NCBI RefSeq assembly: GCF_030730945.1
Contig: NZ_JAVAMS010000005.1
Coordinates: 124,246-188,245, forward strand
Source of the DNA: Aurantiacibacter poecillastricola
GTDB lineage: Bacteria; Pseudomonadota; Alphaproteobacteria; Sphingomonadales; Sphingomonadaceae
Length of the DNA: 64,000 bases
Direction: 5' to 3'
Made by a program: the position numbers and the translations under genes. This document shows positions 1 through 64,000 of the stretch, in pieces; within the stretch, counting starts at the first letter, position 1; the number at the start of each line of letters is the position of its first letter. The notes under the pieces were generated by a model that saw only the letters and a program-made list of their open reading frames with translations, was not told the origin of the DNA and did no database searches.

Positions 1-336
1 AAGTTCTTCGGTGCCGTCCTCAAGGTTAAATATCCACACCGCTAGCGGGCCGCGATGCAACGGCTTGCCCAAGAGCGGCTGTCCGCTGGCGAGGCAAAGC
101 GCAATCGTGTTGCCGATCGTGCTCTTGCCGGTGCCGCCCGGTGCAATGATCGCGGTAACTTCGCCGCGCAGCAGCCAATGGCCCATGAGCCATTGCCGCC
201 GTGGCAACGAAGCGGGATCGGGCCAGCGGTAAGGTGTGGCGCGCAATGCGGAATGCTCGTTGATACGCGCTGCCGCTTCGTCCGGCTGGAGCGCGGCAAA
301 GTCCATCGGTTGGGGTGAGGTTGCTGCCATCGTCAT
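1..336 (-). CDS. AAA-family ATPase, RepA-like helicase (partial, runs off left edge)
   Basis: This is the N-terminal 112 codons of a minus-strand gene that continues beyond base 1. Residues 67-73 form a Walker A P-loop (GGTGKST) preceded by hydrophobic AII, and a V-x-x-F-N-x-E-D stretch follows about 30 residues later. That pattern is typical of RepA/RSF1010-like hexameric ATPases encoded next to primase-like proteins in P4-type islands and plasmids. The ATG at 334-336 overlaps the stop of the toprim gene (ATGA), so the two are translationally coupled. The inferred role is ATP-driven DNA unwinding for island replication or maintenance. The C-terminal half is not visible, so helicase versus other ATPase cannot be settled. 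Confidence 0.72.
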   Translation of the reverse strand, partial: MTMAATSPQPMDFAALQPDEAAARINEHSALRATPYRWPDPASLPRRQWLMGHWLLRGEVTAIIAPGGTGKSTIGNTIALCLASGQPLLGKPLHRGPLAVWIFNLEDGTEEL

Positions 337-1253
337 TCCCCCAGCCTTGCCGCTTCGATGCGCCCGGCAACATCGCCACGCGGGATGTCTGCAAAATCGG
401 CACTGGAGTCCGCTAAGCACGTTTCCGGCCTCGGGGTAGCCATAACCCCGCCAACGGCCTCAGCGGCCCTTATGGCGGCTTCCAGCCCAATATTCTTGCC
501 AAGGTGGCGATCATCGTCCGCTGCTACGATCAGTTCGCGGCTGGGGAACAGTTTGCGCACTGCGCGTGCCACGGTTTCGAGATTGCGCGCAGACATGGCA
601 GCGACAACGCCAAAGCCGGTTGACGAGTGAACAGCCGCCATTGTGGCAAAGCCTTCCCCGATCACCAACGGACCAGCCGATGGCTTCCCGTCATGCATAT
701 GCACGCCATGGGGCCAGAACAGGCCAGCCGTGCGAGCGTCCTTGCCGAACAGCTTGAAACCATCGGGCCGGATGCGCTGCACATTCCATAGGCGGAAGCC
801 GGGATCGACCATCGGCACCAGCAAATCGCGTCCCGCTTGCCGAATGCCGAACGTCTCCAGTCCCTTGGCCACAAGATAGGGGTGCGCAGGATCGGCGCGG
901 CTAGCATCGCGCCATAGGTCCGCTGCGCACCGCGCCGCCGCTTCCTCAGCCGCTAGCCGTTCACGCTTCCGGGCAAGGTCGGCCTGCCGGATCGACCGCC
1001 GTTCCGCCGCCGTCAATGCGCGCCCGCTCTCCGCCTCTAGAAACCCGTCTGCGCGCAGCATTTCCTTGACCGCCAGCGCATCGGCCCGAGTGCCGTTATA
1101 GCAGGCGACAAGGCACCCATCGGGAGCTTGCGCGCAGGACTTGATTGCAGTCCCCCGGTCGCGGGCAGAATGGCCCGGCGTCGGGATCAGCGCGTTGCCC
1201 TTGCACACCTTGCCGCCGTAGTGGCGGGCTATCGCTTCTATATCGACTAACAC
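333..1253 (-). CDS. Toprim-domain primase-like protein of an integrative island
   Basis: The 306-residue protein has a middle A-H-P-Y-L-x-x-K-G motif (about residue 121), which is common in toprim proteins of mobile elements. A C-terminal toprim core follows, with the acidic G-E-G segment (about residue 199) and the A-A-D-D-D aspartate cluster (about residue 246) that would bind Mg2+. The family is associated with primer synthesis or helicase loading and usually sits directly upstream of a RepA-like ATPase, as here. The N-terminus lacks a clear zinc-finger CHC2 domain, although two Cys lie near residues 40-51. It overlaps the winged-helix gene upstream by 7 bases and the ATPase gene downstream by 4, so it belongs to a tight operon. 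Confidence 0.75.
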   Translation of the reverse strand: MLVDIEAIARHYGGKVCKGNALIPTPGHSARDRGTAIKSCAQAPDGCLVACYNGTRADALAVKEMLRADGFLEAESGRALTAAERRSIRQADLARKRERLAAEEAAARCAADLWRDASRADPAHPYLVAKGLETFGIRQAGRDLLVPMVDPGFRLWNVQRIRPDGFKLFGKDARTAGLFWPHGVHMHDGKPSAGPLVIGEGFATMAAVHSSTGFGVVAAMSARNLETVARAVRKLFPSRELIVAADDDRHLGKNIGLEAAIRAAEAVGGVMATPRPETCLADSSADFADIPRGDVAGRIEAARLGE

Positions 1254-1573
1254 AGCGCGGCCCTCCCCTTTTCGGTAAGCCTGAGCACGGAAGCGCTCTT
1301 GCCGCTGGGATTGCGCCGCCGCGCGCCGGTCGGTTCGATCAAGCCCATGGCCCGCAGTTCCGAAAAACGCGGCTGGAGCGATTCTCTCGTAACACCGGAA
1401 ATTGCCACGGCCTCCAATGGTGTCGCCTCTCCCAGCCGAGCTAGCGAGCGCATGGCGATGCGGCGAAGGTGCGAGACGGTCGGGGCGATAGCCTCGGCAG
1501 CATCCTGGCTCGTTCCGTCCAGTCCCTTCGAACCGGGAATGTTGGGATAGCGATCATCCATGCGTGCCTCCAC
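1247..1573 (-). CDS. Small winged-helix DNA-binding protein of the island
   Basis: The 108-residue protein has a helix-turn-helix segment near residues 48-80 (L-E-A-V-A-I-S-G-V-T-R-E-S-L-Q-P-R-F-S-E-L) followed by a wing-like L-I-E-P-T-G and L-R-L-T-E-K-G-R-A. This matches the MarR/winged-helix layout seen in small regulators of phage-like islands. It overlaps the preceding small gene by 20 bases and the toprim gene by 7, so it is co-transcribed with the replication genes. It may be a regulator or a replication accessory factor. I see no catalytic motif, and the specific family assignment is tentative. Confidence 0.6.
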   Translation of the reverse strand: MEARMDDRYPNIPGSKGLDGTSQDAAEAIAPTVSHLRRIAMRSLARLGEATPLEAVAISGVTRESLQPRFSELRAMGLIEPTGARRRNPSGKSASVLRLTEKGRAALC

Positions 1574-1739
1574 AGAAAGCGAGCGCGGCGATCATCGCGG
1601 CCATTTCTGGTCGGACGTGATGCGCTGCAATCAGGAATTGCGATTGGATTGTGCCAACGCTAGAGGGGGAAAGCGACAGGCCCGCAAAGCTATCGCGCGA
1701 AGCCCCGGTGCCCGCCGGGGTTTTGCTTTTGTGAGGCAT
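1554..1739 (-). CDS. Small hypothetical protein in the island operon
   Basis: This is a 61-residue protein with no recognised domain. The C-terminal half is rich in hydrophobic and Ala/Met residues (A-A-M-I-A-A-L-A-F), while the N-terminus is Ser/Lys-rich and looks disordered. Support for a real gene is positional: it fits between the HTH gene (3-base gap) and the winged-helix gene (20-base overlap), all on the same strand. No function is proposed. Confidence 0.5.
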   Translation of the reverse strand: MPHKSKTPAGTGASRDSFAGLSLSPSSVGTIQSQFLIAAHHVRPEMAAMIAALAFCGGTHG

Positions 1740-1742
1740 TAC

Positions 1743-1931
1743 TCATGCCTCCCCTGCGATAAATGCGTGCAAGCTCTCTGCCGGTATCACCGTGCGCCCG
1801 CCTATCCGGTGTGCGAGCAATCGCCCCGCTGCAATATGCGAATAGATGGTGGTGCGGCCCAAGCTAGAAGCCATGCAGGCCTCTTTGATCGAATATGAGA
1901 TTTTGGGGGGATAGTTTGTGTCGGCTTTCAT
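1743..1931 (-). CDS. AlpA/excisionase-like helix-turn-helix protein
   Basis: The 62-residue protein consists essentially of one helix-turn-helix domain of the excisionase/AlpA (HTH_17) type: Y-S-I-K-E-A-C, then G-R-T-T-I-Y-S-H-I-A-A-G-R-L-L-A-H-R-I-G-G-R-T-V-I-P. Such proteins bind near att sites or the integrase promoter and control excision. The reading frame is open further upstream to 2009, but the ATG at 1929-1931 is preceded at good spacing by GAGGAAG, so I prefer that start. It lies on the same strand as the integrase and the replication genes of the island. Confidence 0.75.
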   Translation of the reverse strand: MKADTNYPPKISYSIKEACMASSLGRTTIYSHIAAGRLLAHRIGGRTVIPAESLHAFIAGEA

Positions 1932-2014
1932 TGAACTTCCTCGTTTGCTTGTGAACGAGAAAGTGCGCGCTGCGGCGGTGTCGATCAGCCCATTTCTATC
2001 GCCTAACAATAGGT

Positions 2015-2611
2015 CTATCGCTGTGAGGAAGCATTACCCCTTTTTTTTCGACCTTTTTTCTTCCGCTCAGCCTCGATGTGGGAATGGTGAAAAACGTTCG
2101 CCAGCATATCCCCGGTTAAGTAAGGAGAGACCTTTGGCTCGGCCAAGACTTTGGCAACATAAGCACGACATCGCCGCGAATAGGTGAGTGCATCGCGGCA
2201 TTTCTCATACGAAGCTCCAAACTCCGCCTCAGCCAAAGGAAGCGCGTCTTTGCGCTTCATGCCTTCCGCTATGCGCACATCGACCCACTCCCCAATCTCT
2301 ACCCACTTTTCGCGCGCTGCGACCGCTCGGAAACGATCTATGTTTTCGCCGCCTCCGATTAGGTCTAAGTGGGTTCCATCGACTGTTTCGCTTTCGATGG
2401 CTTCGGCCATTACCTCCCGGACGGCTGGGTGAATCGGCTCCTCGGAACGCAGAAGGGAAACTAAGTCTTTTCTCCAGTCGGCGGTAAAGCCTCTAAGTGC
2501 GAAGAAGGCGCGCCGATTGAATGGAGATTCTTCCTCAAATCGTTCGATCAAAGCGTCCGCAACATCATCCTGATTTACTCGGGCCAATTCCGCCTCCCTA
2601 GCGGCTCCCAT
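2015..2611 (-). CDS. Hypothetical island protein
   Basis: The 198-residue, mostly helical, charged protein matches no family I can name. It has several acidic helices in the N-terminal two thirds and a strongly basic tail (E-R-K-K-K-G-R-K-K-R-G). That tail is encoded by A-rich DNA including a run of eight A on the coding strand (2041-2048). The start at 2611 lacks a clear Shine-Dalgarno, so an internal start is possible. It is probably cargo or a regulator of the island. The basic tail could bind nucleic acid, which is inference only. Confidence 0.55.
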   Translation of the reverse strand: MGAAREAELARVNQDDVADALIERFEEESPFNRRAFFALRGFTADWRKDLVSLLRSEEPIHPAVREVMAEAIESETVDGTHLDLIGGGENIDRFRAVAAREKWVEIGEWVDVRIAEGMKRKDALPLAEAEFGASYEKCRDALTYSRRCRAYVAKVLAEPKVSPYLTGDMLANVFHHSHIEAERKKKGRKKRGNASSQR

Positions 2612-2729
2612 TAAGAAAGCGGGGAAGCGCGTGGGATGCGCGCTTGTCGGCTGGCCAGCCTATCCCCGCCAGCACTATTGCGTGCGGAGCTTGGCCAGAC
2701 AATAAAGCGAAGAAACAAAGGGGGGGAAA

Positions 2730-3071
2730 TTGAAGTTAGGAATTTTCGGACGCGCGATTGTAGCAGCCTCAACGCTATGGATGATCGGAGGCACGGCTTT
2801 TTATGCCTCCGAGCAGTACGCCGCTGCGAGTCGCCTCGCCCAAGGGCATTATAATGAATGCTTAGATAGCGACCTCGATGCGAATTTTTGTAGCGATCAG
2901 CGAGATATTATACTGACCGCTCACACCGACCATCTCGATGGTGGATTGATAGGCTGGGCCGCAGTCCAAGCGGGTGTCTATTTAGCAATAGGACTGATTG
3001 TTTTCCTTACGCTTTATGGTGCGCTGAAATGGGTTCTAGCCGGTGCCCATTCCCAGACGAACAAAAGTTGA
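2730..3071 (+). CDS. Hypothetical membrane protein with two transmembrane segments
   Basis: The 113-residue protein has an N-terminal hydrophobic helix (about residues 6-26) and a second near residues 76-105, separated by a polar loop with two Cys (about residues 44 and 54). It starts with TTG (2730-2732), preceded closely by a GGGGGG tract that can act as ribosome-binding site. It is the only plus-strand gene in this island end and converges on the integrase. No family is recognised; it may be island cargo. Confidence 0.5.
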   Translation: MKLGIFGRAIVAASTLWMIGGTAFYASEQYAAASRLAQGHYNECLDSDLDANFCSDQRDIILTAHTDHLDGGLIGWAAVQAGVYLAIGLIVFLTLYGALKWVLAGAHSQTNKS

Positions 3072-3087
3072 TGCTTCCAAACTGCAC

Positions 3088-4350
3088 TCATTTTACGCCG
3101 GCGGCGCGAAGGGGAGTTACGTTATCTGACTTCTCACCATCTTCCCGGCCGCCTTCACAATAGCCTGCCCAATCGTCCATGAGCCGCCGCCGCTTGTCGA
3201 ACAGATCGCCACGCCGATAGGCCCGCTCCACCTTGTTCTCGATTGTGTGAGCCAGTGCCATTTCGGCAACCTCATGGGCATAGCCGGTGCATTCGGCTGC
3301 CCAATCGCGGAAACCCGAACGGAAGCCGTGCACGGTCGCATCGACCTTCATGCGGCGCATAAGCATCGCCATAGCCATGCCGGACAGTTTGCCGCCCTTC
3401 GCCCCCGGGAATAAATAATGGCTTCCAAGCGGCTGGAGGCTTTCAAGTATGGCAACCGCACGGGGGGACAACGGCACGCGATGCTCTTTCGCGGCCTTCA
3501 TGCGGTCGGCTGGAATCGTCCAAGTTGCCTTTTGTAGATCGACCTCTGCCCAAGTCGCGCCGATCACTTCTCCAGAGCGGACAGCGGCGAGAATCGTAAA
3601 TTCCAGCGCCAGCGCCGCCACGGCCTCCCGCTTGTGCAGCGCGCGGACGAATGCCGGAATTTCCTCATAGGAGAGCGCCTTGTGGTGCCCGCGCGATAGT
3701 CGGGTGCGCGCGGGGAGGATTTGCGCAAGGTGCCCACGCCAGCGCGCCGGGTTTTCACCCTGCCGATAGCCCCGTGCCTTGGCGCTATCGAGCACGGTTT
3801 CCATTCGCCCCCGAATGCGGCTGGCCGTTTCAGCTTTGCCTTTCCAGATTGGCTCCAGGATTTTGAGCACATGCGCAGTTTCGACCTCTGCAACTGGCAA
3901 ATCCCCGATCACCGGATAAACATAGGTATCGAGCGTGTTGCGCCATTGCTGGCGATGCTTGGGGTTGCGCCAGCTTTCCTCATTCGCAGCGATGTAGGCC
4001 GCTGCAACGTCCTTGAACGTGGTTCCGGCTACCTTGGCAGCCTGAGCCGCCGCAAGCGCCTGAGCGGCCTCCCTATCCCGTTCGTCCAGCGGATCAATGC
4101 CCGCCTTGACCTTCACACGTAGCGCCGCCGCCTCGTCGCGCGCATCGGCGAGCGACATGCCGCCTTGTCCAGCCGCGCCAAGGCCTATCTCCCGCGCCTT
4201 CTCTTTTCCCTTTGGGGTGTAACGATAAACCCATGAGCGTGCACCGGTTGGCTTCACCAGTAATTGCAGACCGCCCCCATCGGTATGACGTCCCGGCTTG
4301 GCATTCTTCACCGCGAGAGGGGTTAGCGCGTTGTGCAGCTTCCTTGGCAT
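3088..4350 (-). CDS. P4-type tyrosine integrase (site-specific recombinase)
   Basis: The 420-residue protein has the expected length for P4-like integrases. The N-terminal arm-binding domain (T-D-G-G-G-L-Q-L-L-V-K and the R-E-I-G-L-G-A segment) is typical of DUF4102 integrases. The catalytic domain shows R258 (A-V-R-S-G-E), H341 and R344 (H-G-F-R), H368 and nucleophile Y378, the complete tyrosine recombinase set. The open frame extends to 4479, but the ATG at 4348-4350 has AGGGA at 6 bases spacing and gives the canonical N-terminus. It catalyses integration and excision of the island; its 5' end faces the candidate att sequence at 4565-4580. Confidence 0.9.
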   Translation of the reverse strand: MPRKLHNALTPLAVKNAKPGRHTDGGGLQLLVKPTGARSWVYRYTPKGKEKAREIGLGAAGQGGMSLADARDEAAALRVKVKAGIDPLDERDREAAQALAAAQAAKVAGTTFKDVAAAYIAANEESWRNPKHRQQWRNTLDTYVYPVIGDLPVAEVETAHVLKILEPIWKGKAETASRIRGRMETVLDSAKARGYRQGENPARWRGHLAQILPARTRLSRGHHKALSYEEIPAFVRALHKREAVAALALEFTILAAVRSGEVIGATWAEVDLQKATWTIPADRMKAAKEHRVPLSPRAVAILESLQPLGSHYLFPGAKGGKLSGMAMAMLMRRMKVDATVHGFRSGFRDWAAECTGYAHEVAEMALAHTIENKVERAYRRGDLFDKRRRLMDDWAGYCEGGREDGEKSDNVTPLRAAGVK

Positions 4351-4413
4351 TTCGGGTCCCTTTGAGGGAATCGAACGTGCCAGCGCCCTGCCACATTGGC
4401 GGAAATAACAGCC

Positions 4414-4457
4414 GTTCCCATAACCGCTCCCCGATAATAGCGCGGTTTTATGGGAAC
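4414..4457. repeat. Inverted repeat upstream of the integrase
   Basis: GTTCCCATAA at 4414-4423 is repeated as its exact complement TTATGGGAAC at 4448-4457. Four more bases on the inside (CCGC/GCGG) pair with a two-base offset. It lies 64 bases upstream of the integrase start, between the gene and the candidate att core. That is where integrase arm sites, excisionase sites or the integrase operator are expected. The specific function is inference. Confidence 0.5.
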
Positions 4458-4564
4458 GCAATCGAACAGATTTGAACATTCGGATTGAGGATATAGTGTA
4501 AACTTTAGGTTTTTTGCGGGTTGCCCGGATCGATTAGAACACATTCGGCACGTAGTATGGCGGA

Positions 4565-4580
4565 CTCCGTCTCCGCCACC
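4565..4580 (+). repeat. Candidate att core: tRNA/tmRNA 3'-end-like 16-mer, copy 1
   Basis: CTCCGTCTCCGCCACC here is identical to 48095-48110. The sequence looks like the 3' acceptor end of a tRNA or tmRNA (ending CCGCCACC), the usual target of P4-type integrases. It lies 215 bases beyond the integrase start, at the transition from island genes to polysaccharide genes. A 16-base match within 64 kb is only borderline by chance, so the call rests on its position and tRNA-like character. Confidence 0.4.
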
Positions 4581-4647
4581 GGCTTAATGGATTTCAGGCC
4601 AGAGAGATCGCGGCACCCTGCTATCGCACGTGACCGCGGACAGGCCT

Positions 4648-5964
4648 TCATTGCAGCGCGGATCTGGGGCCCCTTCTCAATCGCGAACTGCCGGTTCTCG
4701 CCATCTCCAATGGCCCTTTAGCCAGAAAGGGCGTGGAAAGTGCCGTCAGGCCGGTGATCAGGAGAACGTAGTCGATCAGGAAAGGCCCGACGACAAGCTC
4801 CGTTCGGATCCTGATCAGGACCGCCAAAGCCGTAACGAGGGCAAAAGCGCGGGCGGTATCGATCTGCGTGAGCATCGCGGTTCCGCCGCGAACCAGAAAT
4901 ATCAGGAGCGGCACCGTAAACAGGATGAACCCAACCCAGCCGAGGTCAGCGCGCAGTTCTCGAAACGTGTCGTGAAAATGATACGCCCTCCCATCGGTTT
5001 GGCCGTAGCGATTCAGCAGGCCGGGCCCGACGGGGCCAAGCCAGATCGCCTTGTAGCCAAAGCCCAGTACCGGTTCCTGCGCAATAAGGGCGTCGGCATC
5101 TTTCCATAGCAGGGTCCGACCCGTGAGCCGGGGGTCCTTCCCCAGAACGTCGCTACGGAACTCGTCTGCCTCCTGCTCGATTTGCGGTAAAGCTGTCAGC
5201 GCCGCTCCCGCACATGCCAGGGCAGCGAGCAGGCAATAAAGACGGCCCGCCGGTGGAAGAAATGAGACAGCCAGCACGACGATCAGTAGCGGCACGAGTA
5301 TTGCCGCCGAAACGAGGGCCGTCGCAGCGTTGGCCTGCCAGAGCAGGAAGACGGCAATCGGGACGCAGACCAATCCGGCGATCCGCACAACCACATGCAG
5401 GGGGCGCGACATCGCCACGCTGAGGGCCGAGAGCAGCCAGAAAAGGCTGACATAGGCCATCTGGTTCTTCGATCCTGTAAGGCCGATCAACACCGCGCCC
5501 TCGGTCGATGGTCCGGTTCGCCCGGAGAGCAGGCCGAGCGCAAGAGCAATCCCGATCCCGAGAAAAACCACCAGCGGCAAGCGGTCGCGCGGCAACGCAC
5601 GCGCGAGAACTATCCCGATCATCGCGGTTACGAGCAACTGTATCGCATAGCGCAGGGTCGTCTCTGGCACCGGCGACCAAGCCGTCGACATTATCGCCCA
5701 CAGCGGCAATGCGAGAAACAGGGCTCCGCCTGCAATCATTGCAAGGGAAAGGCGCCAGCGGATCGCGACGATGGCGGCCAGCAGGATCAGTTCTGCCATG
5801 ACTGCTACGGCCCCAAGCGTCTGCATGCACAGACACATCACCAGGGTGATAGCAAGCGGCTGCACAGGCAGATTTTCGAAACCCAGCGGGGACGAACCCC
5901 GATGGCGCCTGCGGGGGGTCGATGTCCGGCCGCGGAGCGCCGTGGCACTGCGGCTGTTGGTCAT
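4648..5964 (-). CDS. O-antigen ligase/polymerase-like membrane protein (Wzy-type)
   Basis: The 438-residue polytopic inner-membrane protein has roughly ten hydrophobic segments. A periplasmic loop follows T-G-R-T-L-L-W (about residue 290) with the E-P-V-L-G-F-G-Y signature, found in Wzy_C/O-antigen ligase proteins. Its likely role is polymerisation of lipid-linked repeat units on the periplasmic face. The ATG overlaps the stop of the upstream phosphatase-superfamily gene (ATGA at 5961-5964), so it ends a minus-strand operon that starts with the ExoY-like transferase. Polymerase and ligase cannot be separated by sequence reading alone; the exopolysaccharide context favours polymerase. Confidence 0.75.
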   Translation of the reverse strand: MTNSRSATALRGRTSTPRRRHRGSSPLGFENLPVQPLAITLVMCLCMQTLGAVAVMAELILLAAIVAIRWRLSLAMIAGGALFLALPLWAIMSTAWSPVPETTLRYAIQLLVTAMIGIVLARALPRDRLPLVVFLGIGIALALGLLSGRTGPSTEGAVLIGLTGSKNQMAYVSLFWLLSALSVAMSRPLHVVVRIAGLVCVPIAVFLLWQANAATALVSAAILVPLLIVVLAVSFLPPAGRLYCLLAALACAGAALTALPQIEQEADEFRSDVLGKDPRLTGRTLLWKDADALIAQEPVLGFGYKAIWLGPVGPGLLNRYGQTDGRAYHFHDTFRELRADLGWVGFILFTVPLLIFLVRGGTAMLTQIDTARAFALVTALAVLIRIRTELVVGPFLIDYVLLITGLTALSTPFLAKGPLEMARTGSSRLRRGPRSALQ

Positions 5965-7367
5965 GCTACCAGGGCCGCTCTGGCAGAAGGTATTTTCCGC
6001 AGCAAGGAGGACGTGCGCGCAGAGCTTTGACCGGCATCGATGACGTCCAGCAAGGTCGGGAAGACATCCGTCAGCGGAATCTTGTCCTCGATCGTTTCGG
6101 CAACCCTGCCCGGCGCATGGACCCAGAAAATTCCGTCTGGTGAATGCATTCCGCTGCGCAGGGATTCGAGGGGGTAGAACAGCTCGGCAAACGGGAGTTC
6201 GTCTCCTTCGGAACCGGAGGTGACGTTTTGCCCGCCAGGATCACGATAGACCTTGCAGCCCGCTTCCACGCGGCTTCCCACCGCTACCGCCCACATGACT
6301 TCGCTGCCATCGGGAAGAGAAAGCGCGGAAAGCCGCGATGCGACTTCGCGTGCTTCAGCCTCGCCATGGCATTCCAGCTGGAACTCCTGCGACATTAGGG
6401 GCCGATAGTCGTAGGTTTCCGTTATCCCGGCAAACCGGGTCAGCTTGCCGATATCGCGGTGGCGAAAGATCTGGCGCCCGCCGTCCTGTTCGAACGCAAC
6501 CATGGGTTGCTGGCTCAGGGCGGTGCACAGGACGACGCAACCGTCAGGGCCCATCAGATCGATTGCCTGCGCGACGATCCGGTCCATGCTTTGGTACCCG
6601 GCCAGAATCGCGGAAGAATACTGGCCGCGCGCGCTATCGCTCGGCTTGATGTCGAAGAGATCCGGCTCCATCTCGCGCCAGTGGAAATGCTGGAAATGGG
6701 CAGTGGAGTTGAGGAAGAAAGTCGCGAAATCCGGCGTCTCGCGCGAATGAATAGCGCGGAACAGGTCCCATTGAAGCCGATCCAGGATCAACGCCCGGCG
6801 CCATTTCGTATGCGTCAGTCGTTCGCTCGCAAGTTGCGTCAATGCCGAGGACACGGTTTGCAGGCTGAGGCCATGACCCACCATGAACCGGGCGAAGCGG
6901 GCGAACTTGGCAGCGCCAACGTCGGGCTTGCCGCTGTGCTCCTGCACGAAAGCGCGGACTACGTCGGAGAACGGCTCAAAATATCCAGCCGGATGCTGTG
7001 CTGCGTCCGAAGCCCACGGATCCGGCAGGAAGTAACCACGAAAGCTTTCCGCATCGAAGCTGGTATTCATGCTTCCGCAGATCCAGTTGGATTTTCCCGC
7101 TTTGCTGGCCACGTCCCAGATGCGCGGCGCCTTTAGGCTGACCCCATCGTTAAGATTGAAGCATCGGTGTTCATCGAACGAGAGGCCGGTGTGCACCGTG
7201 ACCCATTGGATCCATGGTTCGAGGTTCGGCGGGCTTTCCTGGGCATCGGTGATGCATCGGATCGACTTCTCGCGCAGGCGGGCAAAACCGGGCAGTTGGC
7301 CAGCCGCAATGAACCGGTCAAGAAGATCGGGAACGAGCTCGTTGAATTCGAGCATCAGGGTACGCAT
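5961..7367 (-). CDS. Alkaline phosphatase/phosphodiesterase superfamily protein
   Basis: The 468-residue protein begins with a hydrophobic strand and L-E-F-N-E-L, then a V-T-V-H-T-G-L-S-F-D-E-H-R segment near residue 60. This resembles the metal-binding and nucleophile regions of type I phosphodiesterase/nucleotide pyrophosphatase proteins. The start at 7367 has GGAGAAAGG upstream, whereas the longer open frame to 7574 has none. No signal peptide is evident. It lies between the initiating transferase and the Wzy-like gene, so it may transfer or remove phospho-substituents of the polysaccharide, by analogy with superfamily phosphotransferases. Substrate and catalytic competence are not established, since I cannot locate all metal ligands with confidence. 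Confidence 0.55.
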   Translation of the reverse strand: MRTLMLEFNELVPDLLDRFIAAGQLPGFARLREKSIRCITDAQESPPNLEPWIQWVTVHTGLSFDEHRCFNLNDGVSLKAPRIWDVASKAGKSNWICGSMNTSFDAESFRGYFLPDPWASDAAQHPAGYFEPFSDVVRAFVQEHSGKPDVGAAKFARFARFMVGHGLSLQTVSSALTQLASERLTHTKWRRALILDRLQWDLFRAIHSRETPDFATFFLNSTAHFQHFHWREMEPDLFDIKPSDSARGQYSSAILAGYQSMDRIVAQAIDLMGPDGCVVLCTALSQQPMVAFEQDGGRQIFRHRDIGKLTRFAGITETYDYRPLMSQEFQLECHGEAEAREVASRLSALSLPDGSEVMWAVAVGSRVEAGCKVYRDPGGQNVTSGSEGDELPFAELFYPLESLRSGMHSPDGIFWVHAPGRVAETIEDKIPLTDVFPTLLDVIDAGQSSARTSSLLRKIPSARAALVA

Positions 7368-7396
7368 CGGCGCGCCTTTCTCCAGCCGAGTTGAAA

Positions 7397-8074
7397 TCAG
7401 CAGGAACCGTCTCTCCGCAACACAACGGGAACGGTAAAGATCAAGATGCGCAAGTCCTCGCGTATGGATTTGCGGCCGAAGTACTGGGCATCCAGCAGGA
7501 CCCGCTCGGCATAGCTCAGGTGGCTGCGGCCACTGATCTGGGACAGCCCAGTCATGCCAGGATTGGCGCGGCAATAGAGCTGATACACGTGTTCGTAGCG
7601 CTCGGCCTCGTCAGCGACGATCGGCCTTGGTCCGACGATACTCATCTGGCCTGCAAGGACATTGAAAAGCTGGGGCAACTCGTCGAGGCTCGTCGCGCGC
7701 AGGAAACGGCCGATGGGCGTGATCCGGGGATCCTTGCGCAGCTTCTGGGTTTCCCGCCACTCGCGCGCGGCAGCGGGATCTGCCGAAAGCACCTCTTCGA
7801 GGCGCTGTTCTGCATTCAACACCATGCTCCGAAATTTCAAGCAACGAAACGTGCGACCGTTCCTGCCGATACGCCGGTGGCCAAAGAAGATGGGGCCCGA
7901 ATCGGTCAACTTCAAAGCAAGCCCGATGACCAGGAACGCTGGCCAAAACAGCAGAAGGCAAAATACGGCAATCGCAATGTCGAACATGCGATGAAGCATC
8001 GGGCGCACCTCATGCCGCATCGGCGGCAGTTCGAATGTCGGCGGATGCTCTCTTTCCTGGTGCTGGGCGGACAT
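7397..8074 (-). CDS. Undecaprenyl-phosphate sugar-1-phosphate transferase (ExoY/WcaJ-type)
   Basis: The 225-residue protein has one N-terminal membrane hairpin (about residues 27-50) followed by the bacterial sugar transferase domain. Visible motifs are D-S-G-P-I-F-F, the K-F-R-S-M motif, the D-E-L-P-Q-L-F-N-V segment and S-I-V-G-P-R-P, then N-P-G-M-T-G-L. These proteins place the first sugar-1-phosphate on undecaprenyl phosphate, which starts the repeat unit. The short length matches ExoY rather than the long WbaP/WcaJ form. The ATG at 8074 has GGAGAG at 5 bases spacing; a TTG further upstream at 8122 is less likely. It is the first gene of the operon with the phosphatase-like and Wzy-like genes. 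Confidence 0.88.
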   Translation of the reverse strand: MSAQHQEREHPPTFELPPMRHEVRPMLHRMFDIAIAVFCLLLFWPAFLVIGLALKLTDSGPIFFGHRRIGRNGRTFRCLKFRSMVLNAEQRLEEVLSADPAAAREWRETQKLRKDPRITPIGRFLRATSLDELPQLFNVLAGQMSIVGPRPIVADEAERYEHVYQLYCRANPGMTGLSQISGRSHLSYAERVLLDAQYFGRKSIREDLRILIFTVPVVLRRDGSC

Positions 8075-8167
8075 GGGGCTCTCCGTGCGAATGGGTGGCA
8101 CGAGTTCGACGACTGTGCGCAAGCAGAATTGAGCCTTGCATGGTGGCGATGATTGAAAGCGTTAACC

Positions 8168-8563
8168 TTATTGCAGGTTATCAATCTGCGTATTGTCTTC
8201 GACACTCGCTTCGCACCCGAAACGGCTTTGGAGGGCCAGTACCGCGATAGATGCAGCCTGCGCATCGAGCTGCGTCGGATGGGAAGTCATGTATTCCTCG
8301 AAAGCGGTTACGAGTTCGCTCTGCGATACGCCATCAGGCAGACAAACCTCTTGGCTGCCAAGCCACGCCTGGTAGGCCCGGATGGCATCCGAAACTCCGG
8401 CGATATAAGCAAAGCAATACGCCTGCGCGTCGACCGACGAGCTCCGGCACTTCGTCAGCAAGGCCCCGGCGGAGAGATAGCCGCTCGTATCCTGTGCCGA
8501 AGCCGGCAAGGTCATTCCCACGAGTGCCATCGCAAGGCAGGCTATAAAGCGCAGGACAATCAC
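8168..8563 (-). CDS. Secreted Rap1a/Tai-like small protein
   Basis: The 131-residue protein has a cleavable signal peptide (hydrophobic core to about residue 20, then A-S-A-Q). The mature domain carries the pattern S-A-G-x-L-L-x-x-C, a C-F-A-Y-I-x-G-V-x-D-A segment and two further Cys near residues 73 and 116. That arrangement is seen in Rap1a/Tai proteins, which include periplasmic immunity proteins against amidase toxins. The GTG start overlaps the stop of the SleB-like hydrolase gene (GTGA), so both are expressed together. An accessory or protective role toward the co-encoded cell-wall hydrolase is attractive but is inference. Confidence 0.6.
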   Translation of the reverse strand: MIVLRFIACLAMALVGMTLPASAQDTSGYLSAGALLTKCRSSSVDAQAYCFAYIAGVSDAIRAYQAWLGSQEVCLPDGVSQSELVTAFEEYMTSHPTQLDAQAASIAVLALQSRFGCEASVEDNTQIDNLQ

Positions 8564-9522
8564 TCTTCGGTTGGATGGTTGCCGGCGTTTGCCGCCATGC
8601 TCAACGGGCGCAGCTGCACTTTCCTGTTCCCTGGCGCCGAGCCGCTCTCGGCAGGGCCCGCATCAGCCCCGGAAGTCGAGCGCGACAATGTCAGGCTGGA
8701 CGGTGAGAATGGCTCGGCATCGTCTCCCGTCGACGCTGTGATATCGTTCTCGAAATCGCGAACAGATGTGCGGCGGATCGGTTCGACCTCAGTAGCGTCA
8801 TAGGTCATTTCAAACGCCGCAGGCTTCCCCGCTTGGCCGCGCCACACGTAGAAGACGTGCGATCCGATCTGGCCGATGCGGTTCAACGTGCCGCTCCAGT
8901 AGGGCCTTACATAGTTGGCGTGGTAATGGGTGGCGAGGCCGACTTCCGAAACGACGTGCCCGGCCAGCGCCTGGTGTGCGACATCCCTAGCACGCGCCCA
9001 GCCCGCTTTTGAGGGAAGGTGCGCGAGAGACCCGTCGCAAGTGAAGGTGAACTGGCAGCCGGTCGCCAGAGACGAACCCTGGTACACGACGCCGCATACG
9101 CTGTTAGGAAATTCCGAATTGCGAAGGCGGTTGAGGACGACCTGCGCAACGGCGCGCTGGCCTAGGTCATTCTCCGCCCCGGCCTCGTAATAGATGGCCT
9201 CCGTGAGACAGCGGCTCGCCCTTCCAAGGCTAACGGGATCGTCGGTCTGGATCGTGAACGGCTTGGCGAGATCGAGAGACGTGGCTTCAGGTCCACCAAG
9301 GCCAGCAGGTAGTCCGGCTTCAATCGACGATGTGAGCGCCCTTACCTGTTCAGCATCGCTGTCGAGTGGTTTTCCGAAGGACTCCCCATTTCCGGTATGG
9401 GAGCCCCCCATGATCAAGCCCAGCGTAGCGATAGCACACAACGCTTGCAGACCACGGTATGACATGGCCCCGAAGCGACCTCGACCGGAGGCGGCGGTAT
9501 GTCCTGATCGTCGAATGAACAT
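8560..9522 (-). CDS. SleB-type cell-wall hydrolase
   Basis: The 320-residue protein has an N-terminal hydrophobic segment (about residues 20-38) and a hydrolase_2/SleB domain: C-L-T-E-A-I-Y-Y-E-A containing the catalytic Glu, A-V-A-Q-V-V-L-N-R-L-R, C-Q-F-T-F-T-C-D-G and T-H-Y-H-A-N-Y. These enzymes are peptidoglycan lytic hydrolases first known from spore cortex lysis and widespread in alphaproteobacteria. The C-terminal 80 residues are low-complexity and Ser/Pro-rich. I placed the start at 9522 because the open frame beyond overlaps the Crp/Fnr gene; 9465 is an alternative. It is co-transcribed with the Rap1a-like gene and sits within the polysaccharide cluster, perhaps clearing peptidoglycan for export machinery. 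Confidence 0.78.
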   Translation of the reverse strand: MFIRRSGHTAASGRGRFGAMSYRGLQALCAIATLGLIMGGSHTGNGESFGKPLDSDAEQVRALTSSIEAGLPAGLGGPEATSLDLAKPFTIQTDDPVSLGRASRCLTEAIYYEAGAENDLGQRAVAQVVLNRLRNSEFPNSVCGVVYQGSSLATGCQFTFTCDGSLAHLPSKAGWARARDVAHQALAGHVVSEVGLATHYHANYVRPYWSGTLNRIGQIGSHVFYVWRGQAGKPAAFEMTYDATEVEPIRRTSVRDFENDITASTGDDAEPFSPSSLTLSRSTSGADAGPAESGSAPGNRKVQLRPLSMAANAGNHPTEE

Positions 9523-9568
9523 GCGGATCGGACCTAGCCCGATCGCCTGCGCAGGCCCCTTAACTGCA

Positions 9569-10315
9569 TTAGATTCCGAGCAGCGTGTCTTCGGTGGCAG
9601 GCGCTTCCCTTGCCGGGCGCAGATACGTCTCATCGAAACCCGCGACCTGTTGCAGCGCGTATCGATCAATGATCGTCATTTCCTTCGAACGGAGATGGAT
9701 CAATCCTTCGTGACGCAGCTGTTGCAGTTTCCGATTGACGTGAACCGGCGTAAGACCGAGCACATCGGCGAAATCGTCCTGGGTCAGCGGGAAATGGAAG
9801 CTGTTGCCGTCGACCTCTCCGATCATGGCCAATCTGGCGAAAGCTTCGCAAATCAGATGAGCCATGCGTTCAAGAGCATCCCGGCGACCGACATTGACGA
9901 TCCACGTTGCCATGACCGCATTCTTGATTCGCCCATAGTTGCGCATCGCCCTGCCAATCGTTGGTCGGCTCTGGATGGCCCGATCCATCTCCTCGTGGCT
10001 CGCAAAAGCGACGACGCTGGGACAAAGGGCAACGATCTCCTCGATGGCGGGACAGTCCGGATAGCTATCGAAGTAGAGGGCATCTCCGGGCAGCAGCAGG
10101 CCAGTGATCTGCCGCGATCCGTTGCGCATGATCTGGTAGCATGCCGCCCACCCCTCTAGCATGATGGGAAACCGCAACATCTGATCGCCGTCTCTCAAGA
10201 TGTAGCGTTTGGCCGCTACCCTTCGATCTCTCGAACATAGATTGTCGATGACGTCAGCGTCATCGTCGTCCAGCGGCGACGTAAAGGATAGCCGCTTTGC
10301 AAAAGCATTATTCAT
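9569..10315 (-). CDS. Crp/Fnr-family transcriptional regulator
   Basis: The 248-residue protein has an N-terminal cyclic-nucleotide-binding-like beta barrel (R-D-G-D-Q, E-G-W-A-A-C-Y, L-P-G-D-A). A dimerisation helix and a C-terminal winged helix with L-T-P-V-H-V-N-R-K-L-Q-Q-L-R as recognition helix follow. No N-terminal Fnr-type four-Cys cluster is present, so oxygen sensing through an iron-sulfur cluster is unlikely. It closely resembles the second regulator at 39220-39954. A dyad at 10363-10378 upstream could be its own operator. Position between cell-wall and glycosyltransferase genes suggests control of the polysaccharide locus, which is inference. Confidence 0.82.
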   Translation of the reverse strand: MNNAFAKRLSFTSPLDDDDADVIDNLCSRDRRVAAKRYILRDGDQMLRFPIMLEGWAACYQIMRNGSRQITGLLLPGDALYFDSYPDCPAIEEIVALCPSVVAFASHEEMDRAIQSRPTIGRAMRNYGRIKNAVMATWIVNVGRRDALERMAHLICEAFARLAMIGEVDGNSFHFPLTQDDFADVLGLTPVHVNRKLQQLRHEGLIHLRSKEMTIIDRYALQQVAGFDETYLRPAREAPATEDTLLGI

Positions 10316-10362
10316 TCGTCAAAAGCTCCGACCTAGCTCACTGACGAACTTCGCTGTTTATG

Positions 10363-10378
10363 GTGATCGAGAAATCAC
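10363..10378. promoter_or_regulatory. Candidate Crp/Fnr-type operator (GTGAT-N6-ATCAC)
   Basis: A perfect 5-base dyad, GTGAT then six bases then ATCAC, lies 48 bases upstream of the Crp/Fnr gene start. It has the geometry of Crp-type sites (half-sites separated by six bases). Autoregulation by the adjacent gene is the simplest reading. It also sits 106 bases beyond the stop of the double glycosyltransferase gene, so only the regulator gene is an obvious target. Confidence 0.4.
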
Positions 10379-10484
10379 AAAAGTTAAAATCGATTGGAAG
10401 ATAAGGGCTTCTCTTGGCTATTAAGAGGTAGTGCGGCGAATTTCATTTACCTATGCTAATTTGGGAACAATTTCGCAAAACGCT

Positions 10485-12386
10485 TTAAGCAGAATTTCTC
10501 AAGTCTGTCATTTTGCGAATCAAGGCGGCACCCAACCAACGGTAATTCCAAGCTGCTATTGGTCGACGCATGCAGGCCCTGCTCCAGTATCCGAGCGCCC
10601 GACTTGTCGATCCGAGAGGGTGGGAGAATTCCCGCTCGGCATTGCCGATAAGGAACAGGTGATCGATCCGGTTTCGAACCATATCGGTCTCATATCGACC
10701 GAACACGGTTTCGCGCGCCGCCTGATTCTTGAAGAAAGCTCGGGAAACCCGGAATGTCTGTCCTTCCCTTTCGGCTGGATCGTCATCGAAGTAGCGCGCA
10801 AGGTCGCGGGGAACCGTCGCAATGTCGAAAAACCGGCTTGCCCGAAGCCAGAACTCGTAGTCTTCTATCGCTTCCAGGCTTTCGTCAAAACCGCCGACCA
10901 CATCGAACACTTCGCGCTTGAGCAATCCCGTCGTTGCTCCGCCATGCAACACGTTGCGTGCCAGCAGGACCTTATGAGCGCGGGAAGAGACAGACGGGAC
11001 CGTCGAGCGACGCACCCCTGCTCCCTCCACACTCTCGATCCCGGTGAACACCATGCCTAGACGGTCATGTCCCTGGCGCATGACGTTCCACTGGGCGCGC
11101 AGCTTGCCCGGCAGCCATTCGTCATCGGAATCGAGTAATGCGATGTAATCGCCTCGGGCTTCCTTGATCCCTCGGTTGCGAGCCGCTCCCGGCCCGGCAT
11201 TGCTCTGCTCGACTACGCGAAGCCGGTCACTTTCGATGCTGTCGAGCAATTCGACTGTGTTATCCGTGGAACCGTCATCGACCACGATGACCTCCAGCGC
11301 GGGATAATCCTGAGCAAGTACGCTCTGCACGCTTCGCAGGATCGTTTCCTGTCGATTGTAGGCGGGAATGACCACGCTGATAAGCGGAAGTGCGCTGTCA
11401 TCAGCGGGCTGCTCGACCAAGTCCGGCTCCCACTCAACTTTCTCCAAAGAAGGATCGATCGCCCCGGGGACCAGCGAGATCCTGGCGAGCTTTTCGAAAG
11501 CACCGGCGAAAGCAGGCAGGCGGGACTGTCTTCGCTGCGCTGGCGGAAGCTTCGCAGTCGATTGAAGGATACGCTGAGACACGTCCGGTGCTTCGACGCG
11601 AGCATCCTCGGCCAGTGCGCCATAGGCGGCGGCCATCTCCTTGCTGTATCTGTCTGCCTGACCCTTGATGGTCAACTGGCTCGCAATCCGTTGCAACACC
11701 TGCAGTCGCGCCTCGATGCCGGTTCGCGTGTTGCGTTTTGCCGAGAGTGAAGCGTGTTCACCGGGAAGCCGCCTGTAGTAGGATTCAGCGGCATCGGTAA
11801 GTGCTAGGCGATTGCCCGCGACGAAGCCGCGCATCATGACATCCCCGTCCTGGTTCAGGTTGAGATCGGGATCCCATCCCCCGCTCGCCTCATAGGCCTC
11901 GCGCGACCAGAGAACCGCACATGGCGGATGATACCAACCGGAAAGCCAAGCCGCGAGATCGTCCTGCCCCTTTTCGCGAGAGGGGCACGATGCGGGGCAG
12001 ACGATCCACGCACCGTTTGACCACGCGATCCTCCGCCACGCGCAACAGGCGATGTTGCCCTCCCCCGCCCGCAGTGCACGTTCAAGGGTTTCTTCGAGTT
12101 CTTTCAGGACGTCCGGCGAAAGGAGGTCATCGGCGTCGCAGAACATGATCGCATCGCCGGTCGCTCTTTCGTACCCGGCCAACCGGGCCTGATTGGCGCC
12201 GGGCGTCGGCACATCGATCACTTCGACGCCGGCAAAACTGCTCGCGACGCGTCTTGTCTCGTCGGTCGAGCCATTGTCGGCCACCACGATCTGGTCCGCC
12301 ACGCGTGTCTGGTTCCGCAGGGATACGAGAGTGGCACCGATCCACTCCTCTGCGTTGCGACAGGGAATGATGACGGAGATCTTCAT
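10485..12386 (-). CDS. Bifunctional glycosyltransferase with two GT2 domains
   Basis: The 633-residue protein contains two complete family 2 (GT-A) domains. The first begins at the Met (M-K-I-S-V-I-I-P-C-R-N-A) and has D-N-G-S-T-D and F-C-D-A-D-D. The second begins near residue 340 (I-S-V-V-I-P-A-Y-N-R) with D-D-G-S-T-D and L-D-S-D-D. Each has its own metal-binding DxD-type motif, so the enzyme probably adds two sugars, or builds a repeating disaccharide, on the cytoplasmic face. The ATG overlaps the stop of the GT61 gene (ATGA at 12383-12386); the longer frame to 12485 lies inside that gene and is not used. Donor sugars are unknown. Confidence 0.85.
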   Translation of the reverse strand: MKISVIIPCRNAEEWIGATLVSLRNQTRVADQIVVADNGSTDETRRVASSFAGVEVIDVPTPGANQARLAGYERATGDAIMFCDADDLLSPDVLKELEETLERALRAGEGNIACCAWRRIAWSNGAWIVCPASCPSREKGQDDLAAWLSGWYHPPCAVLWSREAYEASGGWDPDLNLNQDGDVMMRGFVAGNRLALTDAAESYYRRLPGEHASLSAKRNTRTGIEARLQVLQRIASQLTIKGQADRYSKEMAAAYGALAEDARVEAPDVSQRILQSTAKLPPAQRRQSRLPAFAGAFEKLARISLVPGAIDPSLEKVEWEPDLVEQPADDSALPLISVVIPAYNRQETILRSVQSVLAQDYPALEVIVVDDGSTDNTVELLDSIESDRLRVVEQSNAGPGAARNRGIKEARGDYIALLDSDDEWLPGKLRAQWNVMRQGHDRLGMVFTGIESVEGAGVRRSTVPSVSSRAHKVLLARNVLHGGATTGLLKREVFDVVGGFDESLEAIEDYEFWLRASRFFDIATVPRDLARYFDDDPAEREGQTFRVSRAFFKNQAARETVFGRYETDMVRNRIDHLFLIGNAEREFSHPLGSTSRALGYWSRACMRRPIAAWNYRWLGAALIRKMTDLRNSA

Positions 12387-13594
12387 CCGATCAAGTCGAC
12401 GATCTTGGCCACCTCCCCGATATCGACCTGCAGATCCCGGTCGAGCGGATGTGCTGCCTTGCTGGCCTTGGCAGGAACCAGCCAATAGTCGAGGTCTAGC
12501 GCGCAGGAGAGCGCATAGAAATTCGGATTGGGAAAGCCCGGATCCGCCAGTTCGACGACATGCCCTCCTGGCGGACAGAACAGCATGTTGGTGAGACCGG
12601 CGCCGTGAGGAGCCATCAGGATGCGCGTTTCCTGCATCAGGCGCACCTGCTCGGCGAAGTCCAGATCCTCCATCAGAATCCGCTCGAAACCGGCCTCGCG
12701 CAGCATGGGCCAGAGCTTTTCCTCGTTCAGCAATTTGCGACCGCGGGAGTTCGCGCGACTGATCAGCACCTTTCGCGTCGGCGGGGCGCTGTCCTCGTTG
12801 GCAAAGGCTGTGCGGACGGCTTGCATGTGCAGTGGATCGAACCGGTCCGCCTGGACCAGCGTCAGGTCGTCGACGTGCAGCGGCTTGTCGGCTTCGAAAC
12901 TTTCGAAATCCTCCGGCTCCAGGCCCAGCATTCGCATCGACGCGTCCACGACATCTGTTCGCCTAGAGGGCAGGATGAGGTCGGAAAGCTCGGGCCTGTC
13001 GCGCAGCAGGATCAGCTTGGGAAGGTGCGCGGTCAGCCAGTGCGAATGGTTGTGATAGGCTCGTTCGATCATCCATGTCGCACGATCGCGGTGAACCACT
13101 TGGCCGCCATCGGACTGTTTCGCATGACCGGGGCGATAGGAAATTTCGCGCGCCTCGATGGACACGCCCCCGGGCGACAGCAGGGCCGGAAAGAAGTCCC
13201 CCTTCTGCGGCGTGTCGAAGAACTGGAAGCGACAATCGCGAAGCGTCGCTAGCTGGGTCGCCGCCACCTTGCGTTCCGGAACGTCCCATATCGAATAGCC
13301 CCAGAGGGCTCCGTCGCGAGAGAGACTCTCCCGGTCTTCGACATTGCGGGGCAGTGGATTGGATAACTGCCGCGCGGGATACAGGGTCTCGAGCTGCAAA
13401 CCCGCATCAGCATGTTTTTCGACATAGGTTTGCAACGGCTCGCGCCTGCGAAACTGATTGCCGAGGATGGCCGGGGGCAGTCCGAGACGCACGGCCCGCT
13501 CCGGCATGCGACGCATATGCCAGATGGCCGACCAGTAGGCGCGCCGCGATAGCGAGCGGAATGAGGAGGTTTGAGAGGCAGTGGTAGAGGTCAT
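12383..13594 (-). CDS. Glycosyltransferase family 61 protein (DUF563)
   Basis: The 403-residue protein carries the GT61/DUF563 core near its C-terminus. R-A-N-S-R-G-R lies at about residue 285, and the hallmark M-A-P-H-G-A-G-L-T-N-M-L-F lies at about residue 332, followed by V-V-E-L-A. GT61 enzymes in plants transfer xylose, arabinose or GlcNAc; bacterial members occur in capsule and EPS loci, so a pentosyl- or hexosyl-transfer role is expected. It is translationally coupled to the double GT2 gene downstream and follows a GT4 gene by 9 bases, placing it in the central glycosyltransferase operon. Confidence 0.8.
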   Translation of the reverse strand: MTSTTASQTSSFRSLSRRAYWSAIWHMRRMPERAVRLGLPPAILGNQFRRREPLQTYVEKHADAGLQLETLYPARQLSNPLPRNVEDRESLSRDGALWGYSIWDVPERKVAATQLATLRDCRFQFFDTPQKGDFFPALLSPGGVSIEAREISYRPGHAKQSDGGQVVHRDRATWMIERAYHNHSHWLTAHLPKLILLRDRPELSDLILPSRRTDVVDASMRMLGLEPEDFESFEADKPLHVDDLTLVQADRFDPLHMQAVRTAFANEDSAPPTRKVLISRANSRGRKLLNEEKLWPMLREAGFERILMEDLDFAEQVRLMQETRILMAPHGAGLTNMLFCPPGGHVVELADPGFPNPNFYALSCALDLDYWLVPAKASKAAHPLDRDLQVDIGEVAKIVDLIG

Positions 13595-13603
13595 TGCGAA
13601 AGA

Positions 13604-14773
13604 TCAGCGAACCGGTGCGACGGTGGGGGTAGTTTCAAAGCGGAAGATCGAGACCTCCGAAGTATCGTGCGTTTCCCGGATGATCGCACTCTCCCACAGA
13701 TCGGTGAGAAGATGCTTGTGGCGTTCGATATCGTATTTCTTGGCCTGCTCGAACCCTCGCTCGCGCATCGCCTTGGGTACCTTTCCGGCAACAATCGCCG
13801 GTAGCTCCTCCACCGAATCGTAGAGTACGCCTGCGCCCGAACCGACATATTGCGCGAGGTCGGTCCGCAGGCTCGGAATGCACACGCCGACGCCAGATGC
13901 CTGGGCTTCAGCAACGGCTATCGGCCAGCCGCTGGCCGGGGTCTCGACATTTTCGGTGAAAACCAGCCAACGATGCTTCTTGTACTCGCTAGGCATATCC
14001 CGGGTGCGTACGGGACCGACGAACTCCACACCGGACCCTTGCCCGCCGTGTCTTTCCTGCAAGTGTTCGCACCCGTCGCCTTGAGCGTACCACCGGAACT
14101 TTCGCCCGGGCACCATATTTGCCAGACGCCTGAACTCGGAGGTCGCCCTACGGGTTGTCGCGCAGCCCGGGTTCATCACCTCATCGCCATTGGGTCCGCG
14201 GTCCATGAACTGCCTGACCCGCACCACGGGGAAGCAGTCGATCAGCTTGTCCGGTTGGGCCCCTGCGCGAACCAGCCATGGACGCGCGCAAGGCAATATA
14301 AGCACACCGAGGCACAGGTCGCTATCCATCGCTTGGATCGCTTCGATGGCCCAGGCGGGTCTCTGGCTCACAGGACTGCCCTTGAACAGTTTTCCCATCC
14401 TGCCCTGCAAGCCTCTGCCACGCAGGGAAGTGGTGTCGAGGGAATGAATCCGGGCTGTATAAGGGGTTCGCGTTATCTCGGCGATTTGCCTGACAAACTG
14501 AAGCTCGCTGAAACAATGCGTATGAAGAACATGCGGCCTGAACTCCTGCACCGCAGTTGCCAGCCCCTCCAGGTCCTTCACGTAATCGTGGGGGTGAAGG
14601 TCGCGGCACAAGCTCGCAGGTGCGCCACTCGTGACAATCCTTATTTCGTAATGGTCTTCAAGCGCCTCGATCTCGTTCTTGATGCAGGTCTGGTGGATTT
14701 GGGAATATTCCTTGAGCACGAACAGGATGCGAGGCCTTTCGGCAAGACCGACGACTCGCAGATTTCCTGACAT
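13604..14773 (-). CDS. Glycosyltransferase, GT4-like (GT-B fold)
   Basis: The 389-residue protein has an N-terminal Rossmann half (I-L-F-V-L-K-E-Y, then H-V-L-H-T-H-C near residue 80). Its C-terminal half carries a donor-binding segment with F-T-E-N-V-E-T-P-x-x-G-W-P-I-A-V-A-E-A-Q-A-S-G, the E-x7-E-like signature of GT4 retaining enzymes. The N-terminal glycine-rich loop is weaker than in the two GT4 genes upstream, so the match is less canonical. It lies between the GT4 gene at 14867 (93-base gap) and the GT61 gene (9-base gap). Acceptor and donor are unknown. Confidence 0.75.
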   Translation of the reverse strand: MSGNLRVVGLAERPRILFVLKEYSQIHQTCIKNEIEALEDHYEIRIVTSGAPASLCRDLHPHDYVKDLEGLATAVQEFRPHVLHTHCFSELQFVRQIAEITRTPYTARIHSLDTTSLRGRGLQGRMGKLFKGSPVSQRPAWAIEAIQAMDSDLCLGVLILPCARPWLVRAGAQPDKLIDCFPVVRVRQFMDRGPNGDEVMNPGCATTRRATSEFRRLANMVPGRKFRWYAQGDGCEHLQERHGGQGSGVEFVGPVRTRDMPSEYKKHRWLVFTENVETPASGWPIAVAEAQASGVGVCIPSLRTDLAQYVGSGAGVLYDSVEELPAIVAGKVPKAMRERGFEQAKKYDIERHKHLLTDLWESAIIRETHDTSEVSIFRFETTPTVAPVR

Positions 14774-14866
14774 TCCCGGGGCGCTCCATAAAATTGGTTG
14801 CCCCGGAAATGAAGATTTCGCCCGTTAGCGACTACAATCTAGGTTAATCACGTCGGCGCGCCGAAG

Positions 14867-15946
14867 CTATGCCAGGAATTTCTCGTAAACTTCCTCGTAT
14901 CGAGCGACAGTGCGATCCAATGCGAACTGCTCTGCGCGCGATCGCGCCAGGGCGGCCAGACGTTGGCGCGACGAATCGTCGGCCAGCAGGCTGGCGACCT
15001 GCGAGCCCAGTGCCTTGGGATCGTCGGATGGGACTAGCACCCCGGCATCCGCCACAGTCGCTGCCACTCCACCGACTTCGGATGCCACGCAGGGCACACC
15101 GCAGGCCATAGCCTCGAGCAAGGCAACAGGCATTCCTTCGCTGCGCGATGGCAACACGAACAGGTCGGACATTTGCAACCGGTCGCGGATTTCACCGGGA
15201 CCAAGGCTTCCTGCAAAGGTAATATTCCCGGCTACATTCAGCTTTTCGGCAAGCGCACGCAAATCCGCTTCGCACTCGCCATCGCCTACGATCACGAGGC
15301 GGGTTTCAGGATGCGCATCCAGAATGTCCGGAAGGGCTCGGATCAGAACGTCATGACCTTTCACCGGGTCCAGCCTACCCACTGAAACAAGTGCAGGGTG
15401 CGTGCCCACCGATTGCGTGGGCGCTGGCGAGAAGAATTCGGTGTCGATGCCGTTCGGGATCATGGCGATCCGGGCCGCGTCGACACCTTCGTACTTCCCG
15501 GCAGCCTCGATCAACGCGGGTGAAACCGCAGTAACCTCGTCGGCCTCACGAAGGAATCGGCCAAGGTGGGGCGCATCTTGCGGCCATGGGCGTAGCAGGC
15601 CGCTGCCATGCGCGGTCAGCACGACCCTGAAGCCGAACAGCCTGCGCCAGAACAGGAAATAGTGCACTCTCTGGGTAAGAAAATGCACATGCACGACCTG
15701 AGGCCTTGCGCGCAATAGCGCCCAGAAACTCCTTATCAGCGAGGGCAGATGCGTCGGCCGGTTTTTCGACTGTCTGAGATGCAGCCGCATGACGCGCTTG
15801 CCGGGCACTGGTCGATCGGTAGGCTCGCTCCAAAGGCTGACAACCTCGTGGCCCCTTTCCTCGAGACCCTTGGCAAGTCCCTGTACCATCGACTGCACCC
15901 CGCCGGGGTGGGAACAGTCGACTGCGGTGTAGAACAGTATTCGCAC
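14867..15946 (-). CDS. Glycosyltransferase family 4
   Basis: The 359-residue protein shows full GT4 architecture: the G-G-V-Q-S-M-V loop at residues 15-21, V-V-H-V-H-F-L, I-P-N-G-I-D-T, V-G-R-L-D-P-V-K-G, then P-S-R-S-E-G-M-P-V-A-L-L-E-A-M-A-C-G-V-P with the conserved Glu pair that contacts the sugar nucleotide. It starts with GTG and follows the upstream GT4 stop by 4 bases. It would transfer a hexose from a nucleotide sugar to the lipid-linked growing unit in the cytoplasm. Confidence 0.86.
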   Translation of the reverse strand: MRILFYTAVDCSHPGGVQSMVQGLAKGLEERGHEVVSLWSEPTDRPVPGKRVMRLHLRQSKNRPTHLPSLIRSFWALLRARPQVVHVHFLTQRVHYFLFWRRLFGFRVVLTAHGSGLLRPWPQDAPHLGRFLREADEVTAVSPALIEAAGKYEGVDAARIAMIPNGIDTEFFSPAPTQSVGTHPALVSVGRLDPVKGHDVLIRALPDILDAHPETRLVIVGDGECEADLRALAEKLNVAGNITFAGSLGPGEIRDRLQMSDLFVLPSRSEGMPVALLEAMACGVPCVASEVGGVAATVADAGVLVPSDDPKALGSQVASLLADDSSRQRLAALARSRAEQFALDRTVARYEEVYEKFLA

Positions 15947-15950
15947 GCCC

Positions 15951-17069
15951 TCAGTCGATGCCCGAGAGGGACGTGGCGACTTCGCGCTGGTGCTGCGGAG
16001 ACGCGCGACGATGCTTGTCTATCGCATCGCCAAGACACTCCACGAATTGGTCAAGCTGGCGATCCGGATCGATCGCCGACCGCCTCGAATAGTCCAGGGC
16101 CCGCCGGGAAAGCCCCTCGTATTTCGCGGGATCGCCGAGCAAGTCCTGCAGGGCGGCTGCCCATTGCGAAGCATCGGCATCCCGGTCCAGCAGGATACCT
16201 CCGGGCCCGACGGATTCGGGCAGCCCTCCAACCTTGGCCGCAACGACAGGGATGCCGCTGAAATGGGCTTCGGTAGCGATGCGACCCCACGCTTCGTCCC
16301 AACGGCTTGGCACCAGCATAACTGCTGTCAGCCCATAGACAGTTCGCATGTCGGAGACCTTCTCCATCACCGTCACATTGGCGCATTCACGCTCTATCGA
16401 CTGGAGCTTCTCTTCATCTTCGGCGTCCAATGTCCAGGCGCGGACGAAAAGGAATTCGAGGTCAGGACAAAGCCTCGCGATTGCAAAGGCGAGGTCGCGG
16501 CCCTTTTCCGGATGCGGGTTTATGAAGGTAACGAATTTCCGGCTCGGGCTGGTCGAATAACGAGCCGCATCGAACAATGGCGGGATGACCTCGGCCTCTA
16601 TGCCATGCTCGCATTTCAGCCTGTCTGCAGTGAAGCTCGAATTGGCGATGCAGGTTTTTGCTGCACCCGCCGGATCACCGCCGAAATCGTCCATCTCGAC
16701 ATTCCGGAAGTATATCGCCACTGGCACGTCCGCCCGCGCGAAGGCCTCGCTCATGCGGACGGGGAACCCCGAATGCGGCACGGCGACATCCGGGGCGAAA
16801 TCGGCAACGACTTCCGCGACGCAGTCCCAGGCGAACCAGCCGCGATAGGTCCTATATCCCAATGACCTGTCGCGCACGGTGCAATTGCCGCCAAGCTTGA
16901 GGGCAACCCTGTTCCTGAGCCCGCCTATTCCCTTGCCCGCCAGTCCGCTGAGGACGGCGACCTCGTGGTCCCGCTGCTGCAAGGCCAGGGCCATCTGATG
17001 TATGCTCGACTGCGCTCCGCCCGCGATTTCCGGCAGGTAGGGATGAGCTGTCGTCAGCAGAATACGCAT
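15951..17069 (-). CDS. Glycosyltransferase family 4
   Basis: The 372-residue protein begins M-R-I-L-L-T-T-A-H-P-Y with a G-G-A-Q-S-S-I loop near residue 18. It contains N-P-H-P-E-K-G-R-D and P-S-R-W-D-E-A-W-G-R-I-A-T-E-A-H-F-S-G-I-P-V-V, the GT4 donor-binding segment with two Glu. It is 15 bases from the Wza-like gene upstream and 4 bases from the next GT4 gene, so this part of the cluster is one transcript starting at the export lipoprotein. Specificity is unknown. Confidence 0.84.
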   Translation of the reverse strand: MRILLTTAHPYLPEIAGGAQSSIHQMALALQQRDHEVAVLSGLAGKGIGGLRNRVALKLGGNCTVRDRSLGYRTYRGWFAWDCVAEVVADFAPDVAVPHSGFPVRMSEAFARADVPVAIYFRNVEMDDFGGDPAGAAKTCIANSSFTADRLKCEHGIEAEVIPPLFDAARYSTSPSRKFVTFINPHPEKGRDLAFAIARLCPDLEFLFVRAWTLDAEDEEKLQSIERECANVTVMEKVSDMRTVYGLTAVMLVPSRWDEAWGRIATEAHFSGIPVVAAKVGGLPESVGPGGILLDRDADASQWAAALQDLLGDPAKYEGLSRRALDYSRRSAIDPDRQLDQFVECLGDAIDKHRRASPQHQREVATSLSGID

Positions 17070-17084
17070 GGTTTGCGGCGAGGC

Positions 17085-17654
17085 CTAGAAGAAGCGTTCG
17101 CCAACCCTGATCGTATCGCCCGGCCGCACGGCGAAGCTGGGCATCCGATCGAGGTCCACCAGACGCTCCTGGGTATCCATCGCCCTCTTGAGATAGATGC
17201 GCTCGTCATTTGCGCGGTAGGTAAAGCCACCGGCGGCAGCGACAGCCTGTTCGATCGTCAGCCCGACCGAATAGGTATACTGACCCGGGCGGTTGACCTC
17301 GCCGAGAATATAATAGGGTCGATAGTCGAGCACCTCCGTGCTGACCCGCGGGTCGCTGAGGTACCCGTTTGCCAGCCTCGCCTGCAGGTCTTGCTGCAGG
17401 TCTTCCACCGTTCGCCCATCCGCAGGCACGTTCCCGATAAGCGGGAAGGACACCTGGCCATCTCCGGTCACGCGGTATTCGCCTGTCAGGGTCTCCTCCC
17501 CGAATACCGTGATCCGCAGTTTGTCGCCCGGTCCGAGCGTATAGGGCGCCTGTGTTTCGATCGCAGTCGCATATGGCACATCGGGTGTGCTTGAACATGA
17601 AGTCACGACAAGACTGCCGACTAGGGCGAGCCACATGAAAATGATCCGACACAT
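17085..17654 (-). CDS. Short Wza/ExoF-type polysaccharide export lipoprotein
   Basis: The 189-residue protein has a lipoprotein signal with lipobox V-T-S-C near residue 20. A poly-export domain (Y-T-L-G-P-G-D-K-L-R-I-T-V-F-G, then V-S-F-P-L-I-G) and one SLBB-like domain (Y-Y-I-L-G-E-V-N-R-P-G-Q-Y) follow. It would form or gate the outer-membrane/periplasmic export channel. It is much shorter than E. coli Wza (about 380 residues) and lacks extra SLBB repeats and a C-terminal barrel helix; the separate beta-barrel protein at 25539 may supply the outer-membrane part. The ATG at 17654 has AGGGG upstream and places the lipobox correctly; the longer frame to 17711 would not. Confidence 0.86.
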   Translation of the reverse strand: MCRIIFMWLALVGSLVVTSCSSTPDVPYATAIETQAPYTLGPGDKLRITVFGEETLTGEYRVTGDGQVSFPLIGNVPADGRTVEDLQQDLQARLANGYLSDPRVSTEVLDYRPYYILGEVNRPGQYTYSVGLTIEQAVAAAGGFTYRANDERIYLKRAMDTQERLVDLDRMPSFAVRPGDTIRVGERFF

Positions 17655-17767
17655 TGTGATATCCCCTGCGAGCGACCGATCGACGCCTGCTGGCCGATGC
17701 CTTCGACGCACCTGTTTCTGGATGAACGCGGTTCCCTTCCTTTAACCAGATTAGGTTCCGCACTGCC

Positions 17768-18763
17768 TCACAAGGGAAGCTGGCGCCCCCAGTCGCTGCC
17801 CTGCAGCAACATTCTCACTCTCGCTTTTCGAGGTTCGGAGCCCCGATGGTTTGCGATCTTGTCTCGCGCAATCTGTGCAAGGATCCCTCTCAGCTCGGCG
17901 GGAGCCCATGCGCCCTCGGTGAGAGCGCGCCACAGGCCCAGGTTTCGCTTGTCATCCAGGAAGGACCGCAGCCGCCAACGTTGGGCGACCTGCTCTCGCA
18001 GCGGTGCGATAGCCTCGCGATGCGTCTCATTGCTGGAGCAGGAAAGGCGCTCGATGCTGGCCAGAAGCGCGGCAAGATCCTCTGTTCGATGCGATGAACT
18101 CAGCGATGCACGACGCTCCACCGCAACGTAGTAGCACGCGCTTGTCACCCCGAAACGCGCGCCAAGCGCGAGCATACGCGCATAGAGATCGAAGTCCTCG
18201 CCAAGGCGCATCTGCGCATCGTACGACAGGTCGTGACGGACAAGGAAATCGCGCCGTATGACCGGCTTGAGAAAGCCCATCTCGCCGCGCTGCTCACCCG
18301 GGCGACCGATGTTACCGGCTACAAAACCCTCGAAGTCCAATTGCCTCGGCGTCACAGTATTCCCATTCGGTGCAATCGCCCGGCTTGATGTGCCTGACTC
18401 TTCCGGAACGAAACGGATGTTGTCCGCCAGCAGGTCCCATCCCCCGCACTCAGGGTCGAGTGCGGCAAAGCGGCCTGGTAGAAAGTAGTCGTCGGCGTCG
18501 AGCAAGGCGATGAACGGCGCTGTGGTGTTGGCAATCGCAAGATTACGCGCGGCGGCCGGACCGAGATTTTGTTCGCTACGGATCACGAAAAGCCGCCCGC
18601 TGCCGTCGTCGGCCTCACCCGCCCGCGCAGCTGTCGCGTCATCAGACGCATCGTCGATGACGACTATTTCCGAGACCTCGGCCTGACATGCTGACGCTAT
18701 TGCTCGACCGATAGTGGATTGGGCATTGTATGCCGGGATCACGACGCAGAACGGACCTGCCAT
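17768..18763 (-). CDS. Glycosyltransferase family 2
   Basis: The 331-residue protein begins M-A-G-P-F-C-V-V-I-P-A-Y-N-A and shows I-D-D-A-S-D-D, A-A-A-R-N-L-A and L-L-D-A-D-D, the standard GT2 nucleotide-sugar and metal-binding motifs. A G-E-D-F-D-L segment near residue 190 follows, then a helical C-terminal extension. The open frame continues upstream to 18874 but would overlap the divergent promoter region; the ATG at 18763 gives the canonical family start. It is divergent from the plus-strand GT2 gene at 18905 and similar to it in motif order. Confidence 0.83.
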   Translation of the reverse strand: MAGPFCVVIPAYNAQSTIGRAIASACQAEVSEIVVIDDASDDATAARAGEADDGSGRLFVIRSEQNLGPAAARNLAIANTTAPFIALLDADDYFLPGRFAALDPECGGWDLLADNIRFVPEESGTSSRAIAPNGNTVTPRQLDFEGFVAGNIGRPGEQRGEMGFLKPVIRRDFLVRHDLSYDAQMRLGEDFDLYARMLALGARFGVTSACYYVAVERRASLSSSHRTEDLAALLASIERLSCSSNETHREAIAPLREQVAQRWRLRSFLDDKRNLGLWRALTEGAWAPAELRGILAQIARDKIANHRGSEPRKARVRMLLQGSDWGRQLPL

Positions 18764-18904
18764 CTTGATTAGCGTGCTCTTCGTTCGGCCATGCGTCTGC
18801 TTAGTGGTCGGGCAAAAGCGAGAAACTAACTCTGGTTGGTTTCCTGGAGACTGCGAGCGCTTAGGATCGAACATGAAAGCCGCAATCAGACCAGGAAGAG
18901 GCCC

Positions 18905-20170
18905 ATGAAAGCGGTTCCGCGACCCAGGACCGGTGATACGCCCCTCATCTCCGTGCTCATGGTCGCTCGCAATTCGGCTGCCTTTATTGCCGATGCGTTA
19001 TCCAGTGCCCGGCGTCAGACCATCGACGATATCGAGATCGTGGTCGTCGATGACGGCTCGACAGACGATACCTTCCGGATCGCGCTGGAGCATGCCCGCG
19101 ACGATGCCCGGGTGCGGCTCTTTACCGGGCCGGGCAGGGGTCTCTCGGCGGTTCGCAACACCAGCCTTCGCCATGCTCGCGGGGCCTTCGGTGCGATACT
19201 CGACAGTGACGACCTGCTGCATCCGCGTCATCTCGAACTGTTGCTGGAGCGGCTGCGGCAATTCGAGGCGCATGTGGCAGTGGCGAACATGGTGAGTTTC
19301 GTTGATGAAACCCATCCTGCGAGTTCCCTGTTCGCGGCTGGTCCAGACTGGCGATACGATCGCGTGATCGAACATGTGGAGTTTGTTCAATCAGGAACGT
19401 CCGACGCTGACGAGCCTTCGTTGGGATATCTCAAGCCTCTGTTTTCACTTGACTTTCTACGTGCAAAACGCCTTTCCTACAACGAAGACATCAGGATCGG
19501 CGAGGATTTCGACCTGCTCGACAGGGCGCTCGAGTGCGGAGCAACGCTCGCCTACAGTGCGGCGCCGACCTATTTCTATCGCCGTCACGAACAGTCGACC
19601 TCCCACCGCCTGCAGGCGCGCGATGTCGAGGCCCTGCTGGAAGCGGACAGACCCCATACCGATGCCGCGGTCGCTCGTGCGGCGCGCAAGCGCCGGTATG
19701 CCCTGAAAACCGAACTTGCCCACATCGAGGCGGTCGAGGCCATCAAGAGACGCGCCCTTGCCAAGGCGGCGGCGGCTTGCCGGGACCGGCCGGCGGTCCT
19801 GCGGCGCCTGCTCGGGAGCGCCTTCGAGGGCATCACGAGGCGCGCGGCCAAACTCGGGTCGCGCATCGCCGGTCGCCTGCTTCCGTCGCGGGGCCAGATC
19901 GCGCTTGTCATCGGCACACCGCCGACGAAGGAAAGCAGCGAGCGTCTTGCCTCATGCCTGCGGCAAAGAAACCTGCCCGTTAAGCGCGTGGATCCGAAAA
20001 GCTACCGCGAAGCGGTGGAACTGGGGCAGATCGCGCGCCCCATCGGGCTGATCGTAACCTGCGACGATCTTGCCGCGGAAAGCGCACCCTTCGCGCTGCG
20101 TCCGGGCACGCCAGTCTGCGAATGGCGCGCCAACCGCCTCCATGAAGTTACCCACCTGGTGACAAGTTGA
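18905..20170 (+). CDS. Glycosyltransferase family 2 with C-terminal extension
   Basis: The 421-residue protein has a GT2 domain (I-S-V-L-M-V-A-R-N, V-D-D-G-S-T-D-D, L-D-S-D-D, G-E-D-F-D-L-L) in its first 230 residues. A basic helical linker and about 100 residues resembling a Rossmann-like strand/helix pattern (Q-I-A-L-V-I-G-T-P-P) follow, and I cannot assign that part. The ATG at 18905 has GGAAGAGG upstream. Its last bases overlap the TTG/GTG start of the next GT2 gene, so the two are coupled. The GT2 part resembles the divergent neighbour at 17768. Confidence 0.8.
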   Translation: MKAVPRPRTGDTPLISVLMVARNSAAFIADALSSARRQTIDDIEIVVVDDGSTDDTFRIALEHARDDARVRLFTGPGRGLSAVRNTSLRHARGAFGAILDSDDLLHPRHLELLLERLRQFEAHVAVANMVSFVDETHPASSLFAAGPDWRYDRVIEHVEFVQSGTSDADEPSLGYLKPLFSLDFLRAKRLSYNEDIRIGEDFDLLDRALECGATLAYSAAPTYFYRRHEQSTSHRLQARDVEALLEADRPHTDAAVARAARKRRYALKTELAHIEAVEAIKRRALAKAAAACRDRPAVLRRLLGSAFEGITRRAAKLGSRIAGRLLPSRGQIALVIGTPPTKESSERLASCLRQRNLPVKRVDPKSYREAVELGQIARPIGLIVTCDDLAAESAPFALRPGTPVCEWRANRLHEVTHLVTS

Positions 20171-21108
20171 CAGCGCAAGTGCGACCAGACCACAGCCGTT
20201 CCAAAACGAACGTGAAACCGGTGAAGGTCACTGTCTGCATCTGCACCTTTCGCCGGGAAAGCCTGCGGGAGGCCATCGCATCGGTCTGCGAGCAGCGGCT
20301 CGAGAACCACGACATCATGATCCTCGTCATCGACAATGACGACACGCCTTCGGCAGAGAAGCTCGTGGAAGGGATGCAGCGGAAGTGCCCGGTGCCCATC
20401 CGCTACAAGCACGCGCCGGGTCGCAATATCGCGATTGCCCGCAACGCTGCTCTGGATACGGCCGAGACGCGCTGGCTGGCTTTCATCGACGATGATGAAA
20501 CCGCCGAGCCCAATTGGCTCGCGCGCCTCCTCGACAAGCGCGAAGGGGCCGTTGCGGTAATCGGGCTGTCGCAGGCGATCTATCCGTCCGGCGCGCCGAA
20601 ATGGCTGCCGGAATGCGACTTCCATTCCAACCGGATCACCGGGCGGGTGGAGAACGGCTATACATCCAATGCGCTGCTGGACGGGGACTTCCTGCGGCGT
20701 CTCGGCATCCGCTTCGACCTTTCCCTCGGGCGCACGGGCGGCGAGGACACGGTCTTCTTCCGCGAGATACACGAGGCAGGCGGCAACATCGTCTACGCGC
20801 CGGGCTCGGTAGTGAGGGAGCCGGTCCCCGACACAAGGGCATCAATGCGCTGGGTGCTCAAGCGCAAGTTTCGCAGTGGCCAGACCCACGGGTTGATGCT
20901 GCTGCGCTTTGACAGGGCTTCTGCCGCCCGGCAGTCGATCCTTGCCTCGGCAAAGACGCTTATCTGCCTGTCGGCTGCTACTCTGCTGCTTCCGCTTTCG
21001 GCGCACTGGCGCTCGTGGTTCGCTCGGGCCGCGTTGCATGCGGGCGTGGTGGCCTATCTTGCGGGTTCGCCGGTGGTGGAGGAATATCGCTCGCCTTCTT
21101 CGTCCTGA
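20167..21108 (+). CDS. Glycosyltransferase family 2
   Basis: The 313-residue protein shows V-T-V-C-I-C-T-F-R-R, I-D-N-D-D-T, G-R-N-I-A-I-A-R-N and F-I-D-D-D-E, the GT2 motifs, then G-G-E-D-T-V-F-F. The C-terminal third has hydrophobic helices (about residues 258-276 and 284-298), suggesting membrane association as in ExoO-type succinoglycan transferases. The start is TTG at 20167 or GTG at 20179, both coupled to the preceding gene's stop. Its 3' end overlaps the 3' end of the convergent ExoA-like gene by 131 bases. Confidence 0.8.
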   Translation: MTAQVRPDHSRSKTNVKPVKVTVCICTFRRESLREAIASVCEQRLENHDIMILVIDNDDTPSAEKLVEGMQRKCPVPIRYKHAPGRNIAIARNAALDTAETRWLAFIDDDETAEPNWLARLLDKREGAVAVIGLSQAIYPSGAPKWLPECDFHSNRITGRVENGYTSNALLDGDFLRRLGIRFDLSLGRTGGEDTVFFREIHEAGGNIVYAPGSVVREPVPDTRASMRWVLKRKFRSGQTHGLMLLRFDRASAARQSILASAKTLICLSAATLLLPLSAHWRSWFARAALHAGVVAYLAGSPVVEEYRSPSSS

Positions 21109-22066
21109 TCGCCCGGCCGCGCAGGAAAGCGGCCCAGAACCCTCCTGACCATGCCAGATGCATCAGGGCCGCGGCCGGCCCTGCGAGCACTGCGGACAGG
21201 CTGCGCTGCTTGGCGGCAAGGAGGATGCTGCCGAGCAGGCATAGCGCCAGCCACATTAATGCCGGTAGCGCGATCCACGCCCAAAGCGCTGCGAGCGGCA
21301 CGACGGCAACGGCAGGCGCGACGGCCAGCGGAAGTGCCTGGCGCAGCTTCAGGCGCATGGCATGCTGGCGCACGGTTTGCGCTCTGCCCTTGCCGTAGTG
21401 CCAGTATTGCCGCCAGAGCGCACCGGGCGAACGACGCGGAAGATATTCGATCCGGCACTGGGGCTCTAGCCAGATGCGCGCGCCCGCTTGGCCCATCCGG
21501 TGGTCGAGTTCAGCATCCTCATTGGCCCTCATCTGCTCGTCATATCCGCCCACCTTGCTGAACAGGTGGAGCCGCATGAGGGCGTGATGCCCATGATCGA
21601 CGAACCTGCCCTCCCCGGCTGATCGATGTGGCGATCCGCCCGTGCCCAGCACGGAGTTCTGCGCGGCTGCGACGCCTCGCTGAAACGCGGACCTGCCGAT
21701 TGTGTGCATCGGCACGACAACGCAATGCGCCTCCGTCCGGTCCGCCGCGGCAAGCAGCGAGGCGGCATAGCGGTGCGGATAGAGGCAATGCGCGTCGACT
21801 CGCAGGAGCCATGTGAAGCCCTCGCCGTATTTCGCGACCGCAAGATTGATGCCCGCACTCTGTTTACGCCGCGGGTTGTCCAGCAGCCGCACACGCGGAT
21901 TGATCCGGGCGAAGGCGCGCACGATATCCTGTGACCCGTCATCGCTTCCGCCATCGGCAACAACGACAAGCCCGCTCATCGGATCAGCCAGTAGGACGTG
22001 CAGCAGAGGAATGAGGGTGTTCGCCTCGTTCAGGCAGGGGATTACGGTGAGAACGCCTGTCTTCAT
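20978..22066 (-). CDS. ExoA-like family 2 glycosyltransferase, membrane-anchored
   Basis: The 362-residue protein begins M-K-T-G-V-L-T-V-I-P-C-L-N-E and shows A-D-G-G-S-D-D-G, A-G-I-N-L-A-V and L-R-V-D-A-H. E-D-A-E-L-D-H-R-M and R-R-S-P-G-A-L-W-R-Q-Y-W-H-Y-G-K-G-R follow, the pattern of succinoglycan ExoA-type enzymes. Two to three C-terminal transmembrane helices follow (about residues 240-310). The ATG overlaps the stop of the ExoL-like gene (ATGA at 22063-22066); open frame further upstream lies inside that gene. The last 40 residues are Pro/Arg-rich low complexity and are encoded opposite the neighbouring GT2 gene. Confidence 0.83.
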   Translation of the reverse strand: MKTGVLTVIPCLNEANTLIPLLHVLLADPMSGLVVVADGGSDDGSQDIVRAFARINPRVRLLDNPRRKQSAGINLAVAKYGEGFTWLLRVDAHCLYPHRYAASLLAAADRTEAHCVVVPMHTIGRSAFQRGVAAAQNSVLGTGGSPHRSAGEGRFVDHGHHALMRLHLFSKVGGYDEQMRANEDAELDHRMGQAGARIWLEPQCRIEYLPRRSPGALWRQYWHYGKGRAQTVRQHAMRLKLRQALPLAVAPAVAVVPLAALWAWIALPALMWLALCLLGSILLAAKQRSLSAVLAGPAAALMHLAWSGGFWAAFLRGRAIRTKKASDIPPPPANPQDRPPRPHATRPERTTSASAPKAEAAE

Positions 22067-23196
22067 GCCAGTTCCTCGAGCCGCCCGACGAGAAGGCGGT
22101 GATCTGTCGGGGTGAAAGCGATCGCATCGCGCGGACATTCCTCCACGCGCTTTCGTGCCCGTTCGAAATCGGCGCGGGACATGGATACAAGCCGGTCGAC
22201 CACACCCTCTGCGCGCGCGAGGACGAGGCCCAGCTGGCGCTGCTCCAGCCAGCGGCCGCATTCCACCCCTTCCAGCGCGATGGGTACGGCGCCATGCGCG
22301 ATGCTTTCGTATAACCGGTTGGGCAGCAGCCAGTCGGAATTCAGGCCTTCCTCGAAAAAATCCACGCACCAGGCGAAATCGACCGCGGCATACATGTCCG
22401 GCAGGTCTTCGGGCCGGTAGCGCCCGAGGAAGGTCACGCCTTCCATCTGCCCCACGCGGGCCTCGAGGTCGTCGAGATCGGGATGCGAGGGTATCCCGGC
22501 GATGACGATCTCGATGCCGCCTTCCGCCTCGCGCGCCGCCTTGGCCAGGATGGCGAGGCTTCGCGGACAGCGCAGCATGCCAAACCAGCCGATACGCCAG
22601 GGATTGCTGGCGGCTTGCGCGGTTTCGCCTTGGCCCGGCCAATGCGCCGGAAGCGTGTTCACCTTGTTCTCGACCAGTTCGATATGACCGGCAAAGCTCT
22701 GGAGAGCGCGGAAATATTCGCGTGCATAGGCCGGGGATGAGGTGATGATCATGTTGCAGCGACGCAGCAGCAGCCTTTCGACCAGCCGGAAGGCGGCGCC
22801 CAGCGCATCATCGCGTAACATCAGCCGGTGGATATCGAGGCATTCGTAGACCACCTGCTGCCGCGTCGAGGCGAGGCGACGAGCGAGCACCAGCATTTCC
22901 AGATTGCGGGCGAGAAGGACGTCGGCCCTCGCGGCTTCGCGTAGCCGCCGATCAGGAGAGAGCAATTGCCGCAGCACCAGGGCCAGCCGCTGCAGGAAAC
23001 CCGCATTGTAGGACCGCGCGAGCGGCACTGCCTCGGATTTTTCCACCCTGTCCACCGCCTCCCGGCGCCAGAACCCTGCGAGGCGCACCACGGCGCCGCC
23101 CATGACCAGCGCGGATACCCGCCGGGCGACGGCGGCATCGTTCAGGTCGTGAACGAGGTAACATACCGAAAGGGAGGGGCTGTCGCAGGAAGGCAC
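22063..23196 (-). CDS. ExoL-like glycosyltransferase (GT-B fold)
   Basis: The 377-residue protein lacks a strong GT4 glycine loop. It has V-V-Y-E-C-L-D-I-H-R-L (about residue 113), W-R-I-G-W-F-G-M-L-R-C-P-R-S, G-I-P-S-H-P and L-P-N-R-L-Y-E-S-I-A-H-G-A-V-P-I-A, an order recalling succinoglycan ExoL and related GT-B transferases. It is coupled to the ExoA-like gene, just as exoA and exoL are neighbours in rhizobial succinoglycan loci. The expected role is addition of a mid-unit sugar. The ExoL label is by resemblance and carries some uncertainty. Confidence 0.7.
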   Translation of the reverse strand: MPSCDSPSLSVCYLVHDLNDAAVARRVSALVMGGAVVRLAGFWRREAVDRVEKSEAVPLARSYNAGFLQRLALVLRQLLSPDRRLREAARADVLLARNLEMLVLARRLASTRQQVVYECLDIHRLMLRDDALGAAFRLVERLLLRRCNMIITSSPAYAREYFRALQSFAGHIELVENKVNTLPAHWPGQGETAQAASNPWRIGWFGMLRCPRSLAILAKAAREAEGGIEIVIAGIPSHPDLDDLEARVGQMEGVTFLGRYRPEDLPDMYAAVDFAWCVDFFEEGLNSDWLLPNRLYESIAHGAVPIALEGVECGRWLEQRQLGLVLARAEGVVDRLVSMSRADFERARKRVEECPRDAIAFTPTDHRLLVGRLEELA

Positions 23197-23322
23197 GCAC
23201 GCATTGGTGCCCGATCCCGCGCGTGCGAAAACCTACCTGCATCAGTTACCGGTGATAGAAAGCGCGGACTCCAACATGCTTTAGGGTAAGCCGCGCGCAA
23301 AAGCCGTCGAATGGGCTCAAGA

Positions 23323-23340
23323 CCGGATGGATTCATCCGG
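23323..23340. promoter_or_regulatory. 18-base inverted repeat in the leader of the Wzc-like gene
   Basis: CCGGATG-GATT-CATCCGG has perfect 7-base arms around a 4-base spacer. It ends 17 bases before the TTG start and 5 bases before the GGAGA ribosome-binding site. As RNA it forms a stable hairpin beside the Shine-Dalgarno; as DNA it has operator symmetry. Either could control production of the co-polymerase. Confidence 0.45.
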
Positions 23341-23357
23341 CGATTGGAGACGAGCAT

Positions 23358-25538
23358 TTGGCAAGCATTGCAGGCGATGGGGATATGCCCGGATCGGACA
23401 CGCCGCACCAGACACGCGAACAGGGGACGCCGCGCGAATGGCGGTTTCTCCCTGATCCGCAATATCTGTGGTCCATCTTCCGCCGTCGGCAGTGGACCTT
23501 CGTGCTCGTCACAGGAGTGGTCCTGCTGCTCGGCCTCGCCTGGCTGCTGACCCGGCCCGCTCTCTATTCCGCAACGGCCAGCGTCATGATCGAACCCTCG
23601 CAACCCGACGTGGTGGAGGGCGCGCCCGTTTCGCCGGACCTTGGCCGCGAGACCAATGTGATCGATACCGAGGTGGAGATTCTTTCCTCCCCCCGCCTTG
23701 CCGGGCGTGTGGCGGACGCGCTCGACCTTGCGTCTTACGAGGAATTCGGCGGCGGTGCGCGAGACGTTACCTTCGATGCGGACGAACCCGGCACGCATCC
23801 GCTGGCCGGTGCCGTCCTCAGCCGGACGGATGTGCGGCGCTCGGGCCTCACCTTCCTCATCGATATCACCGCAACAACCCGCGACAGCGAGTTGTCGGCC
23901 GCCCTCGCCAACGAGGTGGCCCGGCAATACCTGCTCCAGCAGGAGGAGACCAAGGGCCAGACGAACGAGGAGGCGCGCGAATTCCTGCAGACCCGGCTCG
24001 TCGAACTGCGCGAGCAGGCGGCACAGGCCGATGCGGCATTGCAGTCCTACAAGGTGCGCAACGGACTGATGAGCGCCGAAGGCGCGACGATGGCCGAGCA
24101 GGAGGTCTCGATCCTGAACCAGGAGATATCCTCGGCGCGGGCGGCGCTGGCGGAGAAGGAAGGACAGCTCGCGGCGGCAAGGCGTCGCGTGAGCCAGGGC
24201 GGCGGCGGTGCCGAAGTACCCGCCGCGCTGCAGTCCGGCACCGTTGCCGAACTGCGCCAGCGCGAGGCACTGCTGACCGGCCAGCTCGCCAATTACGAGG
24301 CGCGTTTCGGCGAACTCCACCCCGAGGTGAGGCAGGCACGCGAGGAACTGGCCGACGTGCGTTCGCAGATCCAGCTGCAGATCGACCGGGTGATGTCCTC
24401 GCTGGCATCCGATGTCGAGGCGGCGCGCTCGCGGGTGGCCTCGCTCGAGGCGAGCCAGTCTCAAGCCGAAGGCGCGCTGATGTCGAACAACGTGGCGCAG
24501 GTCGACCTGATGGACCTGGAACGCAACGCGGAAGCCGCGCGCGCGATCTACCAGACCTTCCTCGAACGCGCGCAGCAGCTGGCCTCGCAGGAGGGCCTCA
24601 TCCGCCCCGACGCCTCGATCGAGAGCCTTGCGCGCGTACCGGGTGGTCCGTCCTCCCCGAACTATCCGATGTGGACGATACTCCTGCTGGTTGCGGCAGT
24701 GACCAGCGGCCTCGCAGCCATCGCGGTGGCGGAATATCTCGACGCGCGCATTCGCACGCGCAGCGACGTGGAGGACCGCGTGGGGCTGGCCTATCTCGGC
24801 GCGGTACCCGATCTCGCTTCCACGGCGGGCAAGAAGGCGCGCGGCATCTCCCCGTGGGATTATCTGCTCGATCATCCGCAATCGACCTTTGCTGAGTCCA
24901 TCCGGGCTCTGCGCTCCTCGCTGATACTGGGCCGGAACACGCGCTCGCGTTCGATCGCCATCACTTCGGCCCTGCCACGCGAGGGCAAATCGACCACCGC
25001 GCTATGTCTGGCTCGGGCCATGGCGGAATCGGGAATCTCCACCGTTCTGGTCGATTGCGACGGACGCCGCCACGCGGTCAGCGACGCGCTGTTGCCGGAA
25101 GGCTGGAACGGGCTGGGTCGCTATCTGAACAGGGAGGGATCGCTGGACGAAGCCCTTTCTAAGGACCCTGCCTCTTCGCTGCATGTCCTGGGCGACAATA
25201 CCGGACGGATCAGCGAGCTGTTCGTGCATCGCCCGTTCCAGAGCCTGCTCGGCGAGCTGCAGGAGCGGTTCCAGATGGTCGTGATCGATACAGCGCCGGT
25301 ACTCGGTATCGCCGAGACCCGCCGCATTGCCTCCGAGGTGGACCGCGTTCTGATGGTGGCGCGCTGGCGCAGCACCGGAATCAGGGCCGTCGACACCGCG
25401 ACCGATATCCTTGCCGAGACCGGAGCCGAGATCGCCGGGCTTGCCCTCACCCGCGTCGACGTGCGCAAATACGCCAGCACCGGCCAACGAGATGTGTATG
25501 GCTATCGCAGCGAGTTCGCCGGCTACTACGCCGACTGA
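23358..25538 (+). CDS. Wzc-like polysaccharide co-polymerase with BY-kinase domain
   Basis: The 726-residue inner-membrane protein has a first transmembrane helix near residues 49-68, a periplasmic Wzz-type domain with long coiled coil (about residues 195-390), and a second helix near residues 435-455. A cytoplasmic P-loop tyrosine kinase follows: Walker A-like P-R-E-G-K-S-T-T, Walker A' V-L-V-D-C-D-G and Walker B V-V-I-D-T-A-P. The C-terminal 25 residues hold five tyrosines, the expected autophosphorylation cluster. It controls chain length and drives export with the Wza-like lipoprotein. The TTG start has GGAGA upstream; an ATG at 23385 is an alternative. It converges back-to-back with the beta-barrel gene (stops adjacent). 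Confidence 0.9.
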   Translation: MASIAGDGDMPGSDTPHQTREQGTPREWRFLPDPQYLWSIFRRRQWTFVLVTGVVLLLGLAWLLTRPALYSATASVMIEPSQPDVVEGAPVSPDLGRETNVIDTEVEILSSPRLAGRVADALDLASYEEFGGGARDVTFDADEPGTHPLAGAVLSRTDVRRSGLTFLIDITATTRDSELSAALANEVARQYLLQQEETKGQTNEEAREFLQTRLVELREQAAQADAALQSYKVRNGLMSAEGATMAEQEVSILNQEISSARAALAEKEGQLAAARRRVSQGGGGAEVPAALQSGTVAELRQREALLTGQLANYEARFGELHPEVRQAREELADVRSQIQLQIDRVMSSLASDVEAARSRVASLEASQSQAEGALMSNNVAQVDLMDLERNAEAARAIYQTFLERAQQLASQEGLIRPDASIESLARVPGGPSSPNYPMWTILLLVAAVTSGLAAIAVAEYLDARIRTRSDVEDRVGLAYLGAVPDLASTAGKKARGISPWDYLLDHPQSTFAESIRALRSSLILGRNTRSRSIAITSALPREGKSTTALCLARAMAESGISTVLVDCDGRRHAVSDALLPEGWNGLGRYLNREGSLDEALSKDPASSLHVLGDNTGRISELFVHRPFQSLLGELQERFQMVVIDTAPVLGIAETRRIASEVDRVLMVARWRSTGIRAVDTATDILAETGAEIAGLALTRVDVRKYASTGQRDVYGYRSEFAGYYAD

Positions 25539-26792
25539 TCAGTAGACCAGCCGCATCCCGATGGTGAACCGGTTGCGGGCGAACTCGCGGAAGAAGTCGC
25601 CATCGGCCGAGCGGTCGAAGCGCTCGGCCCGCGCATAGACCCTGAGGTTGCGATTGACGAGGTAGGTGGCCGACGCGTCGAGCTGGTACTCGGACGCATT
25701 GTCGTCGATCAGTCCGACGGTATCGATCCTGGCAACCCGGGCGCGGCCGATGACAACGAGATTTCGCAGCAACTCGTGCTCCACCGTCACTTGTGCCTGG
25801 CTGCGCAGGTTGCCCGCCGTCAGCCGCGATCCGCCTTCCTCAACCGACCGATTGGCGTCGAGCTCCACCGAAGTCAGCGGAGTGACCGCCCAGCGTAGAT
25901 TGGCACCAAAGGAAACACCCGATGGATCGTTCAGCTGTGGATCGTCGATATTGCGAGTGAGCCACCCGGCGCGGATTTCGCCGCGAATAAGGCTGGTGAG
26001 CTCCATTCTGACGCCTGCCTCCAGCTTGACGCCGGTGGAATCCCGGTCAAGCGGGAACGGCAGGCCTTCGTCGGCAGTGTAATCAAGCCGGTCCACCTCC
26101 ACCCGTGCGAGGACGCCGACACGGGGGGAGACGTCATAGATCCCCTGCCCCGAAGCGCGCACATAGGTCGTGTCCCGGAAGTCCTGCTCCAGCGGTTCGC
26201 CGGTGAACGTCCTTGTATCCTGGAAATCCTGCCGGGTGGCCTGCACCTCGCCCTGCACGCGTAGCGGATCGAAATCGCGCCAGTAGGTCGCACCGGCGCT
26301 GTAACGCATGAAGCGCGTCCGTTCGCGCGCCTGGTTGAAATTGGCCGGGCTGGTGCGATCTTCGGCGAGATAATCGACCGAAGCGTAGGCATCGACGGCA
26401 CTGCGCCTGTCGATGTCCAGCGTGCCGTTGGTGCGCAACCCTGCCTCGAGCTCGTCTTCCCTCGGAAACTCGGCGTGCACGGTACGCTGGACATAGGCGT
26501 TCGCCCGCAGCCGGTGCCGCTGCCAGAGCGAACGCGCCACTACCTGCCCGCGCAGGGTGAGGATCGTATCGTCCGCAGTGCTATCGGGCAGGGCCAGCAC
26601 ATTGTCGTCATACTCGATGCGCAATTCCGCTTCGGGCCTGATGACGAACGACCCGACCCGGCCGCCGACCGGATCGAATTCCGGCCGGTCGCGCTCCGAT
26701 GGCCTGGGCGGAAGGGAAACGGATTGTGCGTTGGCGGTGCTTGCCAGAAGCGCCGCGATGACAGGCGCCAGCGCCAGGGAACTTGTTTTCAT
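25539..26792 (-). CDS. Outer-membrane beta-barrel protein of the EPS cluster (BBP2-type)
   Basis: The 417-residue protein has a signal peptide (cleavage after about A-N-A-Q, residue 23). A repetitive alternating hydrophobic/polar pattern follows, with many short strands of the type R-L-R-A-N-A-Y-V-Q and E-L-R-I-E-Y-D-D-N-V. It ends in F-T-I-G-M-R-L-V-Y, an outer-membrane barrel end with aromatic terminal residue. Proteins of this sort (putative beta-barrel porin 2/VpsM-like) accompany short Wza-type exporters and may form the outer-membrane pore. The stop is directly adjacent to that of the Wzc-like gene. Confidence 0.72.
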   Translation of the reverse strand: MKTSSLALAPVIAALLASTANAQSVSLPPRPSERDRPEFDPVGGRVGSFVIRPEAELRIEYDDNVLALPDSTADDTILTLRGQVVARSLWQRHRLRANAYVQRTVHAEFPREDELEAGLRTNGTLDIDRRSAVDAYASVDYLAEDRTSPANFNQARERTRFMRYSAGATYWRDFDPLRVQGEVQATRQDFQDTRTFTGEPLEQDFRDTTYVRASGQGIYDVSPRVGVLARVEVDRLDYTADEGLPFPLDRDSTGVKLEAGVRMELTSLIRGEIRAGWLTRNIDDPQLNDPSGVSFGANLRWAVTPLTSVELDANRSVEEGGSRLTAGNLRSQAQVTVEHELLRNLVVIGRARVARIDTVGLIDDNASEYQLDASATYLVNRNLRVYARAERFDRSADGDFFREFARNRFTIGMRLVY

Positions 26793-26855
26793 GGGGTCGC
26801 TGCACCATCGTTCGAAAAAGGGAACCCTATGTTGCAGCCTCGTCCGTCAGCGTAC

Positions 26856-28691
26856 CTATACTGGGTTAGCGAACTCGCGCCCTTCGGCATCGAGCATCGC
26901 GGCGAGGCGTCCGTTGCGGCGCGACAGGTCTTGCGGCGTGCCGCATTCCACGATCGTGCCCGCTTCCATCGCGACGATCCAGTCCGCGATACCCACCGCG
27001 GAGGGGCGATGCGCGATCATCAGGATCGTTGTCTGCCCGCGCAATTGCCGAAGCGTCTCGTTGACCGCATCCTGGCTCGCCCAGTCGAGGGAGGCAGTCG
27101 CCTCGTCGAGGATGAGCAATTCGGGCTGGCGCAGCAGCGCGCGGGCCAGCGCCACGCGTTGCCGCTGACCGCCGGAAAGAGCTGTTCCATTATCACCTAT
27201 GATCAGGTCCAGCCCACAGCGATGACCGCGGACGAAATCGACCCCTGCTTGATCCAGCGCCTGCCACAGGGCGGCATCTTCAGCTTCAGGGCAGCCGAGC
27301 CGTAGATTGTCTGCCACGCTGGCATTGAGCAGGAAAGCGTCCTGCGGCACATAGGCGACGCTGCGCCGCCACGCACGTCTGTCTTCTTCCGGCAGCGTAC
27401 GCCCATCAAGTGCGATGGTCCCGCTTGAGGGCAAGAGCAATCCGGCCGCGAGATCCGCCAGTGTGCTCTTGCCGCAACCCGAGGGTCCGATGACCGCGGT
27501 GATCTGCCCGGCGGGAAGGCGCAGGCTCACGCCTTGCAGCACGGGCGGACTGTCCGGCCCCGGATACCGATAGCCGACCTCGTCGAATGCCAGTTCGGAC
27601 TCGAGGCGGATCGGAACGCCGGAAGGGAGCGCTTCGATCTCACGGCTGGCCCGGCACTCCGCCTCGAACCGACGAATCGTTTCGATGACCGGAAGGTTCA
27701 GCAGCAGGTCTTGCAGGCTCGACTGGATACCGAGGAAACGGGGGGCGATACGCGCCAGCACGAGCAGGAAGACCAGCAGGCTCGCCAGCGGGGTCTCGAA
27801 CACGGCGATGCCGAGGAAAACGAGAGTGGCGATGGCCAGCGCGCTGACGGCTTGCGATACGATTGTGGCCAGCGACGTGAGACGCATGTAACCCACAGCC
27901 TCGCCCTGCACGGCTTCCAGGTTGCGGGCCAGCCTTTCGCGGTAGCCCTCTTCCATCGCGTGGATCTTCGCCGTCTTCATGCCGTCGAGAAATTCCGCGA
28001 CAGTGCGGAACTGGTTGCGCTTGTTGACCGTGCGTTCATGGCCAAAGGCGGTAGCCCGCCGCCGCACCGGGGCCAGCACGACCAGCACCAGTGACCCGAG
28101 ACCCATCGCGACCAGTGTCATGGGAGGAGAGATTGCAGCCGATACGATGAGGTAGATGCACAGCAGGACAGCGGTCTGAACCAACATGATCATGGCGAAG
28201 ATAGCGCTGTAGACCCGCTCTGCGTCGGTTGTGAGAAGGTGGTGCAGATCGCTGCGACGCTGGCGCGACAGGAATTCCCAGCTTGCCCCGCCAATCGCGG
28301 CGAACATGCCAAGGCGGACGCGGTTGAATATATGGAACAGCAGGCGGGCGACATAGATGTTCTTCGCTCGCATGAAGAATGCGTGCACGATGACGAGGGC
28401 GACCAGCAGGGCGAGAACTGCCAGCAGCGGGACCTCGACCGATCCAACCGGGCCGAGGGGAAGATCGACGATGTTGCTCGCGCCAGGCTCCACCAGCGAC
28501 AGCAGCGGGATGATCAGGACGATCGAGAGGCCTTCGGTGACGCCCCCGAGAACCAGCAGCAACAGGGCGACTGCCAGTCGCCGATGCTCGCCCTGTGCAG
28601 CGAACAGCGCGAAGGCGTGGATCGTGCGCAGTTTCTGCCCCTCCGGCGCGGTCTCGCCTGTCGGCGACTCAGGATCCGGATTGCGCTGCAT
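26856..28691 (-). CDS. ABC transporter, permease-ATPase fusion (lasso peptide exporter, D-type)
   Basis: The 611-residue half-transporter has an N-terminal six-helix ABC exporter domain (first helices at about residues 39-60 and 87-110). The C-terminal ATPase shows Walker A G-P-S-G-C-G-K-S-T near residue 417, a Q-loop, signature L-S-G-G-Q-R-Q-R, Walker B L-L-I-L-D-E-A-T and the H-loop I-A-H-R. As the last gene of the lasso operon it would export the mature peptide and confer self-immunity, the known role of McjD-type proteins. No C39 leader-peptidase domain is present, consistent with a separate B2 peptidase. It overlaps the kinase gene by 23 bases. An EPS-related export role cannot be excluded but is less likely. 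Confidence 0.82.
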   Translation of the reverse strand: MQRNPDPESPTGETAPEGQKLRTIHAFALFAAQGEHRRLAVALLLLVLGGVTEGLSIVLIIPLLSLVEPGASNIVDLPLGPVGSVEVPLLAVLALLVALVIVHAFFMRAKNIYVARLLFHIFNRVRLGMFAAIGGASWEFLSRQRRSDLHHLLTTDAERVYSAIFAMIMLVQTAVLLCIYLIVSAAISPPMTLVAMGLGSLVLVVLAPVRRRATAFGHERTVNKRNQFRTVAEFLDGMKTAKIHAMEEGYRERLARNLEAVQGEAVGYMRLTSLATIVSQAVSALAIATLVFLGIAVFETPLASLLVFLLVLARIAPRFLGIQSSLQDLLLNLPVIETIRRFEAECRASREIEALPSGVPIRLESELAFDEVGYRYPGPDSPPVLQGVSLRLPAGQITAVIGPSGCGKSTLADLAAGLLLPSSGTIALDGRTLPEEDRRAWRRSVAYVPQDAFLLNASVADNLRLGCPEAEDAALWQALDQAGVDFVRGHRCGLDLIIGDNGTALSGGQRQRVALARALLRQPELLILDEATASLDWASQDAVNETLRQLRGQTTILMIAHRPSAVGIADWIVAMEAGTIVECGTPQDLSRRNGRLAAMLDAEGREFANPV

Positions 28692-29637
28692 CCGCCTCTA
28701 CCAGGTCGACGAGCGCGGAGATGCGATCGAGATCGCGTGGCACGCGCAGGATGGAAATGGGCGTCTGCTGCGCAACGAGACCCGCCAGCAGCATATGCTG
28801 CGAGGCCGCCTTGCGCCACATCGCCTGCGGGCCGAATCGGCAGACATAGGAGAAGCGCAGCAAGGCCTTGAAGCGCTCGGTTCCGTTTAGCGGAACCTGT
28901 TCCAGACGGTCACCGCGGGCAAGCAGGTAGAACCTGGAAGGCGGCATGGGGGCGCTGGCAAAACCTTCTGCCAGCATGAAGCGATCCTTGTCGATCACCG
29001 CCTTGACTTGTGGCCTCCGTTGGGCGCGCACCAGGGCGATCGCGCCGGCCGCATCCGCCGCCAGCTTCACCTGTCCGAATGCCGGGGCGATTGTGCTTTC
29101 CTGCGTGGCGGGATCGGTTCTTATCGCGATAAGGTCGTCGGTAAGCAGGTGGTGGCCGGCGGACACCAGTGCCGCCGCGGTCGTGGATTTGCCGGCGCCC
29201 TTGTCGCCGAGGAATGCCACCGCCTTTCCGGCGACGGAGAGCGCGCTTCCGTGCAGGACGAGGTTGCCGCGGCTCTGGAGCACCAGCCCCATGACCGGAC
29301 CCAGTAGCGCAAAGCCCATCAGGTCGGGTCCGACTCCGGGAGCAGGCAATACCTCGATCCGGCACCCATCGTGCACGGTAAACTCGCCCACTTCCCACCA
29401 GCGCAGGAACTGCTCGCGCTCCGTGAAGGTGAAGCGATTGTCCTCTGCCGGGTCCCACTCCCCCTCCATCAGTTCTATAGACAGGTCGCACGGGGCCGAG
29501 GCTGAACCGGACGTCAACTCGGGCAGTGGTACCTGCGAGGCGATGCCGAGACCGAAAGCGGAGTAAATGTGCCAGGGATGATCCTCGGCGCGTTCGCGCC
29601 TCGCCGTCATGTCGATTGCTTCGCTCCCGATGATCAT
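28669..29637 (-). CDS. HPr-kinase-like kinase of the lasso locus
   Basis: The 322-residue protein has a poorly conserved N-terminal half. A C-terminal HprK-type P-loop kinase domain follows: H-G-S-A-L near residue 149, Walker A G-D-K-G-A-G-K-S-T near residue 163, and T-D-D-L-I-A-I near residue 185, the acidic segment expected for catalysis. Kinases of this type in lasso clusters phosphorylate the C-terminal Ser of the precursor (established for the paeninodin kinase), and the precursor here ends in Ser. The ATG overlaps the cyclase stop (ATGA at 29634-29637). True HPr kinase is unlikely because there is no PTS context and the N-terminal half is atypical. Confidence 0.8.
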   Translation of the reverse strand: MIIGSEAIDMTARRERAEDHPWHIYSAFGLGIASQVPLPELTSGSASAPCDLSIELMEGEWDPAEDNRFTFTEREQFLRWWEVGEFTVHDGCRIEVLPAPGVGPDLMGFALLGPVMGLVLQSRGNLVLHGSALSVAGKAVAFLGDKGAGKSTTAAALVSAGHHLLTDDLIAIRTDPATQESTIAPAFGQVKLAADAAGAIALVRAQRRPQVKAVIDKDRFMLAEGFASAPMPPSRFYLLARGDRLEQVPLNGTERFKALLRFSYVCRFGPQAMWRKAASQHMLLAGLVAQQTPISILRVPRDLDRISALVDLVEADAAQSGS

Positions 29638-31427
29638 GCCGCGTATCCTGTGGCGCGCTCACGGCTGGCCGCGTTGGCGCCCCGAGCTTGCAACCAGGTC
29701 GCAAGTGCCACTACCCGCCAGATCGCCTGCACGCGGTGGCCGGGGGTGTCGTCGGGGCAGGAGCGCATGTGCTGCCAGGCCGACTGTACTTCCGGCAGAT
29801 CCACATAGTCCCCGAGTGCATCCTCGCCGTCGACGAGCAGCGCGTCGATGCGCTCGCCATCGCGCCTCGCCATGCCTTCGGCCAGGGCAGGTCCGAAGTT
29901 GAGCTTGTCGCGCCGGTTGCGCACGGCAGAGGGAAGCAGGTCCTTCAGGGCCCGCCGCATGATGAGCCTCGAGCACCCTGCCGAGAGCTTGTCCTGTGCC
30001 GGAACGCCCACGCAGAACTCCACCAGTTTGCGGGTCCAGAAAGGATAGCGTCCAACCATGCCGTTGCGAGCATAGCTGCTCGCCATCACCTCGAAAGCGT
30101 GTGTCTGGATGGGAGCGGTCAACGACCGGATGTGCTGCTCGGCCTCGCCGGCCCGCGGATTGCGCCTGGCCGCGCTCTGTAAGGCGGCAAGCTGTGCCTC
30201 CCGCGCGAATTGCGGGGCAATGAAATTGGCCCGGCCGCCGCCAAAGGTTTCGCCCCGCCGCATCATCAGCCTTGCCGCCAGCCTTCCGCCGGGGAGTCCA
30301 TGACGGGCAGACAGGGCTGCGAAAAGTAACCCGCGAGGCTGACCGAAATTGGCGGCCGCGCCTTCGCATTCATGCCAGGCCCGTCGATATTTCCGGCGCA
30401 TGAACAGTTCGTCGAGCAGTCCGTATCCGTGAGAGACGACCTCGTCGCCGCCATGCCCGTCGAGCATCGCCCCGAGGCCGTCGGCTCGGGCCATTCCCAG
30501 CAGGGGTTGCATGCAGGCGAGGTTAGGCGCCAGGAAAGGCTCCCCGTGTGCCATCACGCAGTCCTGCAGGTGCTCCAGCGGGGCATAGCCATCGGCAAGG
30601 TAGATGCTGCTTTCGCACCCGCCCTTGTGCAGCACGGCATTCACATAGGATCTCTCGTCCCATTCGGGTTTCGAGGAGAAGGCAAGTGAATAGGTCCGCA
30701 CGGGACGTGTCTGTGCGGCGTCCGGCGCGGTAAGAGCACAGACGATGGATGAGGAGTCGAGACCGCCGCTCAAGAGAGCTCCGGTTTTCGCCCTGCTGCT
30801 GTCGCTAGTCACCTCTTGCACGGCCTGCAGGAACAGGTGGCGAAACTCCTCGGCCCGTTCCTCCGCGCTGCCAGGAACCTCGGCGGGCCGCAGTTGCCAG
30901 TAGCGGCGAAGGGTTATCTCCCCATGCCGGAACAACAACGAATGTGCGGCCGGCAACCGGGCGATCTCGCAGAAGAAGGTGGAGTCGTCGTCGAACACGG
31001 TCCCGGCCAGGAACTGTGCCACGGCAGCATCGCGAACACTGTCGGATGGGCGCTGCAGCTTGCCGAGATTGCTGGCAAACAGCAGTCCGTCCTTGTCGCC
31101 GCGATAGTAGAAGGGCCGGATGCCGAACCTGTCCCGCGCACAGAACAGGCTATGCGAACGTGCATCCCATAGGGCGAATGCGAACTCGCCTTCCAGATGC
31201 TCGACGCATTCTGGCCCCCACCGGCGCCAGGCGAACAGGATCACCTGTGCGTCGGTATAGCCATGCGAACCCAGCTGTGCGTCGATCCGCCCGCGATCAT
31301 GGAGTACGGCATCGGCGGCAACCGTGACGGGACCCGCGCTGGCCACGCCGGAGGCCTTGTCGCAGCACAATTCGGGCTTCCGTTTCAGCGAGATTTCGCA
31401 CGGTACTGCGCCGAACAGGCCCGGCAT
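29634..31427 (-). CDS. Lasso cyclase, asparagine-synthetase-like (C protein)
   Basis: The 597-residue protein has an N-terminal glutamine-amidotransferase-like domain (A-L-W-D-A-R, R-D-R-F-G-I-R-P-F-Y-Y). The Cys nucleophile after Met is replaced by Pro, so it should not hydrolyse glutamine. The synthetase domain carries the ATP-pyrophosphatase loop L-S-G-G-L-D-S-S near residue 222 and D-G-H-G-G-D-E near residue 319. Lasso cyclases adenylate the side chain of the ring Asp/Glu and join it to the core N-terminus. It begins 3 bases after the B2 gene and overlaps the kinase gene by 4. Context with PqqD-like and B2 proteins makes ordinary asparagine synthesis unlikely. Confidence 0.86.
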   Translation of the reverse strand: MPGLFGAVPCEISLKRKPELCCDKASGVASAGPVTVAADAVLHDRGRIDAQLGSHGYTDAQVILFAWRRWGPECVEHLEGEFAFALWDARSHSLFCARDRFGIRPFYYRGDKDGLLFASNLGKLQRPSDSVRDAAVAQFLAGTVFDDDSTFFCEIARLPAAHSLLFRHGEITLRRYWQLRPAEVPGSAEERAEEFRHLFLQAVQEVTSDSSRAKTGALLSGGLDSSSIVCALTAPDAAQTRPVRTYSLAFSSKPEWDERSYVNAVLHKGGCESSIYLADGYAPLEHLQDCVMAHGEPFLAPNLACMQPLLGMARADGLGAMLDGHGGDEVVSHGYGLLDELFMRRKYRRAWHECEGAAANFGQPRGLLFAALSARHGLPGGRLAARLMMRRGETFGGGRANFIAPQFAREAQLAALQSAARRNPRAGEAEQHIRSLTAPIQTHAFEVMASSYARNGMVGRYPFWTRKLVEFCVGVPAQDKLSAGCSRLIMRRALKDLLPSAVRNRRDKLNFGPALAEGMARRDGERIDALLVDGEDALGDYVDLPEVQSAWQHMRSCPDDTPGHRVQAIWRVVALATWLQARGANAASRERATGYAA

Positions 31428-31430
31428 CGC

Positions 31431-31865
31431 TCAGGTCAGTTCCGTGATACAGGTGTAATCGCCCGGCCCGCCGCCCAGCAGGATCTCGTCTTCACACACC
31501 AGCCATGCATGAGCGCCGAATTCCCGGTTTGCGCCGCGCACACCGATGATAATGCGGACAGGGTGGCCCGAGCGGGCGAGAATATACTGGGCCGAAACGG
31601 CCTGCGTCAGGCAAGTCGCACCCGGAATGGCAGGCGCCAAGCGGCGCACGCGGCGCGCTACTGCCCGCGCATAATGGCGCGAGGGCGCGGCAGGGCCAGC
31701 GGCGGGCAACCTCTGCCTCAGCCAGCCATAGCCCTTGAGCGACAGCAGCAAGCGAACTGCCGCTATAACAAAAAAAGCAATGAGACAGGCACGCAATTCG
31801 GTTGCGACATGCGCAATCCTGCCGGGCGCGCCCGCGTTACTGATCACGGTGGGCCAGGCGAGCAT
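31431..31865 (-). CDS. Lasso peptide leader peptidase (B2, transglutaminase-like)
   Basis: The 144-residue protein has one N-terminal hydrophobic helix (about residues 28-45). A transglutaminase-like catalytic segment follows: C-L-T-Q-A-V-S-A-Q-Y-I-L near residue 85 with the Cys nucleophile, I-I-I-G-V-R, then F-G-A-H-A-W-L-V-C-E-D containing the His, with a nearby acidic residue. This is the standard lasso B2 (PF13471-type) signature. The enzyme removes the leader after the Thr-x junction, guided by the B1 protein. It overlaps the B1 gene by 29 bases in another frame; a GTG at 31847 would shorten that overlap. Confidence 0.86.
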   Translation of the reverse strand: MLAWPTVISNAGAPGRIAHVATELRACLIAFFVIAAVRLLLSLKGYGWLRQRLPAAGPAAPSRHYARAVARRVRRLAPAIPGATCLTQAVSAQYILARSGHPVRIIIGVRGANREFGAHAWLVCEDEILLGGGPGDYTCITELT

Positions 31866-32112
31866 CGATCATCTGGCCAAGCAGTTCATCGACATCGGCC
31901 GCGCAGCGCTCGCTCGTCACCGTGAACCGTTCGCTCACCGCAAGGCTGATGTCCTGCGCGCTGGATCGCTCCTGCAGCGCTTCCCAAACGGCAGCCCCCA
32001 CCTTGTTGAGGCTGTAATAGGTGCTGGTCTGCAGGTTGAGCAACGCCAGGCCATCACCCAGTTCGCAGGCTACGACATCCGGATCGGGCCGGATGGTTAC
32101 GTTACCGTCCAT
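31837..32112 (-). CDS. PqqD-family RiPP recognition element (lasso B1)
   Basis: The 91-residue protein has the PqqD fold pattern: N-terminal strands around residues 14-35 (L-G-D-G-L-A-L-L-N-L-Q-T-S-T-Y-Y-S-L-N), then N-x-V-G-A-A-V-W-E-A-L and a helical half ending in L-L-G-Q-M-I-D-A-R-L. RREs bind the precursor leader, particularly the Tyr-Pro-Leu motif, and hand it to the peptidase and cyclase. The split B1/B2 arrangement differs from the fused B protein of classical proteobacterial systems such as microcin J25. It is 100 bases downstream of the precursor gene with a hairpin in between. Confidence 0.87.
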   Translation of the reverse strand: MDGNVTIRPDPDVVACELGDGLALLNLQTSTYYSLNKVGAAVWEALQERSSAQDISLAVSERFTVTSERCAADVDELLGQMIDARLAHRDQ

Positions 32113-32140
32113 TTGAAACTCCCTGTCGGGGAAAGAATAC

Positions 32141-32186
32141 GGGGGGCGCAGGCGCTGTTGCGCCCTGAGGGGATCACGCGCCCCCC
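32141..32186 (-). terminator. Hairpin between lasso precursor and B1 genes (probable attenuating terminator)
   Basis: GGGGGGCGC at 32141-32149 pairs exactly with GCGCCCCCC at 32178-32186, and inside it GGCGC-TGTT-GCGCC (32151-32164) forms a second small stem. In the minus-strand transcript the outer stem is followed by a short U-rich stretch (GUAUUCUUU). Such hairpins commonly sit after a RiPP precursor gene to stop most transcripts, giving excess precursor over enzymes. It may also protect the precursor mRNA 3' end. Confidence 0.55.
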
Positions 32187-32212
32187 ATCTCTTTCGCGGT
32201 TAGCCGACCCTC

Positions 32213-32374
32213 TTAGGAAAGGCCGCCGTCGGGTCCACAGGTGAGATCACCGAAGGGCGTGCCCGCGGGGAACTGGGCATCAAGGGCGTCAGGGCAACCT
32301 GAAGCCTGGGTCAGCCTTTCGAACGTACCCAGTTCCTCCAGTGTCGGCGATACGTATTCTTCTCTAGTATTCAT
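32213..32374 (-). CDS. Lasso peptide precursor (A), 53 residues
   Basis: This gene was found by translating the gap upstream of B1. The 23-residue leader carries Y7, P10, L12, G16 and T22 in the exact spacing Y-x2-P-x-L-x3-G-x5-T-x recognised by split B1/B2 systems. Cleavage after residue 23 would leave a 30-residue core starting A-S-G-C-P-D-A-L-D. A ring between the Ala1 amine and the Asp9 side chain is predicted. The tail (residues 10-30) contains F-P-A-G-T-P-F-G-D-L-T, a second Cys at core position 23, and ends G-G-L-S. The ATG has GAGGAG at 6 bases spacing. Core C4 and C23 could form a disulfide. The C-terminal Ser is the likely kinase target. Alternative ring starts (Ser2-Asp9, Gly3-Asp9) cannot be excluded. 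Confidence 0.88.
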   Translation of the reverse strand: MNTREEYVSPTLEELGTFERLTQASGCPDALDAQFPAGTPFGDLTCGPDGGLS

Positions 32375-32402
32375 GACGAACTCCTCTTTTAGATCGAGGC
32401 AT
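32364..32402 (-). CDS. 12-codon minicistron overlapping the lasso precursor start
   Basis: ATG at 32400-32402 is preceded by a perfect AGGAGG at 5 bases spacing, the strongest Shine-Dalgarno in the region. It opens a 12-residue frame (M-P-R-S-K-R-G-V-R-H-E-Y). The frame reads through the precursor's own GAGGAG and ends with TAG at 32364-32366, overlapping the precursor ATG in another frame by 11 bases. This is the layout of a leader cistron that couples or gates translation of the next gene. The peptide itself is unlikely to have a function. Confidence 0.45.
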   Translation of the reverse strand: MPRSKRGVRHEY

Positions 32403-32557
32403 TTACACCTCCTAAGTCCTTATGAAGACAAACCTCGATACAGTGAACGGAAAACACCCCAATTTACGCTTCGAAATCAGGTTTGTAACTTGCATTATGA
32501 TATGGATCTGTGGGGCGGTTTAGACTGTACGTCCAAAGGGGCTCCCGGAAGATCATA

Positions 32558-33631
32558 GTGACACAGACCGTAATTGACTGCCTGGTCGATATCGTCGGCT
32601 GCGCCCTGGCCCCCGATGGCCGGGACCGGTCGCTGCCCTTGGAAATGGCGTGCGAAGCGGAGCTTGTCGCGGCGGTCGATGCAAACCGTATCTGGCCCGC
32701 CTACCTCAAGGGGCTCAGTCATTTCGACATTGATCCGGGTTCGGACTTGAGGGCAGTGGCCGCTCACGCATCTGCGCGGGTGATGCATCACAACGGCAAA
32801 TCGCTTGCCACTGCACGACTCGTCATGCCGCAATTGGCCGAGAACGGGATCAACGCCGTCGTAATCAAGGGCGCGCTACGGCAGGCAAGCGTCTATGGCA
32901 CGCCCATGTACCGCCAGGCCAACGATCTCGACATCCTCGTATCTTCGGCGGACTTTCGGGCCGCAGCTGAATTGCTTGGGGAGTTGGGCTTCGCACCACA
33001 GGCCCGCTGCGAAAACCGCTGGTGGACCTCTGCCCTTGGCGAGCAGCATTTCGATTCGGTCAATCCCGGCCTTGGCCAGATCGACCTGCACCATCGCATC
33101 CAGCAGCCCGGCCTCCCGGGCCCGCGCTCAGCCTCGGCCTGGCTTGCCGATCCGGCGCATATGAAGCTGGGCGAATCCAAGATTTCCATTCCCACGGAGG
33201 AGAAAGCCATTCTGCTGGGGTGTCTCAACCTGGTAAAGGCAATACACCACCGCGAACCGGCGGCGATGTACGCGTTCGAATTTGCCAGCGCCCTGCTGGC
33301 CAGCAACCGTGAGGGTCGCGAATGCCTTGTACGGTTCGCCCGCGATCAGAAGCTGATGGCTGTGCTGCTGTTCTGCCACACGGCCACGGAAGCGGCATTC
33401 CGCATCGCGCTGCCCGCTCTCTCCTTGGAAGACGGCGACACGCTCGACACGTCGGACATGCCCTTGCCGGAAATGATCTTTGCGCTGCCCCGACCGGATA
33501 CTCACCTGCCGCGCCATCGCAACCTGCTTTGGACCTTGTGCGGTGCAACCAACCTTCTTGCGAGACTCACGCGGTTCTCGTTTGAGGCATCTCGCTACGC
33601 GCATGCGGAAACCCGCAGACTGCTGGCCTAA
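32558..33631 (+). CDS. Nucleotidyltransferase-family protein of the lasso locus
   Basis: The 357-residue protein has the uncharacterised NTP_transf_5 (PF14907-type) core: V-I-K-G-A-L-R-Q, Y-G-T-P-M-Y-R-Q-A-N-D-L-D-I-L-V, where D-x-D supplies metal ligands. Q-I-D-L-H-H follows about 55 residues later with a third Asp. It is divergent from the precursor gene with a shared 183-base promoter region. Homologues accompany kinase-containing lasso clusters, and in the pseudomycoidin system the nucleotidyltransferase acts on the phosphorylated peptide. GTG at 32558 has GGAAGA upstream; the GTG at 32510 has none. Substrate here is unproven. Confidence 0.76.
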   Translation: MTQTVIDCLVDIVGCALAPDGRDRSLPLEMACEAELVAAVDANRIWPAYLKGLSHFDIDPGSDLRAVAAHASARVMHHNGKSLATARLVMPQLAENGINAVVIKGALRQASVYGTPMYRQANDLDILVSSADFRAAAELLGELGFAPQARCENRWWTSALGEQHFDSVNPGLGQIDLHHRIQQPGLPGPRSASAWLADPAHMKLGESKISIPTEEKAILLGCLNLVKAIHHREPAAMYAFEFASALLASNREGRECLVRFARDQKLMAVLLFCHTATEAAFRIALPALSLEDGDTLDTSDMPLPEMIFALPRPDTHLPRHRNLLWTLCGATNLLARLTRFSFEASRYAHAETRRLLA

Positions 33632-33685
33632 GCAATTGGTTCAGCTCGCGGTCTCGTATCGGTTTCGGTGTGCGGAGCGTTCCCG

Positions 33686-33901
33686 CTATCTCTCCACAAA
33701 GCACAGCAGCTTGTGGCCTTCCCAAAGCATTGCGTCGCGCCTCTTTGCCAGATCTCGGGTGACATCAAGGGCTTCGGCCCGGCTCTCCGCCTCGAATTCC
33801 ACCCTGTAGGGAATCTCGTCCGAGCCCATAGGGAATTCTACCCGGAAGGTGCGCCGGTGCCTGTGCCTGCCACTGGGGACCGGGTTGCTGGCAACAGACA
33901 T
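33686..33901 (-). CDS. Small hypothetical protein
   Basis: The 71-residue protein has a basic N-terminus (R-H-R-H-R-R-T-F-R-V-E-F-P) and then a strand/helix pattern (Y-R-V-E-F-E-A-E-S-R-A-E-A-L-D-V-T-R-D-L) ending in L-L-C-F-V-E-R. That resembles small one-domain proteins that pair a beta hairpin with a helix. AGGAG lies 8 bases upstream of the ATG, which supports translation. It converges on the nucleotidyltransferase gene (54-base gap). No function is assigned. Confidence 0.5.
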   Translation of the reverse strand: MSVASNPVPSGRHRHRRTFRVEFPMGSDEIPYRVEFEAESRAEALDVTRDLAKRRDAMLWEGHKLLCFVER

Positions 33902-34313
33902 TCGAATACTCCTAAGAGAGTTGAAGCAAGAGGTTTCTGTTTTCCCACTCCTCCTTGAATTTAAGTAGGTTAGGAAACTTTCCGGAAAAGGATGGCGTGC
34001 GAAGCGCGGCAGGTTCGACCGAGGCAGGGCGTAGGTAGAAGCCCCGGGTGGCTAATCCAGATTAGGGGGGCAGTGCCGAGGCAAAGGTATCTCGACCCCC
34101 GACCTTCCCTCCTGAGCGCTGGTGAGGTTTTGGGATTGGGTCAGGCCAGGTTCGAACCTCCAGGGTTTGGACCTGACCGGTCCGGGCAAGCGAAAAGCGG
34201 GGGTATCGATCCGACCCGAACCTTCCGCCCATCGCTTGCCACGCCGGTGTCGCCGGGCATGCGAAAGCGTGTCCGGCGGCACTGTCTTCAATATATTCGC
34301 AAGATAGAATCGT
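33902..34313. other. 412-base gap without a gene; candidate structured element at 34139-34178
   Basis: I find no convincing reading frame with a ribosome-binding site here. The middle contains GGTCAGG (34139-34145) matched by CCTGACC (34172-34178). Between them lies the perfect 12-base palindrome AGGTTCGAACCT (34148-34159), so a nested hairpin about 40 bases long can form. The rest is purine-rich upstream (33960-34010) and GC-rich toward the GH16 start, with AT-rich TCAATATATTCGC just before it that could serve as a promoter -10 region. Confidence 0.4.
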
Positions 34314-35597
34314 ATGAAACGAATTTTGTTCCTCGCTGCGACTTTCGTATTCCTTGGGACTGCCACCATGCTTTTGCCAGGTTCCGGCATGCAGGACTTG
34401 GCCCGTGGCTCAACCACTGAGCAACCCTTCCGCAATTTCGATTTCGACCGCGGGAAACGCTATCCCGAAAGAGCGCGGATAGCGATCGAGGACGTGCAGG
34501 TTGCGCCGGGCGCAGACGCCGTCCACGTTGCTGTGACCCTCGACAGACCCACTCCAAACACCGTGGTTGCACGAGTCCTTACTCGAAACGGAAGCGCGAA
34601 GGAGGGCGAGGATTTCGAGCGGGTCGACCGCCACGTCGTGTTCCGTCCGGGCGACCCCCTAGTCCAGACAGTTCGCGTCCCTCTCAAGAGGATTGCCGCG
34701 GGCGAGCGTTTCGAGCTGATCTTTCCGATCACGGTGAGCGGTGCTCGCAGGGATGGGGCGGCGGGCGAGATTGTTGCAGTGGAAGGAGCGCCGCCGACGG
34801 TCGCCGCGACCGCAGGTTTTCGCGAGGCGCTTACCTTCCAGCCGCGCGGCGAACCGCGCTACGAACTGGATGTACGCACTGTGCAGTGGAGCGCCGCAGG
34901 CGGGCGCGATAGCTGGTCGACGGCCCTGGCGCACGGTCGCACCCAGCCCGCGAACGGGGAAACCGGCTTGTATCTAGATCCAGTGCTGCACCCCGAAGCC
35001 GAGCCGCCGGTTCGCAGGGATGGTGGTGCGCTCGTGCTGCACAGCCAGCAGCTGGAGAATCCGATCGAGCACGAAGGCACGGTATTTCGCCATGGAGCCG
35101 TGGTGTTGTCCGGTCGGCGCATGCCCGAAACACAGGTGCTGTACGGCCAGTACGAATGGATCGCGCGGATGCCGAACCGGCGCGGTGCGTGGCCTTCTCT
35201 GTGGCTGGTGGCAACCGGCGGCTGGCCTCCCGAAATCGATGTTTTCGAGGCGTTCGGCTACGCGCAGGACTGGGACTTCGACAATGATATCAGCGCGAAC
35301 CTGCACGGCGGCCCCCGCGGGCGGCGAAATTTCACCGTTCCCATGCGCACGGACGGCGCGGCCCTATACGGCCTGACCGGACTTTCGCGCGATTTCCATT
35401 CCTACGCCGTCGACATCGCGCCGGACTTCATCACCTGGTTCATCGACGGTCGCGAAGTCTATCAGGCCGTCAATCCGTTTCACCAGGAGGCGTTCTATCC
35501 GATCATGACGGTGGCTGTGAAGAGTCCGGACGAGTTTACAGGTGGCTCTGCCGAAATGCGTGTCCACTCTTTCAAGGTCTGGTCGGACGCGTCCTGA
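34314..35597 (+). CDS. Secreted glycoside hydrolase family 16 protein
   Basis: The 427-residue protein has an N-terminal signal/anchor (about residues 3-23) and a Calx-beta-like strand-rich domain (about residues 55-145, with G-S-A-K-E-G-E-D-F-E). A GH16 jelly-roll domain follows. The catalytic motif E-I-D-V-F-E near residue 306 supplies the nucleophile and acid/base Glu, preceded by W-P-S-L-W-L. GH16 enzymes cleave beta-1,3/1,4-glucans, agars and succinoglycan (ExoK/ExsH), so it may trim or release the polysaccharide made by the surrounding genes. The ribosome-binding site is weak; the ATG is chosen for the signal peptide. Confidence 0.83.
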   Translation: MKRILFLAATFVFLGTATMLLPGSGMQDLARGSTTEQPFRNFDFDRGKRYPERARIAIEDVQVAPGADAVHVAVTLDRPTPNTVVARVLTRNGSAKEGEDFERVDRHVVFRPGDPLVQTVRVPLKRIAAGERFELIFPITVSGARRDGAAGEIVAVEGAPPTVAATAGFREALTFQPRGEPRYELDVRTVQWSAAGGRDSWSTALAHGRTQPANGETGLYLDPVLHPEAEPPVRRDGGALVLHSQQLENPIEHEGTVFRHGAVVLSGRRMPETQVLYGQYEWIARMPNRRGAWPSLWLVATGGWPPEIDVFEAFGYAQDWDFDNDISANLHGGPRGRRNFTVPMRTDGAALYGLTGLSRDFHSYAVDIAPDFITWFIDGREVYQAVNPFHQEAFYPIMTVAVKSPDEFTGGSAEMRVHSFKVWSDAS

Positions 35598-35623
35598 CGG
35601 CTTGTTCCTTAGAAAAGCGCCGG

Positions 35624-38305
35624 TCAGTTGTCGAAACCGGCCTCCAGCTGATTTTTTACCGCCTCCAGCGCCTCCTGGTCCGCGCCGCTTTCGATTGCCG
35701 CCTCGTAAAGCCGTTCGAACATGTGCCGGTATTGCTCCCGGCTTTCGCGCAACTGGGATTCTGCCCGCAGGCGCTGTGTGATGTCGACAAAACTCAGGAC
35801 CACGCCTTCGATGCGATTATCGACCGTTCGATAGGGCCGTAAGCGCATCATCAGCCAGCGACCGTCCTTGGTTTCGACTTCGGTTTCGAGCGGTGTCAGG
35901 GTCTTGATGACTTCCAGTGCAGCATCCTCGACACCGTCATAAGCCAGCCGGTGCGTGAAATCGGTGATAGGCCGTCCCTTGTCGCTGTCCGAGATGCTGA
36001 AGAGTTTCTCGACCGACGGCGTCAGCATCCGGATGCGCAGTTCGCTGTCCAGGAAGAGGGTGCCAATCTCGGTGGCGTTGATCAGGTTCTGCAGGTCGCT
36101 GTGGGCACTGGCAATATTGTCGAGCTTCCCCTTCAGCTCGGTGTTTACGGTCTGAAATTCCTCGTTGATCGACTGCAACTCTTCCTTGCTGGTCTCGAGT
36201 TCCTCGGCCGTAGAGCGATACTCCTCGTTGACCGACTGCAGTTCCTCGTTGGCAATGCGAAGTTCCTGTACCGAGCTCTCGTGCTCGCGGCGGCTCGTGC
36301 TGAGGCGTTCCTGCGCCGTTCGCAACTCGTCGCGTAGCCGACGGATCGCGACCGTTCCGAAAACCTCGTCTTCGCCATTGTCCGAGCTGTCCTGGAGCGG
36401 ACCTCCATCGAGGAACAGGACGAGTGCGCTCGGCGCTTCGTGGGACTCCTGCTTCACGCGTGCGACATGCATCACCACGCGGTGGCGGTGGCCGTCGAAT
36501 GCGACGTTTACAGGCAGAGTGATGGTGGGCTTGTCCGAGCCGAACGCACGGTTGAGGGCGCTGCGCAGTTCGGCGCGCAATTCCGGTCTTACGACATCAG
36601 GCAGTTCATGGCTGAGCGGACCTTCGGGAGGGAGGATGAACCGCCCGGCATTGGCCGAGAGATTGATGATGCGATGATCCTCGCCGATCAGCGCGCTGGG
36701 AGGCGCCGATTTCTCCAGCGAGACACCGTGGGTTGCAACCGGCGACTGCGACTGCCGCGAAGACCGGATCGGAACGGACATTTCATTGCGGTGGTGACGG
36801 GGAAGCTGGTGCAGCAATTCGATAGCATGAGCGTTGCGCGGCTTGGCGGTGTATATCCGCGAGTCGCGGTCATGCGGTCCGAAAAGGTCGCTGCGCAAAT
36901 CCGCGCTTTCCGCCGAACCCAGGAAGAGATAGCAGCCGGGGCGAAGCGAATAGTGGAAGAGGGCAAGCAACTGATTCTGCAACTCTCGCTCGAGATAGAT
37001 GAGCAGGTTGCGGCAGGTCACCAGGTGCATCCGCATGAATGGCGGATCCTTGAGGGCGCTATGATGGGCGAACAGGACGATATCGCGCACGTCCTTGCGG
37101 ATGCGGTAGTGCTCGACCTCCTTTACGAAGAAGCGTTTTAGGCGCTTGTCGCTCAGGTCAGCCTCGATGGTACGCGGATAGCGCCCCTCGCGCGCGGTCG
37201 CCAGCGCGCCTTCGTCGAGATCGCTGGCAAAGATCTGGATGCCGGGCTTCACGTCCCGCCGGTCGGCCTCTTCCAGCAGCAGCATGGCCAGGCTGTAGGC
37301 TTCCTCCCCGGTCGCGCAGCCGACGGTCCACACGCGGATCGTGTCATCGTATCCGCACGTGTCGAACAGGGCGGGTATCACCGTTTCGGCCAGATGGTCG
37401 AATGCCGCGGTGTCGCGGAAGAACGACGTCACCGATATTAGCAGGTCGCCGAACAGGTCCTGCGCTTCCTCGGGCGTCTCGACGAGGTAGGAGGCGTAAT
37501 CGGACAGGCTCTGCTGCCGCGTGACCTGCATGCGCCTGCCAATCCGGCGCCGGATCGTGGCGGGCTTGTAGCTGGTGAAGTCATGACCGGTCCGGGCGCG
37601 CAGGAACGAGATGATGCGGGCGATCTGCTGGTTGGCCTCTTCTTCCTGCGTCTCGGCGAGGGCTCGCTTGCTATGCAGCACCTCGGCGATGCGCCGGGGG
37701 ATTTCGGACACGGCTTCGACAAAGTCGGCCACCCCGGTCGAGATGGCACTGCGCGGCATCATCGGGAATTCGGCCTCGCCTGGATCCTGCACCAGCACGA
37801 CGCCGGCCCCTTCCTTGATCTTGCGCACGCCCCGGGATCCGTCCGCTCCCGCGCCGGTCAGGATGACGGCAAAACTGCCGCCACGCGACAGCGCCACGGA
37901 TTCGAAGAATTTGTCGATCGGTGCGCGCTGGCCGCGCGGCTTCTTGAAAGGACGCGAGTGGATATGCCCATCCTGGATCACCAACTCCTGGTCCGGAGCG
38001 ATGATATAGACACAGTCGGGCTTGAATTCAGGCGAATCCTCGACCTGGAGAACGGACATCTGAGTGTGGCGCGACAGGATTTCCGCCAGCCTGCTGGGAA
38101 CGTCGGGCGCCAGATGGAGGATGACCACATAAGCCACCCCGAGATGCGGATCAACGTGCTTGAAGAACTCCTGCAACGCCTTGACGCCCCCCGCCGACGC
38201 GCCGATACCGCAGATGGGAACGTCGTCCGACCGGATTGCAATTTTTTCGCTTTTCAAAGGATTCTCCGTGGGCAAGCCTAAACCCCTTGCCGTTCCCTTT
38301 GCCAT
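35624..38305 (-). CDS. CheB-CheR-coiled coil-PAS fusion signalling protein
   Basis: The protein is about 893 residues. A CheB methylesterase domain comes first (G-A-S-A-G-G with the Ser, V-I-L-H-L-A-P-D with the His, T-G-A-G-A-D-G-S with the Asp). A CheR methyltransferase follows (R-R-R-I-G-R-R-M, SAM site V-G-C-A-T-G-E-E-A-Y-S, V-T-C-R-N-L-L-I-Y). A long coiled coil (E-E-L-Q-S-V-N-E-E, E-E-L-Q-S-I-N-E-E) and one PAS domain complete it. It stops shortly after the PAS domain, so no histidine kinase is attached, unlike many family members. Such proteins probably methylate or demethylate a chemoreceptor-like partner, but no MCP or CheA lies nearby. Starts at 38257 (TTG with GGAGA) or 38347 (TTG) are alternatives. 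Confidence 0.84.
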   Translation of the reverse strand: MAKGTARGLGLPTENPLKSEKIAIRSDDVPICGIGASAGGVKALQEFFKHVDPHLGVAYVVILHLAPDVPSRLAEILSRHTQMSVLQVEDSPEFKPDCVYIIAPDQELVIQDGHIHSRPFKKPRGQRAPIDKFFESVALSRGGSFAVILTGAGADGSRGVRKIKEGAGVVLVQDPGEAEFPMMPRSAISTGVADFVEAVSEIPRRIAEVLHSKRALAETQEEEANQQIARIISFLRARTGHDFTSYKPATIRRRIGRRMQVTRQQSLSDYASYLVETPEEAQDLFGDLLISVTSFFRDTAAFDHLAETVIPALFDTCGYDDTIRVWTVGCATGEEAYSLAMLLLEEADRRDVKPGIQIFASDLDEGALATAREGRYPRTIEADLSDKRLKRFFVKEVEHYRIRKDVRDIVLFAHHSALKDPPFMRMHLVTCRNLLIYLERELQNQLLALFHYSLRPGCYLFLGSAESADLRSDLFGPHDRDSRIYTAKPRNAHAIELLHQLPRHHRNEMSVPIRSSRQSQSPVATHGVSLEKSAPPSALIGEDHRIINLSANAGRFILPPEGPLSHELPDVVRPELRAELRSALNRAFGSDKPTITLPVNVAFDGHRHRVVMHVARVKQESHEAPSALVLFLDGGPLQDSSDNGEDEVFGTVAIRRLRDELRTAQERLSTSRREHESSVQELRIANEELQSVNEEYRSTAEELETSKEELQSINEEFQTVNTELKGKLDNIASAHSDLQNLINATEIGTLFLDSELRIRMLTPSVEKLFSISDSDKGRPITDFTHRLAYDGVEDAALEVIKTLTPLETEVETKDGRWLMMRLRPYRTVDNRIEGVVLSFVDITQRLRAESQLRESREQYRHMFERLYEAAIESGADQEALEAVKNQLEAGFDN

Positions 38306-38427
38306 ACAATATTTCGGATGCACGGGCCTTTTTGCTGAAAATCGCAAACCAGGTTAGGAAATTGCTGCACGTGAATGGTCAATAGTCTACCTGTTTTGTT
38401 AACGATTTTGAAGCTAGAAGCACCTGT

Positions 38428-38907
38428 ATGGCATTGTATTTTTTCCATTTCGAGAGTGACGAGGGCGTTTTCCCTGACGATATGGGTCTCGATCTCGCGA
38501 CCGCTGAAGACGCCTATCTTGAAGCCGTAAGGAGCGCTCACGGAATATGGTCCGAAATGCTGGGCAATCGCGAGGATCCGCGCAATTGCCGATTCCGGAT
38601 TGTCGACTGCAACGGAGTGGAACTCTACGACGTGCCGTTTGCCGAACTCCTCGAGAGTTGTCGGAACGCCCCACGCCGCCCCAGCCCCAGTCAGCAGGAC
38701 GTTCAGAACAAGCTGATGGAAACTCACCAGAGGGTCCTGCAAAGCAAGACCGAAATGCGCACGCTGGTGCGGGATGTGCGGGCGTCGCTGGCCGAATCCG
38801 TGTCCTTGCTAGGACGCCTGGACGCATTCAGCGAGCAGTCGGCTCCTCGCCGCGACCATGACGCGGGAATGGTGCCAACCGAAAGACGCCGGGACGCCGT
38901 ACGGTAA
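38428..38907 (+). CDS. DUF6894-like small protein with coiled-coil tail
   Basis: The 159-residue protein opens with the short alpha/beta domain M-A-L-Y-F-F-H-F-E-S, D-D-M-G-L-D-L, A-Y-L-E-A-V-R-S, then C-R-F-R-I-V-D-C-N-G. This resembles small alphaproteobacterial proteins I know as DUF6894. A helical, charged C-terminal half (about residues 88-140) may form a coiled coil. It is divergent from the CheB-CheR fusion, with 122 bases between starts, so the two may be co-regulated. Function unknown; a signalling partner role is speculation. Confidence 0.62.
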   Translation: MALYFFHFESDEGVFPDDMGLDLATAEDAYLEAVRSAHGIWSEMLGNREDPRNCRFRIVDCNGVELYDVPFAELLESCRNAPRRPSPSQQDVQNKLMETHQRVLQSKTEMRTLVRDVRASLAESVSLLGRLDAFSEQSAPRRDHDAGMVPTERRRDAVR

Positions 38908-39219
38908 ATACGGCCCTTTCGCGTCCTCTCACCGCCCCGGTATTTCACTTACCATTACACGAGCACCACGTGCCCGCCGCAAATCATTTCCGCCAGTTGG
39001 TTGAACAGGCCCCGTAAGGTGTTAAGCATTACTCCCTAGGATTGCCTAGGGCAGCCCCACTCACCCCACCCTGACTCAACAAAGTCAATTTTTCCGCGCG
39101 CGATTTCAGATGGTTGGCTCGTTACGGCACTGAGCTGTTGTGCTAACATATGTTATTGGCCTCTTGACTCATACGTCCCATCCCAAGCACCTCTTCGGTA
39201 GGCAAGAATGGAGCCTTAG
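38908..39219. promoter_or_regulatory. 312-base non-coding region with two dyads upstream of the second Crp/Fnr gene
   Basis: No gene is evident. CCCTAGG-ATTG-CCTAGGG (39034-39051) has perfect 7-base arms around 4 bases. TAACATATGTTA (39144-39155) is a perfect 12-base palindrome 64 bases before the regulator start. TTGACTC at 39164-39170 could be a -35 element. The region is clearly more AT-rich than its surroundings and looks like a regulated promoter; which dyad binds which protein is unknown. Confidence 0.5.
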
Positions 39220-39954
39220 GTGACTCAGGATACGCATTTCTGGCGTCCGCTCCTCAAGAGACTCGCCAATTTCTCGGAGTTTACGGAAGAGGAAGCTGAA
39301 ACGATTGCTGGCCTATCCGCGACTGCGCAGCGACTTTGTGTAGGCACCGTCCTGATAGAGGAAGGGGATCGCCCCGAAGACGTGATCTACCTCGTCGAAG
39401 GATGGGCGGCCCGCTACAAGATCCTTCCCGATGGAAGGCGGCAGATCGTCGCCATCCTGATCCCCGGGGATCTATGCGACGTACAGGTCTTCACCCTGAA
39501 GGAGATGGATCACTCGATCGCGCTGCTAAGCGACGCCAAGGTCGCGCGCATTCCCAAGCGCACGATGCTTCAGACGATGGAGGACACTCCGAGAATTGCG
39601 CGGGCCATGTGGTGGTCGACGCTTGTGGATGAGGCGGTGTTGCGGGAATGGCTGGTGAACATGGGCCAGCGCAACGCCTTTGAACGCCTGGCCCATCTGT
39701 TCTGCGAACTGTGGCTTCGACTGAAACAGGTCGGGCTGACCAGCGGCCACGGGTTCCACCTGCCATTGAGCCAGGAAGGCCTTGCTGACACGATGGGCCT
39801 TACCCCCGTGCACATCAATCGCACCCTCCAGCGCATGCGGGAGGAAAGGCTTATTACCTTGCGCAGTGGCGAACTCGTGATCGAGGACATCGAACGTCTT
39901 CAGAAAATCGCCGATTTCAATCCAAACTACCTCCATCTCCTCCAGCGGAAATGA
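39220..39954 (+). CDS. Crp/Fnr-family transcriptional regulator
   Basis: The 244-residue protein has a cyclic-nucleotide-binding-like domain (E-E-G-D-R-P-E-D-V-I-Y-L-V-E-G-W-A, I-P-G-D-L-C-D) and a winged helix with L-T-P-V-H-I-N-R-T-L-Q-R-M-R as recognition helix. That helix is nearly identical to the one in the regulator at 9569-10315, suggesting overlapping DNA targets. No Cys cluster for an iron-sulfur centre is seen. The GTG start has GGAG at 7 bases spacing. It lies just upstream of a CBS-domain gene, so a stress or redox role is plausible. Confidence 0.83.
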   Translation: MTQDTHFWRPLLKRLANFSEFTEEEAETIAGLSATAQRLCVGTVLIEEGDRPEDVIYLVEGWAARYKILPDGRRQIVAILIPGDLCDVQVFTLKEMDHSIALLSDAKVARIPKRTMLQTMEDTPRIARAMWWSTLVDEAVLREWLVNMGQRNAFERLAHLFCELWLRLKQVGLTSGHGFHLPLSQEGLADTMGLTPVHINRTLQRMREERLITLRSGELVIEDIERLQKIADFNPNYLHLLQRK

Positions 39955-40160
39955 CCGGATCGGACGCAAACGCCTCCGAACCTTCTGCTAACACTCTTTC
40001 GCGAAGATGCCCGGCCGCGATGATGCCCATCGCGAAGCCATCCGCTTCGCCGGAAATGCTGAAAAAGGAACCCGAGCGGTTCCGCGAGGGAAGCATCAGC
40101 TTTATCAGGAGCGATAACGGGGCCGTCGATCTGTTCTCCGTCACGATGGAATTGCGATAG
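39951..40160 (+). CDS. Small open reading frame coupled to the Crp/Fnr gene (doubtful)
   Basis: The 69-codon frame starts at an ATG overlapping the regulator's stop (ATGA), the arrangement of a coupled gene. The product (Ser/Pro/Ala-rich N-terminus, then E-R-F-R-E-G-S-I-S-F-I-R-S-D-N-G-A-V-D-L-F-S-V) has no known domain. An opposing minus-strand frame of 92 codons covers the same DNA and has a comparable codon third-position pattern but only a TTG start without a ribosome-binding site. I cannot decide firmly which, if either, is expressed. Confidence 0.3.
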   Translation: MTGSDANASEPSANTLSRRCPAAMMPIAKPSASPEMLKKEPERFREGSISFIRSDNGAVDLFSVTMELR

Positions 40161-40264
40161 ATCGACTGATAGCGCCGGGCAAAATTATCCTCCAATCTAA
40201 ATATGTTAAAGCGCTCCGCGCGACTCCGGTCTTATCCTGTTCATGTTCAGGCAAGGAGAAGGCC

Positions 40265-40705
40265 ATGCGGATAGACAGCATCATGACGACCGATCCGGTC
40301 GTGGTTAATCCATTGACGACTTGCGAGGGCGCTGCACGGCTGATGCGCAACCACGAGGTTGGCGCGCTGCCGGTGGTCAAGGATGGAAAGGTGCGCGGTA
40401 TCGTGACCGACCGCGACCTTGTCGTTCGCGGCATGGCCGACGGGCGGGACGGTTTCCTTTCCCGGGTAGCCGACGTGATGACCAGCGAAGTTCTTTGCTG
40501 CGCCTCTCACCACTCGGTGAAGGAGGTGCTGGAGCAGATGGCAGCTCACCAGGTCCGCCGCATTCTCGTCCTCGATGCGGATGACCGACTCGTGGGCATT
40601 CTGGCTCTAGCCGATATCAGCCGCCACCCGGATGGGGACGGAAGCCATGCTCTTGGCGGTATCAGCCAGCGGGCGGAGAACGAACCGACGGTGGCGGCAG
40701 CATGA
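40265..40705 (+). CDS. CBS-domain pair protein
   Basis: The 146-residue protein consists of two CBS domains: M-T-T-D-P-V-V-V-N-P with G-A-L-P-V-V-K-D-G-K-V-R-G-I-V-T-D-R-D, and D-V-M-T-S-E-V-L with R-R-I-L-V-L-D-A-D-D-R-L-V-G-I-L-A-L-A-D. Such pairs bind adenine nucleotides and act as energy or redox sensors in the cytosol. AAGGAGAAGG lies just upstream of the ATG. The gene precedes a small hypothetical gene with a 4-base overlap and follows the Crp/Fnr regulator, suggesting a stress-response group. Confidence 0.86.
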   Translation: MRIDSIMTTDPVVVNPLTTCEGAARLMRNHEVGALPVVKDGKVRGIVTDRDLVVRGMADGRDGFLSRVADVMTSEVLCCASHHSVKEVLEQMAAHQVRRILVLDADDRLVGILALADISRHPDGDGSHALGGISQRAENEPTVAAA

Positions 40706-40977
40706 TGATGCACACGCCCGGTGGCCCGAAGGCAATTCCCCATTCGCAGTCCTGCAAGGATGGGGCAAAGACGTTCGAAATCCGGTACCATGACGACGGG
40801 ACTGGTGCGCGAAGGGTCATCGAGTTCAGGGGATTCGATGCCTATGGCGCGCTGAGCCTGGCAGAGCGGGAAGCGTGTAGCCTGATCGCGGAATTGTGGT
40901 GCGACGGCGTCCGCCTCTGTACGCTTCGCAAGTCCGGGGGCGCGAACAGTTTCTGGTTCATCAATCCCTCGCGGTAG
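40702..40977 (+). CDS. Small hypothetical protein downstream of the CBS gene
   Basis: The 91-residue protein has a central beta/alpha segment (F-E-I-R-Y-H-D-D-G-T-G-A-R-R-V-I-E-F-R-G-F-D-A-Y-G-A-L-S-L-A-E-R-E-A) with two Cys in the second half. I do not recognise the family. Its start (three consecutive ATG codons from 40702) overlaps the CBS gene stop, so the two are translated together. Confidence 0.58.
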   Translation: MMMHTPGGPKAIPHSQSCKDGAKTFEIRYHDDGTGARRVIEFRGFDAYGALSLAEREACSLIAELWCDGVRLCTLRKSGGANSFWFINPSR

Positions 40978-41088
40978 GAGCGGCAAGAGGACCCGGATGA
41001 CATTCGTTCGCCTACCAATTCCGGAGTATGGCGGCGCGGGACGTTTGGCCGACCGTATGCTCTCGTCCATTTCACATCGCCGGATCGC

Positions 41089-43050
41089 ATGAGCGAAACC
41101 GAAAACCCAGCTGCACGCCGCGCTTCGATGGTGGAGCGGCAGATCGCGGCCCGGGGGATCGATGACCCGCAAATCCTTGGGGCCTTCACCAAGGTGCCAA
41201 GGGAGCGCTTCGTGCCGGACAGGCTGAGCGACTCCGCCTATGAGGACGGGCCGCTGCCGATCGGCGAGGGGCAAACGATCAGCCAACCCTACATTGTCGC
41301 CCGCATGATCGATATCGCCGATATCGGGCCCGGCGACCGGGTGCTGGAAGTCGGGGCAGGCTCGGGATATGCCGCTGCCGTCATCTCGCGGATCGTTGCA
41401 CAGGTATTCGCCGTGGAGCGGCACGAGGTGCTGGCGCGGGAAGCGAAGCGCCGGGTGGCGGAGCTTGGCTACACCAATTGCACGGTCCTTGCCGGCGATG
41501 GCATGAAGGGACTTTGCGACCATGCCCCCTTCGATGCCATCCTCGTTGCGGCGCGGTGCGAAGAGGTGCCTCGCCCGCTAAAGGAGCAACTTGCAATCGG
41601 AGGCAGGCTGGTCGTGCCGGTCGGGGGCGAGGACATGCAGCAATTGCGCTGCATCCGACGCGTGGGGCAGGATCGCTGGGAGAGCGAGGACATCACCTCC
41701 GTTCGTTTCGTGCCTCTCGTCCGCGGCACGGTGACATCGAACGAGGAGAAGCCCGGCCGTGACCTTTCCCTCCCCGAGCTGATCGCCGAGAGCTGCACTC
41801 CTCTGCCCGAGATCGACGGTCCCGATTTTGCCGCCGCCTTCGACCGGTTTGCCGACAAGCGCGTGGTCATGCTGGGAGAAAGCAGCCACGGCACGGCAGA
41901 GTTCTACGCCGCCCGCGCCGTCATAACGCGGCGGCTGGTCGAACGGCACGGCTTCTCGATCATTGCCGTCGAGGCCGACTGGCCCGATGCGGCTGCCTAC
42001 AATCGCTATATCCGGGGCGAAGCGGCCCCCGAGGACCCCGCCCCGCCCTTCCAGCGCTTCCCGACATGGATGTGGCGCAACACGGTGATGCCGGGCTTCC
42101 TCAAGGAACTCCGCGCCATCAATGCCGGCCGGAACGAGGACGAACGGGTCGGCTTCTACGGTTTGGACCTCTACAACATGTCCGGCTCGATCGCGGCGAT
42201 CCTCTCCTATCTCGATGCGCACGATCCCGAGGCGGCCGCCGTCGCGCGCGAACGCTATGGCTGTCTGACCCCCTGGCAGTCCGATCCTGCCATGTATGGC
42301 CGCAGCGCAATCACCACCGGCTTTGCCCAGTGCGAAGAGGCGGTGGTGCAGCAATGCCGCGACCTGCTGGAACGGGCGGTAGAGGAAGGCGGGCAGTCAT
42401 TCTCGGCCGCCATGAATGCCCGCCTCGTCGCCTCTGCCGAGCAATATTACCGCGCCATGTACTACGGCGGTAGCGAGAGCTGGAACCTGCGCGATAGTCA
42501 TATGGCCGATACGCTCGAACACCTGCTCGAATATCGCGGCTCTGAGGCAAAGGCCGTGGTCTGGGCCCACAACAGCCATATCGGCGATGCACGGGCAACC
42601 GAGATGGGCATGACCCGCGGCGAGCACAACATCGGCCAGCTGGCCCGCGAACGCTGGGGAGATGACGCGGTCGCACTGATCGGCTTCGGCACGCACGCAG
42701 GAACTGTGAGCGCGGCCCACGACTGGGACGGGGATCGCAAGACCATGCGCATCAATCCGTCCCGCGAGGACAGCTACGAACGACTGTGCCATGACAGCGA
42801 CGTCCCGCGCTTCCTGCTCGACCTGTCACGCGGCACCACTGTGGCCGAGCGCCTCTCGGACCCGCGGCTGGAGCGGTTCATCGGGGTAATCTATCGACCG
42901 GAAACCGAGCGCTGGAGCCATTACACCGAGGCCGTGCTGTCGCGCCAGTTCGATGCCTTCTGCTGGTTCGACGAGACGCGCGCCCTGGCTCCGCTGGAAG
43001 ATCACGAACCCGACAGACGCGGATCCGATACCTATCCCTTCGGCATCTGA
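41089..43050 (+). CDS. Protein-L-isoaspartate methyltransferase / erythromycin esterase-like fusion
   Basis: The 653-residue protein joins two enzymes. Residues 1-215 are a PCMT-type SAM methyltransferase (R-E-R-F-V-P, G-Q-T-I-S-Q-P-Y-I-V-A-R-M, L-E-V-G-A-G-S-G-Y-A-A-A, A-I-G-G-R-L-V-V-P-V-G), which repairs isoaspartyl residues. Residues 235-640 are an erythromycin-esterase/EreA-like hydrolase: G-E-S-S-H-G-T-A-E-F-Y, V-E-A-D-W-P-D-A, H-N-S-H-I-G-D-A-R, with conserved Glu and His residues. The frame is continuous with no stop between the domains. Despite the family name, environmental members are not shown to be macrolide resistance genes. The gene ends at a strong hairpin. Confidence 0.85.
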   Translation: MSETENPAARRASMVERQIAARGIDDPQILGAFTKVPRERFVPDRLSDSAYEDGPLPIGEGQTISQPYIVARMIDIADIGPGDRVLEVGAGSGYAAAVISRIVAQVFAVERHEVLAREAKRRVAELGYTNCTVLAGDGMKGLCDHAPFDAILVAARCEEVPRPLKEQLAIGGRLVVPVGGEDMQQLRCIRRVGQDRWESEDITSVRFVPLVRGTVTSNEEKPGRDLSLPELIAESCTPLPEIDGPDFAAAFDRFADKRVVMLGESSHGTAEFYAARAVITRRLVERHGFSIIAVEADWPDAAAYNRYIRGEAAPEDPAPPFQRFPTWMWRNTVMPGFLKELRAINAGRNEDERVGFYGLDLYNMSGSIAAILSYLDAHDPEAAAVARERYGCLTPWQSDPAMYGRSAITTGFAQCEEAVVQQCRDLLERAVEEGGQSFSAAMNARLVASAEQYYRAMYYGGSESWNLRDSHMADTLEHLLEYRGSEAKAVVWAHNSHIGDARATEMGMTRGEHNIGQLARERWGDDAVALIGFGTHAGTVSAAHDWDGDRKTMRINPSREDSYERLCHDSDVPRFLLDLSRGTTVAERLSDPRLERFIGVIYRPETERWSHYTEAVLSRQFDAFCWFDETRALAPLEDHEPDRRGSDTYPFGI

Positions 43051-43083
43051 TGCCGATGCCTGTCGCGCGACCCGGAAACCCGC

Positions 43084-43115
43084 GTGTTCGGGTCCAGGGC
43101 GGATCCGAACACTTT
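43084..43115 (+). terminator. Rho-independent terminator-like hairpin after the PCMT/esterase gene
   Basis: GTGTTCGGGTCC (43084-43095) pairs with GGATCCGAACAC (43101-43112), 12 base pairs with one G-U, around the loop AGGGC. TTT and a pyrimidine-rich stretch follow immediately. It lies 34 bases after the stop codon at 43050. Confidence 0.7.
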
Positions 43116-43268
43116 GCCTTCCCCATGTTAGCCGAAGGGTATCCCGCCACAGGGCACAACAAAGACTAACCTATGCAAAGGACCGCAGCGAGCCGTCTGG
43201 CAATGGGGTGGCAAGAGGGACCGCGATGACGGTCGCGTGTCTTGCAGCGGCGACAAGCATAGGGCGAA

Positions 43269-44540
43269 ATGACCTACAACATCGAACTACTCGGCCCCTG
43301 GCTGCACAATCGTGGTGACGAGCTCATGCTCGAAGCTGTCATTCGCCAGTATGGCGGCGACAGGGCGCGGCTGGGTATTTCATCGAACCTCGGCCTCGAC
43401 GCATTTCCGCCATATCCGAGCCTCCACAACATCAAGTCGCATGCAGCCTTCGCGTCCGTTTCGAAGGAACTGCTGAAGGGCAATGCGTCCCAGTTCGCGC
43501 GCATGGTGCGGGACGATATCCTGCTGCGCCGAAACACCGAAGAGGATTTCTACGACCGCGGCTGGATCCCCGAACCGTCGCTGGACCTGCTGCTGGATGC
43601 CTCGGGCTACGCCTATGGCGATCCTTGGTCGCTCGTGCGTACGCGCGACAGGGCCGCCTACTATGCGCGTCTGAAAAGCCGGGGAACGAAGATCGTTATC
43701 CTGCCGCAGGCTTTCGGTCCGTTCGAGGAACCGCAGAGGCGAGAGGCGGCCCGCGACCTTTTCAGTCAGTGCGACATCGTTTTCGCGCGGGACGTTCCGT
43801 CGCGCGACTATATCGAAGGGCTGCACTTGCCCGGCAAGCCTACCATACCGATCGCGCCCGACATCACGACCCTGCTGGAGGTCGAGGCCGCCCGTGCGAG
43901 CCAGTGGGCGCATTGCGTTGCGATCGTGCCCAATGCGCGCATGCTTGATCGCACGAGCGATGACGTCAGTGGCAGCTATCACGAGTTTCTCGATCGCATC
44001 GCGCGAATGACCCGCGCCAAGGGTTTCGAACCCCTCCTGGTCGTCCATGAGAAGAACGATCGAAGCCTGATAAGAGACGTAGCGGCGAACATGTCGCACG
44101 GTTGTCGTATCGTGGACGAGAATGCCCGGGTCACCAAGGGTATCCTGGGAGCGGTTCGCGGCGTGGTGTCCTCGCGCTATCATGCTTGCGTCAGTTCGCT
44201 GTCCCAGTGCGTACCGACGATAGCCACCTCCTGGCACCACAAATACGAACTCCTGTTCCGCGACTACGACTGCGAGCACATGCTGGTCGATCCGGGTGCG
44301 GGGGATGAAGTGCTCGAGCGGGCGATGGATCAGTTCGTCCATGCCAAGCAGCTTCAGCACCTTCGCACCCGGCTCGAGAGCCGGGCCGATTCCCAGAAGG
44401 AGGAGGTGCGGGGCATGTGGGCGAAAGTGGATGATCTCCTGTCGCCCCGGGGCGAGCAAGGCGCATTTCCCCGGGCAACCGACGGCAGAAGCTCTCGGCC
44501 ACGCAGCGAGGCTTTGCTGGACGAAAGCCTGAACGGCTAG
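43269..44540 (+). CDS. Polysaccharide pyruvyl transferase family protein
   Basis: The 423-residue protein follows the PF04230 pattern. It has N-terminal N-R-G-D-E-L-M-L-E-A (residues 14-23), I-V-I-L-P-Q-A-F-G-P-F near residue 140, F-A-R-D-V-P-S-R-D-Y, and late S-S-R-Y-H-A-C-V-S-S-L-S-Q-C-V-P with the conserved R-Y-H. These GT-B-like enzymes add pyruvate ketals from phosphoenolpyruvate to sugars of acidic polysaccharides. It starts a plus-strand block with a flippase and two sulfotransferase-like genes, consistent with decoration of an exported polymer. Confidence 0.83.
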   Translation: MTYNIELLGPWLHNRGDELMLEAVIRQYGGDRARLGISSNLGLDAFPPYPSLHNIKSHAAFASVSKELLKGNASQFARMVRDDILLRRNTEEDFYDRGWIPEPSLDLLLDASGYAYGDPWSLVRTRDRAAYYARLKSRGTKIVILPQAFGPFEEPQRREAARDLFSQCDIVFARDVPSRDYIEGLHLPGKPTIPIAPDITTLLEVEAARASQWAHCVAIVPNARMLDRTSDDVSGSYHEFLDRIARMTRAKGFEPLLVVHEKNDRSLIRDVAANMSHGCRIVDENARVTKGILGAVRGVVSSRYHACVSSLSQCVPTIATSWHHKYELLFRDYDCEHMLVDPGAGDEVLERAMDQFVHAKQLQHLRTRLESRADSQKEEVRGMWAKVDDLLSPRGEQGAFPRATDGRSSRPRSEALLDESLNG

Positions 44541-44563
44541 ATGCGACTTATCTCCGGCAGGTC

Positions 44564-46072
44564 ATGAGCAGCAAGCGAGCACTCCTGCTAAAGGGCGCCA
44601 GCTGGCTTGCCCTTGCGCGCATTGCGATCAACCTGCTTGCCTTTGCCAGTACCCTGATCCTCGCCCGGCTGCTGGTTCCGGAGGACTTCGGGCTCGTCGC
44701 CATTGCCGAGGCCTTCGCCATCATCCTCGTCTCGATTACCGAGCTGTCGCTCGCGCAGGCTCTTATCCGGCACGACAATCCCGAAGAGCATCACTTCCAT
44801 ACGGCCTGGACGCTCAATTTTGCCCGCTCCGTGGGGCTTGCGGCGATCATGGCCGGTCTCTCCTTCCCCGCGGCGGCGATCTATGGCGATCCACGCCTCG
44901 CCCCTGTGCTGCTCGTCCTGGCGGGCGGTACCCTGCTGGGCGGACTCGAGAATCCCAAGCTGATCGTCTTCCAGCGCAAGCTGGTTTTCTGGCAGGAATT
45001 CGTCCTCAGCGTCGGGGCGAAGGTGGCCGCCTTCGTGGTCGCGATCGGCATCGCGGTCGCCTTCCGGTCCTACTGGGCACTGATCCTGGGCGGGATTGCG
45101 GGGGGACTTGCGCGGGTGGCGCTGTCCTATGTCCTCATCCCCTATCGTCCGCGTTTCGGTCTGTCGGCCTACCGCGACCTGCTGTCGTTCTCGATCTGGC
45201 TGACCTTCGCGCAGGCGATCGAGGTGATCAACAAGCGCTCCGTGCCCATCGCGATCGGCCTCGTCGTCAGCACGGCCAGCCTCGGCCAGTATGCGATGGG
45301 CGTTCGCCTCGCGCAAATGCCCGTTCGCGAGGGGATCAGCCCCGTCCGCAAGATGTTCTTCCCCGCCTTCGCGAGTATCAAGAACGACATCGCTCGCCTG
45401 CGGGCTGCCTATCTGCGCGCGCAGGAATCGCTGTGCACTCTGGCCTTTCCCATCGCCGGAGGGCTGACTGCCCTCGCCGAGCCCGCGGTGCGTATCCTCA
45501 TTGGCGAGAAGTGGCTGCCCGCCGTTCCCATCATCCAGGTCATCTCGCTTGCCGCCGCGCTGGAGGTCATGGAAAGCACCAGCGCCCTCGCGATGGCGGT
45601 CGACCGCACGAAGGCGCTGTTCGAGCGCAATCTCAGGGCCTTCCTCATTCGCATTCCGCTGATCCTGCTGGGCGGCTGGCTCGGATCCCTCACGCTCGTG
45701 GGTATCGTGATGGGCGTCGTCTATGGCCGGTCGCTCGCCTCGGTCATCAACATGATCTGGAACATGCAGCTCGTGCGCGATGCCATTGGCCTGCGGGTGC
45801 GCAGGCAACTCGCGGTGGGGCTGAGGCCAGCCATCGCGACAGGCGCGATGATGGTGGCTTTGCTGGTGCCGCTGTCGCTGTTTCCCATCACGAAAGGGGG
45901 CGTTGAATCGGCTTTCAAGCTCATCGGTCTCGTCGCCTTCGGCGCGGCCACATACATCGCGATGCTGGCCGTGGTCTGGCTGGCTGCGGGTCAGCCCGAA
46001 GGTCCTGAGGCCGAGGCCTTGCGGCTGGGAACGCGCCTTCCACAGCGATTGCGCAGGCAGGGAGCGGACTAG
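44564..46072 (+). CDS. Polysaccharide flippase (Wzx/MOP family)
   Basis: The 502-residue protein has about 12-14 hydrophobic helices. The N-terminal pattern (K-G-A-S-W-L-A-L-A-R-I, R-L-L-V-P-E-D-F-G-L-V-A-I-A-E-A) is typical of MOP-family lipopolysaccharide/EPS flippases of the WzxC type, with F-Q-R-K-L-V-F near residue 137. It would move the lipid-linked repeat unit across the inner membrane; no other flippase is seen in the window, so it probably serves the whole EPS locus. It follows the pyruvyl transferase by 23 bases and precedes a sulfotransferase-like gene by 2. Confidence 0.88.
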   Translation: MSSKRALLLKGASWLALARIAINLLAFASTLILARLLVPEDFGLVAIAEAFAIILVSITELSLAQALIRHDNPEEHHFHTAWTLNFARSVGLAAIMAGLSFPAAAIYGDPRLAPVLLVLAGGTLLGGLENPKLIVFQRKLVFWQEFVLSVGAKVAAFVVAIGIAVAFRSYWALILGGIAGGLARVALSYVLIPYRPRFGLSAYRDLLSFSIWLTFAQAIEVINKRSVPIAIGLVVSTASLGQYAMGVRLAQMPVREGISPVRKMFFPAFASIKNDIARLRAAYLRAQESLCTLAFPIAGGLTALAEPAVRILIGEKWLPAVPIIQVISLAAALEVMESTSALAMAVDRTKALFERNLRAFLIRIPLILLGGWLGSLTLVGIVMGVVYGRSLASVINMIWNMQLVRDAIGLRVRRQLAVGLRPAIATGAMMVALLVPLSLFPITKGGVESAFKLIGLVAFGAATYIAMLAVVWLAAGQPEGPEAEALRLGTRLPQRLRRQGAD

Positions 46073-46074
46073 GC

Positions 46075-47043
46075 GTGCAAGGGCAGGAAACATTGGAACA
46101 CGATCACACCGGCACCACTGCGGGCCCTTGGCTCTACGTGCATATCGGTATCCCGAAGACCGGGACGACCGCGCTGCAGCGGCAGGTCTTCCCCAAGCTT
46201 GCAGGGTTCGACCTTGCGATGAAGCCCAGGTCCGACCTGTTCCGCCGGGAGGGGACCGTCGATCCGGGCCTGTTCCGCCTCGTCTTCAATCGCTGTCCGG
46301 AAGTCTGGCGGCACCGGGGCGCGGAGATCTTGCGGGATGTGCGGCCCGATGCGGTGCCCGCCCGTCCCCTGCTCGTCTCGGAGGAAGGGATGAGCTCGGG
46401 CAAGTCCCCGCACCACCTCGCCGCGCATTTCGCACTGATGGCGCCTGCGGCCAGGGAGGCGGGCTATACCGGCGTGCGCGCAATCCTTTCCATCAGGCGG
46501 CAGGACCAGTGGCTGGGCTCCTACTACGCCCAGAAATCGGACCGGCGGGAGGACGCTTCACAGGAGGATTTCGAGCGCTTCGTGGACGAGCGGCTCGATC
46601 CCGCGCAGGGCCGGTACGAGGGCGAGAGCATGATGCTCGATTACGCCGCGATGCTCGAGGCGATTTCGGAGACGCTGGGCAAGGCGAACGTGCTGCCCCT
46701 CGTCTACGAAGACATGGAGCGCCATCCAGCCCAATTTGCGCAGACGCTTTGCTCATATCTCGATGCCGCGGATGCCGGCCAGTCTATCGTTGCTACCCTA
46801 GCGCAAGGCAGGGAAAACGCCCGCTCCGGGGGTGACGACACCTGGCAATTGCGCCCCCCTGCCCGGCCCGCTGGCACTCTTGCGGCGCGCTTCGCCCGCA
46901 AGCTTGAACGAAAGCTCGCGGATCCGGGAACGATCACCATGACCGGCGAACTGCGGAAGCGGATTCTCGAGGCGTATGAAGCCAGCAACAGGCGTTTTGC
47001 CGAGATAAGCGGACGGGACCTCGCGCGACATGGCTATTTCTGA
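46075..47043 (+). CDS. Sulfotransferase-like protein, copy 1
   Basis: The 322-residue protein contains a PAPS 5'-phosphosulfate loop, H-I-G-I-P-K-T-G-T-T-A-L-Q near residue 23. A later S-I-R-R-Q-D-Q-W-L-G-S-Y-Y segment near residue 140 fits the 3'-phosphate binding region. It would sulfate polysaccharide hydroxyls in the cytoplasm. The GTG start is 2 bases after the flippase stop. It resembles the next gene in both motifs and in length, evidence of tandem duplication. A kinase-like alternative is unlikely given the PKTGTT loop. Confidence 0.75.
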   Translation: MQGQETLEHDHTGTTAGPWLYVHIGIPKTGTTALQRQVFPKLAGFDLAMKPRSDLFRREGTVDPGLFRLVFNRCPEVWRHRGAEILRDVRPDAVPARPLLVSEEGMSSGKSPHHLAAHFALMAPAAREAGYTGVRAILSIRRQDQWLGSYYAQKSDRREDASQEDFERFVDERLDPAQGRYEGESMMLDYAAMLEAISETLGKANVLPLVYEDMERHPAQFAQTLCSYLDAADAGQSIVATLAQGRENARSGGDDTWQLRPPARPAGTLAARFARKLERKLADPGTITMTGELRKRILEAYEASNRRFAEISGRDLARHGYF

Positions 47044-47067
47044 ACCGGGCAAGCGCAAGAAGGCGAC

Positions 47068-47985
47068 ATGAGCAGGACGCTTTATCTCCATATCGGTCTG
47101 CCGAAAACCGGCTCGACCTTCCTCCAGAGGCAGGTGTTTCCCGCACTCGACGAGCTTTTCGTCAGCTCCATGCCCGAAGACACGTACTTCCGCGGCAACG
47201 GCGCACGGTTGTTCGAGAGCATTTTTTCCCGCAGCGATACAATCTGGCACCATCATGCGGATACTCTCCTCGATCAGCTGCTTGGCCCCGGCTGGCGGTC
47301 TGATCAGCGCAGCGTCCTGCTCTCGGATGAGGCAATCGGCCGTTCGACTTCGCGGCAGGCACTATGTGCCGGGCATTTGGCTGGAATGAAGGCGGCCCTC
47401 GTCGCAAGAGGGTTCGATCGCATCAAGCTGCTGTGCCTTCTAAGGCGGCAGGACCACTGGCTGGCCTCGCACTACGTGCAGGTTTCCGACCGGCGACGCG
47501 ATCCGGGTCAGACGGATTTCGAAAAGCTCGTCCGCCGAATTTCCGATCCGCAAGAGGAACGCTTCACATTCGGCGCGCTGCTGGACTACGCGTCCACGTA
47601 TTCGGCCATTGCCGATGTTCTTGGTCCGGAAAACGTGTTCATTGCTCCAATGGAATGGTTCGGCTCGAACACGGGCGCAATCGTCCATTTGCTCTCCGAC
47701 TGGTTGGATCGGTCCATCGACGCGAGTTTGCTGGACAGCCGCAAGTCGGAAAATGTGCGAAAGTCTGCAGACGGAAGCTGGAACCTGCGCCGAGCGGGTT
47801 TGCGTCAGCGCGCTCTCGCTTCTCTATTGCGCCGTTCCTCGCGGATCCGGTTGGACGATGCTCTGTCGGCCGCAATTCTCGAGGTCTATCGTGATAGCAA
47901 CGCGCATCTAGAGAAGCTTGCCGGGTTGGACCTCAGGCCGGCTGGCTATCACGTGGATCGGGGCGGATTTAGCACGACAAGATAA
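47068..47985 (+). CDS. Sulfotransferase-like protein, copy 2
   Basis: The 305-residue protein is a paralogue of the preceding gene. It has H-I-G-L-P-K-T-G-S-T-F-L-Q-R-Q-V-F-P near residue 8, L-R-R-Q-D-H-W-L-A-S-H-Y-V-Q near residue 130 and S-D-R-R-R-D-P-G-Q-T-D-F-E. Divergence between the copies suggests different acceptor positions. The gap to copy 1 is 24 bases. Downstream the DNA changes to a 350-base gene-free stretch containing the second att-like repeat, so this gene closes the polysaccharide block. Confidence 0.75.
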   Translation: MSRTLYLHIGLPKTGSTFLQRQVFPALDELFVSSMPEDTYFRGNGARLFESIFSRSDTIWHHHADTLLDQLLGPGWRSDQRSVLLSDEAIGRSTSRQALCAGHLAGMKAALVARGFDRIKLLCLLRRQDHWLASHYVQVSDRRRDPGQTDFEKLVRRISDPQEERFTFGALLDYASTYSAIADVLGPENVFIAPMEWFGSNTGAIVHLLSDWLDRSIDASLLDSRKSENVRKSADGSWNLRRAGLRQRALASLLRRSSRIRLDDALSAAILEVYRDSNAHLEKLAGLDLRPAGYHVDRGGFSTTR

Positions 47986-48335
47986 AACAGGCTGCGGGCA
48001 GTCCGATTAGTAGGGGTGCTTACGGGGGTACGCAGGTCCAATCGTGTAGCTCCCCTTCTCCAGTTTCAGTCATTTAACAGTCTGCATCGAATCCCTCCGT
48101 CTCCGCCACCCACACCGAGCGCTAGTTCGTGGTTGCATGGCTCCTGCAAGCCAGCAGAATGGGTGCCATCGCAAGGTCACTTGCGGAGCGGCGCCTTTAA
48201 TCTTCAAGTCTATCCGGCGACATCATAGCGCGATTTCACGCGCGGTCCTTCGCAGGCTGTGAAGCAGACTGCGAAAGGCACCGGCCGGTCTTTTGCGTTT
48301 GAGCCCGCTTTGTGACAGAGTTCGCCTGACGGTGA
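47986..48335. other. 350-base gap; boundary between polysaccharide and catabolic blocks
   Basis: No reading frame with a ribosome-binding site is evident. The stretch holds ATCGAATCCCTCCGTCTCC followed by GCCACC, which resembles the T-arm and acceptor end of a tRNA or tmRNA. I cannot fold a full tRNA around it: no matching 5' acceptor strand (GGCGGAGACGG) is nearby. It is therefore a remnant or an integration scar rather than a functional RNA gene. The rest shows nothing I can name. Confidence 0.45.
48095..48110 (+). repeat. Candidate att core: tRNA/tmRNA 3'-end-like 16-mer, copy 2
   Basis: It is identical and in the same orientation as 4565-4580. Here the 16-mer is preceded by TCGAATCC, extending the resemblance to a T-loop and acceptor stem. 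It lies at the change from plus-strand sulfotransferase genes to the minus-strand catabolic block. Confidence 0.4.
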
Positions 48336-49361
48336 CTATTCCGACAACCGGGGTCCAGAGTCGAGCGCCATGGCCTCTTCGTAAACACTCGTATCTATCA
48401 GCCGGGCAATCTCTTCGTGGGTCCGCGGCTCGCGGTCATCTCGAGATGCGAGCCATTGTTCCTGTTCCACGAGCACATCGAGCATGTCGTCCGGAACGCT
48501 GGCAATCCACGCGTGATGCTCCCAGCTGTCGATGACGTCCTGCTCGTCGAACTCACCTGCCTCGATAACCAAGGACTGTGCGCGCTGCGGGTTAGAGCGA
48601 ACTTCTGCCGATGCATCAATGATGCTGCGAATGAAGCGAACGATGCGCGGGCGCATTTCCGGATCCGCCAGCTTCTCGGCAGTTGAATTGAGATTGAAAA
48701 GTTCGCGGTAGACACCCTCGCCCGAGAATTCGACGAGGTCATCGCCCAGAACTTGCGCGGCGTTCTCGCTTTCGGGTTCCCAGATCACCACGGCATCGAC
48801 TTCGCCACTGGCGAGCGCCTCGGTCATGCCCGAGAGGGGTACGATCGAGAAATCCTCGATCTCATCGAATTCGATACCTTCACGCTCCAGCATCTTGCGG
48901 AGGAAATAGCCCGAGCTCGTTTGCTCGATCACGGCCACGTTCTTGCCACGCAGGTCGGCGACCTCCTCGATGCCGGCAGAGCGGCGGGCGACGATACGAT
49001 ACAATCCTTCTGTAACGGTCATTAGAATCCGGAGATTGGGGTGCTCGACCGAGTAACGCAGGCCCTGGGTCTCGGCGTTGGTGGCGAGATCCGCCTCACC
49101 TTCCTCGCCGAAGCCGGGAACGGGCGGTTCCCCCACGAGATTGGCAATGCTGCCCATGCGAATGGTCGCTTCGCCTGGATAATAGTCCTCTGCGGCCAGC
49201 AAGACCGGCGCAATCTCGAAAGTCTGCTTGTTGCCGTAGATTGCCAGAGGGCCGGCTGTCTCGGATGCGGCATTTGCTTCGGGCATTTCGGCGCATGCTG
49301 CCATGCTCATGAGGAGGGTCGGCACGAGGGCCAGCTTCAGATACCTACGGCGATTGGACAC
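48336..49361 (-). CDS. NMT1/TauA-like solute-binding lipoprotein, copy 1
   Basis: The 341-residue protein has a lipoprotein signal (hydrophobic core then M-A-A-C near residue 23). A periplasmic-binding fold of the NMT1/SsuA type follows: T-F-E-I-A-P-V-L-L-A near residue 48, E-G-L-Y-R-I-V-A-R-R-S, V-A-D-L-R-G-K-N-V-A-V, Q-T-S-S-G-Y-F-L, and V-D-A-V-V-I-W-E-P. Family members feed sulfonates, aromatic acids or thiamine precursors to ABC importers. No permease or ATPase gene is nearby. GTG start with GGGAGAG at 8 bases. It is closely similar to the next gene upstream. Confidence 0.78.
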   Translation of the reverse strand: MSNRRRYLKLALVPTLLMSMAACAEMPEANAASETAGPLAIYGNKQTFEIAPVLLAAEDYYPGEATIRMGSIANLVGEPPVPGFGEEGEADLATNAETQGLRYSVEHPNLRILMTVTEGLYRIVARRSAGIEEVADLRGKNVAVIEQTSSGYFLRKMLEREGIEFDEIEDFSIVPLSGMTEALASGEVDAVVIWEPESENAAQVLGDDLVEFSGEGVYRELFNLNSTAEKLADPEMRPRIVRFIRSIIDASAEVRSNPQRAQSLVIEAGEFDEQDVIDSWEHHAWIASVPDDMLDVLVEQEQWLASRDDREPRTHEEIARLIDTSVYEEAMALDSGPRLSE

Positions 49362-49424
49362 TTTTCTGCTCTCCCATTCACATCGCTGAAGTGATGACTT
49401 GCAGCGTCTGGTCTTCGGTCTCGG

Positions 49425-50438
49425 CTACGGCTCCAGGGCCAGTGCTTCTTCGTACACGCTGCGATCCAGCAGGACTGAAAGGTCCTGACGGCTTCGAGGT
49501 TCGCGATCCTCCTGTTGTGCGAGCCACTGCTCCTCTGCGACGAGAACATCGAGAAAGTCGTCTGGAATCGAAGCGGGAAACGCATGGTGCTCCCATGCAT
49601 CATCGATATCCGTCGAAGAGTGACCGGAAGTCTGGCGTAGCAGCTCTTGCGCACGTTCTGGATTTCCGCGCACTTCGCGAGCAGCATCGATGATCGCTCT
49701 GGTCATGCGAACAATGCGCGCTCGCATTGCAGGGTCGTCCAGGTTCGCTTGCGTGGTATTGAAGTTGAACAGTTCCCGATAGACGCCCGTCCCTTCGAAT
49801 TCGATGATGTCATCGCCCAGGACACGGGCAGCATGTTCGCTATGGGGCTCCCAGATGACTACTGCGTCCACTTCCCGGTTTTCGAGCGCTTCGGCCATTC
49901 GAGACAGAGGTACGAGCGGAACTGCGGTGATGTCATCGAAGCTCAGGCCTTCTTCCTCCAGCATCCTGTGGAGGAAATAGCCCGAGCTGGTTTGTGCGAT
50001 CGTCGCGATGCGCTTCCCGCGCAGGTCGGCGACGCTCTCTATGCCAGCCGACCGGCGAGCGACAATCCGGTAAAGCCCCTCCGAAATCGTCATGATCGCG
50101 CGAACATCGGGATGGCGGGTCGAGATGCGAAGCAGCTGCGTTTCAGCGTTCGTCGCCGCATCGGCGTGTCCCGGCTCACCACTGCCTGAGGTTTCGTCGT
50201 AGAGGTTGGGCACTCCGCCCATCTTCAGCGTTACAGGACCCGGATAGTATTCCTCGATCGCGAGCAGGACCGGGGCTATCTCGAAAGTTGTCATATTCCC
50301 GTGCATTGCGAGCGGTTCGGCGAGAGCATCCTGACCAGGCGCGATCTCGCTCGTAGTCGCGCAGGCAGACAAGAGAGCAGCCCACACGACGATCACGCCT
50401 GTAACGAGCAATCTCCGGTCTGCGTATGCGGGCGTCAC
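49425..50438 (-). CDS. NMT1/TauA-like solute-binding lipoprotein, copy 2
   Basis: The 337-residue protein has lipobox L-S-A-C near residue 26. Its fold and motif order match copy 1 (T-F-E-I-A-P-V-L-L-A, E-G-L-Y-R-I-V-A-R-R-S-A-G-I-E, Q-T-S-S-G-Y-F-L, V-V-I-W-E-P). The GTG at 50436-50438 overlaps the amidohydrolase stop (GTGA) and has GGAGG just upstream, so I use it rather than the longer frame to 50495. Operon position after an amidohydrolase and a TonB receptor suggests capture of the same substrate or its hydrolysis product in the periplasm. Confidence 0.78.
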   Translation of the reverse strand: MTPAYADRRLLVTGVIVVWAALLSACATTSEIAPGQDALAEPLAMHGNMTTFEIAPVLLAIEEYYPGPVTLKMGGVPNLYDETSGSGEPGHADAATNAETQLLRISTRHPDVRAIMTISEGLYRIVARRSAGIESVADLRGKRIATIAQTSSGYFLHRMLEEEGLSFDDITAVPLVPLSRMAEALENREVDAVVIWEPHSEHAARVLGDDIIEFEGTGVYRELFNFNTTQANLDDPAMRARIVRMTRAIIDAAREVRGNPERAQELLRQTSGHSSTDIDDAWEHHAFPASIPDDFLDVLVAEEQWLAQQEDREPRSRQDLSVLLDRSVYEEALALEP

Positions 50439-51355
50439 GAGACCTCCGGCCAATCCAGCTTGAGCGCCCGCCTGACCGTCTTGCCGAGAACCCACTCCTT
50501 GTCGCTCTCGGACAATTCGTTGGTCAGCAAGATGTAGTTGAGCGCATTGGCGTATGGGATCCAGTCCTCTCGCCGCGGCTGGCCGTCGGGACCGAGCGGT
50601 GTTTCCGTGCCCCAGCGCTGCCGCGTGTAGTCACTGGCCCATAGGCATCGCTCCGCGCCGAACGCATGCAGGATCTGGTGCATGTATGGCCAGATGTCCC
50701 GATAAGGATATTCCTGTTCCGAGATGATCGGCGTGCCGCACATCTTGACATAGACGTTGGGATAGCGAGCCATTTCCAGAAGATTGGGCAGCGCGTCCCA
50801 GCGGTCCGCAGGCGGTTCCAGCAGGGATTGCGTCACCCCGAAATGGTCGACGATCAGGGTCATCTCGGGGTGGCGTTCGGCAAAAACGCTCGCCTCGGAT
50901 GCGAACTTGTGAGCACCCAGGAACATGGGAACGTCGTACTTCGCTGCCATCGCGAAATAGTTGTCGTAAGCGCCTTGCGCGATCAGCGGGTTGAGTTCGA
51001 GGACACCCCCGGGCTGGCGCCAGACCTGGCCGAAATTCGTAAACAGGGCACGTGTCCCGACCGTGCCCGGATCAGCGGCCAGGCGAGCCATCTGCTCCTC
51101 AAGGTCGGCGGCTCCGTAATCCAGCACTTCAACGGCTCTGAACAGTTCGGGATAGTACCGCGTGGCAGCCTGGTTGAAGGCATGGTTGGCGAAGACAATA
51201 GCGCGATCGACGCCTGCAGCACCGATAGCCTCTCGTGCCAGTTCGACCTCGACGAACAACTCCTGCTCGTCGGACATCGTCATGCCGTCGGGGATCTCGC
51301 CGGTACGCCCGCCCCCAATTGCCGGATTGTGAATCTGGCCATCGATTATTTCCAT
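50435..51355 (-). CDS. Amidohydrolase family 2 protein (DxQxH variant)
   Basis: The 306-residue TIM-barrel hydrolase belongs to the amidohydrolase-2/ACMSD-LigI group. D-G-Q-I-H lies at residues 5-9, where most relatives have D-x-H-x-H, then L-I-V-D-H-F-G near residue 165 and W-A-S-D-Y-T-R near residue 235 (metal-ligand Asp). The group hydrolyses or decarboxylates ring-cleavage and lactone products of aromatic catabolism. ATG at 51355 has AGGAAC upstream; the TTG at 51373 is less likely. It follows the TonB receptor gene and is coupled to binding-protein copy 2. Confidence 0.78.
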   Translation of the reverse strand: MEIIDGQIHNPAIGGGRTGEIPDGMTMSDEQELFVEVELAREAIGAAGVDRAIVFANHAFNQAATRYYPELFRAVEVLDYGAADLEEQMARLAADPGTVGTRALFTNFGQVWRQPGGVLELNPLIAQGAYDNYFAMAAKYDVPMFLGAHKFASEASVFAERHPEMTLIVDHFGVTQSLLEPPADRWDALPNLLEMARYPNVYVKMCGTPIISEQEYPYRDIWPYMHQILHAFGAERCLWASDYTRQRWGTETPLGPDGQPRREDWIPYANALNYILLTNELSESDKEWVLGKTVRRALKLDWPEVS

Positions 51356-51443
51356 TGAGACGTTCCTATCCAAGAAAGTTGTTTGAGCGACCGGATCGGT
51401 ATGTCCTGGACCGGCGCTTGGCCGGTCCAGCGGGGAGCCACGA

Positions 51444-54023
51444 TCAGAAGCGTTTCGTCATCGAAAGATACCATTCACGCGGCAGCCCTGGCTGAGCGTT
51501 ATTCTGCGGACTGCCGAAACGCTGGTAGATGAAGTAATTGCGCCAGTAGAAGTTGTCGAAGAGGTTGGTGACGCCGGCTGCGAGCGTGAAGTCGTATTCG
51601 TCATTGTCGTAAGTCAGACGGGCGTTGACCAGCGAATAGCCGTCCTGATTAAACTCGGTCCTGGTCTCGTTGTAGACTTGGCTACCCGTGTAGAACCAGT
51701 CGAGGCGCGGGGTGAGCGATCCACCGAGAGCATCCGAAACAAATTCGTATTGCACTCCGAAATTCGCCTGCAGTTCAGGAATTGCCAGGGGGCGCTTGTT
51801 GGCGCCGTCAGGCAGGCTGTCATAGTCGGGCGCCGAGAAATTGTGATAACCGACAGAACCGCCCATCGACAGCGCATCGGTTGGCCGGAACTCTGCTTCG
51901 AGTTCGAACCCGATGACTTCACCCGGCTGGTTGCGATAAAATACCCGGCCAATACACGCGAAACCCGGGACACCTGCGTCGATCTCGGCCTGCGTACGGG
52001 GGCGACAGGTCGTTATGTCGTCACCAAGAGGCGATGGGATCAGGACCTGATTGCCGGGCTGTGGCTCGCCCGTAGCGGGATCCAGGAAATATTCGTTGCC
52101 GCTCAGTCCCGCGGGCCGCGTCTTGTAGTCGGTGTAGAAGCCGGTGAGGTTGAGGCGCAACATCCGCTCGAACAGATCGGCCTTTACGCCCAGTTCGTAC
52201 GATAGCGTCTCATCGCCAGGAATCTGCGCTACCTGGCTGGGCTGGAGAGGACGGGAATTGAAGCCGGGAAGCCGGAAACCGGTCGCCGCCGAGGCGTAGA
52301 CCATGACATCGGAGTTCAGCTCGTAATCAAGCCCGACTTTCCAGTCGAAACGCTCCGTGCCCAGATCGAGATTGAACAGAATGGCGCTGTTCGGTTCGAA
52401 GACCAGCTCAGTCGAATTGGCATCCGTCGCATCGACAGCGTTGAAGTTGTCGACAAGCTTGGTCTCGTCCGAATAGCGCCCCCCCAGGGTCAGACTGAGC
52501 CTTTCGAACGGCGAGAGCGTGACGTTGAGGTAGGCAGCCTTGCTCTCGGATTCGTAGATATTGTCCGTGTACCGCACGTAGTTGCGGAGGCTGGAGGTGC
52601 CGGTGAAACGCTGGGTACCTTCACCGTTGAAATAGAATAGCCCAGCCACCCAGTCGACCCACCCGCGCGAGCCGACGAGGCGTGTCTCGATCGAGTAATG
52701 CTCCTGGAAGACATCGTTCCGGAAATTCTCGAACGCGAGCGGCGTACCGTCGGGATCGTATGAGAAAACGGCTTCGAAATCGCGATAGCCGAGGATCGTG
52801 ATAAGCTCGATATCGTCGGCAAGTTCCACATTGATCTTGCCCGAAAGCCCCCAGCTGTCGATCGGCGCGATGGGCGGGTTGATGATACCGCCACGGAAGG
52901 GCGACCCGTTGTAAAGCGCGCTGCCCGGTACGGTGCCCCCTGCCGGAACGAGGTCCGCAAAGTTGGCATAGGTCTGATAGGGGTCGCCTGTTACGAACCG
53001 ATCGTCGAGCGCGAAAGTCGGGCCTCCTGCAGGCGTATATTGATCGTAGAGAGCTGCGACATTGGGATTCGTCCGACCAACACCGGGATCGATTTCCAGG
53101 ATGTAGTCCATCGCATTATCGGACCGATCCTTCAGATAGTCGGCAGAGATCGTGACGTCGAACCGATCGCTCGGCTCCCAGTACAGTTGTCCTCGGAAAG
53201 CGCGGACTTCCTCCCCGCCAAGATGTCCGATGACGCAATCGTCGAGCGTACCCTGCAGCTGATCGTTGGCGAGATTGATGTCCGAGAAGGGAAAGTCTCC
53301 GGCAAGCTCCGGAGTGCCCCTGCGGATCTGCTCACAGCGGAAATCCAGCCGCTCCTGGTATCCTCGCCGGTCCTTGGACAAGCCGGCCACCGACAGGGCC
53401 AGGGTATCGCCGAGCGGCACGTTGGCGCTCGCGCGCAGTTCCCGGCGTTCGTAACTGCCGACCGTTACTTCGACCGAGCCATAGGCTTCGCCGAGGTCGG
53501 GGGTACGAGACACGAGGTTGACCGCACCGGCGAGAGAATTTCGGCCGAACAGGGTACCTTGCGGTCCACGAAGAACTTCGACGCGCTCCAGGTCCAGCAG
53601 ATCGAACATCGATCCGAAGACCAGGGGATAGTACACATCGTCGATGTAGAACGCGACCCCGGGTTCGCCTGCGAGATTGGAATCCGACTGACCGATGCCG
53701 CGGATAAACGCCGTCAAGCCAGGGCCGAATGCGCCTTGTGCCAGCTCGAAGCTCGCATTGGGTACGACGCGCGAGAGCTCGGCGGTATTTTCGATGGATT
53801 GAGCTGTGAGGGTTTCCGAAGAGACCGCAGTGATGGCGATGGGCGTGTCCTGAAGGTTGGTTTCCCGGCGGGTTGCGGTCACCACGATATCGGACACGCC
53901 CGAGCTACGGTTTTGGCTACCCTGCTCGTCATCCTCGCCGGCGGCTTGCGCCAAGGCTGGGCTGGCGACAAAGGCCATCACTGCAGAGGCCGAGGCCCAT
54001 AGAACTTTCTTTTGCGTAGTCAT
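51444..54023 (-). CDS. TonB-dependent outer-membrane receptor
   Basis: The 859-residue protein has a signal peptide (to about residue 26). A plug follows with S-D-I-V-V-T-A-T-R-R-E-T-N-L-Q-D-T-P (TonB-box-like region), F-I-R-G-I-G-Q and V-E-V-L-R-G-P-Q-G-T-L-F-G-R-N-S. A 22-strand-type barrel ends in W-Y-L-S-M-T-K-R-F with terminal Phe. It belongs to the sphingomonad expansion of substrate-specific receptors, often for aromatic or plant-derived compounds rather than siderophores. It heads the minus-strand operon with the amidohydrolase and the two binding lipoproteins. The ATG at 54023 is chosen for the signal peptide and a GGGAAG site. Confidence 0.88.
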   Translation of the reverse strand: MTTQKKVLWASASAVMAFVASPALAQAAGEDDEQGSQNRSSGVSDIVVTATRRETNLQDTPIAITAVSSETLTAQSIENTAELSRVVPNASFELAQGAFGPGLTAFIRGIGQSDSNLAGEPGVAFYIDDVYYPLVFGSMFDLLDLERVEVLRGPQGTLFGRNSLAGAVNLVSRTPDLGEAYGSVEVTVGSYERRELRASANVPLGDTLALSVAGLSKDRRGYQERLDFRCEQIRRGTPELAGDFPFSDINLANDQLQGTLDDCVIGHLGGEEVRAFRGQLYWEPSDRFDVTISADYLKDRSDNAMDYILEIDPGVGRTNPNVAALYDQYTPAGGPTFALDDRFVTGDPYQTYANFADLVPAGGTVPGSALYNGSPFRGGIINPPIAPIDSWGLSGKINVELADDIELITILGYRDFEAVFSYDPDGTPLAFENFRNDVFQEHYSIETRLVGSRGWVDWVAGLFYFNGEGTQRFTGTSSLRNYVRYTDNIYESESKAAYLNVTLSPFERLSLTLGGRYSDETKLVDNFNAVDATDANSTELVFEPNSAILFNLDLGTERFDWKVGLDYELNSDVMVYASAATGFRLPGFNSRPLQPSQVAQIPGDETLSYELGVKADLFERMLRLNLTGFYTDYKTRPAGLSGNEYFLDPATGEPQPGNQVLIPSPLGDDITTCRPRTQAEIDAGVPGFACIGRVFYRNQPGEVIGFELEAEFRPTDALSMGGSVGYHNFSAPDYDSLPDGANKRPLAIPELQANFGVQYEFVSDALGGSLTPRLDWFYTGSQVYNETRTEFNQDGYSLVNARLTYDNDEYDFTLAAGVTNLFDNFYWRNYFIYQRFGSPQNNAQPGLPREWYLSMTKRF

Positions 54024-54115
54024 CTTCCCATCCCTGTTTTGTGAAGCCATCACGCACGAGCGGATCGGCTCTCTTCATTTCTCAAGACGATAAATATTCC
54101 CGCGGGAAAGCAGCC

Positions 54116-54463
54116 TCATCCCCCGAGGTGGGGATACGGTTGCGCAGGTCCGGAATTCAGTTTGAAAGCACAGTTCGCTATCTGGAGGTGAACCCTTGGG
54201 TTGCCGCGCAAAGCAGAGGTCAGACGGAACTTGCCTTTAAGGAGGCGAACTACTCCTGCCTCCGATTTGGCCAGCACCCGGTCAGAGCCCAGCACCACCT
54301 GATGTCCGTCAATCAAATGTTGCAGAGCGACGGTATCGTCTCGCAGGCCGTCGCCATAAAGTACGGGCATGGCAGCTACCTTCAGCGGAACAGCGGAAAG
54401 CGCGACGCCTGCCGCAGACATAGCCACGAAAGACCTTCTCGAGCATTCAAATCGCAAGGCCAA
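54116..54463 (-). CDS. Truncated Tat-exported pectate-lyase-like protein
   Basis: The 115-residue protein starts with a twin-arginine signal (S-R-R-S-F-V, then a hydrophobic stretch to about residue 32). G-D-G-L-R-D-D-T-V-A-L-Q-H-L-I-D follows, the N-terminal signature of beta-helix pectate lyase-like proteins (G-D-G-x-x-D-D-T-x-A). Full members have several hundred residues; here the frame stops after the first coils, so the gene looks truncated or reduced to a domain. TTG start with GGGAGG nearby (54463 or 54457). It lies upstream of the TonB receptor gene on the same strand. Confidence 0.5.
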   Translation of the reverse strand: MALRFECSRRSFVAMSAAGVALSAVPLKVAAMPVLYGDGLRDDTVALQHLIDGHQVVLGSDRVLAKSEAGVVRLLKGKFRLTSALRGNPRVHLQIANCAFKLNSGPAQPYPHLGG

Positions 54464-54571
54464 GCCCTCCCGAATTATGTTGACCGAACTATTGAAAGTT
54501 CGACCTTGGCTCTTCTTCTAGGGAGGTACTTGAAGGGGAACTTGCCCAGATCGGCATTCATACATGCCGCG

Positions 54572-55183
54572 TTAAATTAAATTGGCGTGACCTTTTCGCC
54601 CTCGGAGAATTTCATCGCCCGAGCCTTTGTTAGCCTCTGCACACGCCTTGCGATGCGCTTTCGCATTCTCGACATAATGGCCGGACTGGGCAGCCATTTG
54701 CGCGAACTCGTTTTCGGTAAGCTCGCGCATTTCCCGCGCTGGCCGGCCTGCCCAAAGCTTGCCGGAAGGCACGCATTTCCCCGGCGTGAGCATGGCTCCC
54801 GCGGCAAGCATCGCCCGGCGCTCGATGCGGCAATTATCCATCACGATCGCGCCCATTCCGACGAACGCGCCGCTTTCGACAACGCATCCGTGCAGCAGGG
54901 CCATATGTCCGACGAGTACGTCCTCGCCAATCAAGGTGGGTAGCCCGCCGGGTTCGGGTCCGTCGGCCTCGACATGAACGATCGTTCCATCCTGAAGATT
55001 GGAACGGGACCCAATGACGATCCGATTGATATCTGCGCGAAGCACACAATTGTACCAGATGCTGGCGTCGGGGCCGACGTCTACATCGCCGATAAGGTAC
55101 GCCCCCGGGGCGACAAACGCACTGTCATGCACTCGTGGTCGTTTGCCGTTGATCGCGATGAGCGTTGGCGCCGCCAACGTCAT
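54572..55183 (-). CDS. Gamma-carbonic-anhydrase-like left-handed beta-helix protein
   Basis: The 203-residue protein shows hexapeptide repeats: G-D-V-D-V-G-P-D-A-S-I-W-Y-N, V-L-R-A-D-I-N-R-I-V-I-G, N-L-Q-D-G-T-I-V-H-V, and L-V-G-H-M-A-L-L-H-G-C. The three His of the gamma-CA zinc site are present. Relatives include CaiE/PaaY proteins, which are thioesterases or carbonic anhydrases associated with aromatic and CoA-ester catabolism. It overlaps the next amidohydrolase by 4 bases, so its role is probably in the same pathway. Confidence 0.82.
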   Translation of the reverse strand: MTLAAPTLIAINGKRPRVHDSAFVAPGAYLIGDVDVGPDASIWYNCVLRADINRIVIGSRSNLQDGTIVHVEADGPEPGGLPTLIGEDVLVGHMALLHGCVVESGAFVGMGAIVMDNCRIERRAMLAAGAMLTPGKCVPSGKLWAGRPAREMRELTENEFAQMAAQSGHYVENAKAHRKACAEANKGSGDEILRGRKGHANLI

Positions 55184-56151
55184 TCCGCAGCCCTTTTGAA
55201 GCGCGAGACCGCACTGCCAAGCTTTCGCGACATTGCCTTTTCATAAATCGCGAAAGCGTTGTCGTGAAGAAAAGCACGGGTCTCTGCGTCCGTAAGCAGG
55301 CCCGTGGCATCCTTCGCCATCGCGACTTTCTCGGTGTAGTTCCACAAGTGGCTCTGGCCTACATCGGAGCCCCACATCACCCTGCTGGAGCCGAAACGGT
55401 CAACCAGCGTCCGCAGTAGTTCGGCGGCGTTGACGCCGGCCTTCACCACACGCTCCATGTTGATCTCGGTGATCTTGAAATAGATGTTCGTGACATCGTC
55501 GAACGTGGCGATCGTATCGCTGATGCCGTAATCGGGCGGAGGCGGCATGATTACGGTCTCGCCCTTCTCTTCTCGCAGCGCCACCTCGTATTGCGAAATG
55601 CCGTAAGGCATTGCGCCGTGATCAAGGATGATCGGCAGCTCGGGGAACATCCGGGCCAGCATCTTGATGAGCGGCAGCACGTAGGAAAGCTGGTTGTCGA
55701 AGACGATCAGCGTCATCGGCGTGCCAAGATCGGCGCAGGCTTCCCAAATGCCGATGGCGGTAGGTGAGCTCAGCCATGCCGTATCGAGTATCCACGGACG
55801 GCTGTTGGCCATGCGGAAGCCGACTACCCCGCTTTTCGTCACCATTTCCCGGTAAGCGCTGGCAGTCTGCGCGTCCTGCGTATCGAGGATCACGACAGGG
55901 TGCAGGCGCTCGGAATACTTGCACCCCGAATCAAGAATGTAGCTGTTGTCGTAGCCGTAGACATGACCTCGCTGCACCAGGCATGCGTGCTCGACATCGT
56001 GCTCGTCCATCAGGTCCAGCAGGTGCTCGGCCGTTACCGTATAGGGCGGGCGCTCGGGGACGGGCAGGTCTTCCGTGAACGGCTTTGGCGGGTATTTCTT
56101 CCAATCGTCACCGATCAGGTGCGCATGCGTATCAAATAGCGGGATTGTCAT
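55180..56151 (-). CDS. Amidohydrolase family 2 protein (LigI/ACMSD-like)
   Basis: The 323-residue protein has D-T-H-A-H at residues 7-11 (two metal-binding His), L-V-Q-R-G-H, I-I-L-D-H-G-A-M-P near residue 174 and V-M-W-G-S-D-V-G-Q near residue 258 (catalytic Asp). This is the complete amidohydrolase-2 metal site, in contrast to the variant at 50435. Likely substrates are lactones or carboxylated ring-fission products. It forms an operon with the gamma-CA-like gene and is transcribed from the region near the AraC regulator. Confidence 0.8.
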   Translation of the reverse strand: MTIPLFDTHAHLIGDDWKKYPPKPFTEDLPVPERPPYTVTAEHLLDLMDEHDVEHACLVQRGHVYGYDNSYILDSGCKYSERLHPVVILDTQDAQTASAYREMVTKSGVVGFRMANSRPWILDTAWLSSPTAIGIWEACADLGTPMTLIVFDNQLSYVLPLIKMLARMFPELPIILDHGAMPYGISQYEVALREEKGETVIMPPPPDYGISDTIATFDDVTNIYFKITEINMERVVKAGVNAAELLRTLVDRFGSSRVMWGSDVGQSHLWNYTEKVAMAKDATGLLTDAETRAFLHDNAFAIYEKAMSRKLGSAVSRFKRAAE

Positions 56152-56347
56152 CTCGCGCCGCCCCTCTCCTTCGCGCGCGATTGCGGCCCCGGCTAATCGG
56201 GGGTCCTGCGCGTGACCTCAGTGGAGAGGAGTTTAGGGTCGCAAGGCCTCCGGACACTTGACCGCGAGGGACGGATGATTTGCCTAACAGGTCGCTCCCC
56301 AAGAAATCGCGCCCGGCCCGTTCGAACCGACCCGATTGCGGACGGAT

Positions 56348-57319
56348 TTAGCGAGCCTGTTGCTCGTACTGCGCTAGGCTGACGCGCCGATATTCACGCG
56401 GGGCCATCGAGTATTTCTCATGGAAAGTGCGCGTGAAATGTGCGGCACTGTTAAAGCCCCAGGAGAACGCGATTTCCGTGAGTGTATGCGCCTTCCAGGC
56501 TGGATTGCCCATCTGCCGTGCACATTCCTCCAGGCGGCGACGCAGGATGAAGGCGCCCATCTTCTCGTTACCGGAGGCAAAGACCGTCCGCAGATAGCGA
56601 GACGACACACCCAGCCCTTCGGAGATCTTCGCCGGCGTGAGATCGGGATCGCGCAGGTTTTCCTCGATATACTGGATGACATCCTTGCGCCTGCGCCAGG
56701 CAATGGCCGAAGCTTCGCCGTCCAGCTCGGTACCCGTGGTGTAGGCGAGCGACATCAGTTCCAGCAAGTAACGAGCGACGCGGTCCTCGCTGTTATGATC
56801 GATGGTCCCGCCGGTCCCGCTGCTGAGCTCCCGAACCATCGCTGCGACTGTTCCGGTGAGTCCGGACGTTCGCCCCAGCCGCTGGCCACAGAACTTGTCC
56901 GGTGTGGGAAGGTAGATGCGCAAGGTGTCATCGGGAACGCGCACCATCACCGTTTCTGACTGCTCCGCGGTGCTGAAATGGTGCGGCAAGCCCGTATCGC
57001 AAAGAACGAAGTCACCCTCTTCCAGGTGCGCCTCGTGACCGCAGTGCCTGAAGACGCTGCTGCCCCTTGCCTGCAAAAGGAAGTTGTAGAGCCGCGGGGC
57101 GTTGCGAGTGATATGCTTCTGCGTTCGCTCGACGGAGCAATCATCCAGCGTCAGCCTTGCCAGCTTCACCGGACCGAGCTGCCCGATATGCAGTTGTGCC
57201 TCGAAATTGTCCTGCACTCGAGGTGTGAAAACGCATTGGCTCATTCGAGATGCATAGAGTTCGCCCCAGGCACTGGCGCGTCCGATCTTGGGCAACCCTT
57301 CGGTCGTCAGGAATTCCAT
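56348..57319 (-). CDS. AraC-family transcriptional regulator
   Basis: The 323-residue protein has an N-terminal AraC-binding-2-type beta domain (E-G-D-F-V-L-C-D-T, R-V-P-D-D-T-L-R-I-Y-L-P). A C-terminal double HTH follows: L-T-P-A-K-I-S-E-G-L-G-V-S-S-R-Y-L-R-T-V-F and L-T-E-I-A-F-S-W-G-F-N-S-A-A-H-F-T-R-T-F. The overall design resembles the FeaR/NphR type, activators of aromatic catabolism. ATG at 57319 has GAGGAGAGG upstream. It is divergent from the secreted NTF2-repeat gene and lies beside the amidohydrolase operon, so both are candidate targets. Confidence 0.85.
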   Translation of the reverse strand: MEFLTTEGLPKIGRASAWGELYASRMSQCVFTPRVQDNFEAQLHIGQLGPVKLARLTLDDCSVERTQKHITRNAPRLYNFLLQARGSSVFRHCGHEAHLEEGDFVLCDTGLPHHFSTAEQSETVMVRVPDDTLRIYLPTPDKFCGQRLGRTSGLTGTVAAMVRELSSGTGGTIDHNSEDRVARYLLELMSLAYTTGTELDGEASAIAWRRRKDVIQYIEENLRDPDLTPAKISEGLGVSSRYLRTVFASGNEKMGAFILRRRLEECARQMGNPAWKAHTLTEIAFSWGFNSAAHFTRTFHEKYSMAPREYRRVSLAQYEQQAR

Positions 57320-57581
57320 ACTGTCCTCTCCTCGCAGCCCCTCCCTTTGGGAGGTGGCCATGCTCGAGCGTTCTGAGCACCTTTCATGATTTCATCGCAC
57401 TGAAGAGAGTGTCAAGCGTTTTCGAAACACTGTTCCCTTTTCGTGGCTGCCTAAATTTGATCGAGATGGCACAACAACTGGACTCTCAAGCCAGCCATCA
57501 CTCTCGTGCCTTGCGGTGGGCGGGGGTTCGCGACAGGCTGGCTTACCGCCGGACGCAAGAACGCCGATAGGATGCCCGACA

Positions 57582-59696
57582 ATGAAACTGACACGCCAGA
57601 TCGCGACCGCCCTTTTGCTTGGAGCCGCACCCGCGGCCCTTGCACAACCCCTTGACCGCGAGGACATTTTCGATCTCGCCCGCGATGTCGACCGTGTCGA
57701 GAGCCTGCGTGCCGTGAAGGACCTGCAGCGCTTTTACGCCCAGTTCGCCCAGCACGGCATGGCAGAGGAGATGGCTGACCTGTTCACGGACGATGCCGAG
57801 TTTCACTGGGGCGACCAGACGGTAGTCGGCAAGGCAGCCATCGCTCGCTTCCTTCAAACGCGCATCGGTCCTCGCGGCTTGGCTCCCGGCGCCATCCATA
57901 CCGAGCTAATCGAGGATCCGCTGGTCAATCTCAGCGTCGACGGGCAGACAGCCGAAGGGCGCTGGATGGGCATGACCCTTGCAGGAGATGGCTCGGGCAA
58001 CACGGTGATCGAGGGGGGGATCTATGAGAACGACTTTGTTCTCGATCAGGGGATCTGGAAGATTTCGCGGCTCGAGTATTTCCCCCAGTACGATGGCAAT
58101 TACGAGGACGGCTGGCGCAATATCGGCAACACGGAGCTCGCGCAGTTCCCATTCCATTTCAGCGTGGACGAAACAGGTATCCCCATCCCCGAACCGGCAG
58201 GCAACGCGCCGCCGACGAACGCCACCCTCGCAGGCCTCGAAAGCCGCATAGCCGCCCTTAATATCGAGGACGATGTTCGCAACTTGCAGAACGCCTACGG
58301 CTACTATGTCGATCGCCGCATGTGGGATGACGTGGTCGACCTGTTCGCGCGTGATGCCACCGTGGAGATCGCCGGCACCGGTTCATATACGGGCCACGAA
58401 GGTGTGCGCGCCGCGATGGAAACGATGGGGCCGAAGGGGCTCGTCAGGGGCGTCTTCAATGACCATCCCATTTTTTCCACCCTCGTCACGGTCTCGCCCG
58501 ATGGCAAGGAAGCCATCACGCGGGGGATAGCGCTGGGGATGCTCGGCGCGGACGGAGAAGGCGCTTGGGAGTTCCAGGTCTTTCGCAATCGCTTCGTGAT
58601 GGAAGACGGCTTATGGAAATTTGCCGAACTGCGGCTATTTCCGCTCTTGCGCGCCGATTACGAAGAGGGTTGGGGTGCTGGCGGAATCCGCCATCTGGCG
58701 CACGGCGTTCTCCCCGCATTTGCAGAGCCGCATCCCGTCACCGGACAGGCAATAGCGATAGACGGCTTCACCCTTTCGGCCGACCCGGAGAACGACCGGC
58801 CCGGCGCCTCCCTCGTCGCTGCGGTCGGGGCCGATACCAATGACATAGCACGTTATCTCGAGGCGGAGCGCCGGCTGCGCCGGTCGTGGGCTTATGATGG
58901 CGTCGTGAACGTTTCGTCCGCGTACGGCTACTACCTTGACGAATTCGAATGGCAGGCGCTTGCCTCCATCTTCGCAAGTGAGGGCAACAAGCATTCGCCC
59001 TTCGCTGGCTTTTATCTCGGGCAGGATCGCATCCGGGCGGCGGCAACCGCAATGTGGGGCGAACCGCCGGAAACCCGGCCCAGCATATCGTTTCACTGGC
59101 GCTTCCAGCCTGTGATCCATGTCTCGCACGACGGTCGATCGGCTAATCTGCGAACCCGGCTGTTTCAGCCGCGCACGACGATCATCGGACGCGACACCGG
59201 CGACCGCATTTCCGATGTCGGCTTTAATTCCGGCATGTATCCCAACGATCAGGCAGTTTTGGAAGACGGGATCTGGCGGCTGTGGAGCCTGACGATCGAC
59301 GAGCATTACATGCTCAGCGAATTTCACGAAGGCTGGGCCGCTGTCGCTCCGACACCGCCGGGAGAAGGCGGTGGGCAGAGCGTGCTGGTGGAGCGACTTG
59401 CTCCCGATATCCTGATGACCGAACTGGGCCGTCGTGCCGAGCATTTCCGCGGCGGAACCGGAGTCACCTATACGTGGCCCGATATCCTCCCGATGTGGTT
59501 CCACTACAAGAACCCCGTCTCTGGACGCGTGCCGGATAACTACTGGCCCGACAGCGTACCGGGTCTCGACCTGCCGGAAGCGCGGCTGGTCGCACATGGC
59601 TACCAGATGCCGCCAAACGGTCCGCAGCGCGACGGCATTCACATAGAACTCACACCGCCCGAGGCGAACCTTATGAAGAGCAGCGAAGGGAATTGA
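57582..59696 (+). CDS. Secreted protein with three SnoaL/NTF2-like domains
   Basis: The 704-residue protein has a signal peptide (cleavage after about A-L-A-Q, residue 20). Three NTF2-like (SnoaL) units begin near residues 35 (L-Q-R-F-Y-A-Q-F-A), 228 (L-Q-N-A-Y-G-Y-Y-V-D) and 445 (V-S-S-A-Y-G-Y-Y-L-D). Each has a D-L-F/S-I-F aspartate-type segment and the later D-G-x-W-K/R-x-x-x-L strand. A C-terminal tail of about 110 residues follows. Single SnoaL domains are dehydratases, isomerases or cyclases; three in one exported chain is unusual. ATG at 57582 fits the signal peptide. It is divergent from the AraC gene. Periplasmic substrate transformation is inferred. Confidence 0.78.
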   Translation: MKLTRQIATALLLGAAPAALAQPLDREDIFDLARDVDRVESLRAVKDLQRFYAQFAQHGMAEEMADLFTDDAEFHWGDQTVVGKAAIARFLQTRIGPRGLAPGAIHTELIEDPLVNLSVDGQTAEGRWMGMTLAGDGSGNTVIEGGIYENDFVLDQGIWKISRLEYFPQYDGNYEDGWRNIGNTELAQFPFHFSVDETGIPIPEPAGNAPPTNATLAGLESRIAALNIEDDVRNLQNAYGYYVDRRMWDDVVDLFARDATVEIAGTGSYTGHEGVRAAMETMGPKGLVRGVFNDHPIFSTLVTVSPDGKEAITRGIALGMLGADGEGAWEFQVFRNRFVMEDGLWKFAELRLFPLLRADYEEGWGAGGIRHLAHGVLPAFAEPHPVTGQAIAIDGFTLSADPENDRPGASLVAAVGADTNDIARYLEAERRLRRSWAYDGVVNVSSAYGYYLDEFEWQALASIFASEGNKHSPFAGFYLGQDRIRAAATAMWGEPPETRPSISFHWRFQPVIHVSHDGRSANLRTRLFQPRTTIIGRDTGDRISDVGFNSGMYPNDQAVLEDGIWRLWSLTIDEHYMLSEFHEGWAAVAPTPPGEGGGQSVLVERLAPDILMTELGRRAEHFRGGTGVTYTWPDILPMWFHYKNPVSGRVPDNYWPDSVPGLDLPEARLVAHGYQMPPNGPQRDGIHIELTPPEANLMKSSEGN

Positions 59697-59735
59697 GGGG
59701 GATCGTCGCGGCTAGCTCGTCCCGCACAAAAAGGC

Positions 59736-59757
59736 GGCTCCGATAGCCGGGAGCCCT
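59736..59757. terminator. Bidirectional terminator between convergent genes
   Basis: GGCTCC (59736-59741) pairs with GGAGCC (59750-59755) around an 8-base loop. On the minus strand the stem is followed by CCTTTTT (AAAAAGG at 59728-59734 on the plus strand), a good termination signal for the MFS gene. On the plus strand CTTTC follows, serving the NTF2-repeat gene more weakly. Confidence 0.65.
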
Positions 59758-59763
59758 TTCGTA

Positions 59764-61053
59764 TCAGGGAGCGCGAAGGACTTCCACGTTCGGGCTTTCT
59801 TCCTCAAGATCGTGCAGTTCCCTGCCCGCCGTCTCCGGCAGCAGCAGCGTGGCGATCGCCACGAAGGCGATGCCAACGATCCCCAGGAGTACCATCGCAG
59901 TACTCAGATCCATGGTGAGGGCGACGATCGGCACGAGACTGACGAAAGCGGCGCTACCAGCCCGGCCGAAATTGTACGCGAATGCCTGTCCCGTTCCGCG
60001 CAGTTCGGTGGGAAACAGTTCGGTGAAATAAGCGCCGAAGCTGGCATACATGCCAAACTGGAAGAAGCCGTAGATCAGGCCCGTTGCACCCAGCGCGTAC
60101 ACATTGTCGCCAAGCGGCGCGTAGAGGTAGAACAGCGACGTAATCACGAAACCCGCCCCGAACAGACGGAACACCATCTGCCTCCCCACGGCATCGCTGA
60201 CGTAGGCATTGGTGAGGAAGCCGAAGAAGCCACCTGCACTGTTTATCATCACCAGGACGCCGGCGACGCTGATCGACAGGCCACGCTCCAGGCTAAGGAA
60301 AGCAGTGAGGTAGTTGCTGATGGAATAGGCTGCACCCTGCACGCCAAGTGAAAGCAGGGCAGCGAGTGATGTGGTTCGCAGCATGTTCGGCTTGAAGATC
60401 GCACCGATCGAATGCCGCTGGCCGGTCTCCTTCGCGCGCTTCGCCGCTTTCTTGAATATCTCGGAATCGTCCGCGTCTCGGCGGATCAGGAAGATCAGGA
60501 ACGCTGGCAGGATGCCGCTCCAGAAGACGATGCGCCAGCCCAGATCCTCCGGGAACAGGGCGGCGAAAGGTCCGGCGAGAAGCGCTGCGATACCCGAGCC
60601 GATGGCAGCGCCGCTATGCACGGTGCCGAGCGCCTTGCCGCGGTGCTTGGGATTGATCACTTCGCCAAGCAGCACCGCGCCTACGGCCCACTCCGCGCCG
60701 AAGCCGAAGCCTTGCAGAATGCGGAGCACTAGGAGCTGTTCGTAATTCTGCGCGAACCCGGAAGCGAAAGAGAAGAACGAGAACCACAGGATCGTAAGCT
60801 GGAGGATGCGCGCCCGGCCGTAGCGGTCGCACAACCAGCCTCCGATCCAGCCGCCGATGGCTGCAGCAAAGAAGTTGGAGCTGGCAATGAAACCCGCTTC
60901 GACCAGCGTCATGCCGAGCGCGGTCACCAGGATCGGGATCATGTAGGAATAGACGACGCTGTCGGCCATATCCATCGCCCAGCCTGCGCTGCACGTCCAG
61001 AAGATGCGGCGCGTCTTGCGGTTGGCTTCGCGATACCAGTCGAACATCGCCAT
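59764..61053 (-). CDS. MFS transporter (sugar/aromatic-acid porter type)
   Basis: The protein of about 429 residues has twelve predicted helices. A cytoplasmic G-G-W-L-C-D-R-Y-G-R-A-R motif lies between helices 2 and 3, R-I-L-Q-G-F-G-F-G-A-E-W in helix 4, and F-P-T-E-L-R-G-T-G in the second half. These are features of the metabolite:H+ symporter and aromatic acid (AAHS) families. It would import the pathway substrate across the inner membrane, completing the TonB receptor. Starts at 61074 and 61152 are possible; I chose the ATG at 61053, which has AGGGGA about 10 bases upstream. Confidence 0.82.
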   Translation of the reverse strand: MAMFDWYREANRKTRRIFWTCSAGWAMDMADSVVYSYMIPILVTALGMTLVEAGFIASSNFFAAAIGGWIGGWLCDRYGRARILQLTILWFSFFSFASGFAQNYEQLLVLRILQGFGFGAEWAVGAVLLGEVINPKHRGKALGTVHSGAAIGSGIAALLAGPFAALFPEDLGWRIVFWSGILPAFLIFLIRRDADDSEIFKKAAKRAKETGQRHSIGAIFKPNMLRTTSLAALLSLGVQGAAYSISNYLTAFLSLERGLSISVAGVLVMINSAGGFFGFLTNAYVSDAVGRQMVFRLFGAGFVITSLFYLYAPLGDNVYALGATGLIYGFFQFGMYASFGAYFTELFPTELRGTGQAFAYNFGRAGSAAFVSLVPIVALTMDLSTAMVLLGIVGIAFVAIATLLLPETAGRELHDLEEESPNVEVLRAP

Positions 61054-61297
61054 GAGCTGCTGTTCCCCTCCCATCCTTGTTGCCGCGTCCCACAAGACGC
61101 GCTCGAAGTCGAACAAAAGCCGAGACAAATCCCAGCCAAGATCGACGCGCAAGACTAACTGTGAGATTGTTTTCGGCTTGACCCGAACGGCCCATCAAAT
61201 TGCCGCCGAAGCTTTATTTCACGCCCGTGCAAAGTCCGCTTGAATGGCAGGAAATTCCTTCTCTATGCCTTCGATCTGGATGAAGAAGGAGGCTTCG

Positions 61298-62083
61298 ATG
61301 ACACAGCCTGAAGACCTGTTTTCGCTTACGGGGAAAACGGCTCTTGTAACCGGCGGCACCAGCGGGATCGGGGCGATGATAGCAAAGGGCCTGCTTCGGC
61401 AGGGAGTGCGCACCTACATCACCGGACGAGATCGAGAGCGGACCGAACAGGCAGCCCGAAAGCTGCAGGCAAAATCTGGTGGAGAATGCATCGGGCTGGC
61501 CGCGGATTTCGCTCACGCCGACGGACCAGCCGCACTGGCTCGCAAGGTGGCCGACCGCGAAGGCGCTCTCCATATCCTGGTCAACAACGCTGGTACGAGT
61601 TGCGACGGCGCGCTGTCCGAACTGTCCGTGGATGCCTGGGACGAGGTGATGGCCGTTAATCTCAGGGCGCCGGTATTCCTTATCCGGGCGCTACTTCCAC
61701 TCATGAAGGCCGCTGCATCGAATGAAGATCCTGCAAGGATCATCAATCTCGGCTCTATCGGCGGTCTGCACGTGCCCGGCTGGGAAGCCCACCCCTATGG
61801 AGCATCGAAGGCCGCGATCCATCATGTCACCCGCTCGCTCGCCAAGTCGCTGGGCGGTGACAGGATCACGGTGAACGCGATCGCGCCCGGGCCCTTCCCT
61901 TCGAAAATGCACGATGCCGACAGCGAGGCGACCCGCAAGGCTATCGCCAGTTTCATTCCGCTCGACCGGGCCGGACAGGCAGAGGATGCGCAAGGTGCGG
62001 TGATCTTTCTCGCTTCGCGCGCCGGCGCCTATGTAAACGGCCATATCCTCCCGCTGGAAGGCGGCTACATCGGAGCACTCTAG
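61298..62083 (+). CDS. Short-chain dehydrogenase/reductase
   Basis: The 261-residue classical SDR has T-G-G-T-S-G-I-G near residue 18 (NAD(P) loop), N-N-A-G near residue 97, catalytic Ser in N-L-G-S-I-G-G near residue 152 and Y-G-A-S-K near residue 170. It ends with the L-P-L-E-G-G-Y stretch common to fatty-acid and sterol/polyol SDRs. ATG at 61298 has AAGGAGG upstream. It starts a plus-strand run with the alcohol dehydrogenase, SnoaL and aldehyde dehydrogenase genes, an oxidation module. Confidence 0.86.
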   Translation: MTQPEDLFSLTGKTALVTGGTSGIGAMIAKGLLRQGVRTYITGRDRERTEQAARKLQAKSGGECIGLAADFAHADGPAALARKVADREGALHILVNNAGTSCDGALSELSVDAWDEVMAVNLRAPVFLIRALLPLMKAAASNEDPARIINLGSIGGLHVPGWEAHPYGASKAAIHHVTRSLAKSLGGDRITVNAIAPGPFPSKMHDADSEATRKAIASFIPLDRAGQAEDAQGAVIFLASRAGAYVNGHILPLEGGYIGAL

Positions 62084-62170
62084 CGCGCCCGCGCAACCGT
62101 TCACGCCGTCTGGATCAAGACGCCTGCAGCGACTTCCGCGAAAGCCACGTGCAGTTGCTGGGAGCGTGGC

Positions 62171-63325
62171 GTGACGGACGAGCGGGAATTAGTATTGCAC
62201 AACGTGCGCACGGTCCGTCACGGACTGGATGTAGCTGCGCACTGCGGCTCGGACCTTGCTGCCCTCGGGTGCTCGCGCGTGGCCCTCGTTACCAGCGCGC
62301 CGCTAAGGGACCTGTGCAAGGCCCCCCTGAAAGCACTGCATGAGGCCGATTGCGAGGCACTCGTTATCGATAGCGGCGACGGCGAGCCTACAACAGACGA
62401 TCTCGCCGCAGCCCTTCAGGCCGCGCGCGAATTCCAGGCCGATGCCGTCATCGGACTTGGCGGCGGCAGCGCGATGGACGTCGCCAAGCTCGTTGCCGCG
62501 CTCTATTCCGGCGACCAGGCACTTGGCGAAGTTGTTGGCATCGATCTCTTGCAAGGTCGCAAGCTCCCGCTGGCCTGTATCCCGACGACCGCTGGCACCG
62601 GCAGTGAAGTGACTCCGATCGCTATTGTCGAGGATATAGAGGCCAGGCTGAAGAAGGGCGTGGTAAGCCCGCATCTGGTGCCCGATTTCGCCTACCTCGA
62701 TCCGCGCCTGACTCGCAGCATGCCGCGCGGTGTCACGGCGGCTACGGGACTCGACGCACTTACGCATTGCATCGAGGCATTCACGAACAGGTTCAGCCAT
62801 CCGGTTGTCGACAACTGGGCGCTGGAGGGTATTCGCCTGACAGGCGAATACCTGGAACGCGCCTGCGCCGACGGCGACGACATGGAAGCGCGGTCCGCGA
62901 TGCTGAGGGCTGCGCACCTCGGCGGCATGTGTCTCGGCCCGGTCAACACGGCCGCAGTACATGCGCTGGCTTACCCGCTGGGTGGAGAGTTCCACATCGC
63001 GCACGGCATCGCCAATTCGCTGCTCCTACCGCATGTCCTCCGCTTCAATCTCGAAACGTCCCCGGGGCGTCTCGCGCTCGTAGCCGAAGCCCTTGGAATC
63101 GCGCGGAGCGGAGACGACACGGCTGACGCCCTTGAAGGTATCGAACGCATCGAGGCTCTCTCGGCGAATATCGGCATCGAGCGACACTTGTCATCCTTCG
63201 GCATAAGCGAGAATACGATCCCGCACCTGGCCGCTGCCGCGATGACAGTGCAGCGCCTTCTCTCGCGCAACCCGCGCGAAGTTACCGAGGCCGATGCCCA
63301 GGCGATCTACGCCGCCGCTCTCTGA
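62171..63325 (+). CDS. Iron-containing alcohol dehydrogenase
   Basis: The 384-residue protein is of the group III ADH/maleylacetate reductase type. It has G-G-G-S-A-M-D-V-A-K near residue 96 (NAD loop), P-T-T-A-G-T-G-S-E-V-T near residue 138, and D-A-L-T-H-C-I-E-A near residue 196. H-A-L-A-Y-P-L-G-G-E-F-H-I-A-H-G near residue 264 contributes metal-ligand His. The GTG start follows GGGAGCG. It may act as maleylacetate reductase in aromatic catabolism or as a simple alcohol dehydrogenase; the following aldehyde dehydrogenase fits the latter. Confidence 0.86.
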   Translation: MTDERELVLHNVRTVRHGLDVAAHCGSDLAALGCSRVALVTSAPLRDLCKAPLKALHEADCEALVIDSGDGEPTTDDLAAALQAAREFQADAVIGLGGGSAMDVAKLVAALYSGDQALGEVVGIDLLQGRKLPLACIPTTAGTGSEVTPIAIVEDIEARLKKGVVSPHLVPDFAYLDPRLTRSMPRGVTAATGLDALTHCIEAFTNRFSHPVVDNWALEGIRLTGEYLERACADGDDMEARSAMLRAAHLGGMCLGPVNTAAVHALAYPLGGEFHIAHGIANSLLLPHVLRFNLETSPGRLALVAEALGIARSGDDTADALEGIERIEALSANIGIERHLSSFGISENTIPHLAAAAMTVQRLLSRNPREVTEADAQAIYAAAL

Positions 63326-63353
63326 AACACATCCCCAACACCTTGAGGAGGAC

Positions 63354-63818
63354 ATGGCCACGATGGCTGACAAGGAATTGCTCGATCTGAATGCCGAACT
63401 GGCCTTGGTACTGGCCGACTACTGGCACGAAATCGATACCAACGGCGGGCGAAACGCTTCCGACTATTACATGCCGGACGCCGAGTTTCACGGCCCCTTC
63501 GCCTCCTATCACGGGGTGAAGAAGATCCAGCAGTTCTATGACTGGCGGCGGGAGCGTGGAGCCCGGCTCTCGATCCACAGCTTCACCAACTTCCGCGCGC
63601 ACTTTACCGGCGACGACACGGCCGAGACGACCTGTTTCATGTTTCTCTACGCCGCCGATGGCGAGAAGGTGCTGCCCACGCATCCGCCGATCACCATGTC
63701 GCTGCTGACGGACCGCTACGTGCGCCGGGACGGGCGATGGCTGTGTACTTTCAGGCGTTTCGAACATTGGTTCGAAGGCGATACGCCGGTCACCAATCCC
63801 GATCTCGACGAAGAATGA
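63354..63818 (+). CDS. SnoaL/NTF2-like protein
   Basis: The 154-residue single-domain protein has L-A-D-Y-W-H-E-I-D near residue 21, Y-Y-M-P-D-A-E-F-H-G-P-F, G-V-K-K-I-Q-Q-F-Y and a closing R-D-G-R-W-L-C-T-F-R-R. This is the SnoaL_4-type layout found among ring-hydroxylation and polyketide-cyclase-like enzymes. ATG at 63354 has GAGGAGGAC directly upstream. It lies 28 bases after the ADH gene and overlaps the aldehyde dehydrogenase start by 4, so it is in the same operon. It is related in fold to the secreted three-domain protein but has no signal peptide. Confidence 0.8.
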   Translation: MATMADKELLDLNAELALVLADYWHEIDTNGGRNASDYYMPDAEFHGPFASYHGVKKIQQFYDWRRERGARLSIHSFTNFRAHFTGDDTAETTCFMFLYAADGEKVLPTHPPITMSLLTDRYVRRDGRWLCTFRRFEHWFEGDTPVTNPDLDEE

Positions 63819-64000
63819 GTGCAGGCATGGAACGCGGCGCACTCGACGAAGGCGACCTCCTGCTATCCAGCGCCCTTGTCGGCGGGGAATGGGTGCGCGG
63901 CGACGGGGAGCCCATCGCGGTCGAGGACCCGTTCCTGCTGGAGCGGTTTGCCGAGGTGCCCAACCTCGGTGCGGAGGAGGCCGGGAGAGCCATCGCCGCT
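63815..64000 (+). CDS. Aldehyde dehydrogenase (partial, runs off right edge)
   Basis: The first 62 codons are visible, starting at the ATG overlapping the SnoaL stop (ATGA at 63815-63818). L-V-G-G-E-W-V-R-G at residues 21-29, then I-A-V-E-D-P-F and a later E-E-A-G-R-A-I-A-A are the N-terminal pattern of NAD(P)-dependent aldehyde dehydrogenases. Catalytic residues lie beyond the window. With the preceding alcohol dehydrogenase it would oxidise an alcohol to an acid. Confidence 0.68.
   Translation, partial: MSAGMERGALDEGDLLLSSALVGGEWVRGDGEPIAVEDPFLLERFAEVPNLGAEEAGRAIAA

Follow-up and report, generated by a model that had tools for sequence, protein, structure and literature searches.

A lasso peptide operon of Aurantiacibacter poecillastricola was found to sit in an exopolysaccharide cluster. 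This operon probably makes a kinase-tailored lasso peptide that is inherited together with the exopolysaccharide of the cell and is likely to act there. The window, meaning the whole stretch of DNA analyzed, is 64,000 nt of contig NZ_JAVAMS010000005.1 (positions 124,246-188,245, forward strand), and its features are listed in the Table. The lasso identity of the locus, which a first-pass annotation had already proposed, is strongly supported by the sequence matches. That annotation missed the exopolysaccharide setting, and also the C-terminal serine as the likely target of the kinase.

Table. Features of the lasso locus and its surroundings in the window (positions are those of the window).
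Feature	Positions	Strand	Evidence
Integrase gene	3088-4479		
Wzy/O-antigen-ligase-like protein	4648-5964	-	PF04932 35.7 bits (cut-off 31.7)
Initiating sugar transferase	7397-8122	-	PF02397 203.4 bits
Glycosyltransferase block (GT2, GT61, GT4), including export gene	10485-23196		Pfam
Wza-like polysaccharide export protein	17085-17711	-	PF02563 88.1 bits
Wzc-like protein	23358-25538	+	PF02706 34.4 bits (cut-off 25.5), PF13614 27.3 bits (cut-off 27)
BBP2 outer-membrane beta-barrel	25539-26792	-	PF10082 283.9 bits
D, ABC exporter (MsbA-like)	26856-28691	-	PF00005 and PF00664 above cut-off
K, HprK-like peptide kinase	28669-29637	-	PF07475 35.6 bits (cut-off 33.3)
C, lasso cyclase (Asn-synthetase-like)	29634-31427	-	PF00733 154.1 bits
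B2, leader peptidase	31431-31865	-	NF033537 71.7 bits (cut-off 33)
B1, leader-recognition protein (PqqD/RRE)	31837-32112	-	PF05402 61.3 bits; matches TbiB1 5v1u, E 1.5e-07
A, lasso precursor, 53 codons	32213-32374	-	NF033521 match, 17-row alignment, codon-position differences
N, NTP_transf_5 nucleotidyltransferase, divergent	32510-33631	+	PF14907 75.6 bits (cut-off 31.2)
GH16 glycan hydrolase	34314-35597	+	PF00722 53.7 bits (cut-off 22)

The short precursor gene named by the first-pass annotation was found as an open reading frame, and its peptide matched the lasso leader model NF033521 (lasso_leader_L3) with 26 bits against a cut-off of 19. Residues 1-23 form the leader, where the claimed pattern was present as Y7-x2-P10-x-L12-x3-G16-x5-T22-x. 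When a relaxed form of this pattern was applied to peptides of up to 90 aa, it matched the A peptide alone within the 64-kb window. Residues 24-53 form the predicted core, ASGCPDALDAQFPAGTPFGDLTCGPDGGLS, with a predicted Ala1-Asp9 ring, Cys4, Cys23, and the C-terminal Ser30. The computed monoisotopic masses of the predicted products are 2818.22 for the lasso peptide, 2816.21 with the disulfide, 2896.17 with the disulfide and one phosphate, and 3058.22 when a hexose is added to these two.

Codons were compared over a span of 47 codons starting at the leader Tyr. Differences at the first, second and third codon positions were 11/6/35 between the window and locus L017 (27 silent and 10 changed codons), 6/6/26 between the window and locus L026 (22 silent, 8 changed), and 8/8/21 between L017 and L026 (12 silent, 13 changed). 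Judged by these differences, the A reading frame behaves as a coding gene. That the operon yields no product, being silent or decayed, is highly improbable. For that explanation, no sigma-70-like promoter was found in 31800-32700, a result of little weight since shuffled sequences averaged 0.3, and the bsf lasso cluster is described as silent in culture (PMC10368454). The reading frames of the operon, however, are all open, the catalytic residues are retained, and the codon differences in the comparisons with the window are mostly silent. No terminator pattern was found in 31.8-32.7 kb, and a scan of 22-36 kb for RNA families gave no match above cut-off.

The other genes named by the first-pass annotation, namely B1, B2, cyclase, HprK-like kinase, ABC exporter and a divergent nucleotidyltransferase, were confirmed by NCBIfam and Pfam matches. 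The genes are tightly packed, with gaps of 100 nt (A-B1), -29 nt (B1-B2), 3 nt (B2-C), -4 nt (C-K) and -23 nt (K-ABC). B1, B2 and the Asn-synthetase-like cyclase adjoin each other, and B2 is the only one of the three above its curated NCBIfam cut-off: B1 scored 55.8 bits with NF033530 (cut-off 70), and the best match of the cyclase, the lasso cyclase model NF033535, gave 429.5 bits (cut-off 525). In B2, His119-Ala-Trp was invariant in 15 aligned rows, and the Cys was found in all 14 rows covering its position, as read from the alignment by eye. The kinase, which could be aligned to the HprK structure 1jb1, has His129, Lys150, Ser151 and Asp167-Asp168 invariant in 15 rows including the window. 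In the nucleotidyltransferase, K120-G121 and D139-x-D141 were invariant in 11 aligned rows, and the same residues recurred in 14 rows of another alignment, whose numbering starts 45 residues later. A search for solved structures related by sequence to B2 or the nucleotidyltransferase gave none that was convincing. The nucleotidyltransferase gene was present at all 13 genomic loci, at two of them (L027 and L045) solely via an iterated profile (112 and 213 bits). It is also present on the Paracoccus plasmid, and an annotated one lies about 14 kb from the locus on the Sulfitobacter plasmid.

Sixteen relatives of the precursor were collected (from 12 genomes and 3 plasmids), all with Asp9 and the tail Thr-Pro; three weak leader-only matches from the search of the bacterial family, G007, G079 and G412 (E 3e-4 to 9e-4), were excluded as members. 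In the 17-row alignment, the leader Tyr, Pro, Gly and Thr(-2) and the core Asp9, Thr16 and Pro17 were invariant. The ring acceptor proposed by the first-pass annotation, Asp9, is thus conserved in 17 of 17 precursors, and Asp6, which lacks conservation beyond the Cys subtype, was rejected for this role. The same annotation was to be given up if homologs beside lasso enzymes were missing; 16 of the 17 precursors adjoin such enzymes, the exception being the Nostoc precursor. It had also proposed a likeness of the tail to those of other sphingomonad precursors. This likeness is real and extends further, to Rhodobacterales, Nostoc and Priestia; the Priestia peptide, which NCBI places in its paeninodin family, shares the tail: TDAAFPTHTPKGDLTF.

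The core ends in Ser in 16 of the 17 precursors, window included, the exception being one of the two Sulfitobacter precursors, and in L017, a close homolog, the last residue is the sole Ser of the core. The C-terminal Ser is therefore the likely target of the kinase. Ser2 and Ser3, which would be the targets of a BsfK-like kinase, were rejected, because L017 has no Ser at either position. Three precursors, that of the window and two others, make up a long-tailed subtype; all three carry Cys4 and Cys23, while Cys is absent from the 14 other precursors. From this pair, one Cys in the ring and one in the tail, a class III-like ring-tail disulfide is predicted. The first-pass annotation, which allowed for a disulfide, had not noticed that the Cys pair is restricted to this subtype.

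Across the class, the precursor profile matched 2 of 337 genomes: that of the window itself, and another with a weak leader-only match. The Paracoccus and Sulfitobacter loci are plasmid-borne. Searching plasmids with the cyclase at 1e-40 found no match, although these two plasmids do encode cyclases, with 31% and 28% identity. Scanning contigs with the cyclase gave five distant actinobacterial loci, three of which were taken as outgroups for a cyclase tree, where the cyclases that go with this precursor family fall on one side of a branch only with weak support (67/56).

The surroundings of the operon encode polysaccharide synthesis and export. The BBP2 gene lies 63 nt downstream of the exporter gene on the same strand, an order shared by L017 and L026. 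In the glycosyltransferase block, the protein at 13604-14773 had no Pfam match, and the last one (22063-23196) scored 27.9 bits with PF13579, under the cut-off of 29.7. A Calx-beta stretch in the GH16 protein also stayed under its cut-off (PF03160, 24.7 bits against 27).

To compare the setting across genomes, genes of the relatives were called as simple reading frames and named by similarity to the window genes; Pfam was applied to the window genes, and its export and sugar-transferase models to whole genomes. Among the export-gene matches listed, a polysaccharide-export gene lay within 20 kb in at least 12 of 13 genomes with the precursor versus at least 5 of 110 other B2 places, which are B2-domain matches and include some non-lasso loci (Fisher p 5e-12 for 12/13 versus 5/110). 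Because five of the 13 family genomes belong to one genus, the test was also run after collapsing by genus or clade, giving 8/9 (p 1e-8, among the matches listed). The matches were the best 35 of 53 in the family genomes (down to about 76 bits) and the best 150 of 222 in 80 control genomes (down to about 73 bits); we estimate, without computing it, that the remaining 72 control genes might add one or two to 5/110. The control started from 133 B2 places in 101 genomes, of which 116 were used; the other 17 lay in 15 genomes outside the export-gene search, 11 of these genomes having been set aside, mostly as fragmented. Six of the 116 were family loci, leaving 110. BLAST found no lasso cyclase at three of the five export-linked control places. 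In the family genome G013 the contig has no export gene, but it ends 16.6 kb from the precursor. All 13 genomes had an initiating sugar transferase within 28 kb, by distances measured by hand and counted in the family genomes alone, and on each of the two Rhodobacterales plasmids one lay within 10 kb. The setting is not confined to this precursor family, since the lasso-type locus L091, whose precursor differs, is also linked to exopolysaccharide genes.

This proximity hints that the peptide serves in the slime layer and is no ordinary antibiotic. It is unlikely that the product is an ordinary antibacterial lasso peptide and the exopolysaccharide island a mere hot-spot where accessory genes come and go. 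A shared insertion hot-spot could produce the linkage, and the integrase gene at 3088-4479, the plasmid copies in Paracoccus and Sulfitobacter, the patchy presence of the cyclase (2 of 40 congeneric genomes at E 1e-60) and a patchy, transfer-driven history described for Bacilli (PMC13381572) agree with that. Against it, the other B2 places, which belong to the same bacterial family, are seldom near the listed export genes (the at least 5 of 110 above). Antibacterial cores are expected to change fast, but the core tail of this family is strongly conserved.

The conserved tail and the linkage would also suit a peptide that is secreted to signal or to regulate matrix production rather than being a matrix component, a reading that we consider rather unlikely. 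Two SinI-family anti-repressor genes lie near the paeninodin-family cluster on a Priestia plasmid, and in Paenibacillus a lasso gene is reported to be up-regulated synchronously with one for exopolysaccharide (PMC13381572). The operon genes, however, include no recognizable receptor or regulator.

From the genes, motifs, conservation and linkage read in the sequence, we infer the following chemical steps, disulfide and role for a product acting at the exopolysaccharide. B1 would bind the precursor, the HprK-like kinase would phosphorylate its C-terminal Ser, B2 would cleave after Thr-Gln so that the core begins with Ala, and the cyclase would close the ring between Ala1 and Asp9 with the tail threaded through it. 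Export would fall to the ABC protein, and in the long-tailed subtype a disulfide between Cys4 (ring) and Cys23 (tail) would form outside the cytoplasm. The nucleotidyltransferase may decorate the phosphate with a sugar, as PsmN reportedly does in pseudomycoidin, or with a nucleotide. The product would be released at the polysaccharide exit site and work in or on the matrix. A bolder version, which we regard as improbable, makes the lasso peptide a structural part of the exopolysaccharide: the phospho-Ser would be joined to a sugar via the nucleotidyltransferase and a glycosyltransferase of the cluster, threaded peptides would decorate, cap or cross-link the polysaccharide, and the conserved tail would be the recognition site for these enzymes in both Alphaproteobacteria and Bacillota.

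The tail motif, FPxxTPxxDLTF(E)S, and the polysaccharide setting are common to Alphaproteobacteria and Bacillota, which offers two groups in which to test a role in the matrix. If that role is true, the known functions of lasso peptides would no longer be limited to killing and receptor blocking. The timing of disulfide formation relative to export could be revealed by the Cys subtype.

In Bacilli, kinase-tailored lasso clusters are often near polysaccharide loci, according to a May 2026 paper that also calls the role of paeninodin-type lasso peptides in biology unknown (PMC13381572). As described there and in PMC9266682, the paeninodin and pseudomycoidin clusters of Bacilli resemble the window in having A, split B1/B2, C, an HprK-like kinase, often a nucleotidyltransferase, and a C-terminal Ser. 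They differ in lacking the Cys pair and long tail of the window. Gene order also differs: A-B1-B2-C-K-D with a divergent N in the window, and C-A-(a gene annotated as aldolase)-B1-B2-D in Priestia. Membership in the paeninodin family proper was rejected by two tests. The paeninodin model NF033524 scored 57.7 bits with the Priestia peptide and gave no match at E 0.1 with the window peptide; against nine relatives there was no match at E 1, where HMMER filters drop most matches above 0.1. The Trp in the leader motif that marks the paeninodin family (PMC13381572) is Tyr in all 17 precursors. The nucleotidyltransferase gene accompanies the cluster as in the pseudomycoidin type, where PsmN is reported to add a hexose to phosphoserine (PMC9266682).

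Among proteobacteria, SyanA/SyanK of Sphingobium yanoikuyae is likewise described as a kinase-tailored lasso system with a C-terminal Ser (PMC9266682, PMC8498205). BsfA/BsfK of Bradymonas shares the split B, the kinase and the N gene, but its kinase targets Ser3, its leader has Ile(-2), and its core ends in Asp (PMC10368454). The 9401-LP1 cluster is described as consisting of the A-D genes alone (PMC9266682), whereas the window adds kinase and nucleotidyltransferase genes. The class III peptides BI-32169 and 9401-LP1 have one ring-tail disulfide, while that of the window is predicted. The window combines an HprK-like kinase retaining its His, Lys and Asp-Asp with a core ending in Ser. New here are the alphaproteobacterial branch, the tail in common with the Priestia peptide, and the Cys subtype. 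To our knowledge, within the portions of the literature covered by a limited search, the Cys subtype is the first class III-like lasso member with kinase and nucleotidyltransferase genes.

The 53-codon lasso precursor and leader proposed by the first-pass annotation were borne out: the peptide scored 26 bits with the NCBIfam lasso leader model (cut-off 19), while no Pfam family matched it at E 0.1. No second peptide of up to 90 aa with a relaxed leader pattern was found in the 64-kb window. Precursors were compared over 47 codons with those of two relatives' loci, L017 (genome G385) and L026 (genome G611). Differences by codon position were 11/6/35 for window and L017 (27 silent and 10 changed codons), 6/6/26 for window and L026 (22 and 8), and 8/8/21 for L017 and L026 (12 and 13). 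These differences fit a translated gene under purifying selection.

The enzyme set claimed with the precursor was present in full. B1 (leader recognition), B2 (leader peptidase), cyclase, HprK-like kinase and ABC exporter followed the precursor in this order on the same strand, with gaps of 100, -29, 3, -4 and -23 nt, and the divergent nucleotidyltransferase was found as well. The small gaps and shared strand argue for one operon from precursor through ABC exporter. B2 scored 71.7 bits with its NCBIfam model (cut-off 33). The cyclase (429.5 bits with NF033535; curated cut-off 525) and B1 (55.8 bits with NF033530; curated cut-off 70) stayed below the NCBI cut-offs and so are diverged members.

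Coordinates of the features in the window and in relatives' loci
Feature	Location	Position	Strand	Remark
Toprim protein	window	333-1253		near integrase gene
Tyrosine integrase, phage-type	window	3088-4479		outer edge of exopolysaccharide cluster
Exopolysaccharide cluster	window	~4.6-26.8 kb		polymerase/ligase-like protein, sugar transferase, GT2, GT4, GT61, Wza-like export protein, Wzc-like protein, BBP2 beta-barrel
Lasso precursor	window	32213-32374	minus	53 codons
NTP_transf_5 nucleotidyltransferase	window	32510-33631		divergent from operon; Pfam
Protein-isoaspartate methyltransferase domain fused to erythromycin-esterase-family domain	window	41089-43050		
Precursors	L028, Sulfitobacter plasmid	5658-5798; 7992-8129		both absent from the record's distributed gene table
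Precursor, same family	L030, Nostoc plasmid NZ_CP151101.1	7992-8138		lasso enzyme genes within 8 kb: none detected
Second lasso-type locus of G000	L087, G000:C1	786000-804000		B1, kinase-like, cyclase, B2, ABC, weak nucleotidyltransferase match
Putative precursor	L091, G194:C8	12582-12782	opposite	ending SINVLGGGDSQFSLLAPS

Within the genus, 2/40 genomes had the cyclase (E 1e-60); at E 1e-70 it was detected in 7/397 genomes of the family and 4/396 of the order, and each of these counts contains the window's own genome. A 14-precursor profile (E 1e-3) detected 13/397 family genomes, ten strongly and three by the leader part only; class-wide it detected 2/337, the window's own and one leader-only match. 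Plasmid searches contributed precursors from Paracoccus, Sulfitobacter (two, unannotated) and Nostoc. In the resulting alignment of 17 sequences from 13 genomes and 3 plasmids, 16 precursors lay beside lasso enzymes, in keeping with the lasso reading. For the Nostoc precursor, processing in trans is possible, or it may be an orphan. Leader Tyr, Pro, Gly and Thr(-2) and core Thr16 and Pro17 were invariant, as was Asp9, the proposed ring acceptor (17/17). Variation was slight at Phe12, at Thr22, at the C-terminal Ser and at one Glu of the leader, and the typical core was GGxxGxxLDAxFPAGTPxSDLTFS. One of the two Sulfitobacter precursors has a C-terminal TP in place of Ser.

Of the 26 rows in a cyclase tree, those with this precursor family (15) fell on one side of a weakly supported branch (67/56; 68% of bootstrap trees). 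The window cyclase clustered with L017 and L026 (85/91), whereas that of G013, a genome of the same genus, joined loci L044 and L046 with strong support (100/99). The scattered distribution and the occurrence on plasmids are signs of transfer.

Catalytic residues were conserved: kinase His129, Lys150, Ser151, Asp167 and Asp168 and the B2 His-Ala-Trp were invariant in 15 rows each, B2 Cys was found by eye in 14/14 rows covering it, and nucleotidyltransferase K120-G121 and D139-x-D141 were kept in 11 rows and again in a second alignment of 14. Among characterised HprK-like kinases, PadeK, ThcoK, SyanK and PsmK are described as targeting the C-terminal Ser (PMC9266682), and BsfK as targeting Ser3 (PMC10368454). 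Since the C-terminal Ser was present in 16/17 precursors and is the sole core Ser in L017, Ser30 is the likely target of the window kinase.

The exopolysaccharide cluster lies on one side of the operon and a GH16 hydrolase gene on the other. The BBP2 gene starts 63 nt after the exporter gene on the same strand, an order common to L017 and L026, and no flippase was identified in the cluster. Exopolysaccharide genes of G385 and G611 were homologous to the window's (about 40-66% identity); gene sets of the other relatives were partly different.

Linkage was measured as distance to the nearest Wza-like export gene (Poly_export) among the matches listed. The relatives had been collected because their cyclase or precursor was similar; polysaccharide genes played no part in the choice. 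Poly_export lay within 20 kb in at least 12/13 precursor genomes versus at least 5/110 other B2 places, some of them non-lasso, of the same bacterial family (Fisher p 5e-12), or in 8/9 after collapsing by genus or clade (p 1e-8). In nine of the precursor genomes, the share of the genome that falls within that distance by chance was 1-6%. At 30 kb the counts were at least 12/13 and at least 12/110. In the exception, G013, a sugar transferase and a Wzc-like gene lay ~7 and ~8 kb away, and the contig ended at 16.6 kb. A sugar transferase was within 28 kb in 13/13 precursor genomes (distances by hand; no comparison set). At three of the five comparison places within 20 kb (L086, L088, L089), BLAST found no lasso cyclase. 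B2-like proteins adjoin Wza/Wzc genes there; polysaccharide loci may put the B2 fold to a use other than lasso biosynthesis.

Among eight other lasso-type loci (L087, L090-L096; ~18-19 kb each), L091 lay within an exopolysaccharide cluster, L090 had one long sugar transferase, and six had no polysaccharide markers. In the same frame the five g31 loci showed the GH16 gene and no other marker; since export genes lie ~17 kb off at these loci, a small frame understates linkage. No kinase was detected at L091. At L087 no precursor was recognised, and its layout resembles L090.

Gene anatomy supports a predicted route in which the precursor would be phosphorylated, its leader removed, the Ala1-Asp9 ring closed, and the peptide exported and oxidised. 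From linkage and tail conservation we infer a polysaccharide role, in which the peptide may bind, decorate or regulate the matrix. PsmN, the nucleotidyltransferase of pseudomycoidin, is reported to hexosylate phosphoserine (PMC9266682); together with the recurrent nucleotidyltransferase this suggests a covalent peptide-polysaccharide joint through phosphate, which we consider improbable.

Lasso-polysaccharide linkage as such is not new, because paeninodin-kind clusters and a linear sister family, both described as restricted to Bacillota, often lie in Bacilli capsular polysaccharide loci (PMC13381572, Nat Commun, May 2026); that article gives their role as unknown and a biofilm role as speculation. 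No report of the linkage outside Bacilli was found in the literature listings covered, mostly of open-access titles. According to a 2021 review, precursors of the two phyla have little in common besides the C-terminal Ser (PMC8498205). However, TDAAFPTHTPKGDLTFES is the end of a paeninodin-family peptide encoded on a Priestia plasmid, and TDAVFPLDTPKGDLTFS that of the G013 core (tblastn E 2e-4; profile comparison probability 97, leader included), so that, judged by sequence, more than this Ser is shared across phyla. The Priestia cluster neighbours galU, one polysaccharide gene and two SinI-family genes.

In the window, L017 and L026 precursors, an 8-residue C-terminal stretch starting at Cys23 replaces FS, and Cys4 is also present; the other 14/14 have no Cys. 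One ring Cys plus one tail Cys is the class III pattern, for which a 2022 review gives very few members, BI-32169 and 9401-LP1 (PMC9266682). The window subtype has this pattern in common with class III lasso peptides, its disulfide being predicted from the precursor sequences.
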